Shown: one piece after another, positions 1 to 64,000 of the stretch
Layout of the letters: every line of letters begins with the position of its first letter
Numbering within the stretch: the stretch's first letter is position 1
Notes under the pieces: model-generated
Database searches by the model: none
The model's input: the letters and a program-made list of their open reading frames with translations, nothing else
What the model was told of the DNA's origin: nothing
Assembly (NCBI RefSeq): GCF_001274875.1
Contig: NZ_CP010899.1
Location: 1,302,001-1,366,000 of the forward strand
Length of the DNA: 64,000 nt
From: Spiroplasma kunkelii CR2-3x
Lineage (GTDB): Bacteria > Bacillota_I > Bacilli_A > Mycoplasmatales > Mycoplasmataceae
Reading direction: 5' to 3'
Program-made: the position numbers and the translations under genes

Positions 1-393
1 ACTTAAATTTGTGAAATTATTTTTATTTGTTTTTACTTTTTTAGGTTCACTTGAAAATAATGCTTTTTTCATATTAGTAGAGTAATTTTGTTTATATTGA
101 TTATATAAATTAATTAATTCCGTTCCAGTTAAACTCTTTCAAATATTACGCTTTAAATTTTCATCATATTTTACAATAGAATAATAATTATCATAAATCA
201 AACCGATTGCTACTTGATTACAATTTTTTTCACTCGGATAAATAAACTTATTACTCAATCAAAAACCAATATGACGATTATGATTAGGTAAATTTATAAA
301 TGAAGCTTTATCTGTTCTAAAAACTATAAATTCTCTTCGAATAAAGCAATTTTCTACGTTAATATTCTTCTTATAACTTGGTTTCTGATACAT
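1..393 (-). CDS. Plectrovirus protein, partial (runs off the left edge)
   Basis: The frame is open from an ATG at 393 to the window edge (131 codons, no stop), with two TGA codons read as Trp. I do not know its function. It is clearly the same protein as the reading frame at 13827-14300, sharing stretches such as [10 protein letters not shown] and [12 protein letters not shown], so it belongs to the SpV1-type phage set. It overlaps the end of the upstream small zinc-ribbon frame by 23 bases, as is common in these compact phage genomes. Unlike the copy at 13.8 kb it has no internal stop in the visible part, so it may be intact. Confidence 0.7.
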
Positions 394-535
394 TACTCAA
401 ATCAACTCGCTTTCGGTTACACTGCATTGAACAAACATTTAACTTAAAATACAAACTACCAACAATTTTTTTATTCAAAATAGAATGACAAATTTGACAT
501 TTACGTTTTAAAAAAAATATTCAAATTCCTAACAT
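371..535 (-). CDS. Small plectrovirus protein with two cysteine pairs
   Basis: 54 codons with one UGA-Trp. Two cysteine pairs, CQIC at residues 13-16 and CSMQC at residues 35-39, suggest a zinc ribbon. The start is supported by an AAAGGAGTG ribosome site directly upstream. The gene sits between the 81-bp tandem repeats and the larger plectrovirus frame it overlaps. Its role is unknown; a nucleic-acid-binding or structural zinc protein is an inference from the cysteines only. Confidence 0.6.
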
Positions 536-557
536 AATTAATCACACTCCTTTTTTT

Positions 558-875
558 AATAAACATTGTTATATTTAATGTTTATCTATTGTTTATTTAA
601 TGTTTATATATTGTTTATCTATAGTTTATTTATTGTTTAATAAACATTGTTATATTTAATGTTTATCTATTGTTTATTTAATGTTTATATATTGTTTATC
701 TATAGTTTATTTATTGTTTAATAAACATTGTTATATTTAATGTTTATCTATTGTTTATTTAATGTTTATATATTGTTTATCTATAGTTTATTTATTGTTT
801 AATAAACATTGTTTTATTTAATGTTTATATATTGTTTATTTAATGTTTAATAAACATTGTTAATAAACATTATTA
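558..875. repeat. 81-bp tandem repeats, about 3.8 copies
   Basis: Copies start at 558, 639, 720 and 801, an exact 81-base period. The first three read as identical and the fourth is degenerate and shortened. Within each unit the heptamer TGTTTAT recurs every 9-15 bases. The array lies directly upstream (minus-strand sense) of the small zinc-ribbon gene. One unit end also survives in front of the homologous phage gene at 13815-13835, so the sequence belongs to the phage. Confidence 0.9.
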
Positions 876-1014
876 AAAATATAAAATAGTAAAAATTGGC
901 ACACTTAAAAATACTATTAACAAGTTTAATAAAGGAAATATAAAATTAAAATTAATAAATCAAATTACATAACTAGTGTGCCACAGATAAGTTATTCATC
1001 TTGTTATATTAAAA
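876..1014. other. Plectrovirus intergenic stretch
   Basis: I see no reading frame. An 8-base inverted repeat (GGCACACT at 898-905, AGTGTGCC at 975-982) encloses about 70 bases. It may be part of the phage intergenic region; nothing further can be supported. Confidence 0.3.
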
Positions 1015-1260
1015 TTATTTAATTTTACTAAAAAAGATTTTTAAATACCCAGTCTCTCAATCAATATATATCTTTGAATTTTCTAAGCGTTCATAAAATA
1101 AAATTGCTTTTTTATTTGTATATTTAATTTGATTTAACAAACTCTTATGTTTTTCACAAGTTCATAAAAATTTATTTGTTTCAAATTTTTCAGTAATAAA
1201 TGATATTGCTTGAAAACAATTATTAACATCACATATTTTTTGTTGTTTAATAATTTTCAT
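1015..1260 (-). CDS. Plectrovirus-associated protein, 81 aa, unknown
   Basis: A complete frame from ATG 1260 to TAA with two UGA-Trp codons. It is basic, with cysteines at residues 10, 15 and 35 (for example ICDVNNC and LWTCEKH) that could bind metal. It begins 15 bases after the 38-residue CxxC protein and shares its strand, so the two are probably co-transcribed. I do not recognise a family. Confidence 0.55.
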
Positions 1261-1275
1261 TTTTATAAATTAAAT

Positions 1276-1392
1276 TTAATACTGAGTATAATAAACATCA
1301 TCAAATCATTCTGTTTTTTCGCGATGATTAACTTTATGAAACTGTTTTGGTATTCCACATTTACTGCATTTAATAACAATATTTTTTTCCAT
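1276..1392 (-). CDS. Small CxxCG zinc-knuckle protein of plectrovirus type
   Basis: 38 codons. The sequence contains IKCSKCG (residues 7-13) followed by His-19 and His-23, a plausible Cys2/His2 metal site, then an acidic-aromatic tail. A near-identical protein is encoded at 43044-43160 beside other phage genes; conservation between two distant copies argues that this short frame is real. Read-through of one UGA (Trp-29) is needed. Function unknown. Confidence 0.65.
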
Positions 1393-1449
1393 TTTTAGTT
1401 TCTCCAATCTAATATTTAACTATTGATTTATTAATATAACTAAGTGAAA

Positions 1450-1590
1450 CAGAACAAGGACAACACCTTTACTAAGTTAGTGGACAAATTATTTATTAAT
1501 TTCTTAATTTAATATGGTTTTTTCAGAAAGGAAACAACTTTTTTATTATTTTAAAAATTATAAATATATAAAGATGTTGTCCTTGTTCTG
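1450..1590. repeat. MITE-like element, 22-bp inverted ends
   Basis: Arms 1450-1471 and 1569-1590 match at 21 of 22 bases and start with CAGAACAAGGACAACA. The 97 bases between them have no frame, only an RBS-like CAGAAAGGAAA. No clear target duplication is visible. It could be an internally deleted insertion sequence. Confidence 0.55.
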
Positions 1591-1669
1591 AATCAATTAG
1601 TTATTTTAGGTTTTTTCAAATAAAAAAAACCATTTTTGTAAATGGTTTAATTATTCTTATTTAATTTCT

Positions 1670-2055
1670 TTATATATACCCTACTTTTTTTTTATGCGAC
1701 CAAATCTTTTTTATTTCAGCTTCATGCATTACAAGATTATTTCAAAGTCGGAAATTATGGTTTTGAATTTTATATTGCTTAATGTTTTTAGGAATTTTAT
1801 TAGTTTTTATTTTACCGCAAAATTGAATTAATATGATTGCACCAGTCATATTCGTTATTACAACAATTGGTAAATTTAAAGTTACTGTTGCAAAAGGATT
1901 AGTTCGATAAAAATAAATCTCATTAAAACTTAAATATCATAATGAATTTGTTGAAACACCAAAGCCAAAAGTAATCGTACAAATAATCGTATTGATGTTT
2001 GTTAAAAATTTTAATAATAGTGAATTAACATTCCATTATATTATTTTTTGAATAA
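1670..2055 (-). pseudogene. Decayed membrane protein fragment
   Basis: On the minus strand an open stretch of about 125 codons has no start codon and is cut off upstream by stops, while a neighbouring frame carries a short leader with an ATG. The readable part holds a hydrophobic segment (FATVTLNLPIVVITNMTGAI) followed by a basic, polar tail. It looks like the C-terminal end of a membrane protein whose front has been lost. The family is not recognisable. Confidence 0.4.
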
Positions 2056-2142
2056 TCACTATTATCAGTTATATATCCTAACATAAGTAAAATTGTTAAA
2101 ACGATACAAAAATAAATTATCTAAATTATTCATAATTTTATC

Positions 2143-2574
2143 CTAAAGGTTATTAAGTTTTTCAACACGAAGCGCATGACGACCAGCATCAAAAGTACTA
2201 TTTAAAAACATATCAACAATTCAAATTGCATTTTGATTTGCAATAATTCTAGCACCCAATGCCAAAACATTAGCATTATTATGTTCGCGCGCTAATTTTG
2301 CTAGCATTGTTTCATTGCACAATGCTGCTCTAATTCCTTTTACTTTATTTGCCGCAATTGAAATTCCAATTCCTGTTCCACAAATTATAATTCCAATACT
2401 ATTTTTTTCTTTAATTACGCGTTCACCAACAGCTTGACCAATATCAGGATAATCAACTACCTCAATACTATCTATACCTAAATTAATAATTTCATATTTT
2501 TGTGCAATTAAATGTTTAACAATTGCATTTTTCATTTCAATACCTATATGATCATTCCCAATCACAATTTTCAT
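2143..2574 (-). CDS. rpiB: Ribose-5-phosphate isomerase B
   Basis: This enzyme interconverts ribose 5-phosphate and ribulose 5-phosphate in the non-oxidative pentose phosphate pathway. The 143-residue product starts MKIVIGNDHIG and carries the RpiB/LacAB hallmark CGTGIG with the catalytic Cys-65. The C-terminus is completed through one UGA-Trp and ends in the usual RHALRVEKL-type tail. An AAAGGAGAAC ribosome site precedes the ATG. LacA/LacB are close relatives, but a single gene without lac neighbours favours RpiB. Confidence 0.9.
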
Positions 2575-2636
2575 TCTTATTGTTCTCCTTTTCCTACAAT
2601 TTAACTATAACATACTGGTTTTTTAAATAAAAAAAA

Positions 2637-2924
2637 TTAATTCCTTGTAATAATATCCAATAATTTTTCAGGACTCATTGGCGTTACTGTTACAATTAGT
2701 TTTGTCTTTTTTGCAACTACAACATATAAATTACCTTTTAAATCATGGAATTTAATATATAAATTTTTTGTTGTCTCAATTCGATCAGAAGAATTATCAA
2801 TAATTTTAATAATTTTTTCTTTAATAATTAAATCATTTTCATTTTTAAAAGCAGGAATTAGTTCTCAAATTCGTTGCAAACAATGAAAAGAAAACCCTAA
2901 ACGGTGTTAATAATAATATCCCAT
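2637..2924 (-). pseudogene. Small conserved-type protein, probably frameshifted
   Basis: About 80 codons are open on the minus strand, ending in a lysine-rich, beta-strand-like C-terminus (residues like LYVVVAKKTKLIVTVTP). The only good start (ATG 2924, MGYYY) is out of frame and separated by a stop, so one small indel seems to have split the gene. It lies between rpiB and rpsT. No function recognised; a sequencing error is an alternative to real decay. Confidence 0.45.
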
Positions 2925-3006
2925 TTCTATATGCACCTACTTTACAATTATTATACAGATATATTTAAAAAAATAATGATAAAATATTAAAAAAGTAGTA
3001 CTTTCC

Positions 3007-3035
3007 TTTACACTTTTTTATCTATTTGCTATAAT
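3007..3035 (+). promoter_or_regulatory. Promoter of rpsT
   Basis: A TTTACA -35 box (3007-3012) and a consensus TATAAT -10 box (3030-3035) are 17 bases apart, ending 35 bases before the rpsT start. This is the cleanest sigma-A promoter in the window. Confidence 0.85.
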
Positions 3036-3070
3036 CTTTTTGTGTCTTAAAAGTCGAAAGGAGAGCAAAA

Positions 3071-3322
3071 ATGGCTAATATTAAATCACAAATTAAAAGA
3101 ATTAAAACAAATTCAAAAGCTAATTTAGCAAATAAATCTTTTAAATCATCAGTAAAAACAGCAATCAAAAAAGCAGAAATCGCTATTAACGCACAAGAAG
3201 CAAACGCATCACAATTAGTTAATACTGCAATTAGTTTAGTTGACAAAGCAGTTACTAAAGGAATTTATCATGCTAATAAAGCTGCTCGTGTTAAAAGCAG
3301 ATTAATGCTTAAAACACATTAA
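3071..3322 (+). CDS. rpsT: 30S ribosomal protein S20
   Basis: S20 binds 16S rRNA early in assembly of the small subunit. The 83-residue product starts MANIKSQIKRIKTNSKA and ends with ARVKSRLMLK, the family pattern of basic helices with conserved N-terminal IKR and C-terminal KSRL. Length is typical. The AAAGGAG ribosome site lies 8 bases before the ATG. It is the only plus-strand housekeeping gene in this part, has its own promoter and a terminator, and is monocistronic. Confidence 0.95.
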   Translation: MANIKSQIKRIKTNSKANLANKSFKSSVKTAIKKAEIAINAQEANASQLVNTAISLVDKAVTKGIYHANKAARVKSRLMLKTH

Positions 3323-3365
3323 TTTTAAAATCCTTTTTAACAAAGACAGTAAATATTAAAAAAAT

Positions 3366-3400
3366 AAAAAAAATCATATTAATTATGATTTTTTTTATTT
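3366..3400. terminator. Bidirectional terminator between rpsT and the converging gene
   Basis: An 11-base stem (about AAAAAATCATA with its complement) around a 5-base loop is flanked by A and T runs on both sides, so it can stop transcription from either direction. Confidence 0.7.
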
Positions 3401-4885
3401 ATCTTTTGATTTATTAGAATCATCTTTTTCAAAAACATTATCATCTTTAAACTCATCATCAAATAATGTTGGATCCATTTCATATTTTTGTCCATTCATC
3501 ATTGCAGTAACTACTTTTTGGTATTCTGTATTAGCACGAATTAATTTATTACGGTCTGTTTTAGGAGATAAAACTACTAAAATAATAACCATAATTCCTG
3601 CAAGAAAACCAGAAATCATTGAAATAATTGTAAAAATATGTAATACTTTGTAAGTTGTGCTATTATAAACTTCGCTTACTAAACTATTAATTGTCATAGT
3701 TAAATCTGAATCTGGTAATAATAATAATTCTGTTATTTCTAATTGTGGGTCGTTTTTAACAATATAGCCATTATTAGGTACCGATATACTATTAAAATAT
3801 TTCTCAACAACATTTGGTAATAATATTTGAATTAATGACAATGAAGAATAAAAAAGAATAATGATTGATAATACAACTGGTCAGAATCTAACAACATAAT
3901 TATCGCGTTTAAAACGCTTTTTCACTAATAATTCATAACCCAAGAAAATTCCTGGCAAAATCGATAAAATTCCTGAGAAAGTTTGCAATCCGGCGGACTG
4001 CATTAATAAAAATTTATATTTTGAACCAAAACTAAATACTTCACTAAAATTATTGTTAGCATTATGTAAAGCACTATCAGCACCACCACCAATAATAACA
4101 ATTGCTCTAGTTCGTGGATTTGTATAAACAATTACTTTTGTGTCTAAATAGATATTTAAATAGGAATTTAAAAATCACAATAAAATTAACAAAGCAGAAG
4201 CTAAAATAACAAAAACAGCAACAATTTTTTTTAAAATTGGCATATACTTTGGTTTTGAAGTATAAAAATAAAACCGTGGGTCTAAGCGTGGATGAATTGG
4301 CATATTTACCATTTTCTGCATCATTTGTGATATATCAAATTTACTTGGATCACTAAATTCCGAACTAATGCCACCCATTGACGCTCCTATGTCTCCAATT
4401 CCCCTTGCTGGTCCTACTTCCGGTTGTGATTCGTCTACCCCTTCTTTATTAGCTTTAACTTTTAACTTCTCACGAGCATTATCAATTACTTTTTCATCAG
4501 TAAAATCAGCTGTGGCATCAATTAAATCATTAGTGATGATGTTTTCTCTGGTAATATAATTTTTTTCAACACCAAAATTTGAAACAATATATTTCACAAA
4601 AACAACATATTCTTCATCTAACATATTAAAAGTAGCCCCGTCAACCTTTTCAATTGTTTCTGATTCATTAGTAATATCAACCAAAACTTGAGCAAATGAA
4701 AGAGTAAATTTATTATCATTTAAATTTGCATTAAATTCTTTTTCTAATGTTAATAAATTACAAATTTGTTGAATTACTAATTTTTTAAAGTCCTGGTTAA
4801 CTATTACTTGTGCCTTAATATTATCATCGTTAAAGATATTATATAATGTATAAACTATATAGGCATATAATTTATTTTCTTTCAT
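3395..4885 (-). CDS. Membrane protein of unknown function, 496 aa
   Basis: Two large pieces join into one frame when TGA at 4175-4177 and 3881-3883 are read as Trp. Residues 1-220 are soluble and acidic and include a Gly/Met-rich stretch (RGIGDIGASMGG). A first membrane segment lies near 225-245. A loop or extracellular domain follows, then two segments near 295-350, a second outside region, and a last segment near 425-450 with a charged DDSNKSKDK tail. I do not recognise a family. It is probably co-transcribed with holA, which ends 35 bases upstream. Confidence 0.8.
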
Positions 4886-4920
4886 TTATTTATGTCCCTC
4901 ATCTCTCTTTTTGTAATAAT

Positions 4921-5886
4921 TTAATTTATATCAAATAATTTAATTAAATACAAATCACTACTAATTTCTTTTCTTATTATACCTTTTTTTATATTATAAT
5001 CAATTCAAAATAATTTTTGAATAATATTATTTGCTTTATTAATACTGAAATTATGCATATGCTCTGAAATTTTTTTTACTCGAAACGGATGAATTTGTAA
5101 AATTTCTGCAATTTGTGAAGGTGTTTTTTTTAAAGAAGATAAAACAATAATATCTCTTGTAAAAATAATACTATTAGTAATTAATGCTAATAAAGCAATA
5201 CTATTTAAACCGCGTTCTTGTAAATAATGATAATTTATTAAAAAACTATTCAAATCATTTTTTAATAAATCATCAACTAATTTAAAAATATTGGTATCTA
5301 AATACTTTGTCATATTATTTTCAATTAATTCCATCGTAATATTTGAATTTATTAATAATAATTTTTCTAATTCATTTTTAATGATATATAAATTATTTGG
5401 CAAATATTCAACAATCTTAGGAATTAAATTTTGTTTAATTGTACCATTATGCTTTGTAATATAATCATCAATAAACTTAATTAATTCATTATATGATAAA
5501 TTTGTTGCTTTTAAAACACTAGTTAACGCTAACATTTGTTTAGTTATTTTTAAACGATTACTAAGTTTATTAACTGGACAAATAAAAATAATAAAAGTAC
5601 TCGGATTTGGAGCTGCTAAATATTCCATTAAACTTGTTAAATAACTTTTATTGTATATTTTTGTCTTAATTTTTTCTTCTGTAAGAAAATAACTATCATT
5701 AACTATTATTATTCTTTTTCCTGAAAACATTGGAATTGTGTTGGCATCATTCAGAATAGATAATAGGGGGTCTTCTAAGTAATTATATTCTTGTAAATCA
5801 TACTCATTATCAGGATTAATTTTTTTTAAAATCTTATTTTTTTGCATTTTAATTAAAAAAGCATCTTCTCCATATATTAAAAACAT
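4921..5886 (-). CDS. holA: DNA polymerase III delta subunit
   Basis: Delta opens the sliding clamp as part of the clamp-loader complex at the replication fork. The 321-residue product starts MFLIYGEDAFLIK, the HolA/YqeN N-terminus (YG-D-FLI). It has the family length, the long helical middle and the C-terminal helical collar region. A UGA-Trp near the end extends it 28 residues to the TAA at 4921. In many Firmicutes holA follows comEC, and here too the decayed comEC lies directly upstream on the same strand. Confidence 0.88.
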
Positions 5887-5965
5887 CTTTTAAAGCTCCT
5901 TTAGAATGTTCTAAAACTTATGACAAAGTAATATTATCATATAAAGTAAAAAATAAATTAAGGAT

Positions 5966-7956
5966 TTAAAATAATTTAATTGTTGTTGATGCTGACATAA
6001 TATTAAATTGAAGATTTCTTCTACCATTTGTAAAATAAATTTGACACCTAATTGTTTTTAAATTTTCAACAACAATTGGAGCCGGATAATTTTGACGTTT
6101 TGTTTTTTCACCAGAGATGAAACAAACCTTTGGTGTTATTTTTTGTAAAAATGCTAAGCTTGAACTAGTTTCTGAACCATGATGAGGAACTTGTAACATA
6201 GTGATTGAAGATAATTTTTCTCGTAATAAATTTATTATTATTTTCATCTTTATCATTAATTGTTTTATGTAAGACAGTAAATCCTAATCCACCAAATTGA
6301 AATGTTTTCAATTTTGTATCATTTTGAATTACTTGTTTAACATTAAAATATTTTTTTACAGTTGGTAAATTATTCTTATGATCATCATGTTGATGTGAAA
6401 CAAAAATAGCATCAATTCAATTAATACCTGCTCATTTTAAATAATTACTAACTAATTGTTTTGAACGACCATATCCAACCCCAACATCATATAAAACTAT
6501 TTTTAAAGTACGCTTGTCTTGAAAAAAATTGTTTAACCATTTCCAACATTTAACATTGTCATTGAATAATAAATACTAGTAAAATATGATTGTAAACTAT
6601 AACAAATTATTGATAGAATGCAAAATATTATAAATATTTTGTTTCCAAACACACTTTTATTCATTCCTCATAAAAGAATATAATATAATAAAAGAAATAA
6701 CAAAGGGACATAACCAATATTTCATATTAAATTAATTTTATTTAAAATCACCATATAATTAGTTAAAAATAAATAAAAATATTGATAAATAAAATAACAG
6801 GGTGTATAAAAACAATTATTAAAGAGAATAAATAAATTAATGATAAGATTGGTAACAATAATAAATTAAATAAAATAGTAGAAAAATTTAATTGATAATT
6901 AAAATATAACATTCATCCAAGTAGAAAAATAAATACCATTAAGTTATAATATAGCAATTTCTGTCAAAAATAATAATGTTTTGTTTTTGAATTTAAATTT
7001 AAAAATAATCATGTTATTATAAAACTATATCAAAACCCAATTCCTAAAAAACTATATGGAAAAAATAATAATATTAATAAAATACTTAAATTTAATTTTT
7101 GCTTTGCTATTAATTTATAGTCTCAAAAGTGAACATTAAATAGTGATAACGATAACAAGACAATTGCTTTTACACTAGTAAAAGAAAAATTTAATAAATA
7201 TAAATAAAAAAAATAAGAATAAGTAAAAAAATAATAATCTTTTCGTCGTATTATTCGTTTAAAAATTTTGCTTAAAATATAAAACAAAATATTAAGATGA
7301 TAACCTGAAACAATTAACAAATGAATAATGCCCAATTGAAGAAAATAATCATATAAAACAAGTGTTGTCTTTGTTTTTTGTCCAAATAAAAATAAGGCAA
7401 GCGTATCTTTTGTTAAGTTATCATAACTATTAAAAAACTTTGTTATTTTGGCAAGAATAGTATTTCCAGGTTTAACATCAATTACTTTTGTTATATTAAA
7501 CTGATAAAAAATGTTATTAGCATTCAAAAATGATTGCATATTTAATTCATACACATTAGATCCTGATTTAATGTTTGAATAATAACCCTATAAACAAATT
7601 TGATCATGTAAATTAAAATTAATAGTTGTTTTTAAAAAATATTGTTTTCAACCAACACTAAAATAATAATAACCATTTCCTTGTTTTTGAATTTTGCCAC
7701 AAACAATGTTGTTCTAGTGCAAACTTGGTTGTTGTAAATAATAATGACATAATGCTGAAACAATAATTGTAAAAATGATTACTCCTCAATAAATTTTTTG
7801 TTGTTGCCAAATCAAAATAAACCCTAAACATAAAATGACTAAAATTGACCAATAACTATTAATTAATAATAAATAATTAAATCCAATAATACTACTCACT
7901 AATAAAAATTGTTCTTGTTTTAAAAATTTTAATTTATATTTTAAATTAAAAAACAC
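5966..7956 (-). pseudogene. comEC: Decayed comEC (DNA uptake channel)
   Basis: ComEC/Rec2 forms the inner-membrane channel for transforming DNA. Pieces of all parts are visible: N-terminal membrane region from a GTG at 7956, an OB-like stretch, the competence helix bundle with HLLIVSGYHL near 7290, and the C-terminal metallo-beta-lactamase region with VSHQHDDH and PHHGSET. The frame is broken by TAG near 7716 and 7587, by TAA at 6763, and by frameshifts near 6765, 6550 and 6260. The gene is therefore dead, though every module is still recognisable. Confidence 0.85.
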
Positions 7957-8392
7957 AAAATAACCTTAAAATATTTATTATTTGAGAATGTAAAAATTGT
8001 GGAATTAAAACTTGATTCAAAAGTTGTTTGGTAATTAAATAGCGGTGGTATCATTTAATATATTTTGGGTTTGAAATTAAACCAATATTTGTCAATTTAC
8101 GATATTTTTTTTGCAGTGTATTTTGATTAATTGGCATATAGTTTTGAAACTTAAAATTAAATTTTAATAAAATTTCTTCAATTAAAATTCCAAACATTTG
8201 TTCAGTTATCTGAAGCGGATTTGGAATAATATTTTTGTTAAGTAATGGCAAATTATATTTATTAGTAAAAACAATTTGATAAATATTGTTATTAAAATCT
8301 GTTGTGGGTTTATTTTTTTGATAAGTATTATCACGAAAAGAAAATAAAAAATAAATTAACGTAACTAATACTCCGAATAAAATTGTAAACAT
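7946..8392 (-). CDS. Hypothetical protein upstream of comEC, 148 aa
   Basis: The frame runs from ATG 8392 to TAA 7946 with one UGA-Trp. An N-terminal hydrophobic segment (residues 1-20, ILFGVLVTLIYFLFSF) would anchor it, followed by a polar, Asn/Lys-rich region and a helical C-terminus. Its end overlaps the old comEC start by 11 bases, so the two were one transcription unit. It could be a competence-linked protein, but that is inferred from position only. Confidence 0.55.
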
Positions 8393-8503
8393 AAAATACC
8401 CCTGCTTTTTAATTGTTCTTCCCTACTTTCAAATTACTATATAATCATCTTATTTTTTTTATTTTACTTTTGTTAATTAAAATTTAATGTTAAAAAATAA
8501 TTA

Positions 8504-11092
8504 TTAGTTTTTCCCAGCAATTAAAATATTATATTTATTTAATACATAACTATCTAAATCAGTTATTTCAAATGTTCTATCAGCCATTTCTGGTTGAGCA
8601 ACATACATTCCCTTCTCATTAAGTTTCGCTACAGGAACATAATCACGTTGATAATTAATCATTGCGCCAGATTCTGGATCATGACCATTACGATAATAAT
8701 TATAATTATTTTCATAATCCATTAGTTGTTGATATGGTGAAGTATAATTAGCTTCTTCTGTTAATGCTGATGAATTTTGAATAATAAAATTCATAAATTT
8801 ATAAGCTAACTCCTGATTTCTAGCATTTTTTGATAAAACCATATTATCACTTCAAATATTAGTTCCTTCAACTGTTTCTGGTGTTCACGCTGTTGTTGCT
8901 CGTGGGCAGGTAATAATTAATTTTGTTCCTTTTGCTTCTTCATGACTCTTTGCAAATAATGTATCCGCATAAATTGCATCCCCATTATACATAAAAGCAA
9001 AATCAAAATGTCCATCACCAACTGCATTGATTAACTCATCATTCATTAAGGCAACATTATTATGTTTTAGCAATGTTGATAATTCGTTGTAACCATGATC
9101 AACTTCCATTTGCGTTGTTGGTACTGGTTTGAAATAATTTTTTTCAGTAGTTAACATAAATAAATTTCGTGGATCATTATTAATTAAAACTCGTTTATTT
9201 GCTGCGGCTGCTTGTCATAAAATATCTCAAGAAATGCCATTTGAGATAATCTTATTATTTTCAACATCATTAAGTTTAATTTTATCGCGATTTATACTAG
9301 GTTCTCACTCTGCACGTTGATAACCAAATTTTCCTTGAACTGTTGTTGGTAAATTTTGATTTGCTTTAGCAAATATCTCATCTAAAAATTTTAAGTTACT
9401 TTCTGTTGGATTAATCACAAGTGATACTTCTCCTCAAAAATAAGGTAAACTATAATTAACAATTGTTTTTTGAGTAGCATCTTTCAGTTTATTTTTATTT
9501 AAAACATTTAATAATCCAGCAGCTAATGATGCCGCATAATTTTTATCAAAACATTTTGCTGTTGTTGGATCCAAAGTAGAAGAAAAAATATAATTTTGAT
9601 AAAATTCTGGATTTGTTTTTTGTACTGTTGCTACATCAACATTTAAATCATTAAAATATTCATTCCCAACTGTTCGTTCTTTGACATCTTGTCCATGATA
9701 ATTTGGATTAGGTTTAATAATGTTGAAATTTTTATCAACATCATTTAATTTTTGATAATCAATTTCTTCTAAACGTCCTTCTTGCGCTAACTTATTAACC
9801 ATATAGTCACTTGGAACCATCACGTCATAATGTGTTGTATATAATTTGTTATACAATGTTTCATTACTATCATAAACACTATATTTAACTTTTACATTAT
9901 ATTTTTTTTCAAACTTACTAATTAAATCTGAAGTAATATATTCACCTCAATTTGCTACTGCTAAATCATAAATATTATTTTTAATATAAACTGCTGTTAG
10001 CAAAGCAATTGAACCAACTGAAATTGTTACTAATGATAATGACTTTCAACTTTTTGCAAATCAACGGGATTTTTTTCGTGATATTTTATTAATATTTTCT
10101 TTGGTTTCTTGCCGTTCAATAAAAGTTTGTTTTTTATTCTTAATTCATAAAACACTTTTATCATATTTTTTTTCTAGTTTAACAATTTTTCAACGTAATT
10201 GTTCTTTTTGTTTTTCATTATTAATTTTTTTATTATTTAATTGATGATAAAGAAAGGCTAATTTCTTTTCATAGCGTATAATATCTTTATCTTTATAAGT
10301 TCCTTTTAACATTTCTCGGCGAAATTTATTATAATTAATTTTATAAACATTTCATCCATTTCATCCAATAATAATAACTCCAATAATTGCAATACAAATC
10401 GTACCAAAAGCATTAATAAAAGGTTTAATTCTTTTCATTGTATAAATAAAAGTTGCAACATTGACATCGTCACTACCAATAAAATAAGATATAATAAAGT
10501 CATCAAAACTCATTGCAAATGCAATTGCTGCAGCTGCAATAATTGCTGGTTTTAAAATTGGTAAAATAATTTTTCGCAAAGTTTGTGAAGGCTTTGCACC
10601 TAAATCTAATGAAGCTTCAATTAATTTTGGATCAATTTTCCGTAAACGTGGTAATACTGTAATAATTACATATGGAACATCAAATGAAATATGTGCAAAA
10701 ACTAATGTTAACATTCCAAAATTTGCTCCTAAAGCAATAAATAACATCATCAACGAAACAGCTGTAATAATATCAGCATTAATTAATGGAATATTAGTAA
10801 TTGATAATGTCATTCTTTGTGTAACTCGCCGTGCTCAACTTAATCCAATCGCAGCTAAAGTGCCAATAATAACGGAGACAACAGTTGCAATTACTGCTGT
10901 AAAAACTGACACAATAATACTTTGTAAAAAAGGTTGCTCATTAGCAAGTTTTTTATACCATCGATCAGAAAAACCATTAAAAATACTCATACTTTCACCA
11001 CTATTAAATGAAAATAAAATTAAAATCATAATTGGAATATAAATGAATAACATAATTAATGCCATATAAGATGATTTAAAAAACTTTTTCAT
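8504..11092 (-). CDS. potCD: PotCD: fused spermidine/putrescine permease and binding protein
   Basis: One 862-residue frame (many UGA-Trp) joins two ABC-importer parts. Residues 1-245 are a PotC-type permease with the EAA loop (LIEASLDLGAKPSQTLRKI). A charged cytoplasmic linker of about 90 residues follows, then a further membrane anchor (VTISVGSIALLTAVYI). The rest is a PotD-type polyamine-binding domain placed outside the cell, with features such as YDVMVPSDYMV and ELAYKFMNF. ATG 11092 is preferred over an upstream TTG because it has an AAAGGGG site; it overlaps potB by 17 bases. The fusion tethers the binding protein to the pump, which suits a wall-less cell. Confidence 0.92.
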
Positions 11093-12044
11093 TGCGACGC
11101 CCCTTTCTTGTTTCAAAATATTTTGATAATGAATTTGATATCACAATAATTAAAAAAACAATAAGGGCTAAGACAACTGAGATTGCTGCTCCAATTCCAA
11201 AGTTTTCTCCTTTAAAAAAATATGCTTCAATTACATCAACAATTAAATTAATACGACCATTCCCCATAAATTTAACAATAATTAACGAAGTTGCTGCTTG
11301 CACTAATAATAATGTTCCACCTGCAATAATACCTGGGATTGATTGACGAAAAATAACTTTTCAAAATGTTTTAAAACCATTTGCTCCCAAATCTTTTGAA
11401 GCTTCAATTAATGAAGTATCAATTTTATCTAAACTATTATAAATTGGTAAAATTACAAATGGTAAAAATGCATACACCATTCCAATAACAACCGAAATTG
11501 GTGTACCAAGTAAACTTGGAGCAATAATATTAAACATTGTTTGTAATCCAATAATTTTTAGTAACATATTAATTCAAATTGGTAATGTTACTAAAATTCA
11601 AATATTTTTTGACAATAATTTTGATTTACAAAATGCCATCACATAAGCAACTGGATAAGCAATCACAATTACAATTAGGGCGGCAATTAATGAATATCCT
11701 AAAGCTAAAAATAGTGCAATAATAAATTTTTGCTCTGAAAAAAAAGTTACAAAATTTTTAAAATTAATTTCAAAAACTAAACTATTTCCCGTTGGTTGAA
11801 TAAACGAATATAATAAAATAATTAATAATGGTACAACAATTAATAAAATCATAATAATAAGGTATGGCCATAAAATTGGATTTAAGCCTCTTTTAAACCA
11901 TTTGTTTTGTTTTGCATAATAAGAAATATTTAAATATTTTGTTCGACATCAAGCAGCAAAATGTTGACTAATTGATTTAATTTTACTACCTTGTTTTTTA
12001 AATCATCCTTTACCTTTTTTTGGTGGTTTATTTTTGTTTTTCAT
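11076..12044 (-). CDS. potB: Spermidine/putrescine ABC permease PotB
   Basis: The 322-residue integral membrane protein pairs with PotC to form the import channel. A basic N-terminal tail of about 70 residues precedes six predicted membrane segments. The EAA loop that docks on the ATPase is present ([16 protein letters not shown]). Start ATG 12044 follows an AAGGAGC site that overlaps the end of potA, so translation is coupled. Several UGA-Trp codons interrupt it if the standard code is used. Confidence 0.92.
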
Positions 12045-12056
12045 AATTCTTGCTCC

Positions 12057-13109
12057 TTAATCATCAATCTCTTTCCACATAACATGAATATCTTCAACAT
12101 TTCATGAAATATCAACTTGATCACCTTCTTCAACTCTGTCTGTTGAATGAATTAAATATTTTCGTTCTTTACATTTAACAATAATTTCCCAATGAACTCC
12201 TTTAAAATTAATTCTTTTAACTGTTCCTGTGAAAAATCCTTTCCCAACTGGAACAATTTCAATATCTTCAGGACGAATAATAATATCAATTTGTTCTTCA
12301 TTTTCACCAAATCCACGGTCAACACAAACAATTTTTTTGCCATCAATTGCTACTAAATTATCTTTAATAAAAATTGCATTTGAAATAATATTTGAGTCAC
12401 CAATAAATTGTGCTGTTCATAAATTCTCTGGCTCATTATAAATTTCCGCTGGTGTTCCAACCTGTTGAATTGCTCCATCATTAATTACAATAATACGATC
12501 AGACAATGTTAATGCTTCTTCTTGATCATGAGTTACTAAAATAAAAGTAATTCCAATTTCTCCTTGCAAAGTTTTTAATTCTGCTTGCATTTTTTTTCGT
12601 AACTTAACATCTAATGCAGCCATTGGTTCATCTAATAACAAAACCTTTGGCTTATTAATTAATGCTCGTGCTAATGCAACGCGCTGGCGTTGACCACCCG
12701 ATAATTGTTCAACTGATTTATCTTCAAAACCTTCTAATCCTACTAATTGTAAAAATTTCTTTACTTCAATTTCAATAACATCATACTTATTGCGTTTAAC
12801 TTTTAAACCATAAGCAATATTATCAAAAACACTTAAATGCGGAAATAAAGCATAATTTTGAAAAACAGTATTAACTTCTCGTTTATGAACTGGAGTTTTT
12901 AAATAGTCTTTTCCTAAAAATAATAATTCCCCACTATTAGGTTGTTCAAATCCAGCAATAATTCTTAATGTTGTTGTTTTTCCACATCCTGATGGTCCTA
13001 GTAATGTGACAAATTCTCCTTCTTTAATATTTAAGTTAATTCCTTTCAAAACTACTTTTCCTTCATATTGTTTTGAAATGTTTCGTAACTCTAAAATATT
13101 TGTTTCCAA
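12057..13109 (-). CDS. potA: Spermidine/putrescine ABC transporter ATPase PotA
   Basis: The 350-residue ATPase powers polyamine import. Walker A GPSGCGKT is at residues 38-45, the signature LSGGQ at 136-140, Walker B VLLLDEP at 156-162 and the H-loop His at 194. The C-terminal TOBE-like domain typical of PotA follows after a UGA-Trp. AAAGGAGC precedes the ATG. The gene starts 24 bases after the regulator gene ends and leads directly into potB, giving the order regulator-potA-potB-potCD. Confidence 0.95.
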
Positions 13110-13133
13110 TGCTAATGCTCCTTTTCTAATCTT

Positions 13134-13667
13134 TTAAAATATTGGTGGTGTTGAAATTCATAATACCTCAACAATTTCATTTGTTTCATTTTTTAAATAG
13201 TGTTGATTATTACCATATAAATAAAAACTATCACGAGTATGTGCTGTTTGTACTTTTTGCCCAGAATAAACTAACACTGTTCCTTTCAAAACATAACCAA
13301 AAATCTGACCCTCAAATGGTAATATACGTTCTGATTTTCCTTGCGGCTTAATTTGAATTAAAATTGGTTCTAATTCATTTACTTGCGCATTAGGAACTAA
13401 TCATTCAATTCGATAATTATTTTGTTTAACTTCAAAATGTTCTTCTGCTGCATAAACAAATTTTCTATTTTTTTCTTGTTTAAAAAAATCTGCTAAGTTG
13501 GTGCCTAAAACTTCTAAAATACTTTGTAGTGTTTCAATACTCGGAGAAGAAATATCGCGTTCAAGTTGACTAATAAAACCTTTCGTTAATTCACAACGAT
13601 TTGCTAATTCTTCAATTGTTAAATTATTTTTTTGACGTAATAGTTTAATTTTCTCTCCTAGTAACAT
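13134..13667 (-). CDS. XRE-type regulator with cupin domain, likely regulator of the pot operon
   Basis: The 177-residue product has an N-terminal helix-turn-helix (residues about 5-60, LRQKNNLTIEELANRCELTK) and a C-terminal cupin barrel (about 100-170). This is the architecture of regulators that sense small amines or amino acids, such as PuuR. It is the first gene of the pot operon, so feedback control by polyamines is likely but inferred. ATG 13667 is preferred to TTG 13673 because of its spacing from the G tract that serves as ribosome site. A 17-base palindrome upstream may be its own operator. Confidence 0.85.
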
Positions 13668-13673
13668 AGACAA

Positions 13674-13682
13674 CCCCCCCCC
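13674..13682. repeat. G9 homopolymer (C9 on plus) in the regulator 5' UTR
   Basis: Nine consecutive C on the plus strand read as G9 on the mRNA, six bases before the regulator ATG and in the place of the ribosome site. Such tracts change length by slippage and could tune translation. Confidence 0.75.
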
Positions 13683-13694
13683 TTTGGTAATTTT

Positions 13695-13711
13695 GTTTAG
13701 TTATACTAAAC
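13695..13711. promoter_or_regulatory. Palindrome upstream of the pot regulator, possible operator
   Basis: GTTTAG and CTAAAC arms surround a 5-base centre. On the minus strand it overlaps a TATAAC-like -10 element with TTGCCA about 19 bases upstream, so a protein bound here would block the promoter. Autoregulation is an inference. Confidence 0.5.
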
Positions 13712-13751
13712 TTTTTTTAAATTATGGCAACATTAATTATAAAAAAAACAA

Positions 13752-13783
13752 AAAAAATATCAATAGTTTTGATGATATTTTTT
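13752..13783. terminator. Hairpin at the phage/pot boundary
   Basis: An 11-base stem (AAAAAATATCA with TGATATTTTTT) encloses a 10-base loop and is followed by a T-rich run. It could stop plus-strand transcription at the edge of the phage block. Confidence 0.5.
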
Positions 13784-13826
13784 ATTTTACATTTTGTAAT
13801 CAAAGTGCAAAACATTAAATATAACA

Positions 13827-14300
13827 ATGTTTATTAAACAAATATTTAGTTATGATATGATAAAATTGATTAATTTTGTTAAGAAAAATCAGAATGTAGA
13901 AAATTATTTTATTAGTAAGGAATTTATTCCTTTTACAACAGATAAAGCAAGTTTTATTAATTTACCCAATCATAATCGTCATATCGGGGTTTGATTGAGT
14001 AATAAGTTTATTTATCAGATTGAAAAATATTCAGAACAAGTAGCAATCGGTTTGATTTATAATAATTCTTATCCTATTATAAAGTATGATGAAAATTTAA
14101 AGCGAAATATTTGAAAATATTTAACTGGAACAGTCTTAATCAATTTATATAATCAATATAAACAAAATTATTTTATACAAATGAAAAAAGTATTATTTTC
14201 AAGTTAACATCAAAAAGTAAAAACAAATAATAATAATTTAATAAATTAAAGTGATGAAAAAGTACAACAATTAATTAATGACTTAGAAAGTTTAAATTAA
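13827..14300 (+). pseudogene. Plectrovirus protein, homologue of the 1-393 gene, two internal stops
   Basis: The frame from ATG 13827 gives 126 residues and then TAA at 14205. It stays in the same frame past a second TAA (14253-14255) to a natural end at 14300 (TAA 14298-14300), giving the full 158-codon length. Sequence up to the first stop closely follows the partial gene at the left edge. The start lies on a leftover end of the 81-bp repeat unit. This is the first gene of a plus-strand plectrovirus block running to 18404. Confidence 0.7.
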
Positions 14301-14452
14301 ATGAGTTTATATGATTATTGAGTTCAATTTGTTAGTTAAATTATTGGTGCAAATGCGCCCCTGAGTTTTTATATGTTATATCGTTTGTGTTATTTATTGT
14401 TTTGTTTTTTGGAATGTTTTTTAAACTTATTCAAAAAATGTGGAGTTTTTAA
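14301..14452 (+). pseudogene. Decayed plectrovirus small membrane protein
   Basis: This matches the intact 62-residue gene at 54900-55088 (shared FLYVISFVLFIVLFFGMFFKL at DNA level). Here an internal TAA and a 2-base insertion near 14355 (AAATGCGCCCC instead of AAATGTCCC) destroy the frame. Confidence 0.6.
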
Positions 14453-14454
14453 AA

Positions 14455-14658
14455 ATGCAAAATGATTGAATTAAATTAAAAGAGTTTTTTATTCATTTCT
14501 TTTTGTTTATAGATAAAACAAATGTTGAAACTATTACAACTTGAAATTTAACTCAAAATGAATATTTAACTTTAATGGTTGGTATTTGAATTGTTATTTT
14601 GTTATTAACTTGGTTTTTCTTGTGAATGGTTTTTAAGATAGTTAGGTATTTTAAATAA
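14455..14658 (+). CDS. Plectrovirus membrane protein, 67 aa
   Basis: A complete frame starting MQNDWIKLKEFF with five UGA-Trp codons. A single strong membrane segment (about residues 38-60, LMVGIWIVILLLTWFFLW) is followed by a short basic tail. The stop overlaps the next ATG (TAATG). A copy at 55091 has the same N-terminus but is cut short by a deletion. It is probably a virion or assembly membrane protein, by size and position. Confidence 0.65.
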
Positions 14659-15501
14659 TGAAAAAGTTTATATTTTTCTTTAAAAACTATTGTTATATTA
14701 GTGGTTCAATGATTTTGTATAGTTTGGTTAATTTATTATTTTGGATAATTTCTTTGTACTGTGTTGGTTTAGTATTTTGAATATTATTTGCTTTACAATA
14801 TGTTTATTTTGTGTGATGATTATGAAAAAATATTTTTTATCAGTTAAATACTTTTTGTTTAGTTCAGTTTATTTGAGATAATATGTTATCAGTTATTATT
14901 CGAAAGTTAGGTACCGGTAAAACATTACTTTTAAATTATTTATTGCAAACCATGAAATTATTAACAGATGAAATTTATAGTAATTATCCGTTAGAAGATG
15001 AAAAAGTTAAAGTTTTAACATTTAAAAATTTAGATTTTACCGATGGAACAAAACCAGTCCCACCCGATTATAGTGTTATTTTATTTGATGAAAGTTATTT
15101 GTATATTGATGGAACTAGTCCTCACGATGAGAAAAAAGTTCATAGTGGTAAAATACCGTGAATTGTTTTAGCGAGACATTTTGGTAATCGTGCGTTGTTT
15201 ACTGCTCAGCGTGAGGATATGATTTGAAATAATATTAACCAGTTAGCAAGTGGAATTATTATTCCAATTTCATTGAAAAAACCAGTTATTAAGAAGGGGG
15301 TTTAATTTTTTAACCGTTTCTTTATTATGCGAATTGGAATTTTTCAAGATATTACCGATTATGAAATTTGAAAAAAAATCAGTAGAACAAACAGCATAAG
15401 GTAAACGAGCAAAACATAAGTCGGATGTTGGGTTAGGGATTCGGTTTTTTAAAATAATTATTCCGCTTGAATTTGCTAATAAGTTGATAGTCAATGGTTA
15501 A
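14658..15501 (+). pseudogene. Plectrovirus assembly ATPase (Zot/pI-like), frameshifted
   Basis: Filamentous phages export virions through a membrane ATPase of the Zot/pI family. This frame has two N-terminal hydrophobic segments, then a Walker-A-like RKLGTGKT (residues 82-89) and a Walker B with VILFDESYLYIDG, and a conserved ARHFGNRALFTAQR stretch. It ends early at TAA 15303 (215 aa) because of an extra G in a G5 run at 15296-15300. Dropping one G restores a tail to 15501 with one more stop. The same tail survives as a remnant at 55199. Confidence 0.65.
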
Positions 15502-15506
15502 AATTT

Positions 15507-15668
15507 GTGCTTGATTAAAAAAATGATGAAATTTTTAATAAAAAAGAATATTATTGGTCGGAAATAACAAAATTGAGTGTTAAAGAGCGATTGGAGTTAT
15601 TTGATATTGATATTTTGAAAAAAAATTTAAAACCTAAAAAAGAGAAAAGAAACAAGAAAGATGATTAA
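15507..15668 (+). pseudogene. Decayed copy of a small plectrovirus protein
   Basis: The 54-codon stretch closely follows the intact protein encoded at 55287-55544 (shared KKEYYWSEITKLSVKE), but codon 4 is TAA, so it cannot be made from the usual start. Confidence 0.6.
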
Positions 15669-15975
15669 TTTATTAGATGAAAATAATAATAGTAATTGAG
15701 ACAAGATTTTTAGTATTGTTTTTGATATATTTTTGTTTATTTTTGATGTAATTTGAAATACAAAATTACCGATGACAAATACGTCAATTGCTTATTTTTT
15801 AATATTTTTTATGGTTATTAAATTATCGATTTATGCAATTCACGGGACATCAACACAATATAATAATTTAGGTTTAACAGTTAATAGTGGTGTTTCGCAA
15901 ATATATTATTCAACAGTTCGCGGTGTTTCTGATACTAAACAAAATATGCAAAAACATAATAAAAATCGTAAATAA
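15661..15975 (+). CDS. Plectrovirus membrane protein, 104 aa, probably truncated
   Basis: The frame starts MINLLDENNNSNWDKIF, has a hydrophobic region (about residues 15-65), and ends at TAA 15973. The same frame continues open for another 29 codons with a basic tail (RNKKQLSSLAKQAKTREQ) to a TAA at 16063-16065 that overlaps the next ATG. So the original protein was probably 134 residues and the first stop is a nonsense mutation. Likely a virion membrane protein; exact role unknown. Confidence 0.5.
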
Positions 15976-16064
15976 TTTAAAATTAATCGTAATAAAAAAC
16001 AATTATCAAGTTTAGCAAAACAAGCAAAAACAAGAGAACAAGGATATAGGAGAGTGCATAAATA

Positions 16065-16301
16065 ATGATTAAATTAGTTTTATTGGTGGCAGCAATTGCG
16101 ATATTTGGTACTGATTTTATTACTATTATTATTAATCAATTTACATCAGCAAAAAATATTATTATGGATTTATATAATTCTGATACTTGGTTGATTTGAT
16201 TATTTGGCAGAATGGCAATTTTGTTTAGTCATCCGTTAATGTTAACGATATCGAGTTTATATATTGTTGGGTTTATTGTTTCAAAAACATTGTATAGTTA
16301 G
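16065..16301 (+). CDS. Candidate plectrovirus coat protein, 78 aa
   Basis: Small, with an N-terminal hydrophobic segment (residues 1-25), a short exposed centre (about 26-40) and a second hydrophobic segment to residue 75. Size and hydrophobicity fit the major coat protein of filamentous phages, which is stored in the membrane before assembly, and it lies just before the ORF1-type adsorption protein. The assignment is by size, layout and position, not by sequence recognition. The ATG overlaps the upstream stop. Confidence 0.5.
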
Positions 16302-16312
16302 GAGTTGAATTT

Positions 16313-16542
16313 ATGAAAAAATCGTTATCTTTATTTGCCATATTTATTTTAATTTTTTTAGGTTTGGTTATTACATTGTTACTTTAACGGCGTTTAGACC
16401 GTTAAATGAGAAGCATTATACGCTTAAAAAAGAAAATATTATAGTACTAATAAAGGTATTAATTGACCGCGTAAAATATTCAGTTGATATAAATTTACCA
16501 AAAACTAAGAAAAAGATAGATATAAAATTATATCTTTTTTAA
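16313..16542 (+). pseudogene. Signal-peptide start of plectrovirus ORF1-type protein, frameshifted
   Basis: MKKSLSLFAIFILIFLGLVIT is a classic signal peptide, followed after only 24 codons by TAA. In another frame the reading continues (TAFRPLNEKHYTLKK) to a TAA at 16540-16542 inside a terminator. The exported phage protein therefore begins here but is no longer joined to the rest of ORF1 at 17287-18404. Confidence 0.55.
16509..16541 (+). terminator. Rho-independent-type terminator
   Basis: AAAAGATA at 16511-16518 pairs with TATCTTTT at 16531-16538 and runs into a T tract. Confidence 0.55.
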
Positions 16543-16545
16543 TTA

Positions 16546-16800
16546 TGTTAAAATCGTAGATAACCTTGCTTAGTTTAAAAAAATAACAGCAAAACCAGTC
16601 AAATAAAACTCTCCTACTTGGAATGTAGTAAAACCAAGCAAGCGAGGATAAACAATATAGGGGTGGCCGTACCGCTACGACATAATGCAGGCAATTCTTT
16701 TAGGCAATATAAAAGAGTTATTGTGGTTTGGGGATAAATCTTTAACATGCAATGGTTAAAGGGTAAGTGTTACACAATAAAAAAATTTAGAAATCTTACT
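16546..16800. other. Structured non-coding stretch, relatively G+C rich
   Basis: No frame of any length fits. The base composition is much less A+T rich than around it, with clusters such as GGGGTGGCCGTACCGCTACG and pairable arms (CTTGG near 16617 with CCAAG near 16634). In this setting a phage intergenic or origin-type region, or an RNA leader for the next gene, is plausible. It does not match tmRNA, RNase P or SRP motifs that I can recall. Confidence 0.4.
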
Positions 16801-16821
16801 ATTTGTAAGGAGGATTTGAAA

Positions 16822-17286
16822 GTGTCTTTAAAAGAACTCTGTTGAAAAGAGTTAAAAATTAAATTAATTGTCGACAATGTTGAGCGTTATAAAGAAAATC
16901 GTTATCCAAGAGTTAAGTTAAATGAAAATTATTGAAAACAAGTTATAACACAAGAAAAACCATTTAATAAAGTTGATAATAAGTATTATTTTGTTGTGCG
17001 ACGTGGTGATAAAAATGATGATTGAAAAATTATTAAATTTAACAATAATGAAAAAATTAAAAGATGACATCCAAAAACTTTGGATGTACAAAATAATATT
17101 AAACTTTGCTTAACTAACTATGCAGAAATTCCAATTGATATTGATTTATCAATTGATGCAAGCACAATTAATCGTTGAAAAGATGATATAAAAAATAATT
17201 ATTTTAAAGCAGTTTATCGTTGGGATGGCGTTGGTGAACCAGGAATCCCAACCATTAATAAAAACACTGGTGAGGTTATATTGTAG
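16822..17286 (+). CDS. DUF3688-type phage/lipoprotein-like protein, 154 aa
   Basis: A GTG start with a perfect AAGGAGG site 9 bases upstream. After about 36 unique residues the protein is nearly identical to residues 53-156 of the lipoprotein encoded on the other strand at 18416-18949. The family mark is NYFKAVYRWDGVGEP near the end, shared by spiroplasma lipoproteins and plectrovirus ORF1 proteins. It stops at TAG 17284, but the frame continues open into the ORF1 remainder, so the stop may be recent. It has no signal peptide of its own. Confidence 0.65.
16931..17241 (+). repeat. Left arm of a 311-bp inverted repeat
   Basis: Matches the reverse complement of 18485-18795 at 309 of 311 bases by my reading (differences near 16947 and 17000). 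It lies wholly within the DUF3688-type frame. Confidence 0.9.
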
Positions 17287-18404
17287 CAGAATACTTATCA
17301 ACAAAATTGCGTAAAAAACTTTATTAATTTATTTTTATATGCTTTTTTATCTGAAAATATTATAGTTCAACAAAGTGGTAATGCGGATTATGAAAATCCT
17401 AATAAGGTTGGAACAAAGCGGATAATTTTTGATTTTGAAACGGTTGATGAGTTGGATGTTAAAAATATTAAAAAAGCAATTTATCGGATGATTTTGACTG
17501 TTGATGAATCAAATTTAATTATTTCCGGCAGTTTGGAATTAAATAATATTAATAATTATGATTTAAGTTTTAATTTTAGTTTTATGCAAACGATAACGGG
17601 TGAAGTTTTTAATTTTAATGGTTAAATTTATTCATCATTAAATAGTAAAGGTTTAAAATATTATCAACAATTTAGCGGTCAGTTTGATTTATCTAAGTTT
17701 TTACAGTCGTTTTTTTTGCAAGTGCGTTGGTGCCAGTGTTTCAAAATCGTAGTTCGTTTATTGAAAATTGATATATTGATAATTTACAGTATGATATTGT
17801 TTTAGTTAACTTTTTTGCGTTGAAATTGCAAAATTTTAATAATATTTTGTTGAGTGAAAATATTAACTATAAATTACAATTTGATAAATTATTAAGTAGT
17901 ATGTTTAATATTTCACAGAAATTTTATACTAATTATTTACGCACGATTTTTGATTTAGAAAATAATACTTATGTTCAAGATTATAATAAAAAATATGGTT
18001 TATTAGTAAATAATGGTTTTAAAATTTATCCACGATATTTTTATTTTTCGGATAATGATATGTACCGATATTATAATTTTAATTTTGGTATTTATAACTG
18101 ACAAGAAATTAATAACGGTGGGTTGTTCCCCGATAAACAATGATGACAGGTGCAATATGTAACGCCCGCGGGTTGATGAGATTTTGGTGCTCATATTAAA
18201 AATGCGGTCATTTGAATTGTTAATACTATTCCGGGAATTAAACAAGTTAACGAATTAGCGAGCGGTGTTGGTAACGTTTTTGAAGCAGTATATAGTTTTT
18301 TTAGTGAAATATTTGAAGTATGAAAATTTAATCCTGCATTGTATAGTATAATAAAAAATATATTTTTATTAATTATTTTTATGAAATTTGTGCGATTAAT
18401 ATAA
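17287..18404 (+). pseudogene. Plectrovirus ORF1-type protein, C-terminal two thirds, broken
   Basis: Continues in the frame of the upstream protein after its TAG: QNTYQQNCVKNFINLFLY and so on, with a further TAA at 17622 and a frameshift near 17725. The last stretch is open to TAA 18404 and ends with a membrane anchor (IIKNIFLLIIFMKFVRLI), like the tail of filamentous-phage adsorption proteins. Length and order fit the large ORF1 of SpV1-type phages. It lies inside the inverted-repeat spacer. Confidence 0.6.
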
Positions 18405-18432
18405 AAAAGGAACTGTTATTCAGTTCCTTTTT
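18405..18432. terminator. Bidirectional terminator
   Basis: AAAAGGAACTG pairs with CAGTTCCTTTT around a 5-base loop, with A and T runs outside. It ends ORF1 on the plus strand, and the lipoprotein stop codon lies in its loop on the minus strand. Confidence 0.8.
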
Positions 18433-18949
18433 GTTCTTTTCAATCAATAATTTCACTAGTATTCTTGTTAATAGTTGGTAATTGTGGTTCACCAACGCCA
18501 TCCCAACGATAAACTGCTTTAAAATAATTATTTTTTATATCATCTTTTCAACGATTAATTGTGCTTGCATCAATTGATAAATCAATATCAATTGGAATTT
18601 CTGCATAGTTAGTTAAGCAAAGTTTAATATTATTTTGTACATCCAAAGTTTTTGGATGTCATCTTTTAATTTTTTCATTATTGTTAAATTTAATAATTTT
18701 TCAATCATCATTTTTATCACCACGTCACACAACAAAATAATACTTATTATCAACTTTATTAAATGGTTTTTCTTGTGCTATAACTTGTTTTCAATTACTG
18801 CCTTCTGGTGGTTGTTGTTGATTATCTGGTAGTTCTGGTTTATTATCTTCTTTGTTTTTATTATTATTTTCTTTATTACAACTGATTAATGTTATTGTGC
18901 TTGTTGCTGTTAATTCGATTGCTCCTATTATGCTAAGTCATTTTTTCAT
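18416..18949 (-). CDS. Lipoprotein with DUF3688-type domain, 177 aa
   Basis: Residues 1-24 form a lipoprotein signal with lipobox LISC (Cys-24), so the mature protein is lipid-anchored on the outer face of the membrane. An Asn/Lys/Gln/Pro-rich spacer (25-50) leads to the conserved domain ending in the NYFKAVYRWDGVGEPQLP motif. Several Trp are UGA-encoded. ATG 18949 follows an AAGGAAC site. The domain is almost identical to the phage-side frame at 16822, which suggests recent exchange between a phage gene and a host surface gene. Function unknown. Confidence 0.85.
18485..18795 (-). repeat. Right arm of the 311-bp inverted repeat
   Basis: Reverse complement of 16931-17241, lying inside the lipoprotein gene. 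The spacer between the arms is 1243 bases. Confidence 0.9.
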
Positions 18950-19068
18950 ATATATTGTTCCTTTTTATTGTTTTATATATAATTGATTTTATCATATATT
19001 AATTATATATCAATTATTCGTATTAAATATTAAAAATTTTATAAGTTAATGAAAGGTATATAAATGTT

Positions 19069-20016
19069 ATGTATAGTCATTTAAGTTTTATGGATAAGGT
19101 TAAATTAGAACAATTATTATTATTATTAAAAATTTTTTTAAAAAAGAATGGTAAACAAAATATTTCTGTAATTACTAAATGTTTGAATAGACATCGTAGT
19201 ATTATTTTACGAGAAATTAAAAATTTTAAAAATATTGATGAATATAGTGCTTATAAGTCAGATAAAATGTATTATAAGAAAAGAAAAAACAATAATAAAA
19301 GATGTAAATTTATGGAAGAGCAGATTAATTTTATGAAAATTAGACTTAATAAATATCGTGATTCTCCGAGAGAATTTATTTATCGTTATTTTTTAAAATA
19401 AAACATTGTATAAATGAATTTGTTTGGGTTTTTATGGATTTTTAAAACAAAATTTACGATATCGTGATAAAAAATTTAAAACAAAAGGAAAAAAAGATAA
19501 TCGTGGTAAATTAACTGATTTTAAGTCAATTTGAGATATTGAAAATAAAGTTTCTAACGTTTGATGATTTGAAATGGATACAGTCGTTGGAAAAAACCAC
19601 CTATCTAGTAATTTGGTTTTAGTAGAACAATCAAGTAAAAATTATTTTGTAATGAAATTAAAAAATCATACTGCTAGGGAAGTTGAAAAAAGTTTAAAGA
19701 TATTGTTATAAACAATAATTTAATTGGGAAAATTAAAGGCGTAATAACTGACAGAAAAAAGAATTTAGTGAATGACTATAAATGGAAATATTTGCTGAAA
19801 CACAAGTATATTTTTGTAATGCTGGTAAACCTCGTCAAAAACCTTTAATTGAAAATATAAATGGTGAGTTTAGAAAATTATTTCCTCTTGGAACTGATTT
19901 TAATAATATTAGTCAACAAAAAAATAAATTGAGTAGTTAATAATGTAATAAATGATAAACTCCGGCCATGTTTAAATTGAATAAGTTCTAAAGAAATGTT
20001 TTTGCAAAATATATAA
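19069..20016 (+). pseudogene. IS30-family transposase, decayed
   Basis: The first 110 codons are open and carry the IS30 N-terminal helix-turn-helix (NISVITKCLNRHRSIILREIK). After TAA 19399 the rest can be followed only by changing frame: FEMDTVVGKNH (catalytic Asp), VITDRKKEF (second Asp region), YFCNAGKPRQK and ENINGEFRK (catalytic Glu). The same family occurs as the transposase of SpV1-type phages. The element's right end continues to about 20110. Confidence 0.85.
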
Positions 20017-20028
20017 ACAATAAATATT

Positions 20029-20108
20029 TAAAAATGTATATTAAATTATAAAATATGTAATTAATATATTATTTAATTAATAAAGATTTGTTGTACTTAA
20101 TTTTACAT
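20029..20108 (+). mobile_element. Right end of the IS30-type element
   Basis: The sequence around AATAAAGATTTGTTG followed by TTTTACATAATT recurs at 29320-29363 and, more divergent, at 55935-55976, each time just behind IS30 transposase or its remnants. It is taken as the common right terminus. Confidence 0.55.
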
Positions 20109-20111
20109 AAT

Positions 20112-20933
20112 TTATTTTTTAAAATATTTATTAATTGCTTTTGCTACTCCTGAACGACGATAATGGGCAGTTGTATCATCAGAAATATTTTTAATATCCG
20201 CTTTAGCATTTCCCATCGCAATTCCAACGCCAGCTCATTTTAACATTTCATAATCATTTGAACCATCACCCATCGCAATAATTTCTGATGGTTGAATATT
20301 ATATATTTTAGAAATATATTCTAAAGCATATTTTTTGTCACTATCCTTTGGACTAATTTCTAAATTTAAACTTTGATTTGGCAAATATGACCAATCAAAA
20401 ATATTAAATTCATATTTTACTAAAAGTTTTGCTTTAAATTTTAGAACATTCTCTTTTTTACCACTAACAACAAACTTGTAAGCTTGGTCATGTAAAGTAG
20501 TAGGATCATATACTAATATTCTTTTTCGTTTTGTGTGAAAACTCATTCATTTAGTCATCAAACTATGCTTAGTATTAACATAAGCAAAATGTTTATTCTT
20601 AACGGAATATGATCATAATTGAATTTTACACTTATTAGCAAGATAAAAAACATTTATTAATTCATTATTAGAAAAAAAATTTTGTTGAAGAATTTTTTCT
20701 TTCGCAAAATCATAAATTATGCCACCATTAAAACCAATTACTGGCATTTTATTTTCAATAATGCCTAATTTTTTTGCAACTTTTCTAATAGCACCAATAC
20801 TACGCCCAGTTGCAATAATCACTTTAATCCCATTTGCCAATGCTCACTTAATTGCTGCAACATTTTGCTTTGAAATTCGATTTCTCCTTGCTGTTGTACC
20901 ATCCAAATCAAGAGCAATTAACTTATATTTCAT
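20112..20933 (-). CDS. HAD-family phosphatase, Cof type
   Basis: 273 residues. Motif I LDLDGT (residues about 8-13), motif II with ATGRS, and motif IV GDGSNDYEML near the end mark a Cof-type HAD hydrolase with a C2 cap, which dephosphorylates sugar phosphates or flavin precursors. Substrate cannot be read from sequence. Three UGA-Trp codons. The gene begins 43 bases after metK ends on the same strand and is probably transcribed with it. Confidence 0.9.
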
Positions 20934-20976
20934 TAGTTTTTCTCCTCTTATTCTTTTTGTTAATTATATCTAAAAA

Positions 20977-22128
20977 TTAAACATATGGTAAATATTTTAT
21001 TAAACTTTGAACTTTATCTAATCTTTCTCATGGTAGTTCAGTATGGTAACGACCAAAATGCCCATAAGTTGCCGTTTGTTGATAAATTGGTTTTTGTAAA
21101 TCTAACGTTTTAATCATTGCTTGGGGGCGAAAATCAAAATTTTTTTTAATCGCCTTCAATATAATATCATTTGCAACAAAATTAGTTCCAAATGTTTCAA
21201 CAAAAATTGAAATCGGTTCAGCAACTCCAATCGCATAAGATAATTGAATCTCACATCGTTCAGTTAATCCTGCCGCAACAATATTCTTTGCAACATAACG
21301 AGCCATATATGCTGCTGAACGATCAACTTTTGTTCCATCTTTTCCCGAAAAAGCACCACCACCATGCCGTGCATAGCCACCATATGTATCAACAATAATT
21401 TTTCGCCCTGTTAACCCAGCGTCACCTTTTGCTCCACCAATTACAAATCGACCAGTTGGATTAATTAAAACTTTAAAATCTAAATTCATTTTAAATTCTT
21501 GCACAACTGGTTCCATAATTTTCGTAATAACAAAGTGTTTAAATTTAGCTTCATCAATATCTTCATCATGCTGAATTGACATTAAGATTGTATCAATATA
21601 AATATGTTTAGCATTTGTTATGTCTAACGTTACTTGTGATTTCATATCTGGTCGTGCCCCAATAAACATTCCTTTTTTACGAAGCATACTTGCTCGCTTT
21701 ACTAAAGCATGAGCAATAGAAATTGCTAACGGCATATAATTATCTGATTCATTTGTTGCATAACCAAACATAATTCCTTGGTCACCAGCTCCAGCATTAT
21801 CAACACCAAGTGAAATATCTGGTGATTGTGTTTTAACTAATATTTCAACTTCACAAGTTTGTCAATCAATTCCACATTCTGCATCATTATAACCAATTTC
21901 TTTTAATACTTTACGTGCTACATTGGCATAATCAACTTTTGCTTTTGTTGTAATCTCACCACCAATAATAACCCGGTTTATTGTAATAAAGCATTCACAT
22001 GCTACCCGTGATAAGGGATCTTCTTTTAAGCATGCGTCTAAAACAGCATCTGAAATTTGATCACAAATCTTATCAGGATGCCCTTCTGATACTGATTCTG
22101 ATGTAAATAAAATTCGCTCTTTTCTCAT
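20977..22128 (-). CDS. metK: S-adenosylmethionine synthetase
   Basis: Makes S-adenosylmethionine from methionine and ATP. The 383-residue product has GHPDK (residues 16-20), the [17 protein letters not shown] loop and the GGGAFSGKD phosphate-binding motif, all family hallmarks. Two UGA-Trp codons, one of them in the conserved Gly-Ile-Asp-Trp-Gln region. Expression is probably controlled by the SAM-I riboswitch and terminator directly upstream. Confidence 0.97.
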
Positions 22129-22147
22129 CTTTTTTCTTCTCCTTAAT

Positions 22148-22179
22148 CATAAATAAAACCACATCAGAATAATGTGGCA
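22148..22179 (-). terminator. Attenuator terminator in the metK leader
   Basis: CCACAT (22159-22164) and ATGTGG (22172-22177) form a stem followed on the minus strand by TTTTATTTAT, 20-30 bases before the metK start. It is the likely output switch of the riboswitch. Confidence 0.75.
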
Positions 22180-22235
22180 TTAATAACAATATGTTTACAT
22201 ATAAATTAATAGTTAAGTTCTATTCAATAACTAAT

Positions 22236-22345
22236 AAATCTTATTGGTAGCATATCATTTTGCCCTGCTAAAAGCACCTTCTAGTTAAATATAGGGTTGC
22301 TAGTGGATCATTGCTTAGCGTACTAACCACTTCTGAATAAGTTTT
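22236..22345 (-). promoter_or_regulatory. SAM-I (S-box) riboswitch controlling metK
   Basis: On the minus strand the leader has the S-box core: GATCCACTAGCAACCC followed by AGAAGGTGCT. P1 is closed by CTTATT (22336-22341) and AATAAG (22240-22245); P2 by AGTGG and CCACT. When SAM is bound the downstream hairpin should form and stop transcription of metK and the HAD gene. Core motifs are seen directly; the switching mechanism is known for the family. Confidence 0.85.
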
Positions 22346-22400
22346 ATGTTGTTACTTGACAATGACAACAAGTATATTATAACTTAAAAATTAGTTAATT

Positions 22401-23339
22401 TTAATTTAAATTAATTATTTCGGTAAGAATTTCAACACTAATATTTTGATTAGTGAATAAATAATGTTTTGCTGTTTCAATTTTTTTTATTTTAACTGGT
22501 CTATTATTAATTAAAGTTACTTGTTTTGTATCATAAAATTTATCAACCTCTGCTTGTAATATTAAAGTTTTTACTTTAAGATTATTAATTTGTTTTACTA
22601 TCTTTTTATTAAGATAATTAAATTGTAAAATTTGATTTAAAAAATAAGTTTGTTCTTTTTCCATCATTAAAGTACTATAATCTTCATTTTGACTTAAAAG
22701 TTGATAATCAATATGAATTTTAAGAGTTTTGTTTAAATTAAATAAAAAACCAAATCCAATCCCAATTTTGCTAATCATTGAAAATCTTATTCCATTTAAA
22801 TTTGTAATTGGATTAACAAAAACAATTTTTTCAATTAATGGTTTTTGTTTCAATAATAAATTAATTAAACCACATGAAAATCCTTCTAATAATAAAATAA
22901 TTCTTTGTTGTTCATATTTATTTTTTAATGCTGTAATTACGTCAATAATATCATTCACTAAAACTCCAACATTTTTAATACTAGTTGGCACATTATCTCC
23001 GACATTGCGTTGATTAAAAGCAATTACTGAAACTTTATTCTTAGCTAATATTTCATTATTAATTAAACCAGTAAAATTTTCCTTACTACCATATAAATCA
23101 TGAACTGCTAAAATAATATCCCGACCATTTTTATCAATTGTTCCTAATGTTGATAATTCATATTGATCAGAAGTAATAAAGTATTTATGTTCGATATATT
23201 CCGGTAATTGAATTTCTCATCGTTTTGTTTTCTTGTTTAAAAGACGATAACAACGTAGAAAAAAATAACAACACAAAAAAATTCCTAAAATACTACAAAC
23301 AACAATAATTATTACATTTGTTTTAATTAAACTAGTCAT
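22401..23339 (-). CDS. Alpha/beta hydrolase with membrane anchor
   Basis: 312 residues. An N-terminal hydrophobic segment (about residues 9-30) anchors it, leaving the catalytic domain on the cytoplasmic or outer face. The nucleophile elbow G-F-S-C-G lies near residue 150, and a late Asp-Lys-Phe and a histidine in KHYLF could complete the triad. The substrate is unknown; lysophospholipase-like or esterase-like activity is typical of such proteins. It is last in the ftsY-ylxM-ymdB series. Confidence 0.75.
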
Positions 23340-23355
23340 TTAAGTTACTCCTTTA

Positions 23356-24156
23356 TTATCCTAAAAAATCAGTTTCATTTTCTGGATGAATTAAAATTCG
23401 TTCAACTTTTACTGCTTGGTTAGTTTTATCATCTACTTGTAATCATACCGCTGAAAAAATTAATTTATCATTTTCAGCTGCTGGTTCAAAACGCACTGGT
23501 AAACCAGTTTTTTCCTTAAGAATAATTTCTTCTGGATTTGCCCCAATAATTGAATTATAACTACCACACATACCAACATCGGTAATATATGCTGTTCCTT
23601 TTGGCAATATTCGATTATCTGCTGTTTGAACATGAGTGTGCGTTCCAAAAAAACCAGTAATAATACCATCATAATTCCAAGCAAAAGCTAATTTTTCTGC
23701 ACTAGCTTCGGCATGAAAATCAACAAAATGAAGATCACTATCATTATTATTAATAATTTCTTCAAAAATTGTGTATGGATTATCTACTGGGTCCATAAAA
23801 CTACGACCTATTAAATTAGTCACACGAATCTTTTTATTATTAATATTAATAACAACTGTGCCTTTACCAGGTGTAAACGAATTCATATTTGCTGGTTTTA
23901 ATAAATTATTTACTTCTTCAATATAATTTAAAACTTCTGGATTACGAAAAATATGATTTCCGGAAGTAATAATATTAATCCCCATTTCTTTTAATTCATT
24001 ATAATGATGCTTTGATAAAGATTTCCCATGGGTAGTATTTTCACCATTTGCAATAATTAAATCAAGCTTATATTTTTTTATTATTTGTGGCAAATATTTA
24101 TTAACAGCTGTCCGTCCAGCTTGTGCATAAATATCACCAATCATTAAAATATTCAT
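23356..24156 (-). CDS. ymdB: YmdB-family metallophosphoesterase
   Basis: 266 residues. The conserved metal-binding set is present: Asp-8 (MIGDIY), NGEN at 37-40, GNH at 66-68, DFHAEAS and GTHTHVQTAD. In Bacillus, YmdB hydrolyses 2',3'-cyclic phosphates and affects gene expression, usually encoded near rny. Here it follows ylxM by 12 bases. One UGA-Trp lies near the C-terminus. Confidence 0.92.
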
Positions 24157-24168
24157 TTTATTTTCTCC

Positions 24169-24489
24169 TTAATCACTATCAATTTTTTTTAATTTTTTTA
24201 TTAATCCAGCACATTCCTTAATATTTTTAAATTCTTGATAAATGATATCTCGCTGATGTTGCTTATAACCTAATTTTAAGTTATTTTCAAATTTATGCAA
24301 AGCATTTGTAATTTTTACCAATGAATCATAAACAGCATTACGCGAAACATTTTTTAAACCTGCAATTTCACTTAATGAATAATCATCAAAAAAATATAAT
24401 TCAAAATATTTTATTTGCTTTGTTGTTAATAATTTCCAATATAATTCATATAAAAGAATTAACTCATTTGAGTTTGCCAAATCTTTCAT
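24169..24489 (-). CDS. ylxM: YlxM (UPF0122) helix-turn-helix protein
   Basis: 106 residues starting near LYELYWKLLTTKQ, with a sigma-70 region-4-like helix-turn-helix (YSLSEIAGLKNVSRNAVYDS). YlxM is a small protein linked to the signal recognition particle genes and activates the GTPase in some Firmicutes. Its ATG overlaps the ftsY stop by one base, so translation is coupled. Confidence 0.93.
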   Translation of the reverse strand: MKDLANSNELILLYELYWKLLTTKQIKYFELYFFDDYSLSEIAGLKNVSRNAVYDSLVKITNALHKFENNLKLGYKQHQRDIIYQEFKNIKECAGLIKKLKKIDSD

Positions 24490-25475
24490 TATTCTATTTC
24501 CACTTCATCCTTGTTAAATAAATCTTTGGTTAAATTATAAATATATTGCTCAATATCAAATTCTTGTAAATCAGTTGGTTGCTCACCCAAACCAATTAAC
24601 TTAACGGGAATTTTTAATTGGTCCTTAATTGCTAAAACAACGCCTCCTTTAGCCGTACCATCCATTTTTGTTAAAACAATCCCACTAACATCTGTTACCT
24701 CCGAAAAATTCTTTGCTTGTAAAATACCATTTTGACCAGTAACCGCATCAATTACTAATAAGGTTTCATGTGGAGCATCGGGAATTTCTCGTTGAATAAT
24801 ACGATTAATTTTATTTAATTCATTCATTAAATTAACTTTATTTTGTAAACGTCCCGCTGTATCAATAATAATAATATCAACTTGTTCTTTTTTTCCTTTA
24901 ACTAATCCATCATAAATAACACTAGCTGGATCTTGCCCTTCTTTTAACGGTTTAACAATATTAACATTTAAACGTTCTGCTCATTGGTTTAATTGTTCAA
25001 CCGCCCCTGCCCGAAAAGTATCACCAGCAACTAATAGGACCTTTTTCTTTTGATCAAGAAATTGTTTTGTTAATTTAGCAATAGTTGTTGTCTTACCGGC
25101 ACCATTAACACCAACCATCAAAATAACATTTAAGCGCTGGTCTTTAATATTTAATTTATTTTGTTTACTTTTTGGATCATTATATAAATCCATAATTACT
25201 TCAACCAAATAATCATTTGTGTCCTCAATGCTTCAATCTTTTCGTACTTTTTTACGAATTTGATTAATAATTTGTAAAACCATATTCATTCCCATATCAC
25301 TTGCAATTAAAATTTCTTCTAATTCTTCTAAGTATTGATCATCATATTCTTTATACTTATGTGCTAATTTTTTAATATCATTAGAAAAGGTTAAACGTGT
25401 TTTACGTAACGCCTTTTCTAATTTAATCTGTTTTTTTTCTTCACGTTTTGCTTTTAATTTTTGAAAAAAAACCAT
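24489..25475 (-). CDS. ftsY: Signal recognition particle receptor FtsY
   Basis: The 328-residue SRP receptor GTPase delivers ribosomes making membrane proteins to the Sec channel. A basic N-terminus is followed by the helical N domain and the G domain with [25 protein letters not shown] and TKMDG motifs. The usual acidic A domain is absent, as in other small-genome bacteria. Two UGA-Trp codons. It heads the ftsY-ylxM-ymdB-hydrolase unit. Confidence 0.96.
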
Positions 25476-25504
25476 TTCTTTCCTTCACCCTATTCTATTG
25501 TTTG

Positions 25505-26521
25505 TTATAATTTCACAACAACTTTAAAAATATCTGTCTCCATAAAAGTTTCATATGCTTTTAACACTTCATTTTTATTAAAAGTTTTTGATACTAAATA
25601 CTTTGGAATAATTTCCTTATTTTCAATTTTTAATACAAGTTCTTTTAAAGTATAACAATTTAAAATTCCGGTATGAATAGTAATATTTTGATTTCATAAT
25701 TGTTGTAAGTTAAAAACAACTGGTTTTTTAAAAACACCAATTGTAATAATTGTACCATTAAAATTAATCATTTGTTGTGCCTGCTCAAAAGTACCCCGGT
25801 CATTACATACACATTCAATTACTAAATCATATTTAATATCAAAAGTATTTAAAGTACTATCATAAATTTTATGCGCCCCCCCCATTTTTTAAAATAATTT
25901 AATTTTTGACTATGATGACCATAAATATCAATTTTTTTATTATATTTATTTAATAACAATAAAATGACTAAACCAATTTTCCCATCACCAATAATAGCAA
26001 TATTATTAATTTGTTTTAAATCAATTTTTTTAATAACATTTTCATATCCTGTTGGTAACACATCGCTTAACATTAAAGCATCAGTTAAATTCATTGTTTT
26101 TGGAATTTTAATAACACTATTTTTCCCATAAGGAACACGAACATATTCAGCATGCGTTCCATTAATTTTAGTTCCCAAAATAAAACCACCATTAGTACAA
26201 TTAGCAAATGCTTTTTGTTTCACATCATTGACAAATATTACAATGAATATTACAGTGATTAACACATCCAATTGCAACGCGATCACCAATTTTAAGTTTT
26301 GTAATATCAGTTTCAATTGCTGTCAATACACCAACTCCTTAATACCCCATAATTGTGTTAGGAACAACACTATTATCATGCCCCGAATATGGACGATAAT
26401 ACGCATGTGAAAAATTAAATTCCTCAATTTTAACAATAATATCTGTTGTTTTTTTAATAATTGGCTCGTTAGTTTCAGTTCATTCAATTTTCTTTTTTCC
26501 TTGAAAAATTAATGCTTGCAT
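25505..26521 (-). pseudogene. Zinc-type alcohol dehydrogenase, three lesions
   Basis: The pieces span a normal MDR alcohol dehydrogenase (about 338 codons): start MQALIFQGKKKIEW, the GDRVAIG and CNICQWC zinc-site region, and the nucleotide-binding AIIGDGKIGL. Three lesions break it: an in-frame TAA in the GYxGVGV motif near 26340, one extra A in an A5 run near 26218, and a G8 run at 25876-25883 where nine G would restore the frame. A two-cysteine structural zinc loop is still visible. Confidence 0.85.
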
Positions 26522-26621
26522 TTTATTCCACTTCACTTTCTACTTATGATTATACCGAAATAATCATGATGTTAAACAAAAAAGAATAAAACTAAATAAC
26601 TTTAACCTAATTATTTTGATC

Positions 26622-27380
26622 TTATTCTTCAACTTGCAAGGTACCTCGTTCAATTTTTCCTGCAACATTAGGATCAATTAAATCCGTAAATAAACGTTGA
26701 CGAGGTGTTCTTAAATTAAAATATTGACGTGAATTTTTTCGAATTAGTTCTTGATTATCATCAGTTAAATTCATAAAAACCCATGCATCAGTACAAACTG
26801 GTAAATTATTAAACATAATAACTTCTGCAGCATATGTTTCTGCTAATTGCACACTATCTTTAATATCTTCATCAAATGGAACAATAAAACTCTCTTCTAA
26901 ATCGTTAATTCTTTCAATTGATGGATCATTCGCAATTCCAATGCCAATTCTAACCTCACGGACAGCTTGATATTTTTCATATAATGTATAATTAATAATT
27001 TTAATAGTTGTATTAATATAATTAGCAATTTCAATTAAATAATTTAAATCCCCATCATCTTCGTATAATGCCAAATAAATATTTTCATGGCGATGAATTC
27101 CAATAATATTTTCAGCCATTTTTAAAGAATTTAAAATAGTTTCTTCTAAACTATTTATAATTCATTGATAAGTATTTTTATCATATGCTTTTTTAATTTC
27201 TTTTTCATTAATAAAACGAAAAACAACTGATGAAACAGATTGACTTTTATCTTCTTTTAAATAAAAAGGTGGTAATTGTAAATTTGATAATGCCACACGA
27301 TTGCGATATTCATCAAGTCTGTTTTTACTATAAACATATTCTTTTAATATTTCAATCGTTTGTTGCGGTTCTCACTTCAT
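26622..27380 (-). CDS. Conserved-looking protein of unknown function, 252 aa
   Basis: A full frame through two UGA-Trp codons from MKWEPQQTIEILKEYV to KIERGTLQVEE. It is acidic and soluble, with no signal or membrane segment. The first 85 residues are helical and charged; the rest looks like mixed alpha/beta. No motif that I recognise. It stands alone between the dead dehydrogenase and an accessory stretch. Confidence 0.7.
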
Positions 27381-27558
27381 ATTGGTTACCTCTTATTATA
27401 AATTAATTAAGTTAATTATATCATAAAAAGCCCTAAATTAAAGTCAATTATTAGGTTATAGTTTAAAAAACATAACCTTTAAAATCTTTAAAATAAATTT
27501 AGAAGGAATAACATAATACCAACCATTATTTTAAAGTTAACTTTAGTAAGAACATAAT

Positions 27559-28260
27559 TTAATTAGATATATGATAATTATATTTATTTTTCAATGTATA
27601 ATAAAAATTAGAAATAGATGTTGTCACATCATTGCTTAATTTTTTATTTTTAATTTTTCCTTCTCATTCTTTAATCATATTGTTATTAACTTCTTTTAAA
27701 AAGTGCTTTTACAAAAAGAATAAATTGGTCTGAATTATTATTTTTTTCAACAAGGTTTAAGGCAAGACTTCAATCAATTCTATTTAATATTCATTTTCAT
27801 ATTTTTTCACTACGGTCAACAGATAACCGGATTATCAACGCCATTTTAATAAATAATACTTGATACTATTTTGAAGCTTTTTTCAAAAATTTAAACATTT
27901 TTTTAACTTGTATTTAATATTTAAAATTTTGAAAAAATAAAAGTGTTCTTTAAAATTTTCTGGTTTTTTGCTTTCTACTTTTTCTTGTTCAAGTTCAGCA
28001 AAATTTTTTTTACTATTATTAAATATTTCATGTTTTAAACTAAAAATATTATTTAATAGTTTTTTAACAAAATTATTTGGCAATTGTTTAGAGAATGTTC
28101 TTTTTTTTTCTATCTTCTTTTGATTATTAATTTTCTTATTCTTTAATAATGTCCAGTAATCAAATACTATATCATAAAATTAATTTTTAATAAATCCATT
28201 AATAAATTTTGCTTGTAATTTTTCTTTATCTTTATAAGTAATAATTTTTCTCCTAAACAT
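27559..28260 (-). pseudogene. Decayed basic protein, unknown
   Basis: From ATG 28260 (MFRRKIITYKDKEKLQAKF) the frame meets a TAA near 28180, recovers for about 110 codons (PNNFVKKLLNNIFSLKHEIF), then is broken again near 27825 and 27705. The ending (WEGKIKNKKLSNDVTTSISN) is readable to TAA 27559. The family is not recognised. Lys/Asn richness and repeated damage point to accessory, possibly plasmid- or phage-derived DNA. Confidence 0.4.
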
Positions 28261-28299
28261 TATTATTTTTATATGACTTTTTTATTTTAAAAGCATCTT

Positions 28300-28608
28300 T
28301 TAACTAATATCAGGTTCATTGGAGTTTGTTATTTCAACTTCCATTCTTTCATATGATTGATCTTTATTACTTTGGTTAAATAATTTTATAAAACCATTAA
28401 TTGCATTGTCAATTGTGGAAAATATTTTGTTTATTAGAATTTCCATTATTCTTGAATGATTTTCTATTAACTTTTTATGTATTTCATCAATTTTTACTTC
28501 ATTTAGTTGATTATTTTTATTAGCAATAAAATTAAATATTGAAGAAATAATTATACTTATGAATGATAACGAAGCAACAATAACGGTAACTATTTTTTCC
28601 ATATTCAT
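28300..28608 (-). CDS. Small membrane-anchored protein, 102 aa
   Basis: N-terminal membrane segment (residues 8-28, VIVASLSFISIIISSIF), then a soluble helical part that may form a coiled coil (NEVKIDEIHKKLIENHSRIM) and an acidic tail. No UGA and no internal stop. Unknown function; lies in accessory DNA beside an insertion-sequence remnant. Confidence 0.5.
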   Translation of the reverse strand: MNMEKIVTVIVASLSFISIIISSIFNFIANKNNQLNEVKIDEIHKKLIENHSRIMEILINKIFSTIDNAINGFIKLFNQSNKDQSYERMEVEITNSNEPDIS

Positions 28609-28712
28609 TTTTACTTCATCTCTTATTTATACTTTTATTATAACTTATAACAGTTTTACACTCATATATTAACTAAAAAATAATATATTTCCTTATTATT
28701 AATAATATTTAT

Positions 28713-28970
28713 GCATTTTTTAATCGAAGTGCAACAGATAAAAATATTTTACATCAAACAACACCTGTTCGTTCTCCGCAGTCAAATGGTAAAATTGAAA
28801 GATTTCATCAAAATTATAGTAAATTATTTGTATTTGAAGAAAAAATATTGGATGCAGTTGGTTTACAAAATAAAATAAATGATTACTATTATTTTTATAA
28901 TTTTGAAAGAATGCATAAATCTTTGAATTTTCAGACACCATTTCAATTTTTAACTAATTTAACTAAATAA
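28713..28970 (+). pseudogene. IS3/IS481-type transposase, C-terminal fragment
   Basis: About 85 codons without a start carry the integrase-core ending: TPVRSPQSNGKIERFHQNY, with the catalytic Glu in KIERFH, and MHKSLNFQTPFQFL. This is characteristic of IS3/IS481-type DDE transposases and differs from the IS30 copies nearby. The N-terminal two thirds are absent. The GTGTCAATTTT sequence near 29016 could be the element's end. Confidence 0.7.
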
Positions 28971-29127
28971 TTTTAAATTTATAAAGTTTTATTTAAAATA
29001 TTTTTCAGTGTGTCAATTTTATAATTTTTATTTATATATGTATTATTTTTAATAATGTTTTTATATTTTAAATTATATATTTTATTATTTTTTCTTGTTT
29101 TGTTGCAATCTCCAAAATGTATGTGGT

Positions 29128-29363
29128 ATACTACAAAATATTTAAAAATGTATATTAAATTATCAAATATGTCATTAAAATAATAAAATATGTATTTATT
29201 AATTAAAATTAATAAATTATTTTTTAGTTTGTTTAAATATTGATAAAATAAAAGAAAAATTAAAATATTTTTAATTTTTTTAAATTTATAGTTGATTTTT
29301 ATAATTTTTATTATATTATTTAATTAATAAAGATTTGTTGCACTTCATTTTACATAATTCATT
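29128..29363 (+). mobile_element. IS30-type right-end remnant
   Basis: ATTTAAAAATGTATATTAAA at the left and the GATTTGTTG...TTTTACATAATTC terminus at the right match the region behind the IS30 copy at 20 kb; the centre has diverged. No coding sequence remains. Confidence 0.5.
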
Positions 29364-29369
29364 ATATAA

Positions 29370-29630
29370 TTATTTCTTCTTTTGTTTTAATTTTATATAT
29401 AAAATTCCTCCCTTTTCTTTAAAATCATAACTGTCTTAAAAATTGTTTTTTAAAAATAATGAAAATTTATTATTTTGTGCCCCATAATTTTTGGGATTAA
29501 AATCTGGAATTTTTCGAAGTAAATTTTCAATAATTATAGAAAACTGAGTAAACCCATCATTATTTTTATCATTTTATTTAATTATTGAATTTACTACCTC
29601 AATTAATTCTTTTTTACTTTATACTTTTTA
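29370..29630 (-). pseudogene. OST-HTH/LOTUS-like domain fragment
   Basis: On the minus strand, FSIIIENLLRKIPDFNPKNYG and the following YDFKEKGGILYIKLK stretch fit the OST-HTH (LOTUS) fold, which usually sits behind a NYN RNase domain and binds RNA. Two in-frame TAA codons (near 29570 and 29440) and the missing N-terminal part show it is a remnant. Recognition is by motif pattern only. Confidence 0.45.
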
Positions 29631-29634
29631 AAAA

Positions 29635-30066
29635 TTAATATTTCCGACGTAAACGCTCATTATCGCGTTGCTTAATTGTTTCTCGTTTATCATAATTCTT
29701 TTTCCCACGAACTAAAGCAATTTCTAATTTAGCATAATTATTTTTAAGATATAACTTTAATGGTACTAATGTGAAACGTTCTAATTTAATTCTTTGCAAA
29801 ATTTTTTTAATTTCTTTTTTATGCAAAAGTAATTTTCTAGTACGATCAGCATCTAATGCATACAATGTTGAAAATTTATATTTAGCAATTATCATATTGA
29901 TAACAAAGGCCTCATTTTTTCGAATAATAACAAAGGCCTCATTAATTGATACATCATTATTACGAATTGACTTAATCTCACTGCCTGTCAAAACAATACC
30001 AGCTTCATAGGTTTCAATAATTTCATAATTATACCGTGCTTTTTTATTAATTGTAATTGTCAACAT
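29635..30066 (-). CDS. smpB: SsrA-binding protein SmpB
   Basis: Binds tmRNA for rescue of stalled ribosomes. The 143-residue product has the family pattern: [21 protein letters not shown] at the N-terminus, the oligonucleotide-binding barrel, and a basic C-terminal tail ([17 protein letters not shown]). ATG 30066 is chosen over upstream starts because AAGGAG lies 8 bases before it. It begins 13 bases after rnr ends, a pairing common in Firmicutes. Confidence 0.95.
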
Positions 30067-30079
30067 TAATATCAACTCC

Positions 30080-32197
30080 TTAATCAACTAGTTCAAAATC
30101 AATTTGCCGTAATTTTTTACTTGCTTTCTTTACTTTAATTCGTACTTTTTTTCCTAAAAAATATTCTTTTCGTTTCCGTTCTCCAATTAATTTTAAATTC
30201 TTTTCATCAAAAACGTAATAGTCATTTTTTAAATCAGTAATATGAATCAATCCTTCAATTGTATTTGATAATTCAACGAAAATTCCAAACGAAGTAACTC
30301 CAGCAATAATTCCATTATATTCATAGCCAATTTTATCTTCCATATATTCAACTTCTTTCATTTTGTCAACTTCTCGTTCACATTCCATTGCCCGTAATTC
30401 TGTAAGGGATGACTGTTGACTAGCATGACTAACAAAAGTTCGCTTTTGTTCTAAATTAGTAATTTTAACTTTTCCTTGAAATAAATATTCTTTTAATAAA
30501 CGATGAACAACTAAATCGGGATAACGCCGAATTGGTGAAGTAAAGTGCGTATAACATCGAGATGCCAGTCCAAAATGGCCATCATTAATAGCACTATATT
30601 TAGCTTTTTCCATACTTCGTAATACTAAAGCTGAAATAACTTTAAAATTTTCTTTATCCTTTAACTTATTTAAAATTTGCTGTAAATCTTTAGAATGAAT
30701 ATTTTCTAACTTTCCTTTAATATTTAAACCTAAATAAGATAATTGCGTATACAAATCAAACAATTTTTTTGGTTTTGGCTTATCATGCACACGATAAACA
30801 AATGGCAAATCCATTCAATAAATTGTTTCGGCTACCGTTTCATTAGCGCGAATCATAAAACTCTCAATCAATTTTTCTGCATCAGCACGCTCTCGCACAA
30901 CAATATCTTTAATCTTACCATTTTTATCAACAATAAACTTTTGTTCATCTAAATCAAAATCAACAACCCCATCATGTTCTTTTTTTAAAACTAAAATTTG
31001 ATATAACTGCTGCGATAAAAACAACATTTTAGCAATTTCACCTGAGATTTGATTTTTTTCTTGGCAGAATAACTTATTAACTTCATCATAAGTTAATCGC
31101 ACTTTTGAGATAGTAATAGCTTCATAAATACTAGAATTAACAACATGTCCCTGCTTATTAATTTCCATTTCACAAATTAATGTTAATCGTGGTTCAAAAG
31201 GATTTAACGAACAAATCCCATTACTTAATTTTTCTGGTAACATTGGAACAACCCGGTCAATTAAATAAACTGAACACCCTCGGTCAAAAGCTTCTTTATC
31301 AAGATAACTATTCTGTGGAACATAATGTGCAACATCAGCAATCGCAACCAATAATAAATAATTACCATTTTGATTTTTTTTAACTAAAATAGCATCATCA
31401 AAATCTTTTGAATCATTCCCATCAATTGTAACAAACATTTCTGCTTGTAAATCACGGCGTGATTTATCTGCTAACATTCTTGCAACATCAACATCTTGTT
31501 TAATTTGTTTGGCTTCATTTAATGTTTCTTCATTAAATTTAGTACGAATATTAAATTCATGTAAAATAGCCAAGACATCAACACCGACTTGATTAGTATT
31601 ACCAATAATCTCAATGATTTTAACTTGCATTAAATTGTTTTTACTATTAATATTTGTAATGATTCCCTTTACAATTGTATTTTCAATTGCATCAGCTAAA
31701 TTAATAATTTCAGCACTATATTGCATTAATTTATTATTTAAAATTTCTAAATATTTTTGTTTATGACGATTCTTTTTAATAACTCCAACTACATATTCAT
31801 TATTTCGCTTCAAAACTTTAATTACTTGTGCTTCTGCTTTTTTATAATTATTAATATTTTTTTGCTTTTTTAAAATAAACAAAACTTGATCTTGGTCTAA
31901 GGCATTATTTAAATCATCTTGTTTAACATAGTATTCTTTTTGGTTTTCACTAATTTTAATAAAACCAAAACCTTTTTTATTAATGCTAATAACTCCTCGT
32001 AAATAAATTTTTGGATCAAAATAATAAAACCGATTTTGTTGTGTGACCCCAATAATATTATCATTTTCTAATTCAACCAAAACTTTTAACATCATTTTAT
32101 TATCATTAATTTTATTAATATCTAATAACTGTTTTAATTCAATCGTATCAATTGGTTTTGTTTGTTTTTTTAAAATAGCTACAATTCGATCGTGCAT
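30080..32197 (-). CDS. rnr: Ribonuclease R
   Basis: The 705-residue 3'-5' exoribonuclease degrades structured RNA, and with tmRNA-SmpB removes faulty messages. An N-terminal winged helix, cold-shock-like domains, the RNB catalytic core with [13 protein letters not shown] (four-Asp metal site) and a C-terminal S1 domain with a basic tail are all present. One UGA-Trp joins the two halves. The AGGGGGGAAG ribosome site precedes ATG 32197. Confidence 0.96.
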
Positions 32198-32213
32198 ATA
32201 CTTCCCCCCTAAA

Positions 32214-32243
32214 TGAAAAAAGAGACATTTTTAAATCTCTTTG
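32214..32243 (-). terminator. Terminator between secG and rnr
   Basis: AAAGAGA and TCTCTTT form a stem followed by a T run on the minus strand. Because rnr begins right after it, it may only partly stop read-through from secG. Confidence 0.65.
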
Positions 32244-32273
32244 CAATTAATGATATTTTTAAAGATTTAATTA

Positions 32274-32570
32274 TTACAATAGAACTTTTGTTAATAAATT
32301 TATCAATAATGTAATAACTAATAATGTTGAACCAAAAGCTAATATAAAAATAGATAATGTTCGATCTAACCCACGTTCTTTACTATTAGCAAATAATTCA
32401 TCATTACCACCATTTAAAGCACTTAATCCTGTTTGTGCTTTTTTGTTTTGTAATAAACCAATAATAATCATAATAATTGATACAATTAAAGCAATTATTT
32501 CAAAAACATAAATAATTGTATTGGCTACTTGTGGTTCAATTGCTAAAAACATCATACTTGATAGGTTCAT
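32274..32570 (-). CDS. secG: Protein-export membrane protein SecG
   Basis: A 98-residue subunit of the SecYEG channel. Two membrane segments (about residues 17-40 and 72-95) flank a cytoplasmic loop with the typical Gln/Asn-Lys-Lys and Gly-Leu pattern (LLQNKKAQTGLSALNGG). The longer N-terminus is ordinary for Mollicutes. The gene order secG-rnr-smpB is common in Firmicutes and supports the call. Confidence 0.9.
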   Translation of the reverse strand: MNLSSMMFLAIEPQVANTIIYVFEIIALIVSIIMIIIGLLQNKKAQTGLSALNGGNDELFANSKERGLDRTLSIFILAFGSTLLVITLLINLLTKVLL

Positions 32571-32652
32571 TAAAACATCCCTCTCTAAATTAAATTATGT
32601 TCCTATTAATAATACTATAAAATTAACAAAATTATTGTATTTTAAATTAATT

Positions 32653-33498
32653 TTAATTATTTTTTTCAAGGTTATTTAAATAATGATAAATTATTCCGGT
32701 ATTATTGCTGCTAGCTAAATTGTATGCTAAATTTAAAATCTTAGTTGGACTATGTTCCATTGCAATTGCATAAGGTAAAATTTTAAACACAGAACAGCCA
32801 TTATAATTATCACCAAAATATAAAACATTCTCTAATTTAATTTCACATCCTTGCCTTTGATTTAAAATATCAATTAAATGTAAAATTGCTTGCCATTAAT
32901 TTGAATTACCATGTACAATATCACATCCATATTCAGACAGTGGTTCAACATTAATATTTAAAACTTGTTTTAAAGCTGTATACATTTCTTGAAACATTAT
33001 TTTGGATGAATGCTTTGCAACAATTTTATTGGCTATTCTAATATCATCAAAACAAAATGGTTTTAATTGCTTCATTCCATCTAAAAATGCACCTGGTTTT
33101 GATTTAATTTTTAATAATTTTTCACCCACACAATATAAATTATCATCATCTTGATATGAAATTATAAAATCACATTGATATTTTATTAAAATATCAATTA
33201 CAATAACTAAATCCAAAACTGGCATTAAATAAATTGACTTATTGTTTTTAGTATCTTACACTAAAGCACCATTATCACCAATAACATATTGATAATAATT
33301 ATTAATTTTTAATTCTCTTGTATAATTATCAAAACCAAGGGGCATTCATCCTGATGCAATTGATACAGAAATCCCTTTTGCTTGCAATGCAAGTAATTTA
33401 TTTTGAACAAGAGTTGATAATTCTTGCTTATCAGTAATCAATGTGCCATCAACATCAGTAACAATTAATTCAATTTGGTTACCATTAATTTTTAACAT
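32653..33498 (-). pseudogene. Cof-type HAD phosphatase, two nonsense codons
   Basis: All HAD motifs are in one frame of 282 codons (VTDVDGTLI, SIASG, FGDNYN), but TAA codons at 33256-33258 and 32896-32898 interrupt it. There are no frameshifts, so the inactivation looks recent. It is a tandem paralogue of the intact HAD gene 14 bases upstream. Confidence 0.85.
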
Positions 33499-33512
33499 TA
33501 CAACCTAATCTT

Positions 33513-34343
33513 CTATTTTAATATTGTCTTATAAAGATAATCAGCAATTCCTGCCGCATTATTATCTTTTGCAGTTACTGCAAAAGCAACTTCTTTTAAT
33601 TGCGGTGTAGCATTGGCTAATGCAATTCCATATTTTGAATTTTTAATCATCTCATAGTCATTCATTTGATCACCAAAACACATAATTTGATCTGAATCAA
33701 TATGGTGATTTTCTTTATGTTTGAGTACTTCAATTAATTTTAAAATTCCCTGTCATTTATTAACATTTTTAGGAATAATCTCAATAAACCCATATCCCGT
33801 AACTTCTGTCCTTAATGTTTTACTAACCGCAATTTGTTGTCGTAACCAATTTTGTTTTTGTTCATTATGACAAGAAATTACAATTTTACGCATTTGTGGA
33901 ATTTCATTTCAATCTAAAACAATTGTTTTAATGTAAGTATTACGAAATAAAAAAAGATCATCTTTAATAATGCTTGATTGTGAAACATAAGCTTCTTGTT
34001 CATTAAGTGGCGCTAAATAAAAATCATGACCAAATTCTCGAACAATATTCATTGCTCATAATGTATCTTGATATGAAATTATTTCATCATAGACATATTC
34101 TTTTGTTTTTAAATTTAAAACAGCCCCACCATTAGCACCAATAACATACGGGCAATGGTCAAGAATTCCTAATGTTGTTGCATAATCAGATAAACTACTA
34201 GGAACCCGTCCTGAAGCAATCGTTACTAAAATACCCATTGCTTGAGCCTTTTTTAAAGCCTCAATATTTATAGTTGGAATCTTTTTATCTTTATCAGTTA
34301 CTAATGTTCCATCAATATCACACAATATCATTTTTACTATCAT
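33513..34343 (-). CDS. HAD-family phosphatase, Cof type
   Basis: 276 residues with motif I CDIDGTLV, the SGR motif II region, and motif IV FGDQMNDYEMI. It is a sugar-phosphate-type phosphatase whose substrate is not readable from sequence. It lies on the same strand downstream of atpC, separated by a terminator. Two UGA-Trp codons in the cap domain. Confidence 0.9.
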
Positions 34344-34452
34344 TACATTGCCTACCTTCTTTTAATATTACTTAGTTTATAATATAAGTAGTCTCAGACA
34401 TTATCATTCTATCATATTTTATTTTTTATTTATAATTAAGAAAATTAAAACA

Positions 34453-34478
34453 AAAAATCTCAAAAAAGAGATTTCTAT
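34453..34478 (-). terminator. Terminator of the ATP synthase operon
   Basis: AAATCTC (34455-34461) and GAGATTT (34468-34474) form a stem with a T run on the minus strand, immediately after atpC. Confidence 0.8.
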
Positions 34479-34486
34479 TTTGGAAT

Positions 34487-34750
34487 CTAACTAATAGGTT
34501 CAACTTCATCAGCAAGAATTTTAACAAACTCTTGTTCAACTTGCAAAATTCCACCAGCAATACTTAATTTATATTCTTTATTATTAACTTTGTATGTCAT
34601 TTCAGATGGAACAATTGTTGAAACAAGAGGAATATGGCCATACAAAATACCCATATATCCCGTAATTGTTTTCACTGTTATAATATCAACTAAGCGATTA
34701 ACAATGACACCCTGTGGTGTAATAATTTTTAAACTAATTTGATTCGCCAT
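34487..34750 (-). CDS. atpC: ATP synthase epsilon subunit, short form
   Basis: 87 residues, about 45 fewer than usual. The N-terminal beta-sandwich is present (LKIITPQGVIV, GYMGILYGHIPLVS, LSIAGGILQV, VKILAD) but the C-terminal two-helix domain that can inhibit the enzyme is absent. The terminator follows 9 bases later and no helix-coding remnant is visible, so the short form looks genuine. Last gene of the operon, one base after atpD. Confidence 0.9.
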   Translation of the reverse strand: MANQISLKIITPQGVIVNRLVDIITVKTITGYMGILYGHIPLVSTIVPSEMTYKVNNKEYKLSIAGGILQVEQEFVKILADEVEPIS

Positions 34751-34751
34751 T

Positions 34752-36152
<1,401 letters not shown>

Positions 36153-36163
36153 TTAACCACCTC

Positions 36164-37021
36164 TTAATTTTCTTGCGCGCCAGCGCCAGCAATAATTTCT
36201 GTAATTTCCTGTGTAATTGCTGCTTGACGCTTACGGTTATATAATAACGATAATTTTTCTAACATTTCATTTGCATTATCTGTTGCATTTTCCATTGCTA
36301 CTAGCCGTGATGCTTGTTCTGAAACCTGTGATTCAACGATTGATGAAAATAAAATGGTATTTAAATACATTGGCACTGCATTTTCTAAAATCGTTGCTGG
36401 ATCTGGTTCAAATTCGGTAATAACATTAATGTGTTTTGATTCTTCATGTTGTGTTACCTTAATAATTGGTAACAATTGTAAAATTGTTGGTTCAAAAGTT
36501 ACATTATTAATAAATTTTGTATAAGCAATTTTAATTTCATCATAAGTATTTCCATTAAAACCAGATAAAATTTCTTGTGCAAACTCACGTGCATCATCAT
36601 AAGAAAAATTAATATCAATATCTTTTCTTGTTTGCATAATTTCATAACCTTTATGAGCATAAAATGTTTCTGCTTTAGAACCGATTGCAATAATACAATC
36701 ACTTTTTCGTAATTGTTGTAACACCAACTTATTAATATTAATATTATAACCACCACATAAACCTAAATTTGAATTAACAATGATTCAACAACTACGTTTA
36801 CTATCTTTTATGCCATCTTTTTTTTGATAAATTGAATCATCTGCTTTACTAATGATATCATTAAAAACAGTATAAACTTCAGCAAAATATGGTTTTGAAT
36901 TAGAAATTCGTTTACCAACTTTTTTTAATTTTGCTATTGCTGCCAATTTCATTGCTTGTGTTATTTTAGATGTTGAAGTAATTGAAGTAATTTGTTTTTT
37001 TAAATCTGTTCCAACTGCCAT
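36164..37021 (-). CDS. atpG: ATP synthase gamma subunit
   Basis: 285 residues; the rotor shaft. The N-terminal helix with ITSTSKITQAMKLAAIAKL and the C-terminal helix with MENATDNANEML and LLYNRKRQAAITQEITEI are diagnostic. One UGA-Trp near residue 79 splits it under the standard code. Spacing to neighbours is 14-16 bases. Confidence 0.97.
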
Positions 37022-37037
37022 TTTGTACTTTTAACCT

Positions 37038-38609
37038 TTATTGTCCTAATTTTCTCCACTCTTCAATTTCTCCAAACATTTCTGGTTTATAATTAGCAAT
37101 TTTATTGGTAATTTTTTTAACAACATTAATAATTTCATTATCAATATTAGTCATTAAGGTATCGCTATAGGCTTTGGCCTTTGCTAATTCAGTATAGTAT
37201 TTTTTTGCTTTTGTATTAAAATGTTCAATTATTTCTTCTTTAAATTCTTGAATTTTATCAACTGGAATTCAACGAATTCTTTTTTTCTTAACTGCTAATA
37301 AAATGATTGCTTGATCAATTTGTGAAAGCGGTGAATATTGTTTTTGTTTTAAAATTTCAATTACTCGTTTTCCATTTTCTAATACTTCTTTTGTCGCATC
37401 ATCCAAATCAGAATCAAATTGAGCAAATGCTTGTAGTTCACGATATTGTGCTAATTCTAATTTTAATGAACCAGCAACTTGTTTCATTGCTTTAATTTGT
37501 GCTGTTGATCCTACTCGTGACACCGATAATCCCACATCAACCGCAGGACGATTTCCAGCATTAAACTGATCATTATTTAAGAAAATTTGCCCATCAGTAA
37601 TTGAAATAACATTAGTTGGAATATATGCTGAAATATCTCCCGCTTGTGTTTCAATAATTGGCAAAGCAGTAATACTTCCGCCTCCATATTCTTTTGTTAC
37701 TCGCGCGGCGCGTTCTAATAACCGACTATGTAAATAAAAAACATCACCAGGATATGCTTCACGACCAGGTGGACGGTGTAATAATAGTGCCATTGTTCGA
37801 TAAGCAACAGCATGTTTTGAAAGATCATCATAAATAATAATGACATTTTCACCAGATTCCATCCATTCTTCACAAATAGTAACACCAGTATATGGTGCTA
37901 AGTATTGTAATGGCGCTAATTCATTTGCTGTGGCTGAAACAACTGTTGTATATTCTAATGCACCAGCAGTTCGTAATTTTTCAACAATTTGTGCAACAGT
38001 TGATGCTTTTTGCCCAATTGCAACATAAATACATTTTACATTTTTCCCTTTTTGATTTAAGATGGTATCAATTCCGATTGCTGTTTTTCCTGTCTGGCGA
38101 TCACCGATAATTAATTCTCGTTGTCCTTTCCCAATGGGAATCATCGCATCAATTGTCATAATTCCTGTTTCCATTGGTTCATCAACTGATTTTCTAGTCA
38201 TAACACCAGGTGCAATTCGTTCCACAGGACGTGTTTTTGTTGCTTTTAATGGTCCTTTCCCATCAATTGGTTGTCCTAATGCATTAACAACACGGCCTAA
38301 CAACGTATCACCAACTGGCGTTTCAATAATTTTTCCTGATCGACGAACTTGATCACCTTCACGGATTGTTGTATTGTAACCCATTAAAACGGCACCAACA
38401 GCGCCTTCTTCTAAGTTTAATACCATTCCATAAATTTCATTCGGAAAAATTAGCAATTCACTCATCATTGCATTGTCAAGACCATCAATTAAAGCAATTC
38501 CATCACCAACTGTCACAACAGTTCCTTCTTCATGAATTTCAATTTTTTTACAATATTCTTTAATCTGTTTTTTAATTATTTCGGAAATCTCATTTACATT
38601 TAAAGCCAC
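37038..38609 (-). CDS. atpA: ATP synthase alpha subunit
   Basis: 523 residues; regulatory nucleotide-binding subunit of F1. [14 protein letters not shown] (P-loop) and the [14 protein letters not shown] motif are clear. The C-terminus runs 76 residues beyond a UGA-Trp to TAA 37038. The start is GTG 38609, with a GGGGTG site upstream. Confidence 0.97.
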
Positions 38610-38625
38610 TTTTTCACCCCATCTA

Positions 38626-39171
38626 CTATTTATTATATATTGCTTTTTGTCGCATTGTTTCTAATTGTCCTGCAATTGAACCATCAATAATTTCGTGCTT
38701 AATTTTAATCCGAACTCCGCCTAATAAAGATGGATCAATTTTGTTAACTAACTCAATATGATAGCCAAATTTTTTACTTAATTTTGTTTCAATTGTTGTA
38801 ATTTGTTTTCTTGTTAATGGTTGGGTTGAATAAATACTTCCATATTGAACATCATAACTAATATTTATTAATTTTCTTAAATTTTTAAAAATTCTTCTAA
38901 CATAACAAAAAGCTTCACGATCAATTAATAAAAAAAGGGCATTTAAAATTAACGGATCAATAAATTTTTGAAATGGTTTTGCTAAAATGTTCTTTCGTTC
39001 TTCTTTTGCAATGTCAGCATTCATCATTAATTTAATATAATCTGGTTCTTGTTTAAATAAATCTACGATTATATTACTAACTTCTAAAAAATGATCAATT
39101 TTTTTTGTTTCAAGCGCCAAGTCCATTAAAGCAGCTGCATAATTATCAATAAATTTTTCACTAACTAACAT
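38626..39171 (-). CDS. atpH: ATP synthase delta subunit
   Basis: 181 residues; the stator cap of F1. The N-terminal [10 protein letters not shown] and the C-terminal LLGGVRIKI pattern are family hallmarks, with the normal length. It starts 6 bases after atpF ends. Confidence 0.93.
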
Positions 39172-39177
39172 AACTTA

Positions 39178-39714
39178 CTACTCTAATTCTTTGATAAACT
39201 CTTCTATCAATTTTTCATTTTTTTCTTTATTAATTTCTTTGCTTAATAATTTCTCAGCTGCATTAAAAGCAACATTAATAATTGATTTTCGAATATCATC
39301 ATAATATTGCTCTTTTTCTTTTTGAATTTCTTTATGGGCTTGTTCATTTAACTGCATAACTTCAGCTTTTGCTGTTTCTAAAACTTGATGACGTTTTGCC
39401 TCTGCTTCAGTTCGAGCCGCAACAATAATACTATTTGCTTCTACCTTCGCTGTTGTTAACAATTTCGATGCTTCTTTTTGATCAATTGTTGTTTTTGCTT
39501 GTTTTTCAGCAGCATCTTGAATTAATTCTCGAATTTTATTGCGACGAGCCCGCATTACTTTTCGAAATGGATTATAAACTCATTTTGATAATAAAATTAA
39601 TAAAATAATTGTCGCAATAACATGCGCAATAAAAACCCATAGATTAGGAAATAATTGATTAATAATTTCTGCTGGTTCAATTGGTTTTGACATTAATCAC
39701 ATTGTCATAGACAT
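39178..39714 (-). CDS. atpF: ATP synthase b subunit
   Basis: 178 residues; the peripheral stalk. One membrane segment (about residues 25-47, LWVFIAHVIATIILLILLS) leads through WVYNPFRKVMRARR to a long charged coiled coil. Two UGA-Trp codons, one of them in the conserved Trp after the membrane segment. Start ATG 39714 gives the usual short outside N-terminus. Confidence 0.94.
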
Positions 39715-39750
39715 CTTAAGCCTTCTTTCTTTCCAACTTTTTACTTTTCA

Positions 39751-40053
39751 TTAACCAGTAACAAATGCTAAAATAATCGCAATAACTAATGCATAAATTG
39801 ACCCTGATTCAGTAATCGCAGCAGCAATAATATATTGTGTTCTAACTTTACTTTCAACTTCTGGGTTTCGAGCAATTGCTTCAACAGCTTTTCCACCAGT
39901 ATACCCTTGTCCAATTCCTGAACCACAACAACCAATGGCAGCTAATCCTGCACCCAATAATGACATTCCCTTTGTAAAACCATCATTAATTCCGGCCATA
40001 AATCATATTGTCATCATATTCGATAGCAAATCTATTGTCATAAAATTTATCAT
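39751..40053 (-). CDS. atpE: ATP synthase c subunit
   Basis: 100 residues; the proton-carrying ring. Two membrane helices with the glycine-rich first helix and polar loop (ARNPE) and the carboxylate in helix 2 (AAAITESGSIYALV). ATG 40053 is preferred because of AAGGAAGGGG upstream and adds an 18-residue N-terminal extension; ATG 39999 is an alternative. Confidence 0.94.
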
Positions 40054-40127
40054 ATTATAATTTTCCCCTTCCTTAACAAATATATAATTTTATTTTAATC
40101 CTTTTTTAGCCATTTAAATTAACATTT

Positions 40128-40911
40128 TTAATTTTTTGTTCTTTTTTTTAACTTAATTTTCTTTTCGTTTTTATCTTTGGTTTCTGTTTTCATTTCCATT
40201 GCTCAATAGGCAATTGTTAAAATTGCAAAAATATATGCTTGAATTAAACCATCGAAAACATCAAAATAAATACTTAAAAAAGGTAAAAATACACCAGCTA
40301 ATAAATCAACAGGCCCAATATAAGGAATCTGTCCTCAAATAAAGCTCATTAAGGCTGTGAACAAGGTAATAATAACTGTTCCTCCCAAAATGTTTCCAAA
40401 TAAACGAAATGAAATTGAAATCAAAGGAACAAATTGGGTTAATAATTCTAATGGATTGACAAAAAACTTTTTAAAATATACTAGTTTTTGATATTTAATC
40501 CCAAAATAATATATTCCAAAAAAGGTAACCAATCCCGTTGATAATGGGACAGTATAAGCTGTTGCAAGTGATTCAAAACCAACAACACTCATTAAATTTC
40601 CAATCCCAATATACAATAATAAGTATATAACATAAACTGTTAAAAATTTATATTTTGGTCCCATCAAATCAACAACTTGTTTTTCAACTCACTTAATTGT
40701 AATTTCAGCAAAAAGTACTAAACCAGTTGGAATATCGGTTGGACCAAGTTTTTTTATGCTTTTATAATAACCTATTGATAAAAGCATAATAATAAAGGTA
40801 GTAATAACTATCGTTACTAATTGCGGTAATAAAATTGTATAACTTCATGCATCCATTCCGCTTTTATTTGGATCAGGTATTAAATCAATTGCAAGAAATT
40901 GACCAAAGTTA

Positions 40912-40919
<8 letters not shown>
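40128..40919 (-). CDS. atpB: ATP synthase a subunit
   Basis: 263 residues; the proton half-channel. Conserved features include ELLTQFVPLISISFRLFGN (the key Arg in SFRLFGN) and a C-terminal DVFDGLIQAYIFAILT helix. Four UGA-Trp codons. Its ATG lies inside the end of the atpI-like gene, overlapping by 8 bases. Confidence 0.96.
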
Positions 40920-41965
<1,046 letters not shown>

Positions 41966-41993
41966 TAATTACTTTTCCTCCTTAATTTATTAG

Positions 41994-42023
41994 ATTTTAA
42001 CATAATTATAAAGATAATACCAA
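41994..42023 (-). promoter_or_regulatory. Candidate promoter of upp-atp
   Basis: On the minus strand TTGGTA (42018-42023) and TAAAAT (41994-41999) are 18 bases apart, 28 bases before the upp ATG, with AAGGAGG between. Other AT-rich boxes nearby are possible. Confidence 0.45.
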
Positions 42024-42065
42024 GATTTAATTTGTAATTACTTACATTTTTAAAAATAATTAAAT

Positions 42066-42110
42066 AAAAAGAAATAAATTGAACTTTCAAACTTATTTCT
42101 TTTTTTTTAA
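42066..42110. terminator. Hairpin upstream of upp
   Basis: AGAAATAA and TTATTTCT form a stem followed by a run of nine or more T on the plus strand. It probably ends plus-strand transcription. Confidence 0.5.
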
Positions 42111-42141
42111 TCTTTCATTATTTTCTTATCACTTGTAATGT

Positions 42142-42500
42142 TTAACCTGATTTTATCCTTAGATTAATGTAATTAGAAGAAGAAGGTGATTTTTCTGTAA
42201 TTTCAAAACTATAAAATAATTTTAAGTACAAAAATGCAGTGTTGATATGCATTTAAAGAACTCCCTTCATATAAAAATAACCTGAATATCATTCCTTATT
42301 AATAGTTGTTCTAAAATCATTTTTATTATCTAACATTACCCAATCAAATTCATTCTTAAGTACTTTTAAATCACTTGTAGGAATAAATAGTGCAAAATAA
42401 TTTGGATTATCAATCTTATTATCATTAACTGTTATTTCAAAGTCAGGCAAACAAACGACAGAAAATGTTTTTAACTCTGTAAATTGTAAATGCCAACCTA
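42142..42500 (-). pseudogene. Fragment of an unknown protein
   Basis: An open stretch without start (LKTFSVVCLPDFEITVNDN and on) ends at a TAA after YMKGVL and continues in frame for 35 codons. Alternating hydrophobic and polar residues suggest a beta-rich extracellular domain. Family not recognised. Confidence 0.35.
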
Positions 42501-42559
42501 TAAAAAGTTAACTATTAATTTAATTAACTTTTTTAAGTTAATTATAGGAGGTTAAAATT

Positions 42560-42679
42560 ATGCAAACAAAGCAATATTTTATTTTGCGGTCGCTAGTGAA
42601 AAAGTATGATAAAGATAATGTTATTAATATTGTTAATAAGATTGCAAAAAAAATATTAAAATTAAAAAGTAAAGAATAA
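42560..42679 (+). CDS. Small basic plectrovirus-type protein, 39 aa
   Basis: MQTKQYFILRSLVKKYDKDN and a Lys-rich end, with an AGGAGG site 8 bases before the ATG. It lies among other small phage genes. No UGA. Role unknown. Confidence 0.5.
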   Translation: MQTKQYFILRSLVKKYDKDNVINIVNKIAKKILKLKSKE

Positions 42680-42729
42680 ATTATTCCGCGTAATTTATTA
42701 GCGGATAATTTATTAAATAGTGTTTTTTA

Positions 42730-42816
42730 ATGGAGCAAAGCAATAACGAGCGGAGCGATTTTACAAATTTCAATTTTTTAATTTATGAAAGGGATGTATT
42801 ATGCCAACTTGATTAA
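42730..42816 (+). CDS. Possible 28-aa phage leader-type frame
   Basis: A short frame (MEQSNNERSDFTNF) whose end overlaps the ATG at 42801 of another phage frame (MPTWLTT), which is cut by an IS30 tail. Support is weak: position and strand only. Confidence 0.25.
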   Translation: MEQSNNERSDFTNFNFLIYERDVLCQLD

Positions 42817-42823
42817 CTACAAT

Positions 42824-42950
42824 TAGACCTTGTTTGGGAAATTTTACATCAAGACAATATTTTAAAAAAATTTTTTCAAATTAAATTAATATTTGTGTAT
42901 GATTAATAAAATCTATTTTTTTGTTATATTTAATTTTAAAATATTAAAAA
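42824..42950 (+). mobile_element. IS30 transposase 3' tail inserted in phage DNA
   Basis: The last 20 codons (IRPCLGNFTSRQYFKKIFSN) and following bases match the IS30 copy ending at 55876. They are joined directly to the start of a phage frame, making a hybrid MPTWLTT reading frame. Confidence 0.65.
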
Positions 42951-42975
42951 TGTAGAATAAAGGATGAAGTAGGAC

Positions 42976-43007
42976 AAAAAACCGACCCTTATTGGGTTGG
43001 TTTTTTT
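42976..43007 (+). terminator. Strong terminator
   Basis: AAAAACCGACCC pairs with GGGTTGGTTTTT (G-T pair included) around TTATT and continues in a T run. Confidence 0.8.
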
Positions 43008-43043
43008 ATTTAAAAACAACCATAAAAAGGAGATGAAAAAAAT

Positions 43044-43160
43044 ATGTCTAAAAATACTTTTATTAAATGTAGTAAATGTGGAACACCAAAGCAGTTTCAT
43101 ACAGTTAACCATCGTGAAAAAACAGAATGATTTGAAGATGTTTATTACACTGAATATTAA
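43044..43160 (+). CDS. Small CxxCG zinc-knuckle protein, second copy
   Basis: 38 residues, differing from the 1276-1392 protein at only a few positions (IKCSKCGTPKQFHTVNHREK). AAAAGGAGATG precedes the start. The two copies are on opposite strands about 42 kb apart, each among plectrovirus genes. A DNA- or RNA-binding role is plausible. Confidence 0.7.
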
Positions 43161-43224
43161 AATTTTTTTTTTAAAACCTTAAATTTTATAAAACAACTTT
43201 AAAAATTAAATAATTGGCTCTACA

Positions 43225-43500
43225 AGTGTTTAATTTATAATTACATATTTTTTAGGGAAGGTTCCCCAACAAGGCATTTCCGCCGGAATGAAACCATTAG
43301 AGCTGTTAACTTGTTTTTTGCGATTTTGTAAATTAATGACTTTGATTAAGATAGACGCGTAGTGGTGCATTCATAACTATTAATTGCAAGAAGAAAAATA
43401 AAATCGTGTGCGTAGAGGATAAATAACTTTTAAAAACTGGGCAAGGATTTCTTAATTAATCTACTAGTGGGGACTTATAAGTATTTATATTTTTTCATAA
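43225..43500. other. Structured non-coding stretch in phage DNA
   Basis: No frame. Locally G+C richer with several hairpins: GGGAAGGTTCCC near 43254, and CATTTCCG/CGGAATG near 43280. Between convergent small phage genes; could be the intergenic/origin region of the phage. Confidence 0.4.
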
Positions 43501-43511
43501 TTTAATTCCTC

Positions 43512-43676
43512 CTAATTTTTTCTAGTATTTAATGCTCAATGTTCGTGTATAATTTCATCTTGTCCAAGTGTGTATTTAATCAATCTATTTTGAATTTCTT
43601 CTTCATTTTCTTTATTACATGTAAAGCAATAACCCCAATATCTTTTTTTTAAACAAAGTTTCTTTTTCATATTCAT
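43512..43676 (-). CDS. Small basic protein with CxxC, 54 aa
   Basis: MNMKKKLCLKKRYWGYCFTC has three cysteines in the first 20 residues, then an acidic middle and IIHEHW near the end. AAAAGGAG lies upstream. One UGA-Trp. Probably a phage accessory protein. Confidence 0.5.
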
Positions 43677-43769
43677 TTTTAAATTCTCCTTTTTACAATT
43701 AACTACAAAGTACTACAATGTTCTACATTTTGTAGTTACTTGTAGTATTAAGTACCTCCTCATCAAGTA

Positions 43770-44100
43770 TCAAAAGATAAATTTGGATTTAATACCCAGT
43801 TCTTTTATACATATATTGAAGCAGAGCTTACTGCTAAAAATATATTTTATAGTGAAAAAACTATTATTAATTTAGAAAAAATTGAATGGCAAGGAGAATA
43901 AATAATATGAAAGAAATTAGAAAATTAAAATTATCAGAATTTCAAAAAGAAATTATTAATAAATTAGATGATGCTAGTATCAACTGCTTTAACTGCTTTT
44001 AAAACTTTTGCATTTAACAATTACTTTAAGTGGTACAAATTGATTAACTGAAGAAAGAACAAGAATGCAAATTACAGTTCCTGCTGCAACTAGAAAATAA
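43770..44100 (+). pseudogene. Mosaic of phage gene pieces, partly inverted
   Basis: Four pieces are joined. 43770-43900: the end of a phage frame (YTYIEAELTAKNIF to WQGE). 43908-43975: the start MKEIRKLKLSEFQKEI. 43979-44017: the reverse complement of 60524-60562, 38 of 39 bases. 44025-44100: a copy of the final 25 codons of the 60403-61059 frame (LSGTNWLTEE to TVPAAT). So a second copy of the capsid-type gene once stood here and was rearranged. Confidence 0.65.
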
Positions 44101-44128
44101 AAAGGATTTATTTCCTTTTTATTTTATT
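44097..44128 (+). terminator. Terminator after the phage fragment
   Basis: AAAAAGGA and TCCTTTTT pair around a short loop, then a T-rich run. Confidence 0.6.
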
Positions 44129-44730
44129 TTTTGTTGTGTTTATTGGGTTTTTAGTTATATTAAATCCTTTTTTAATTTCATTATAAAAATTAATTGTTTT
44201 TGATTTTAATATTATTTTAGTATGTAATTTTTGATAACCTAATTTTAAATTAGTAGCATATTATCGTTGTTGAATTAATAAATTTTTATTATCAATAAAT
44301 TGCTTGTTTTTATTTAACTTAGCATCTTTTGTTTGATAAAAATTATTACTATAACGATTTATTTCTTTATTTAATTCTAATAAGTTTTTATTAATACGGC
44401 TTGATCTTAATTTAACATCACCGCCACCTTTATTTTGTTGTGTATATATTTGTCAATTAACATATTATCTTAATTCACTGCGTAATAATACATGTAATCA
44501 CATATTTCAAAATACTGATCCTGCTCCATTTCCATTTTTACCTATTGCTGATTTCATTGCTTATCAAACTTGAATATGTACTTTTGGATAATTATATGGT
44601 CTATATCATCTTTTTTGTTTATCATTATCTGATTGAATTAAAATAGTTAAATTACCTATTAATTTTTGTTTATTAGTTATTTGAAAAAATCTTTTTTTAC
44701 ATCAACTACTAGATAATATAGTTCAATTAT
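44108..44730 (-). pseudogene. Unknown protein, one frame with several TAA
   Basis: About 205 codons stay in one frame on the minus strand but meet TAA three times (in W-stop-AMKSAIG, LR-stop-YVNW and QQR-stop-YATN). Features include SDNDKQKRWYRPYNYPKVH, a small GKNGNGAGS loop and a Lys/Asn-rich end. The damage pattern is the same as in the neighbouring glycosidase. Function unknown. Confidence 0.4.
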
Positions 44731-44739
44731 TTTCTGTTG

Positions 44740-44950
44740 GTGTTTTAGATTAGCATTCATATCATGCGCCAACATGTTAATAACATATGAAAAGTTTCAC
44801 CCAATGGTTTTTTAACTTTAATTACCAGAATTAACTTTAAAATTCGTGATGCTTCACTATACCGTGAAACATACACTTATTGATTAAATTTGCTATGATT
44901 ATCATCATATTCTTTTCGTAAAACAATTATACGCTCTTAATATATAATTT
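44740..44950 (-). pseudogene. Short degenerate coding remnant
   Basis: YVSRYSEASRILKLILVIKV and about 30 more codons are readable on the minus strand, with stops on both sides. No family recognised. Confidence 0.3.
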
Positions 44951-44965
44951 TCATTTTTTAAATTC

Positions 44966-46372
44966 TTAAATTACTTCTGTTTCATATTCAAATATTGCTG
45001 TTTTAGCAGTTTCATCAATAAAATTAGCTAATTTTTTTAAAATCTTTTTACCGTCTATTAACTAAATCTAATTGAACAAATCCATAACGATTTTTATACG
45101 CATTCATTCATGATCAATTATCAATATAAGTTCAAGAATGATAGCCAAAACAATTAGAACCTTATTTAATTGCTTGATGAACTCAAACTAAATGTTTTTT
45201 AGTAAAATCAATGCGATATTGATCATTAATAATACCATATTCTAAAAAACGCTCTTCATTCTCAACTCCCATTCCGTTTTATGAAATATAAACTGGAATG
45301 TTATTATAATTTTTTTTTAAATTCATTAATGTGATATAAATTTCCTTAGGAAAATTTTTCATCCTCAGTATGGATTAATACGACGCCATGGAATTTCATA
45401 AGATTGGTAAAAATAATGTGGTGTAATTGCTCCATTAGTAAAATCTGGAATAAAATCAACGCCTTTTACTCGAGCTGGTTAATAAAAATTAACTCCTAAA
45501 AAATCAATTTTTAAGTTCTCATCTTGAATTAATTCTTAATCTCCATCAGCAATTTGTCACATAAAGTTATATTTTTAGCAACTTCTTTTAATTCTTGTGG
45601 ATAAACATTTTTAACCATTTAATCTAAAAAACAATTAATTGTAAACAAATCATGTAATTTTGCTGCTTATAAATCAGCTTTATTTTTACTACGAGGAATT
45701 GATGGTGAAATGATTAAAATGCACCCAATTTCTCCTTTTAATTTTAATTGTAGGAATACTTTAAATGCTTTTAAATGAGCAATTAAAGTATTCCATTGGG
45801 CTTGCATACCATGTTGCATATTAACTTTATTTGGAAAAGATTAATCATATCAATAACTACCTTAAATTACAACAATTGGTTCATTAAAAGTGGTAAATAT
45901 TTAAACTCGATCACCAAATAATTCAAAACAAGTTTTTGCATAAAAAACAAAAGCATCAACGACTTCTCGTGAAAGCCAACCACCTTTTTGTTGTGCTCAA
46001 TATGAGCATATCAAAATCAAATAAATTAATAATTGGTTTAATATTATTTTTTAACATTTCATTAATTACATTATTGTAAAATTCAATTCCTTTTGGATTA
46101 ACTGTTTTTCCATCATGAATTAATCTAGTTCATTGAATTAATGTTCGTAATGAATTAAAATTTAACTCCCTTACAATTTTAATATCTTCTTGATAACGAT
46201 GGTAAAAATCATTCAAACAAGGTTGTTAATTAAAAAAACGGTATTTTTCTAACTTAAATCAATGATCTCAATTTGATGCAGATTTTCCATCTTCCAAAGA
46301 TGCCCCTTCTGTTTGCGGTCCAGAAAAAGTACTACCTCATAAAAAATTTTTTTTAAAATTATACTGTCTCAT
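44966..46372 (-). pseudogene. bglA: GH1 6-phospho-beta-glucosidase, heavily decayed
   Basis: The start FLWGSTFSGPQTEGA, the NSLRTLIQWTRLI and TTFNEP motifs (acid/base Glu), and the C-terminal IDNWSWMNAYKNRYGFVQL identify a glycoside hydrolase family 1 phospho-glycosidase for imported plant beta-glucosides. The frame has about ten in-frame TAA codons and at least two frameshifts (near 46020 and 45360). The nucleophile itself is gone: the ENG motif reads stop-N-G. Most stops stand where CAA (Gln) would fit. Confidence 0.88.
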
Positions 46373-46435
46373 TAGAAATCTTCTCTTTAAAACACTTTTA
46401 TTATATCTATTGTTTAGAGAATAAACAATAAAACA

Positions 46436-46978
46436 TTATTTAAGTAATTTAGATTTTAATACTAAATATTGTTTCCATAATGTTTCTACACGACTATGTT
46501 CAAAAATAAAAAGTTTATTTTTAATTAAATGCTTTAAATTATAAATTTCTGTTCAAATTGCATTAACAATATCACGACTATATTTTCAAGCAATGCGATT
46601 TCGATTAAACTCTTTTAAATCTAAAATTTTATAACTACCATTGGCAAAAACTTTAATGTCTAAATCATAATCAATATACTTAATTGTTTTTTGATCCATA
46701 ATAAAGGGTGATGCAATATTACAATAATAATTTATCCCGGTATCTTTAAGCATACAAATAATATTACTTCAATTTTTCCGATTAAAAATCCAGATTGCTG
46801 GTTCATTTGTTTTTCATTTTCTCCCATTCAATTCTGTAACAGTAACATTTTCATTTACTAAAACAATATATTCTTCTTCTAGTAATAAAAGAACTGCTGA
46901 TTTTCAACTACGGTAAACTGAACCATTATGTTTATAAGCATGTACTAAGACAGTATCTCCAACTTGTAACGAGTCCAT
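46436..46978 (-). CDS. UPF0374/DUF402 family protein
   Basis: 180 residues. The family pattern is clear: VLVHAYKHNGSVYRSW near the N-terminus, LNGRKWKTNEPAIWIF, then YYCNIASPF and IDYDLDIKVFANGSYKILD, which carries the metal-binding acidic residues. Relatives hydrolyse nucleoside tri- or diphosphates with metal ions. Six UGA-Trp codons hide it under the standard code. GGGAGG lies upstream. Confidence 0.9.
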
Positions 46979-47281
46979 AATGTTACCTCCCATAATTTAC
47001 TTTTTTAAAATTACAGCAAAAAAACAACTAAAAATAATACAATAAAAAATTGTGTAAAATTATTAAATTTAAATTGCCATAATATTTAATTTTATTTTGA
47101 TATTAATTACTTTAAAATAAAATTCTATTTTAAATACGTCAACATTTTCATTATATCAGTTGTATTTATTAAGTAAATAGACAGACTTTAACTAATTAAA
47201 AATTTTTTTTATTGGAAATAAATTATTTTGGAAATTATAAATTTATATATTGCTTTTTACAAGATCTTATAGTTAAGTAAA
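46979..47281. other. A+T-rich intergenic stretch
   Basis: I see no gene here, only scattered short frames and poly-A/T runs between tRNA-His and the UPF0374 gene. Confidence 0.5.
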
Positions 47282-47322
47282 AATCTCCCCTATTTGTTTG
47301 ATAATTTTAATAGGGGAGATAT
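47281..47322 (-). terminator. Strong hairpin, terminator-like on the minus strand
   Basis: A perfect 12-base stem (ATCTCCCCTATT at 47283-47294 with AATAGGGGAGAT at 47309-47320), followed on the minus strand by TTTTTAC. Confidence 0.7.
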
Positions 47323-47352
47323 TATGTTGGATTTGATATTTTTTCTTTTTAA

Positions 47353-47380
47353 AAATAAAAAACTACTTTTGTAGTTAAAA
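47353..47380 (-). terminator. Terminator of tRNA-His
   Basis: AACTAC and GTAGTT pair around four bases and lead into a T run on the minus strand, directly after the tRNA. Confidence 0.75.
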
Positions 47381-47381
47381 A

Positions 47382-47458
47382 TGGGGCGGCTGATGGGACT
47401 TGAACCCACGAATGCCGGAGCCACAATCCGGAGCGTTAACCTCTTCGCCACAACCGCC
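47382..47458 (-). tRNA. tRNA-His (anticodon GTG)
   Basis: All four arms fold: the acceptor stem ends in encoded CCA, the T arm has GGTTCAAGTCC, and the anticodon loop is ATTGTGGC with GTG at plus 47422-47424. The extra G at -1 opposite C73, the identity element of histidine tRNAs, is encoded. A TTTACT...TATAAT promoter with a 16-17 base spacer lies 27 bases upstream on the minus strand. Confidence 0.96.
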
Positions 47459-47688
47459 ATATCTTATTATATAAATAACTTTATTTATTATAACTTAAAA
47501 CAAAAAAAAGTAAATAGAATTATTTCTACATCTTAAAAACATATTTTTTATAAAATTAAAATAAATAAGATATTATTTAAAAAAGGATTATTATGTTAAT
47601 AAATCTTATTATTAATTTTATATTATATAATATATTAGGTACAACTATGTAGTACCCAGGGGAGTAAAAATAGAAAAAGAATAACAAA
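47459..47688. other. Intergenic stretch with the tRNA promoter
   Basis: Holds the tRNA-His promoter near its left end. A frame of 19 codons from ATG 47594 after AAGGATT is too short to support. Confidence 0.4.
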
Positions 47689-48307
47689 ATGTATATAATT
47701 AAGAAAAATAAAATTTTAATTAAAAAATTAATAATTCGTAATGTTAAATTTCTTTGTTTTGCTAGTTACGTTCAAACTGAAACAGATGTTATTAACTTCT
47801 TAAAAAAAGTATAAAGATAAAAAAGCAAAACATAATGTATATGCATATGTCATTGGGAATCGTCGTGAAAATATTTACAAAACCAATAATGGTGAAATAC
47901 GACATATTTCAGGAAAAACTATCTTAAAAAATATTCTTGAAAAAAATATAAAAAATATTATAACAAATATTATTGTTCTAGTTCTTCGGTATTTTAATTT
48001 AATTTACATTTTACCCAAAGATTGAATTAAAAATGGATATACAGCCATTACGCGTATTATTTTAAATTCTTCTCAGTTAGAAAAAATTAATAAACAAATT
48101 AAAATTGGAATTTTATTACGCCCATTAAATGAAGTATTTTTACGAGAACTTTTAGACAAAAATAAAATTAATATTATATCTAGGTTAATTTATCATGGTG
48201 ACTTAATTTTTACTATAATTATTGATCGTAACGACAGTGAACTAATTGAACTAGATAATTTAATTATTAAAGGAAAAAATTATAGTTATAAAATTTTAAA
48301 AAATTAA
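47689..48307 (+). pseudogene. YigZ/IMPACT-family protein, frameshifted
   Basis: The YigZ pattern is visible: KAKHNVYAYVIGN, the SGKTILKNILEKN segment, NIIVLVLRYFNLI and a C-terminal ferredoxin-like part. An A7 run near 47805 shifts the frame; six A would join FLKK to YKDKKAKHN. The normally conserved Gly-rich glutamate regions are also eroded (YFNLIYILPKDW in place of YFGGIKLGAGGL), so it is an old loss. The only other plus-strand chromosomal-type gene here. Confidence 0.75.
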
Positions 48308-48341
48308 AAAATCTTATTAATTTTTAATTAATAAGATTTTT
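48306..48341. terminator. Bidirectional terminator
   Basis: A 15-base stem (AAATCTTATTAATT and its complement) around three bases with A and T flanks, separating the YigZ remnant from the E2-like gene. Confidence 0.8.
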
Positions 48342-51311
48342 TTATGACAACGTAATTAATTCTGGTGATTCTAAAATTTCTTTTAATCGTGTCAAGAAAA
48401 TACCTGCTTCTGCAGCATCAATAATTCGTTGATCAATTGTTAAAGCAAGATTCATTATTGAACGAATTACTAGTTTATCCCCTTTTATAACAATTGGTTT
48501 ACGAACAATACGCCCAACACCAATTACTGCTGAATTAGGATAAAAAATTGTTGGTGTTGCATTAACTGCTCCAACCATTCCATAGTTGGCAATAGTAATA
48601 GTACTTCCTTTTAATTCATAATCATATAATTCACCTTGACGTAAACGTTCAATTGTTTCTTGAATGTTAATTGCAATTTGTTTTAAACTCATTCGCTCAG
48701 CAAATTTAATAACTGGAATAACTAATCCCTCACTAGTTTCTGTTGCTAACCCAATGTGTTGTGAATTTTTAATTACAATTTGATTTGTTTTTGAATCATA
48801 ATATGAATTTAATTTTGGATATTCACTTAAAGATAACGAAACTGCTTTTACTAAAAAACTCATTGTCGAAAATTTAATACCATGCTCAGCATTTGCATTT
48901 TTTAATTTTTGTTGTTGATTAATAATTGCTGACATATCAATTTCAGTATTAATTGTTAATGGTGGTACATGTGCTTGAGACATAATCATTGATTGAATCG
49001 CAGGATATCTTGTTGATTTAATTTCTTCTCTTGTTTCTAATCCCTGTGGTTCAACTTGATTATTAGTATTAATAATATTTAAATTGTTATTTAATGGTTG
49101 TACCAAGTTTCCATAACTATTAGGAATTGTAGTTTCTGTGGAATTAAATTTTTTAACTTGTAAATTATGTGTTTCACAATTATGTTCAGTTTTTAATTCA
49201 GGCCCTTGTTTATTATTAAATTTAAATTCTTTTAACATATCTTTTAAAACAGGAACTGACTCATTCATTGTTTTTAACATTTGTTGCATTAACATATATT
49301 GCATCATTTTTTCAATGTTTGTTCCATCTGTATTATTATTATTATTATTATTATTTACTTTACGTAAACTTTGAATTTCTCGTAATAATTCATTTTGACG
49401 ATTATTTTGTTCTTGATTAGATAAGCGTTCTTTTAAAATTGCCAATTCAATCATTACATTATTGTCAATTGTACCTTTTAAACTACAGTTACTTTCATCA
49501 CTGTTTTCAAATTGAGTTAATTGCTTAGATGATTGTTGTTTTTCATATGATAAAGATGGTTTAACTATATCATCATTTGTTTTTTTCTGCTGCGAATTAT
49601 TATAATAGTATTCATTATCTAATATTTTATATTGTGATTCAACTTCCTCAAAAGAAGGACGCTGATAATTACTAATTCCTCCTAAAACAGAATCAACTTC
49701 AACATTTCCTTTTGCAATTTGTTCCATTCTTTTCTTAATTAACTCTCGTTGATTTCTTGTTTTTAAAATTTTTTCTCGTTGCTGATTATCATTTAATTTT
49801 TTATATAAACGATCACGATAAGATTTTAATGGAGAAAAATGTCCTTGTTTTTTTTCTTTCGCTTCATTTGAATCATTTGGATCAATTGTGTAAACATCAG
49901 CAGAAATATAAGCTTCATCAGATATTTTTTTGTCATTTGTTTTAAAAGTATTAACATTGTCATTATAACTAGAAGCAGAACTACTATGCCCAGTTTGTAC
50001 TTCTGATGATACATTTCTTTTAATTAAATCATTCATTCTTCCTTGGACAATATTACGTAAAATTTTAGGACGTCCATCTTCATCTAAAAAATCCATTGAA
50101 TTTTTTGAATTATCAATTTCTAATGATAAATCATGAAAATCATTATTATTATGTAATTGCTCACGACGTTGATTTACAAGATTACGAAAACTAGTATTTT
50201 CATTTTGACCACCAAAAAATGCTGCTGCATTAATTGGTACTTCATCTTGATGCTTTGTTGTATTAACTAAATATTTTGCATATTCTTTTGCTTGATTTTC
50301 TTCTGTTATTTTTTTTTGTCCAATTGTAATAGCATTCGTTATAATATTTTGGTTGGGAATAGAAGACGTTTGATTCAAACTATTTGTTTGTGATTCAAAG
50401 TTACCATCTTTAAACATATTACTATTCAAATCAGGAATATTAACCATTGTTGTCTTAGCCTCACTTTTTATTTCTTTATTCATTGGGTTTTTAATTGTAT
50501 CAATTGAAGGAATTTTTTCTCGATTATTAATAATATCATTATCATTAATTTTTAAATTTTTAAATGATAATCTTCGTGTTTTCTTAGGACCAAAAGATAA
50601 TGCTGTTTCATCCCATCGTTTCTGTTCTTCTTGTGTTATTTTAGTGGGTTGTTCAAAAAGTTGTTTTTGTGATGATGAATTGTTTTGTTGCTGAAAATTA
50701 ATAGATTGATTTTGTTCAATATTTGTTGAAAAATAAGAACTATTATTAATAGTATTCTCTTTAGAAAAGGGAGTTCCACCATTTTTGTTAAAATTTTGTG
50801 ATAATATCGAAGTATCAAATGGCTGTTGTTCATTAATTAATATAGTTCTTGAATTAATTATGTTTTCATTATTGTAAACTTGTTGCTGATTAAATAAAGG
50901 TGGCGTAAAAGTTGGATGTAAAGTATTTTCGTTCCCAATACTAATTCCTGAATAATCATCTTCTTCAACATCATTTCATTTTGTTCCAAATTGACCATTT
51001 TTTGTTGTCGAAAATTTTACCCCTTTTTTATTTAAACGAGTAAATTCGTTATCTTCAAGACGTTTAAAATAATACTTTTCAATTTCATCTTCAGTTGTTA
51101 GCAAATTAGCAATAACAGCATTGGGTTTAATTTTAGCGCCTTCTTTAATTGACTTAACAATAATTCCATCCATTGGGGCTGTAATAATAGATTCACCATT
51201 TTCAGTTTCAATTAAAGCAATTTTATCACCTAATTTAACTTCTTCATTCTGATATAAGAATTTTTTTAAAATTCCTTTTTTTTCTAACGTTAATACTCTA
51301 ATTTTTTTCAT
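48342..51311 (-). CDS. E2-like (dihydrolipoyl acyltransferase-type) protein lacking catalytic residues, 989 aa
   Basis: A single frame with one UGA-Trp. Residues 1-72 are a biotinyl/lipoyl-type domain, but the lysine of the ETDKA motif is replaced (IETENGES; Asn-38). Residues about 80-740 are a low-complexity, Asn/Gln/Ser-rich, charged region with short coiled coils (REQLHNNNDF, MEQIAKGNVEV) and six Asn in a row near residue 660. Residues about 755-989 follow the E2 acyltransferase fold (VPPLTINTEIDMSAI, ITIANYGMVGAVNATP, AVIGVGRI). The active-site DHRxxDG is DQRIIDAA (Gln-961). Normal E2 is about 400-550 residues. No pdhA, pdhB or pdhD lies nearby. It is probably a structural or regulatory relic of E2, not an enzyme; role unknown. 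Confidence 0.85.
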
Positions 51312-51477
51312 TGTTTATGTTTACCCCGTTCAAAAAAACTTAATATGTTTTATTAAATTTAGTTTAGCCATTTTCATACCCATTTTATTACAAAGTAATT
51401 ATATCATACATTCACTGTTTTTTAGTATTAAAATAAAAAATAATATTATACACAAAAAATAAAAAAATGCAAAATTT

Positions 51478-53154
51478 TTACATTTCTTTCGCATTTCTTT
51501 TTATAATTTTTACTTTATTATCAAATTCTGTGATATGCTTAGTTTCTGTTAAATTTTTTACCCATTTTTTTCGTTTTAAAATAATCAATGCTCAAATTGC
51601 TTTTAAACTGTCAACTGATTGCATAATTAATACAATATAAATAATATCTAAATTTGAAGTAAAAATTAAAATTGCTAATAATGGTACTGGCACTAATCAT
51701 GTGAATAAAGCATCTAAAACAAAGGCATTCATCACAGCACCACCTGTTCTAATAATGGCATAACTTGTTGCAGCAATCATTAAACAAGGATATCATAATC
51801 CATAAGCAAAAAGCATTCAATGTGCAATTTTAAGTGTTTCTGTCGTATTATTTAAAAACAATGAATCTGGTAAAAATCATCCTCCGGCAACTAAAATTAA
51901 TCCCGCAATAATTCCAACTAGAAAAGACAAAATAACTAAATGTTTACCATTATATTCTGCCTCTTCTAAATTATTAGCCCCTAACCGGCTGCCAACTAAA
52001 ACTGAAGTTCCCGCAGCAAATCCATGATACAGCGGCGTATATAAAGCAGCAATAATTGTTGAAAAAATCGCATTTGCTGTTAAAGCATCTAAACTATAAT
52101 ATGCTCGTAATTTAACTTGTATTACCATTCCGACTGATCAAAAAATTTCATTTAAAACAATTGGTCAAGATTTTTGAAACGCTCGTTTTATAACATAACC
52201 ATCAAAGTATCATAAATTTCTAGGAATAAATTTATACCGTTTATATGAAAATAAAACTATTATAAAAAAAAGTTGCAAAATACGTGAAACTAACGTAGCA
52301 ATCGCGGCTCCTTGTACACCAATTCCATTAAAATTTGCAATAAAATTTGGTTCAATTAAAAATGGATTCATAAAACAATTTGTACTTAAAGCAATAACTG
52401 AAATTCATACTGCCAAACCTGTTCGGCCAGTTTCACGTAAAGTCGTAATAAAAGCAATGTTAATTGCTAACAATGGATATGATAAAGCAACTATTTTAAA
52501 ATACTCTGCTCCTTCTAATGTTGAAATTGACGCTGCTCTATATTCAAAATATTTAAACCACTGAATTGCTAAATCTTTATCCTCAGGTTTTAATTGTGCA
52601 ACTATCTCAGGGCGAGGAACATATTTTGGTGTTGTAATAAAACTAATCATTTCATAACCACAAACCTGAGATAAAATTAATACAATAAGGCAAATGATTA
52701 AACAAACATAAATTTTTAATAATGTTACTTGTTGTAATTCTTTATATTTTTCAGCACCATAATATTGTGAATTAAAAACTCCAAAGCCATAACAAACTCC
52801 GCTTAGAATTGCAAACATAATAAAATAAAGTTGGTTAGAGGCAGTAACTCCATTAATTGCTAATTGTCCTGCTGTATAATGATATCCAACATAATTTCCT
52901 AAACCCCAACTATCTCAAGCTGCTTTTACATGATAAACATTATCTGCTCCAAAAATATATTTAATCTCATTAAATAGTTCTTGATAACCATGGACATTTT
53001 TTTGAATTGAACTTGCAAAAAAATTATCAACTAAGTCTGTTGATTCCATAATAATTTCTTGTAATGTTGCTAATAAAATTAATACTAATGCAGTCGCATA
53101 TCATTTTTTTGAGGCAAAAAATTTCAGATGTTTTTTGTATTGTACTTTTATTAT
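51478..53154 (-). CDS. MATE-family multidrug/metabolite exporter
   Basis: 558 residues with about 12 membrane segments, in two related halves: ASNQLYFIMFAILSGVCYGF in the first, and GFAAGTSVLVGSRLGANNLEEAE in the second, both MATE features. It expels small molecules using an ion gradient; substrate unknown. It is about 100 residues longer than usual because of a first loop (about residues 35-95). No ATG, GTG or TTG suits the start; ATA at 53154 follows AGGGGGATACA and is proposed. Several UGA-Trp codons. Confidence 0.88.
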
Positions 53155-53228
53155 TGTATCCCCCTTTATATAATGAGACTAAAATATCCTGGAAATATTA
53201 TAATATAAAAAGATAAAAATTATAATTT

Positions 53229-53453
53229 TTATTTTAAGTTATCTTTATCTTGATTTTTATTCTTATTTACTGTTTTTTGCTTTTTATGTTTTTTTCTTGA
53301 CTTACCAGTTTTTTGCCATAAACTTTATAATTTTTTATTAAACTGTTGAATTGCAACTTGATCAGTTCTTCGTTTGAAAAAAAGAACTAATCCAATTATA
53401 AGCATTAAAATTATTATTGAAATTAAATAAAGCAGCTCATCATGGAAGAACAT
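53229..53453 (-). pseudogene. Small membrane protein with a nonsense codon
   Basis: From ATG 53453 ([20 protein letters not shown]) a membrane segment and a basic part are read until TAA 53325. The same frame continues with a Lys-rich tail ([13 protein letters not shown]) to TAA 53229. Either a 42-residue protein or a 74-residue one with one nonsense mutation. Confidence 0.45.
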
Positions 53454-53685
53454 CGAATAATGATTTTACTAACAAATGCATTGTCTTATCCTCCTTTTAT
53501 ATTAATATTTTCTATTATACACAAAAAATAAAAAGATTAATAATCCTTATCACTTCAAAATGAAAATTTACAATTAAAAAAGAAATTTTAGAAATGGAAC
53601 TAAAATTAAAAGAAACAAATAAACAAAGATAAAATATATCAAATATCAACTTATCAAAATTTAATTTAGAAAAGGAGATATATTT
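53454..53685. other. A+T-rich intergenic stretch
   Basis: No supportable gene; an AAAAGGAG ribosome site near 53670 serves the next frame. Confidence 0.4.
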
Positions 53686-54429
53686 TGTTTATGTATGAAA
53701 AAGAAAATAAAGTTATTGTAAAAATAACAAATATCAATATAAAACAGATATAATAAAAAATTTAACAGATGCTTTTTTAAGCAAAGCAGATATTAATTTA
53801 GAAATTAAATTTAAAACAGAATTTAGTACTTATCAACAACTACAATATTATTAAAAATATAACAACAAAATTATTGAAAAAAAATATTGAATAATATTTG
53901 TCAACAATACCAATATAATTTAAAACAACTTATTTTATTGTTTTATAATTTTGTTGCTAATATTTGAAATAAAACAAATATCAATGAAATTTTAAAGAAA
54001 ATAGAAATAAAAAATGCGATTGATGGTGATAATAATGTCTTAGGACAAACAAATAATCACCAAACTATTTTGCTAAACAAAAAGGTTTTATCTTGTGCAT
54101 TTGAAAAAAATAAATAGTGAATTACACAAGGGACAATTTACAACCAATAATTTTCTGAATATTTTAATCCATGAATTAGGACATAACTTTTATTTTTATG
54201 ATTGAGAAGAATTTAAAATTAATCATATTTTTTATTTAAAGCAATTTTTAGGACAGAAAATTAATAACTTAAATAAGTTTGTAAAACTAGACAAAGAAAA
54301 AGTGTTAAGGATATTTGCTAACAGTAATATCGATTGAGTGATGATGACGAGTTATTGGCAGAGGGATTTGCATATTGGTTATTAACAAAACAAAGTATGC
54401 AAACAAAAATATGATCATTTTGAAACTAA
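53686..54429 (+). pseudogene. Zincin-type metallopeptidase remnant (HELGH)
   Basis: Starts TTG-TTT-ATG-TAT after AAAAGGAG. Frameshifts and stops near 53750, 53852, 54085 and 54340 split it, but the zinc site ILIHELGHNF (54165-54190) and the late DDDELLAEGFAYWLL, with a plausible third ligand Glu, are intact in the pieces. HExxH with a following EGFAYWL recalls ImmA/IrrE-type or other accessory peptidases. Assignment to one family is not possible. Confidence 0.5.
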
Positions 54430-54482
54430 TACTTTACAAGTTATTTACCACAAATAAAAAATAAAAAAGAAAGGAAGTGTAA

Positions 54483-54877
54483 ATGATGTTAAATGCAATA
54501 ATTGGTATGATGAAAACAATTTCCATAATCCGCTTGTTTGGTTGTTTATAGAAGTTTCTTGGTATTAAATTGCAAAAAATGAAAAAACAAATTCAGTTAA
54601 CGAAATACAAAAAAACTTCTCAAATAATATTATATTTTAGTATATAAGTTGTTTTGTGTTATTTTTGTTAATAATTGGATTGTGAATTGGATTAATATAT
54701 CTAACTTTGAAATAAAATAAAAAAACATTCATATTTTTAATATTTGTTTTTGGAATTAGGAATTATTTAACTGGGATATATTTTTTCTTAACAAATTTAA
54801 TATATTTAATTAAAAATTACAATACGAGTAAATGATTAATTTGATTTGTTATTATGCTAATTAATTTTATATTTTAG
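54483..54877 (+). pseudogene. Decayed membrane protein
   Basis: A start MMLNAIIGMMKTISIIRLF is followed by stops; in other frames hydrophobic segments are readable (FIFLIFVFGIRNYLTGIYFF, WLIWFVIMLINFIF). Probably a two- to four-segment membrane protein linked to the peptidase remnant just upstream. Confidence 0.4.
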
Positions 54878-54899
54878 TAATACAGAAAGGATTTAAAAA

Positions 54900-55088
54900 A
54901 TGAGTTGAAAAAGTTGAACTTATAACAATATTTATATTATTTATAATAACTATTATTGAGTTAAATTTATTAGTTATATTATTGGTGCAAATGTCCCTGA
55001 GTTTTTATATGTTATATCGTTTGTGTTATTTATTGTTTTGTTTTTTGGAATGTTTTTTAAACTTATTCAAAAAATGTGGATTTTTTAA
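54900..55088 (+). CDS. Plectrovirus small membrane protein, intact, 62 aa
   Basis: MSWKSWTYNNIYIIYNNYYW with three UGA-Trp codons leads to one membrane segment (about 36-56, FLYVISFVLFIVLFFGMFF) and a short basic end. AGAAAGGA precedes the ATG. This is the intact form of the broken copy at 14301-14452. Probably a virion or assembly protein. Confidence 0.65.
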
Positions 55089-55090
55089 AT

Positions 55091-55198
55091 ATGCAAAATG
55101 ATTGAATTAAATTAAAAGAGTTTTTTATTCATATATTTTTGTTTATAGATAAAACAAATATTGAAAGTATTACAATGTGAAATTTAACACAAAAATAA
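55091..55198 (+). pseudogene. Truncated plectrovirus membrane protein
   Basis: The first 35 codons match the 67-residue protein at 14455 (MQNDWIKLKEFFIH), then a deletion joins it to the end of the assembly ATPase gene and a stop follows. Confidence 0.6.
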
Positions 55199-55286
55199 GT
55201 CGGATGTTGGATTAGGAATTCGGTTTTTTAAAATAATTATTCCGCTTTAATTTGCCAATAAGTATGATATTTAATGATTAAAATTT
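55199..55286 (+). pseudogene. Remnant of the assembly ATPase C-terminus
   Basis: DNA matching 15417-15505 (coding around KSDVGLGIRFFKIIIP) with extra stops. With the previous entry it defines a deletion of about 850 bases relative to the 14-15 kb copy. Confidence 0.55.
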
Positions 55287-55544
55287 GTGCGTGATTTAAA
55301 AAATGATGAAATTGTTAATAAAAAAGAATATTATTGGTCGGAAATTACAAAATTAAGTGTTAAAGAACAATTGGAGTTATTTGATATTGATATTTTGAAA
55401 AATAATTTAAAACCTAAAAAAAGAAAGGAAATAGTAAAGATGATTAATTTATTAGTTGAAAATAATAATAGTAATTTAGTGAATCATAAATCTAAAATAC
55501 TTTTTTATGATATTTTATTTAGTAAAAGGCAAGTATTGTATTAA
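55287..55544 (+). CDS. Plectrovirus protein, 85 aa, fused to IS30 sequence at its end
   Basis: The GTG start gives a Lys/Glu-rich, soluble protein (KKEYYWSEITKLSVKEQLEL), the intact form of the broken copy at 15507. The last 25 or so residues (NHKSKILFYDILFSKR) differ from the phage frame and lead into the IS30 fragment, so the natural C-terminus was replaced at the insertion. Confidence 0.55.
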   Translation: MRDLKNDEIVNKKEYYWSEITKLSVKEQLELFDIDILKNNLKPKKRKEIVKMINLLVENNNSNLVNHKSKILFYDILFSKRQVLY

Positions 55545-55876
55545 CAATTTTAATTTTAATGAAAATGATTAACAAAATTGGTATTAGCAAATTTAGTTGT
55601 ATTTTAACCGATAGAGGAAAAGAATTTTATAGATGAAAAACAATAAAAAAACATTTTAAAATAAGAATATATTTTTGTGATGCTGGTAAACCTCATCAGA
55701 AAGTATTAGTAGAAAAAATAAATAGAGATATAAGGCGATGATTAGGTCAAAATGAGTCATTAAATAATATTAGTAGTAGATTAAAATCTATTTTAGATGT
55801 ATTAAATACTACAATTATACCTTGTTTGGGAAATTTTACATCAAGACAACATTTTAAAAAAATTTTTTCAAATTAA
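55541..55876 (+). pseudogene. IS30 transposase, C-terminal fragment
   Basis: 112 codons without a start. It has the second catalytic Asp (ILTDRGKEF), YFCDAGKPHQK and the catalytic Glu (VEKINRDIRRW). The same 3' end reappears at 42824. The right terminus follows at 55935-55976. Confidence 0.75.
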
Positions 55877-56119
55877 ATTAATGTTTGTATATTATTAATA
55901 AAATCTATTTTTTTGTTATGTTTAATTTTATAATTTTTTAATTAATAAATATTTTTTTCACTTAATTTTACATAATTCAATATAAAAAGTAATTTAACAA
56001 GAGAACTAAATAAAAAATTTAGTTATTATTCTAATATTGATATTAACATTGATAATTATCAAAGTGGCAAGTATTAAATATTAGAATTTAAAACACCACT
56101 AAATTTTGATAGTGATTAT
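55877..56119. other. IS30 right end and A+T-rich stretch
   Basis: Contains the IS30 terminus to about 55976; after that I see no frame that I can support. Confidence 0.4.
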
Positions 56120-56745
56120 AAGCTCTTTTCCTTCTTTTAGAGCGGCATTAATAACCCCTTCTGGAACTTTAATTGCTTTTGCAACTGGACAGTTATAAAC
56201 TCTTTTCCACTAAATCTTTCCATATCAAGTCTAATATCCGTTGCAGCAATTATTACTTCGGCTTCTTTAATTTCTCCCTCTGTAAAATCATTGCGAACAC
56301 CTTCAACTCGATGTGTTTAAACTTTAATGTCGTATACCATTTTAGGAACAGTTTGGTTTAATTTATCCGCAGCTAAAAGTATGCACTACTCTCCTGTTGC
56401 ACAAGCTGTCTGTCATTGCTAAAAACAACGGCTTTTGACCAGTTGGAGTCGTTTTAGTTGGAACCTCTTCTTTTCCAATCCCAGTTAATAATGCTGCTGA
56501 AATTTTTGCTTTCTCTGTTTCAACTTTCATTGCTTTTTTTTAAAATCTTCATCCATTAATTTTCGTACTACTTCACTTAAAATTCCTAAATTAATTTTTC
56601 GTGATTTAGATTCAGGAATAATTAAAGCAATGGCAACTTTAGTTTGTTTTCTATCCATTGCATTTCAATCAACATCATTTTTAAAACGAATAAATAAAAC
56701 CGTTGCATTTGTAACAGCACTAATTCGTGCATAAGGAATGGTAGT
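56120..56745 (-). pseudogene. fruA: Fructose PTS transporter (EIIA end and EIIB domain), decayed
   Basis: On the minus strand an EIIA-type ending (NATVLFIRFKNDVDW) is followed by a linker and an EIIB domain (ADKLNQTVPKMVYDIKV, NDFTEGEIKEAEVIIAATDIRLDMERF, CPVAKAIKVPE). Frameshifts near 56535 and 56390 and a stop at 56320 break it. The phosphocysteine region (normally ACPTGIAHT) is damaged. The permease part is missing, so this is a fragment of a fructose-specific enzyme II gene. Confidence 0.8.
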
Positions 56746-56831
56746 CGGAAAAAAGTTGAGGTTTTATAAAAATTATAAATAAAGTAATTAAATACAAATT
56801 AAATTAATCGCTTATTAGAGCGTTTTTTTTA

Positions 56832-56996
56832 ATTGCATTATTCATCAGATAGTATCTTTAAAATTAAAAATTAACCCATTTTCTCCATTAATTAGTTAAT
56901 TTTTATAATTTCCTTTCTGTGATTTATTATATTTTTTTGGTTTAACAGCTAATAATATCATTTTTAATAAAGGTACTATCTGATGAATAATGCAAT
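56832..56996. repeat. MITE-like element, 29-bp inverted ends
   Basis: Arms 56832-56860 and 56968-56996 match at 28 of 29 bases (outer end ATTGCATTATTCATCAGATA). The centre (107 bases) has no frame but contains TTTCCTTTCTG, the reverse of an AGAAAGGAAA ribosome site. Like the element at 1450 the arms end inside with CTTTA. No clear target duplication. Confidence 0.6.
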
Positions 56997-57010
56997 ACTA
57001 AAACTTAATA

Positions 57011-57340
57011 TTTTGATGCTTAAAGATGAATAACTCATCTATGACACGAAGCCTTAAAGAAAGTGTGAAAGCGATTGGATTTACCCATATTTATTTTTTT
57101 AATTCTCGGCGGGGTTAGTCGCCCGCGAAATGTCAGAGCGTGTGTTTTTGCTTGTTTCATAAAAAGAGTGCTGTTAAACCGAAAAAAACAATATCGGACA
57201 CTAAAAAACAAGAGGGAGGAGCTCCAAAAGGTTATTTTCTTTATATAAAGTTGTGTAGGGATTGATGAAACGTAATTAATAACTGGGTAAATTGTTTGTT
57301 TATTTCCGTGAGGGGGTAAACTCTATCAAAATAAATAAAA
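57011..57340. other. Structured leader before the capsid-type cluster
   Basis: About 330 bases without a frame and less A+T rich than their surroundings. Pairable blocks include GGCG/CGCC around 57108-57120 and the self-complementary GGAGCTCC near 57218. It precedes the pentapeptide gene by 35 bases and may be a regulatory RNA leader or a phage origin. Confidence 0.4.
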
Positions 57341-57374
57341 AATATTGTGTTTTTTACAGAAAGGAAGATATTTA

Positions 57375-57725
57375 ATGAAAACATTACAAGATATGATTAC
57401 GGACTTAACAAGAGTTACTGTTGAAAAACAAAAAATAAATGAATATTTAGAAAGTGAAATATTAGATTTAAAAGATGCTAATTTAAAAGATGATAATTTA
57501 TATGATGCTAATTTATATGATGCTAATTTACGCTTTGCTGATTTAGAAGGTGCTGATTTAAAAGGTGCTTATTTACGAAGTGCTGATTTAAAAGGTGCCG
57601 ATTTAGAAGGTGCTGATTTAAAAGGTGCTGATTTAGAAGGTGCTAATTTAAAAGATGCTTATTTATGTGGTATTAAAATCACAAAAAAACAATTAGAACA
57701 ATTAATTATTGATGAGGATGAATAA
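57375..57725 (+). CDS. Pentapeptide-repeat protein, 116 aa
   Basis: After a 35-residue helical start, about 14 consecutive pentapeptides of the A(D/N)LxG type ([15 protein letters not shown]) form a right-handed beta helix. ATG 57375 is chosen over an upstream TTG-type start because of the GAAAGGAAG site. Such proteins can mimic DNA or act as structural spacers. It opens the phage-like cluster, with only one base to the next gene. Confidence 0.8.
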
Positions 57726-57726
57726 T

Positions 57727-57942
57727 ATGCGTTTTGTAATTTGTTATAAAAATAGCGATATTTGAAGACCTGTAAAAGATGATAACAATGATTTTATAAT
57801 TGAAAAAATATTAAGAAATAGTAAAACAGAATTAGAATTAGCAAAGTTAAAATGTAATTTAAAAATAATTGATAAATGATATTATTTTGTTGAAAAATAT
57901 AAAACAAAACAAATAGAACCAATTTTAGATAAAAATGATTAA
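57727..57942 (+). CDS. Hypothetical protein, 71 aa
   Basis: MRFVICYKNSDIWRPVKDD to ILDKND, with two UGA-Trp codons. Soluble, charged, no motif recognised. It overlaps the nuclease gene by 8 bases, so the two are translated together. Confidence 0.6.
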
Positions 57943-58387
57943 ATATATTATTGCAATTGACCCTGCTGGAATTGGACAAACTGGTATTATTATTTATAAT
58001 TTTTTGAAAAAGAAAATAATTAATAATATTACTTTTAATTCTAATTCTGAAGAAGAAGCAATAAATAATATGTATTTAATATTAAATGATTTTAAAAATA
58101 AAATTTGTTATTATTTAAGCAAAGTTATTGTAATAATTGAAGATTACCAACTTCATAAAGGTTTAAAAATAAAAAACCCCCTATCTACTCCTAAATTTAT
58201 TGGTGGTTTAAAAGTTTTATGTAAATATTTATTTAATTTAAATTATGTTTTACAATCACCAGTTGTTAAGAAAAATTATATTTATAAAGGAAATATTAAA
58301 ATGACAGAGCATAAATTAGATGCTTGGAAACATTTACAATATTTTTTATTAAAAGGAGTTAATAAAAATGGCGCAAACAAAAAGTAA
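57935..58387 (+). CDS. RuvC/RNase H-fold nuclease, possible Holliday junction resolvase
   Basis: 150 residues. IIAIDPAGIGQTGI gives the first catalytic Asp, VIVIIEDYQ the second acidic residue, and EHKLDAWKH the last Asp, in the order and spacing of RuvC-type phage resolvases. Such enzymes cut branched DNA before packaging. It overlaps the next gene by 20 bases. The family is assigned by motif order only. Confidence 0.7.
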   Translation: MIKYIIAIDPAGIGQTGIIIYNFLKKKIINNITFNSNSEEEAINNMYLILNDFKNKICYYLSKVIVIIEDYQLHKGLKIKNPLSTPKFIGGLKVLCKYLFNLNYVLQSPVVKKNYIYKGNIKMTEHKLDAWKHLQYFLLKGVNKNGANKK

Positions 58388-58766
58388 TTTATCTAAAAAA
58401 TCAATAACTAATAAACCTAAAATAAAAAATAAAAAAGTTAATAAATTAGAATTAACTGTTAGATTACATGAAAATCCGATTAAAACTAAAATTAAGGCAC
58501 TGGTTGCGGGGGGTGTTGAAGTTGATGCTTGCTCTGCTAAATGTCAATGAGAGGGATTAAATTATTCAACATTATCAATATATAATCCATTGATTTTAAA
58601 TGAGTTTTTGAAATTAAAAAAAGATGATGAAATAAAAATTAAAGGCTCAGTTTTTAATCAGTTAAATATAAAAACTAAACGCTATTTTTTATCTTTTAGG
58701 GTAGATAGTTTTGAAATTATACAAAAAGCTATTAGAAAAAGAACAAATACAAATATTAAAAAATAG
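58368..58766 (+). CDS. Possible OB-fold single-stranded DNA-binding protein, 132 aa
   Basis: A basic N-terminal tail (residues 1-28) is followed by alternating beta-strand-like segments (LELTVRLHENP, DEIKIKGSVFNQLN, RYFLSFRVDSFEII) fitting a small OB barrel. The single UGA-Trp is in the middle. Its place directly after the resolvase suits a DNA-binding partner. The fold is inferred from pattern. Confidence 0.5.
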
Positions 58767-58778
58767 GAGGAAAAATCA

Positions 58779-59237
58779 ATGGCATTAAAAAATGTAAAAT
58801 ATGTTCTTATCAATGAAGATAATGAACCAATTAAAAATGAAGATGGCAGCTTAGATATTAAAACTGCTGAAATTATTTTAGAAAATACTGATGAAGTTGA
58901 AGAATTTAATGCAAGTAATTTAGAAAATAGTAATCAACAATTAACCGAATTACAAACAAAAAATAATGAATTAACTTCACAAATTGAACAACAAACAATT
59001 CAATTAAAACAAATTGAAATAATTGATTTTATTAATTCTTTAACTGATAATGAATAATTTAAGAATGTTTTATTAAAATCTTATGACATTACTGATGATA
59101 TTGAAGTTATCAAAACACAATTGCAAAGTGTTTATGATGAATTAATTAAGGTACAAACAGTTAATACTGGTGGAGTACCAAAAACAAAAGAAAAACAAAA
59201 CAATATTTTAGATACAGACAATGTATTTAATAAATAG
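58779..59237 (+). pseudogene. Scaffold-like coiled-coil phage protein with one nonsense codon
   Basis: Acidic N-terminus, then a coiled coil (residues about 50-85, TELQTKNNELTSQIEQQTI), as in phage capsid scaffolds. TAA at 59055 ends it at 92 residues, but the frame stays open for another 60 codons to TAG 59235, with a charged tail. AGGAGG precedes the start. Either a short protein or a scaffold inactivated by one mutation. It lies directly before the capsid gene, the usual phage order. Confidence 0.6.
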
Positions 59238-59254
59238 AAAGAAGGAATAAAATT

Positions 59255-60406
59255 ATGGCACAAAATCCACAAAGAATTTTTGGTGATATTGTAAACCAAG
59301 CAACAGTTAATGATAAAGAAACATTTGAACAATGATACTTAAAAACTTATCAACAAAAATTAAGCTGAGAAGCATTATTTGCTTGACTAGATGCAAATAA
59401 ATTTAGTTTACAATATAAAATAAAGAAAAATATTAAATATAAACAAGGTTTAGGAAAAGATGGGCAAGTATTCAATACAGATGATAATTTGTTAAAATAT
59501 TCAGCAGTAGAATTTGAGGATGGAGCTGTTGTATTAGATACAATTTTACTTTTTGCTCGTAAATTAGACCCCATAGAAAGTTATTTTAACCCTAATCTTT
59601 GAGCTGCTGATATTGAACAAGCAATTGATACTGAAGTTGCTTATAAACGTAATAAAATTTTAGAAATTATTAATAAAGGAGAAGTTACAACTATTAAAGG
59701 AAAAAAAGCAGATGATACAAATGCTTTACAAATCCATGATGAAATTATGGATAAAATATATGAAAATGGTTTTACTCCATCAGAAACAGTTGTCTTGGGT
59801 TCAGCAGATTTTATCCGTGGAATTCGTAATAAATTACAGTTACAACTTGGAGCAAATGACCAAATTAACAGTGTAATTTCAACAAGTGGAGCAATGAAAA
59901 CCGTTGAAGGAACAACATACTATATGGTTCCTAAAAAATTACCAATTATTAATGAAGATGGTTCAGAAGGAACAATTAGCCTATTACCAAATGGTGTTAA
60001 TGCAATCGCCTTTAAATTTAGCAAAAAATATGACCCATTAATTTTGCGTAAAAAAGACCATACCCCATTAAGAATTGGTCCTGCTGGTTTAGGTACTGGT
60101 ATGGGTAATACTTTAATTATGGAAAAAATTTTAGAATTAGGTGGAGCAGTAGTTGAACCCAAAGCAATTATTAAACATAATTATTTACAACCCTTATCAA
60201 CAGTTATTACACAACCTAATTTAGGTCAAATAACAATGGCAGGCAATACACCAACAACAGCAGAATTAGAAACTGCTATTAAAACAAAAAATACTAATTA
60301 TCAAACTGGTGATGCAACATTCACTAATATTACATCTACTGGCACATTAGCAACTGGAAATCCAAATAAGTATAGTGGAACAGTTTCTTTAATTTATTCA
60401 AAGTAA
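59255..60406 (+). CDS. Probable major capsid protein, 383 aa
   Basis: 383 residues with five UGA-Trp codons in the first part. The order is: an N-terminal arm, a helix-rich domain (FARKLDPIESYFNPNLW), a stretch like capsid P domains (SETVVLGSADFIRG), and a C-terminal domain rich in Thr, Asn and Gly (ATFTNITSTGTLATG) that looks immunoglobulin-like. Position after the scaffold-like gene supports capsid. I do not recognise the exact family. At its end another frame continues, see the next entry. Confidence 0.6.
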
Positions 60407-61059
60407 GTAGCGCCATAGATATTCACGATAAAATTACAAGTGTAGATAGTTTAACAAATGATGAAATTATTAAAGGAATTACTGTACCACAAAAAGTAAC
60501 AAGTGAAGATTTAAGACCATTATTAAATGCAAAAGTTTTAAAAGCTGTTAAAGCAGTTGATGCAAGTTTAACAACTAATGATTTTGATTGATGGCCTTTA
60601 TATTATCAAGGTTCACCAGATACTTATGATATTACTGCAACAGATATTGAAATTGATATTTATATTGCTGGTAAAAATAAAGCAACTGGTGTTTCACAAG
60701 TTCAATATTATAAAGTACAAAAAGTAAATAAAATTAGTATTAAAAGATTTAGTAAAGATAATATTGGTTCTTTAACAACACCTTGATATAGTGATGTTCC
60801 TACTTTAACTAAAAAATCAGTTGTAATTGATGAAATAAATACAGGAATTATTAAAGCAATTCAAAAAATTAATGCTGGTTTAAGAACATCAGATTATAAT
60901 GTTAATATTTTAGATTATTCACATCAAATCTTTGATGATAGAGACCAGGGTGATTTTAGTAAAGATGCTGAAGTGCCATATAATTTAAGTGGTACAAATT
61001 GATTAACCGAAGAAACAACTGGAAAGCAAATTACAGTTCCTGCTGCTACTAAGAAATAA
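60403..61059 (+). CDS. Second part of the capsid gene or a virion protein, -1 frame, 218 aa
   Basis: The frame is open from before the capsid stop to TAA 61057-61059 and has no start codon or ribosome site of its own. It begins exactly at the capsid end in the -1 frame. It is rich in beta-strand-like segments (DIEIDIYIAGKNKATGVSQVQ, NKISIKRF) and Asp/Thr, with three UGA-Trp codons. It may be an extension read by frameshifting, or one gene split by an indel. Its last 25 codons recur at 44025-44100. Confidence 0.5.
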
Positions 61060-61071
61060 TCAAAATAAAAT

Positions 61072-62001
61072 ATGCCAATTGGAACAAGTAAAACTGCTCT
61101 GATTTATGCAGTTAAAACACCAACTAGATTGTCAATTCAACAACAACAAAAAAGTTTTGGTTTACAATTATTAGAATTTTTAGGAATACAAGTTTTAGCC
61201 CTTGGTTTATCAGTTTTGACGGGTGGGATTGCTTCGACTGTTGGTCTTGGTGCTGGATTATCTAATTTTGCTGCCACACTTATCTCGTTTGGAGTAGAAA
61301 CAGCAACCGATTTTGCTGTAAATCAAATATACGATAGTTTAACTTCAGAAGTTACAGCAAAAAGTACTACGCTAAATTTATTACCAGCAATTGGTGGTGT
61401 TGGTAAATTAACGCGTGCTGCTAGAATAACAAAAGTTTTAAAATTAGCAAAAGAAACTAAACTACTTGAAAAATTAGGAATAGTAACTGCTAAAAATTTA
61501 GAAGATGTTGTTAAACAAGTAACAGGTAAAAAGATTTTATTTAATAAATTAATATTTGATTTTACTAAACAAGCAAATAATGAGACTTTATTATACACAA
61601 TTGGTAAATTAGCACGTAATGATTTTTCTAAGGGTTTTAAAATTTCTAATTTAGAAAAAATTAACAATCTATTAAAAATTTAAAAAAACTTACAAAAAAT
61701 AAGTCCAAAGTTGGTACAAAAAGCACCACGATTAAATAAAAAATATAAAGGATATGTTGATAAATGGTTGTTTGAATATGGTTTAAATTTTGAACAAATA
61801 ACAAAAATTAGTACCGATGAATGATATAAAATTATGACTGATTTGCATAAAAAAGGCATTGCTAAAAAATTATTATTAAATGTTAATTTAATGCGAGCAA
61901 ATAGAATATATAAAAATAAATTAGTTAATTTTATCCACAAAACTCCAATCAAAAATATAAAAATAATACTGTATCATATAGTTTGGATAAATTTCATTTA
62001 G
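61072..62001 (+). pseudogene. Phage-like protein with a glycine-rich hydrophobic region, one nonsense codon
   Basis: Residues 1-203 run from MPIGTSKTALIYAV to NNLLKI and TAA 61681; the same frame goes on for 105 codons (YVDKWLFEYGLNFEQ) to TAG 61999. The hydrophobic, Gly/Ala-rich region at residues about 30-80 (GLSVLTGGIASTVGLGAGL) could insert into membranes, like phage internal or pilot proteins. The end runs into an ISLre2 fragment. Function unknown. Confidence 0.5.
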
Positions 62002-62462
62002 TAAAAAGATTTAAAGACTTATTTTCATATAGAAATAAAAACAAAATTAATAGATTAAAATATAAATTAGCAAAAATATATTTTTTTACTGGAAATTATG
62101 TAGTCTTATTAGATTTTTTAATTTGTCATTTACCCTATGTTATTGACAACAAAAAGAAATTTTTATTAGAAACTATTGAATTAATTAAAAATAATAAAGA
62201 TGGCATTGAAAATCAAGCATTAGAATATAATATTGGTTGTCATATGGAGGGTGATGTTTCACATTATATTAAGTCCGTTAAAGGACGAGGGGCAAAAATA
62301 TATTGTAAAGAAATATTTAATAATATGTTAATTTCTTCAATGTTAAGACTTAATAGCAAAATTAATGAAGTTAAAATTGAAAAAAATACTAAAATTAAAG
62401 AAAAAATTAAATTTAATATTTTTTATTTAAATCAAAGACAAAACCAATTTTTATCTTTATAA
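61929..62462 (+). pseudogene. ISLre2/UPF0236 transposase, C-terminal fragment
   Basis: The frame includes LDKFHLVKRF (catalytic Asp region) and CHMEGDVSHYIKSVKGRGAK (catalytic Glu region), both marks of the ISLre2/UPF0236 family. The N-terminal half is missing and the fragment overlaps the end of the phage frame at 62001, so the element broke into that gene. Confidence 0.75.
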
Positions 62463-62798
62463 AAAACTTTTTAAAATTAGTAATAACTTTAAAAAGTACT
62501 TTTTGGTATGGGAAAATTCATAATTAAAAATTATATTTTTTAAAAAAGGTTTAATTTTTTATAAATTTTGTTATCATTTAGTCATAAGCGAAACTTAATT
62601 TGTTTCTAATTACTTAATTTTATTAAAAACCTCAAAATAATATATACTACCAAAAATATGATGTCACTTTAATTACTTTATACATAAATGTCCTCCTCAG
62701 TTTTTCTATTATATTAAACCACAAAAACTGAAAAAATAATATTATTATTAAAATTTATAGTAAGATATATTTAACTAATAAAATGATTGGAGTCAACA
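62463..62798. other. A+T-rich intergenic stretch
   Basis: No gene seen. A GATTGGAGTC ribosome site at the right end serves the next gene. Confidence 0.5.
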
Positions 62799-63293
62799 AT
62801 GAAAATTATTCGTATTCGTAGTTATCTTAAAAAAAATAAATGGCATTTATTATGACTTTTTGCTTCATTAGGTATTGTAACAATTATTTTTATAATTATT
62901 TTACTAGCATTAAAAAACATGTCATCACAAGATAAATTAATTTATTGTTCAATTTTTCTTGTGGTTAATTTAATTATATTATTTATTAATTATTTAATTA
63001 TTAAAAACCCCTTCATTTTTTCAAAAATTTATTATTATGATAACAACAAAAATTGATTACGTTTAAATTTATATTTTTATTTTTTTGTTTTAATCATTAC
63101 AATTGTTTTCTTCTTTTTAACTTTAATTTCCATCCAACTAATTTTAAAAACAACTTTTAGTCTTATAATTAAGCGATTGTGATATGTCGGCTTAGGATAT
63201 GTTCTATGAAGTTGTAGTATTATTGGTGGATTTAATACCATTAATTTAATTATTTTAAATAAACCCATTCCACCACAAAAATCTACTACCTAA
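62799..63293 (+). CDS. Small membrane protein, 164 aa
   Basis: Starts MKIIRIRSYLKKNKWHLLW after TTGGAG. Four hydrophobic segments (about residues 18-40, 50-68, 92-115 and 125-150) with basic ends. Four UGA-Trp codons hide it under the standard code. No family recognised. Its end overlaps the end of the converging DUF3137 gene by 8 bases. Confidence 0.7.
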
Positions 63294-64000
63294 AATCATA
63301 CACTAAAACTCATTGCAAAACAGTCAATAATCATTCAATGTCTTGATTAATAACATCAATAATATTTGTCAAAATATCTTGATAAGTTCCAATAAAATAG
63401 AATCCAAGTAGTCGTCCTTTTGGGTCATCAAAACTATTAACAAAATAATTATTAAAAACAATTGTCAAGCTCCCATCATCAAAGTGCATTGTTGGGATTT
63501 TTGTTTCTTTTTTTGCTAACTCAATTAAATTGACTATTACTTTTGGTGTTAATAATTTTCGTATTAAAATTTGGTCATTTGCATTAACAGCAAACATTTT
63601 TTCAAATTCTGTTGATTCTAATGTTGTATTATCTATTGTTTTAAAAATTTTTAAGAAGGTATCCATTGCTTTAATTGTAGCAACTAATTCTGGCATTTCC
63701 TTAACATCAAGCGTCAAATAAGGATATCGCGTATAAGTAACTTCTTTATATTTACCTCAACCATTCACTTCGCGTCGTGTCAATGTTCCAAATGAGTAAT
63801 TAATATCATTTTCATAAAAATTAATAACATAGTCTTCTTTAAGATCTTTCGTATTAGGTACTCCCATACGTGGAAAAAGATTAAATTTTTGAGTAATAGT
63901 AGCAATTTGATATTGTTTTTTTGCCAAAGCATTAAGACCAATTTGATAAAATTTCTCAAACGGTAGTTCTTGCATAATAATTTTTTGTAATTTTGCTGCT
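63286..64000 (-). CDS. DUF3137-type protein, C-terminal part (runs off the right edge)
   Basis: 238 codons are visible from the edge to TAG 63286, with three UGA-Trp codons. The pattern TLESTEFEKMFAVNANDQILIRKLLTP and DDGSLTIVFNN is typical of DUF3137 proteins, where a membrane part at the N-terminus (off the window) precedes a soluble domain. Function of the family is unknown. Confidence 0.8.

Follow-up and report, generated by a model that had tools for sequence, protein, structure and literature searches.

The window, a 64,000-nucleotide stretch of a Spiroplasma genome (in which UGA encodes tryptophan), carries a degenerate provirus of an SpV1-type plectrovirus, whose features are collected in Table 1. 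The ORF9 coat protein gene lies upstream of ORF1 and an IS30-type ORF3 downstream of it, an SpV1-type gene order that is collinear with phage R8A2B. This is not a complete functional phage genome: ORF3 is broken and ORF1 is damaged, its N-terminal part having been replaced at about 16438-16860, with a stop codon at 17284, a frameshift near 17716, and a C-terminal deletion. The last piece of ORF1 matches Pfam PF12461 (E 1.3e-106), which places it in the DUF3688 family, as had been predicted for the plus-strand frame. The GC skew of the window changes sign at 42000-44000 and at 54000-62000, as it does over the 14-20 kb provirus, and these two regions may be further inserted elements.

Table 1. 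Features of the provirus and of its inverted repeat (positions in the window)
Feature	Position	Strand	Basis
Degenerate SpV1-type plectrovirus provirus	13810..20121	+	blastn segments in the same order as in R8A2B and SkV1CR23x, 77-94% identity
ORF4 relic (DUF3627)	13827..14207	+	Pfam PF12299, E 5e-15
ORF9 coat protein gene	16065..16301	+	Pfam Plectro_ORF9, E 1e-48
ORF1 (adhesion protein, DUF3688), decayed	16313..18404	+	tblastn of R8A2B, C74 and SkV1 ORF1; blastn
Left arm, hypervariable domain of ORF1	16931..17241	+	309/311 with right arm
Spacer, 1,243 nt (ORF1 remainder, terminator, lipoprotein 3' end)	17242..18484		
Bidirectional terminator hairpin (AAAAAAGGAACTGTTATTCAGTTCCTTTTT), common to ORF1 and lipoprotein gene	18404..18434		sequence
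Phage lipoprotein gene, 177 aa, intact	18416..18949	-	ORF
Right arm, mirrored domain inside lipoprotein	18485..18795	-	309/311 with left arm
Ribosome-binding site of lipoprotein gene (AAAGGAAC)	18957..18964	-	conserved upstream of 64 relatives
Promoter-like TTGATA-N16-TAAAAT of lipoprotein gene	18986..19013	-	upstream block conserved in 64 relatives; promoter reading made by eye
Broken ORF3 (IS30-type transposase) of phage	19069..19711	+	position; 86% identity to R8A2B ORF3 region

When the two arms of the inverted repeat were realigned, 309 of their 311 bases matched, with mismatches at 16948 and 16999, in agreement with the position and length given in the original prediction. A looser alignment lengthens the arms to 349 nt (16931-17279 and 18447-18795) at 96% identity, but its last 38 nt hold 11 mismatches and are clearly more diverged. 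The similarity of the arms is far beyond chance. In a search of the whole genome, the only full-length matches to an arm were itself and its partner, and the next match stood at 73%. The left arm falls within the plus-strand ORF1 remnant and the right arm within the minus-strand lipoprotein ORF, so the predicted pair of convergent genes is indeed present, as is a spacer of about 1.24 kb that contains part of ORF1, a terminator shared by the two genes, and the 3' end of the lipoprotein gene. The terminator hairpin overlaps the last codons of the lipoprotein gene, and a terminator is annotated at the same place in R8A2B. The repeat itself is not new, as the GenBank records of phages C74 and SkV1CR23x (SkV1-CR2-3x) already mark it, with arms in ORF1 and downstream. 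We found no published explanation of its function in a literature search that was thin in subscription papers, the original C74 and SkV1 reports included.

The product of the lipoprotein gene consists of a conserved signal peptide, a lipobox cysteine (Cys24), a linker, and then the mirrored variable block. Cys24 is invariant in 62 relatives, and the signal and lipobox are phage-encoded, being present in free phages and proviruses. A Pfam scan gave no match for this protein, and a search of 46 genomes from the family, with a cut-off of E 1e-10, found no relative beyond the genus Spiroplasma. The original prediction took it for a host gene. We instead assign it to the phage, because it is collinear in free phages; it occupies the same place there and in dozens of proviruses. 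The lipoprotein of a second provirus in the same genome (L045) is that of phage SkV1CR23x. The repeat therefore sits in a phage module that owns both genes and is not a host-phage junction. An intact lipoprotein gene lies beside a broken ORF1 at 21 loci, an observation to which we give no weight in view of how short the gene is. In R8A2B (L033), where ORF1 is at 877-3024, a lipoprotein gene without annotation lies at 3039-3440, before ORF3. Four stand-alone lipoproteins (L115, L116, L117 and L118) carry the domain with no mirrored partner nearby, and the types of their cassettes could be a record of earlier phages. On the S. citri plasmids NZ_CP047433 and NZ_CP053308 (H31/H32), the annotation of a gene matching the domain reads "immunity protein YezG family".

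We compared 86 ORF1 loci drawn from genomes, plasmids and phages of Spiroplasma. The layout of ORF1 with a convergent lipoprotein gene recurs over these 86 loci, and in 62 of them the inverted repeat measures 150 bp or more (medians: 97.6% identity, 261 bp, and a spacer of 1,381 bp). Proviruses borne on S. citri plasmids have the same order of DUF3688 ORF1, convergent "lipoprotein", and IS30-type ORF3. A scan of viral contigs gave no matches. One locus, L120 (G002:C1:1294000-1313000), holds a 3.2-kb palindrome of 99.1% identity that has the arms as its inner edges; it arose recently, when recombination or template switching took place through the repeat.

The two copies within an element resemble each other far more closely than copies from different elements do. 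The lipoprotein domain has a median identity of 95.9% to the ORF1 of its own element, as against 32.3% to the ORF1 of other elements, and its own ORF1 was the best match in 47 of 52 cases. None of 10,000 permutations of own-pair matching reached the observed mean. For elements that carry diverged versions of one type, we also formed quartets, which share elements and are thus not independent; in 26 of 27, the two copies of an element were closer to each other than lipoprotein was to lipoprotein or ORF1 to ORF1. The two copies of one element thus evolve together. We judge the earlier suggestion that duplication or gene-conversion-like homogenisation is involved to be right. The pN/pS between the arms is 0.81, which is uninformative at this divergence, and any constraint on the pair would seem weak. 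There are exceptions to the matching. In R8A2B the ORF1 domain and the lipoprotein differ in type, and provirus L053 encodes the identical lipoprotein; L090 is an intact phage, yet its pair is mismatched too. The C74 lipoprotein gene is frameshifted.

The arms correspond to a particular part of ORF1. In the SpV1 group, ORF1 is conserved at 89% over residues 1-183 and at 94% over residues 263-728, whereas residues 184-262 average 26%. This block is the sole variable part of the protein, and it is the part that forms the arm. The ICTV profile (PMC8295915) gives the name adhesion protein CoaA to g1, the ORF1 counterpart of phage SVTS2. Together, the hypervariability of the block and the adhesion label of g1 suggest that the domain has a receptor-binding role. 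The predicted model of the lipoprotein is fair (pLDDT 73, with much of the domain at 70-94), while that of ORF1 is poor overall (pLDDT 51) and confident at about residues 110-290 only. Fold recognition of the domain with Foldseek (PDB, BFVD) and VIA-align gave no trustworthy match, and a profile search of solved structures gave no significant one, results that should not be read as evidence of a new fold.

The mirrored pair is also present in two types of tailed phage, in both of which a convergent lipoprotein gene follows the gene for the domain-bearing protein. In the first, a tail operon of siphovirus type, with matches to major tail protein (E 6e-44), tape measure (9e-31) and tail protein (2e-19), ends in a 541-aa protein bearing the domain. 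The second is akin to MaM-2019a, with a capsid C-terminal part that is 72% identical, and bears the domain within a protein of 730-806 aa. The inverted repeats of the tailed phages have 93-100% identity, and the best match was the element's own partner in 14 of 15 cases. In the MaM-2019a phages themselves (L119, L140 and L141), a lipoprotein gene is found near 10 kb and the tail-like gene has no mirrored domain; perhaps this lipoprotein excludes other phages. At the DNA level, the cassette in the window is 92% identical to a siphophage lipoprotein gene over 282 bp and about 90% identical to the tail protein gene of the same siphophage, and it belongs with the siphophage cassettes. Cassettes thus move between ssDNA and dsDNA phages. 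At another locus, L105 (G002:C1:642500-648500), an inverted repeat with arms of 2.2 kb (95%) surrounds a tailed-phage lipoprotein pair, much like the plectrovirus palindrome.

What might a phage gain from carrying one domain twice? The best reading, which we consider somewhat probable, is that the decayed provirus keeps a phage module for type-specific superinfection exclusion by receptor blocking. ORF1, on the plus strand, would be the attachment protein. It carries a swappable hypervariable domain, which recurs in a lipoprotein on the opposite strand that would have its own promoter and a lipid anchor. In a phage-carrying cell, the lipoprotein would display the binding domain of the virion on the outer face of the wall-less membrane, where, by occupying or masking the matching receptor, it would shut out further phages of that domain type. 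Receptor binding by the domain, surface expression of the lipoprotein, and the block to infection are each what we infer from the genes as they stand. The arms would be kept alike by gene-conversion-like copying or by repeated re-duplication. We found no RecA match in this genome, which suggests that homogenisation takes place during phage replication and not by host recombination; decay of recA has been reported in relatives (PMC3563533). Strict exclusion would be expected to deplete same-type proviruses within a genome, and we saw no signal of such depletion, possibly owing to copies that arise by transposition. An association between integration of SVTS2 DNA and resistance of S. citri to SVTS2 is cited in PMC8140453; this link is compatible with exclusion but is not a test of it.

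A broader form of this proposal, which we advance tentatively as not quite an even prospect, is that unrelated Spiroplasma phages share one transferable pool of cassettes, with the cassette carried twice in each. Such a mirror-domain system would include the ssDNA plectroviruses, the siphoviruses and the podovirus-like phages, and copying from one arm of the repeat to the other would keep the pair in register. The stand-alone lipoproteins of dead proviruses would then be a host-held record of the phage types excluded.

We weighed several alternatives to receptor blocking. If the lipoprotein copy were a cassette store, donating variants of the ORF1 domain or receiving them by recombination with no blocking involved, then exchange of cassettes between elements, species and phage families would be explained, the mismatched pairs of R8A2B and L090 would resemble one-sided swaps, and L120 attests to recombination through the arms. 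However, a copy that is nearly always identical to its own ORF1 offers no new variant, and a silent donor would not need the signal, lipobox, promoter-like block and ribosome-binding site with which the lipoprotein gene is kept. We regard this alternative as unlikely. We hold a similarly low opinion of the idea that the lipoprotein has some other role, either in virion assembly or release at the membrane or in adhesion to the cells of insects or plants. Plectroviruses leave the cell by extrusion through the membrane, where ORF1 and the lipoprotein would meet, and many stand-alone lipoproteins persist in genomes, but neither role predicts that the hypervariable part should be matched element by element, nor that tailed phages should have the same pairing.

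The repeat could alternatively act as DNA, forming a hairpin or signal for replication, transposition or packaging of the phage genome. In the single-stranded genome of a plectrovirus, the arms could base-pair and leave a loop of 1.4 kb between them. We think this very unlikely, because dsDNA tailed phages bear the same mirrored arms; moreover, from one phage to another the arms differ completely in sequence, and the reading frame is preserved in both arms.

Still less credible is the invertible surface switch of the original prediction, in which recombination between the arms would flip the spacer and fuse the lipoprotein signal to the remainder of ORF1, so joining phage and host genes. The arms are long, inverted and nearly identical, and the palindrome with its arm-edged interior indicates that recombination was possible in one genome. 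Nevertheless, both genes are phage-owned, and all of the loci that retain both ends of ORF1 (about 70) have one orientation, with the inverted spacer alone found in none. A flip in the window would extend the frame by only a few residues, because a stop at 17284-17286 lies just past the arm; the fusion is thus impossible here, and the remainder of ORF1 is also frameshifted. A Pfam scan of nine provirus ORFs revealed no site-specific recombinase, only the IS30-type transposase relic, and the missing RecA match likewise counts against a switch. Recombination through the arms can happen, but it yields a rearranged relic, not a two-state switch. Finally, such repeats are assembly-prone and these arms are nearly identical, but an assembly error or a one-off recent duplication can be set aside with near certainty, since the arrangement recurs in the independently sequenced phages C74 and SkV1CR23x, in S. 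citri plasmids, and in many genomes.

If exclusion by a mirrored domain is correct, exclusion between Spiroplasma phages, and the immunity of cells, would be predictable from sequence alone, since the attachment and exclusion proteins have the domain in common. It would also explain the function of the inverted repeat that two phage records mark, give a use to dozens of unnamed Spiroplasma lipoproteins, and reveal one exclusion design common to filamentous ssDNA and tailed dsDNA phages. ORF1 residues 184-262 would be a candidate location for the plectrovirus receptor-binding site.

Among known phages, the closest in organisation are those of the SpV1 group (Vespertiliovirus), C74, R8A2B and SkV1CR23x, which have the same gene order as the window. 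Their records leave the lipoprotein gene without annotation, and the copy in the window differs in being a relic whose type of cassette also occurs in siphophages. Related strategies are known elsewhere. In retroviral receptor interference, the receptor-binding part of the entry protein (Env, e.g. Fv4) is displayed by the cell and blocks the receptor, but these are viruses of eukaryotes and have no inverted-repeat pairing. In immunity conferred by Ff pIII, the virion adsorption protein made in the infected cell saturates the receptor (PMC7070036). As there, the blocking protein of the Spiroplasma phages would contain the virion's own binding domain (we see the sharing of the domain and infer the binding); the difference is that the Ff adsorption protein itself acts, whereas in Spiroplasma a dedicated lipoprotein copies the variable domain alone. 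MAV1 Vir of Mycoplasma arthritidis is a prophage surface lipoprotein that confers superinfection resistance (PMC7466169). No copy of a virion domain is reported for it, and the likeness is drawn from its description, not its sequence. Phage T5 encodes a small lipoprotein, Llp, which blocks the receptor to which the phage's own RBP binds (PMC9586334), but unlike the Spiroplasma lipoprotein it is periplasmic, acts allosterically on FhuA, and contains no copy of the RBP. Compared with these precedents, what is new in the Spiroplasma phages is a copied, type-matched domain and its pairing through an inverted repeat.
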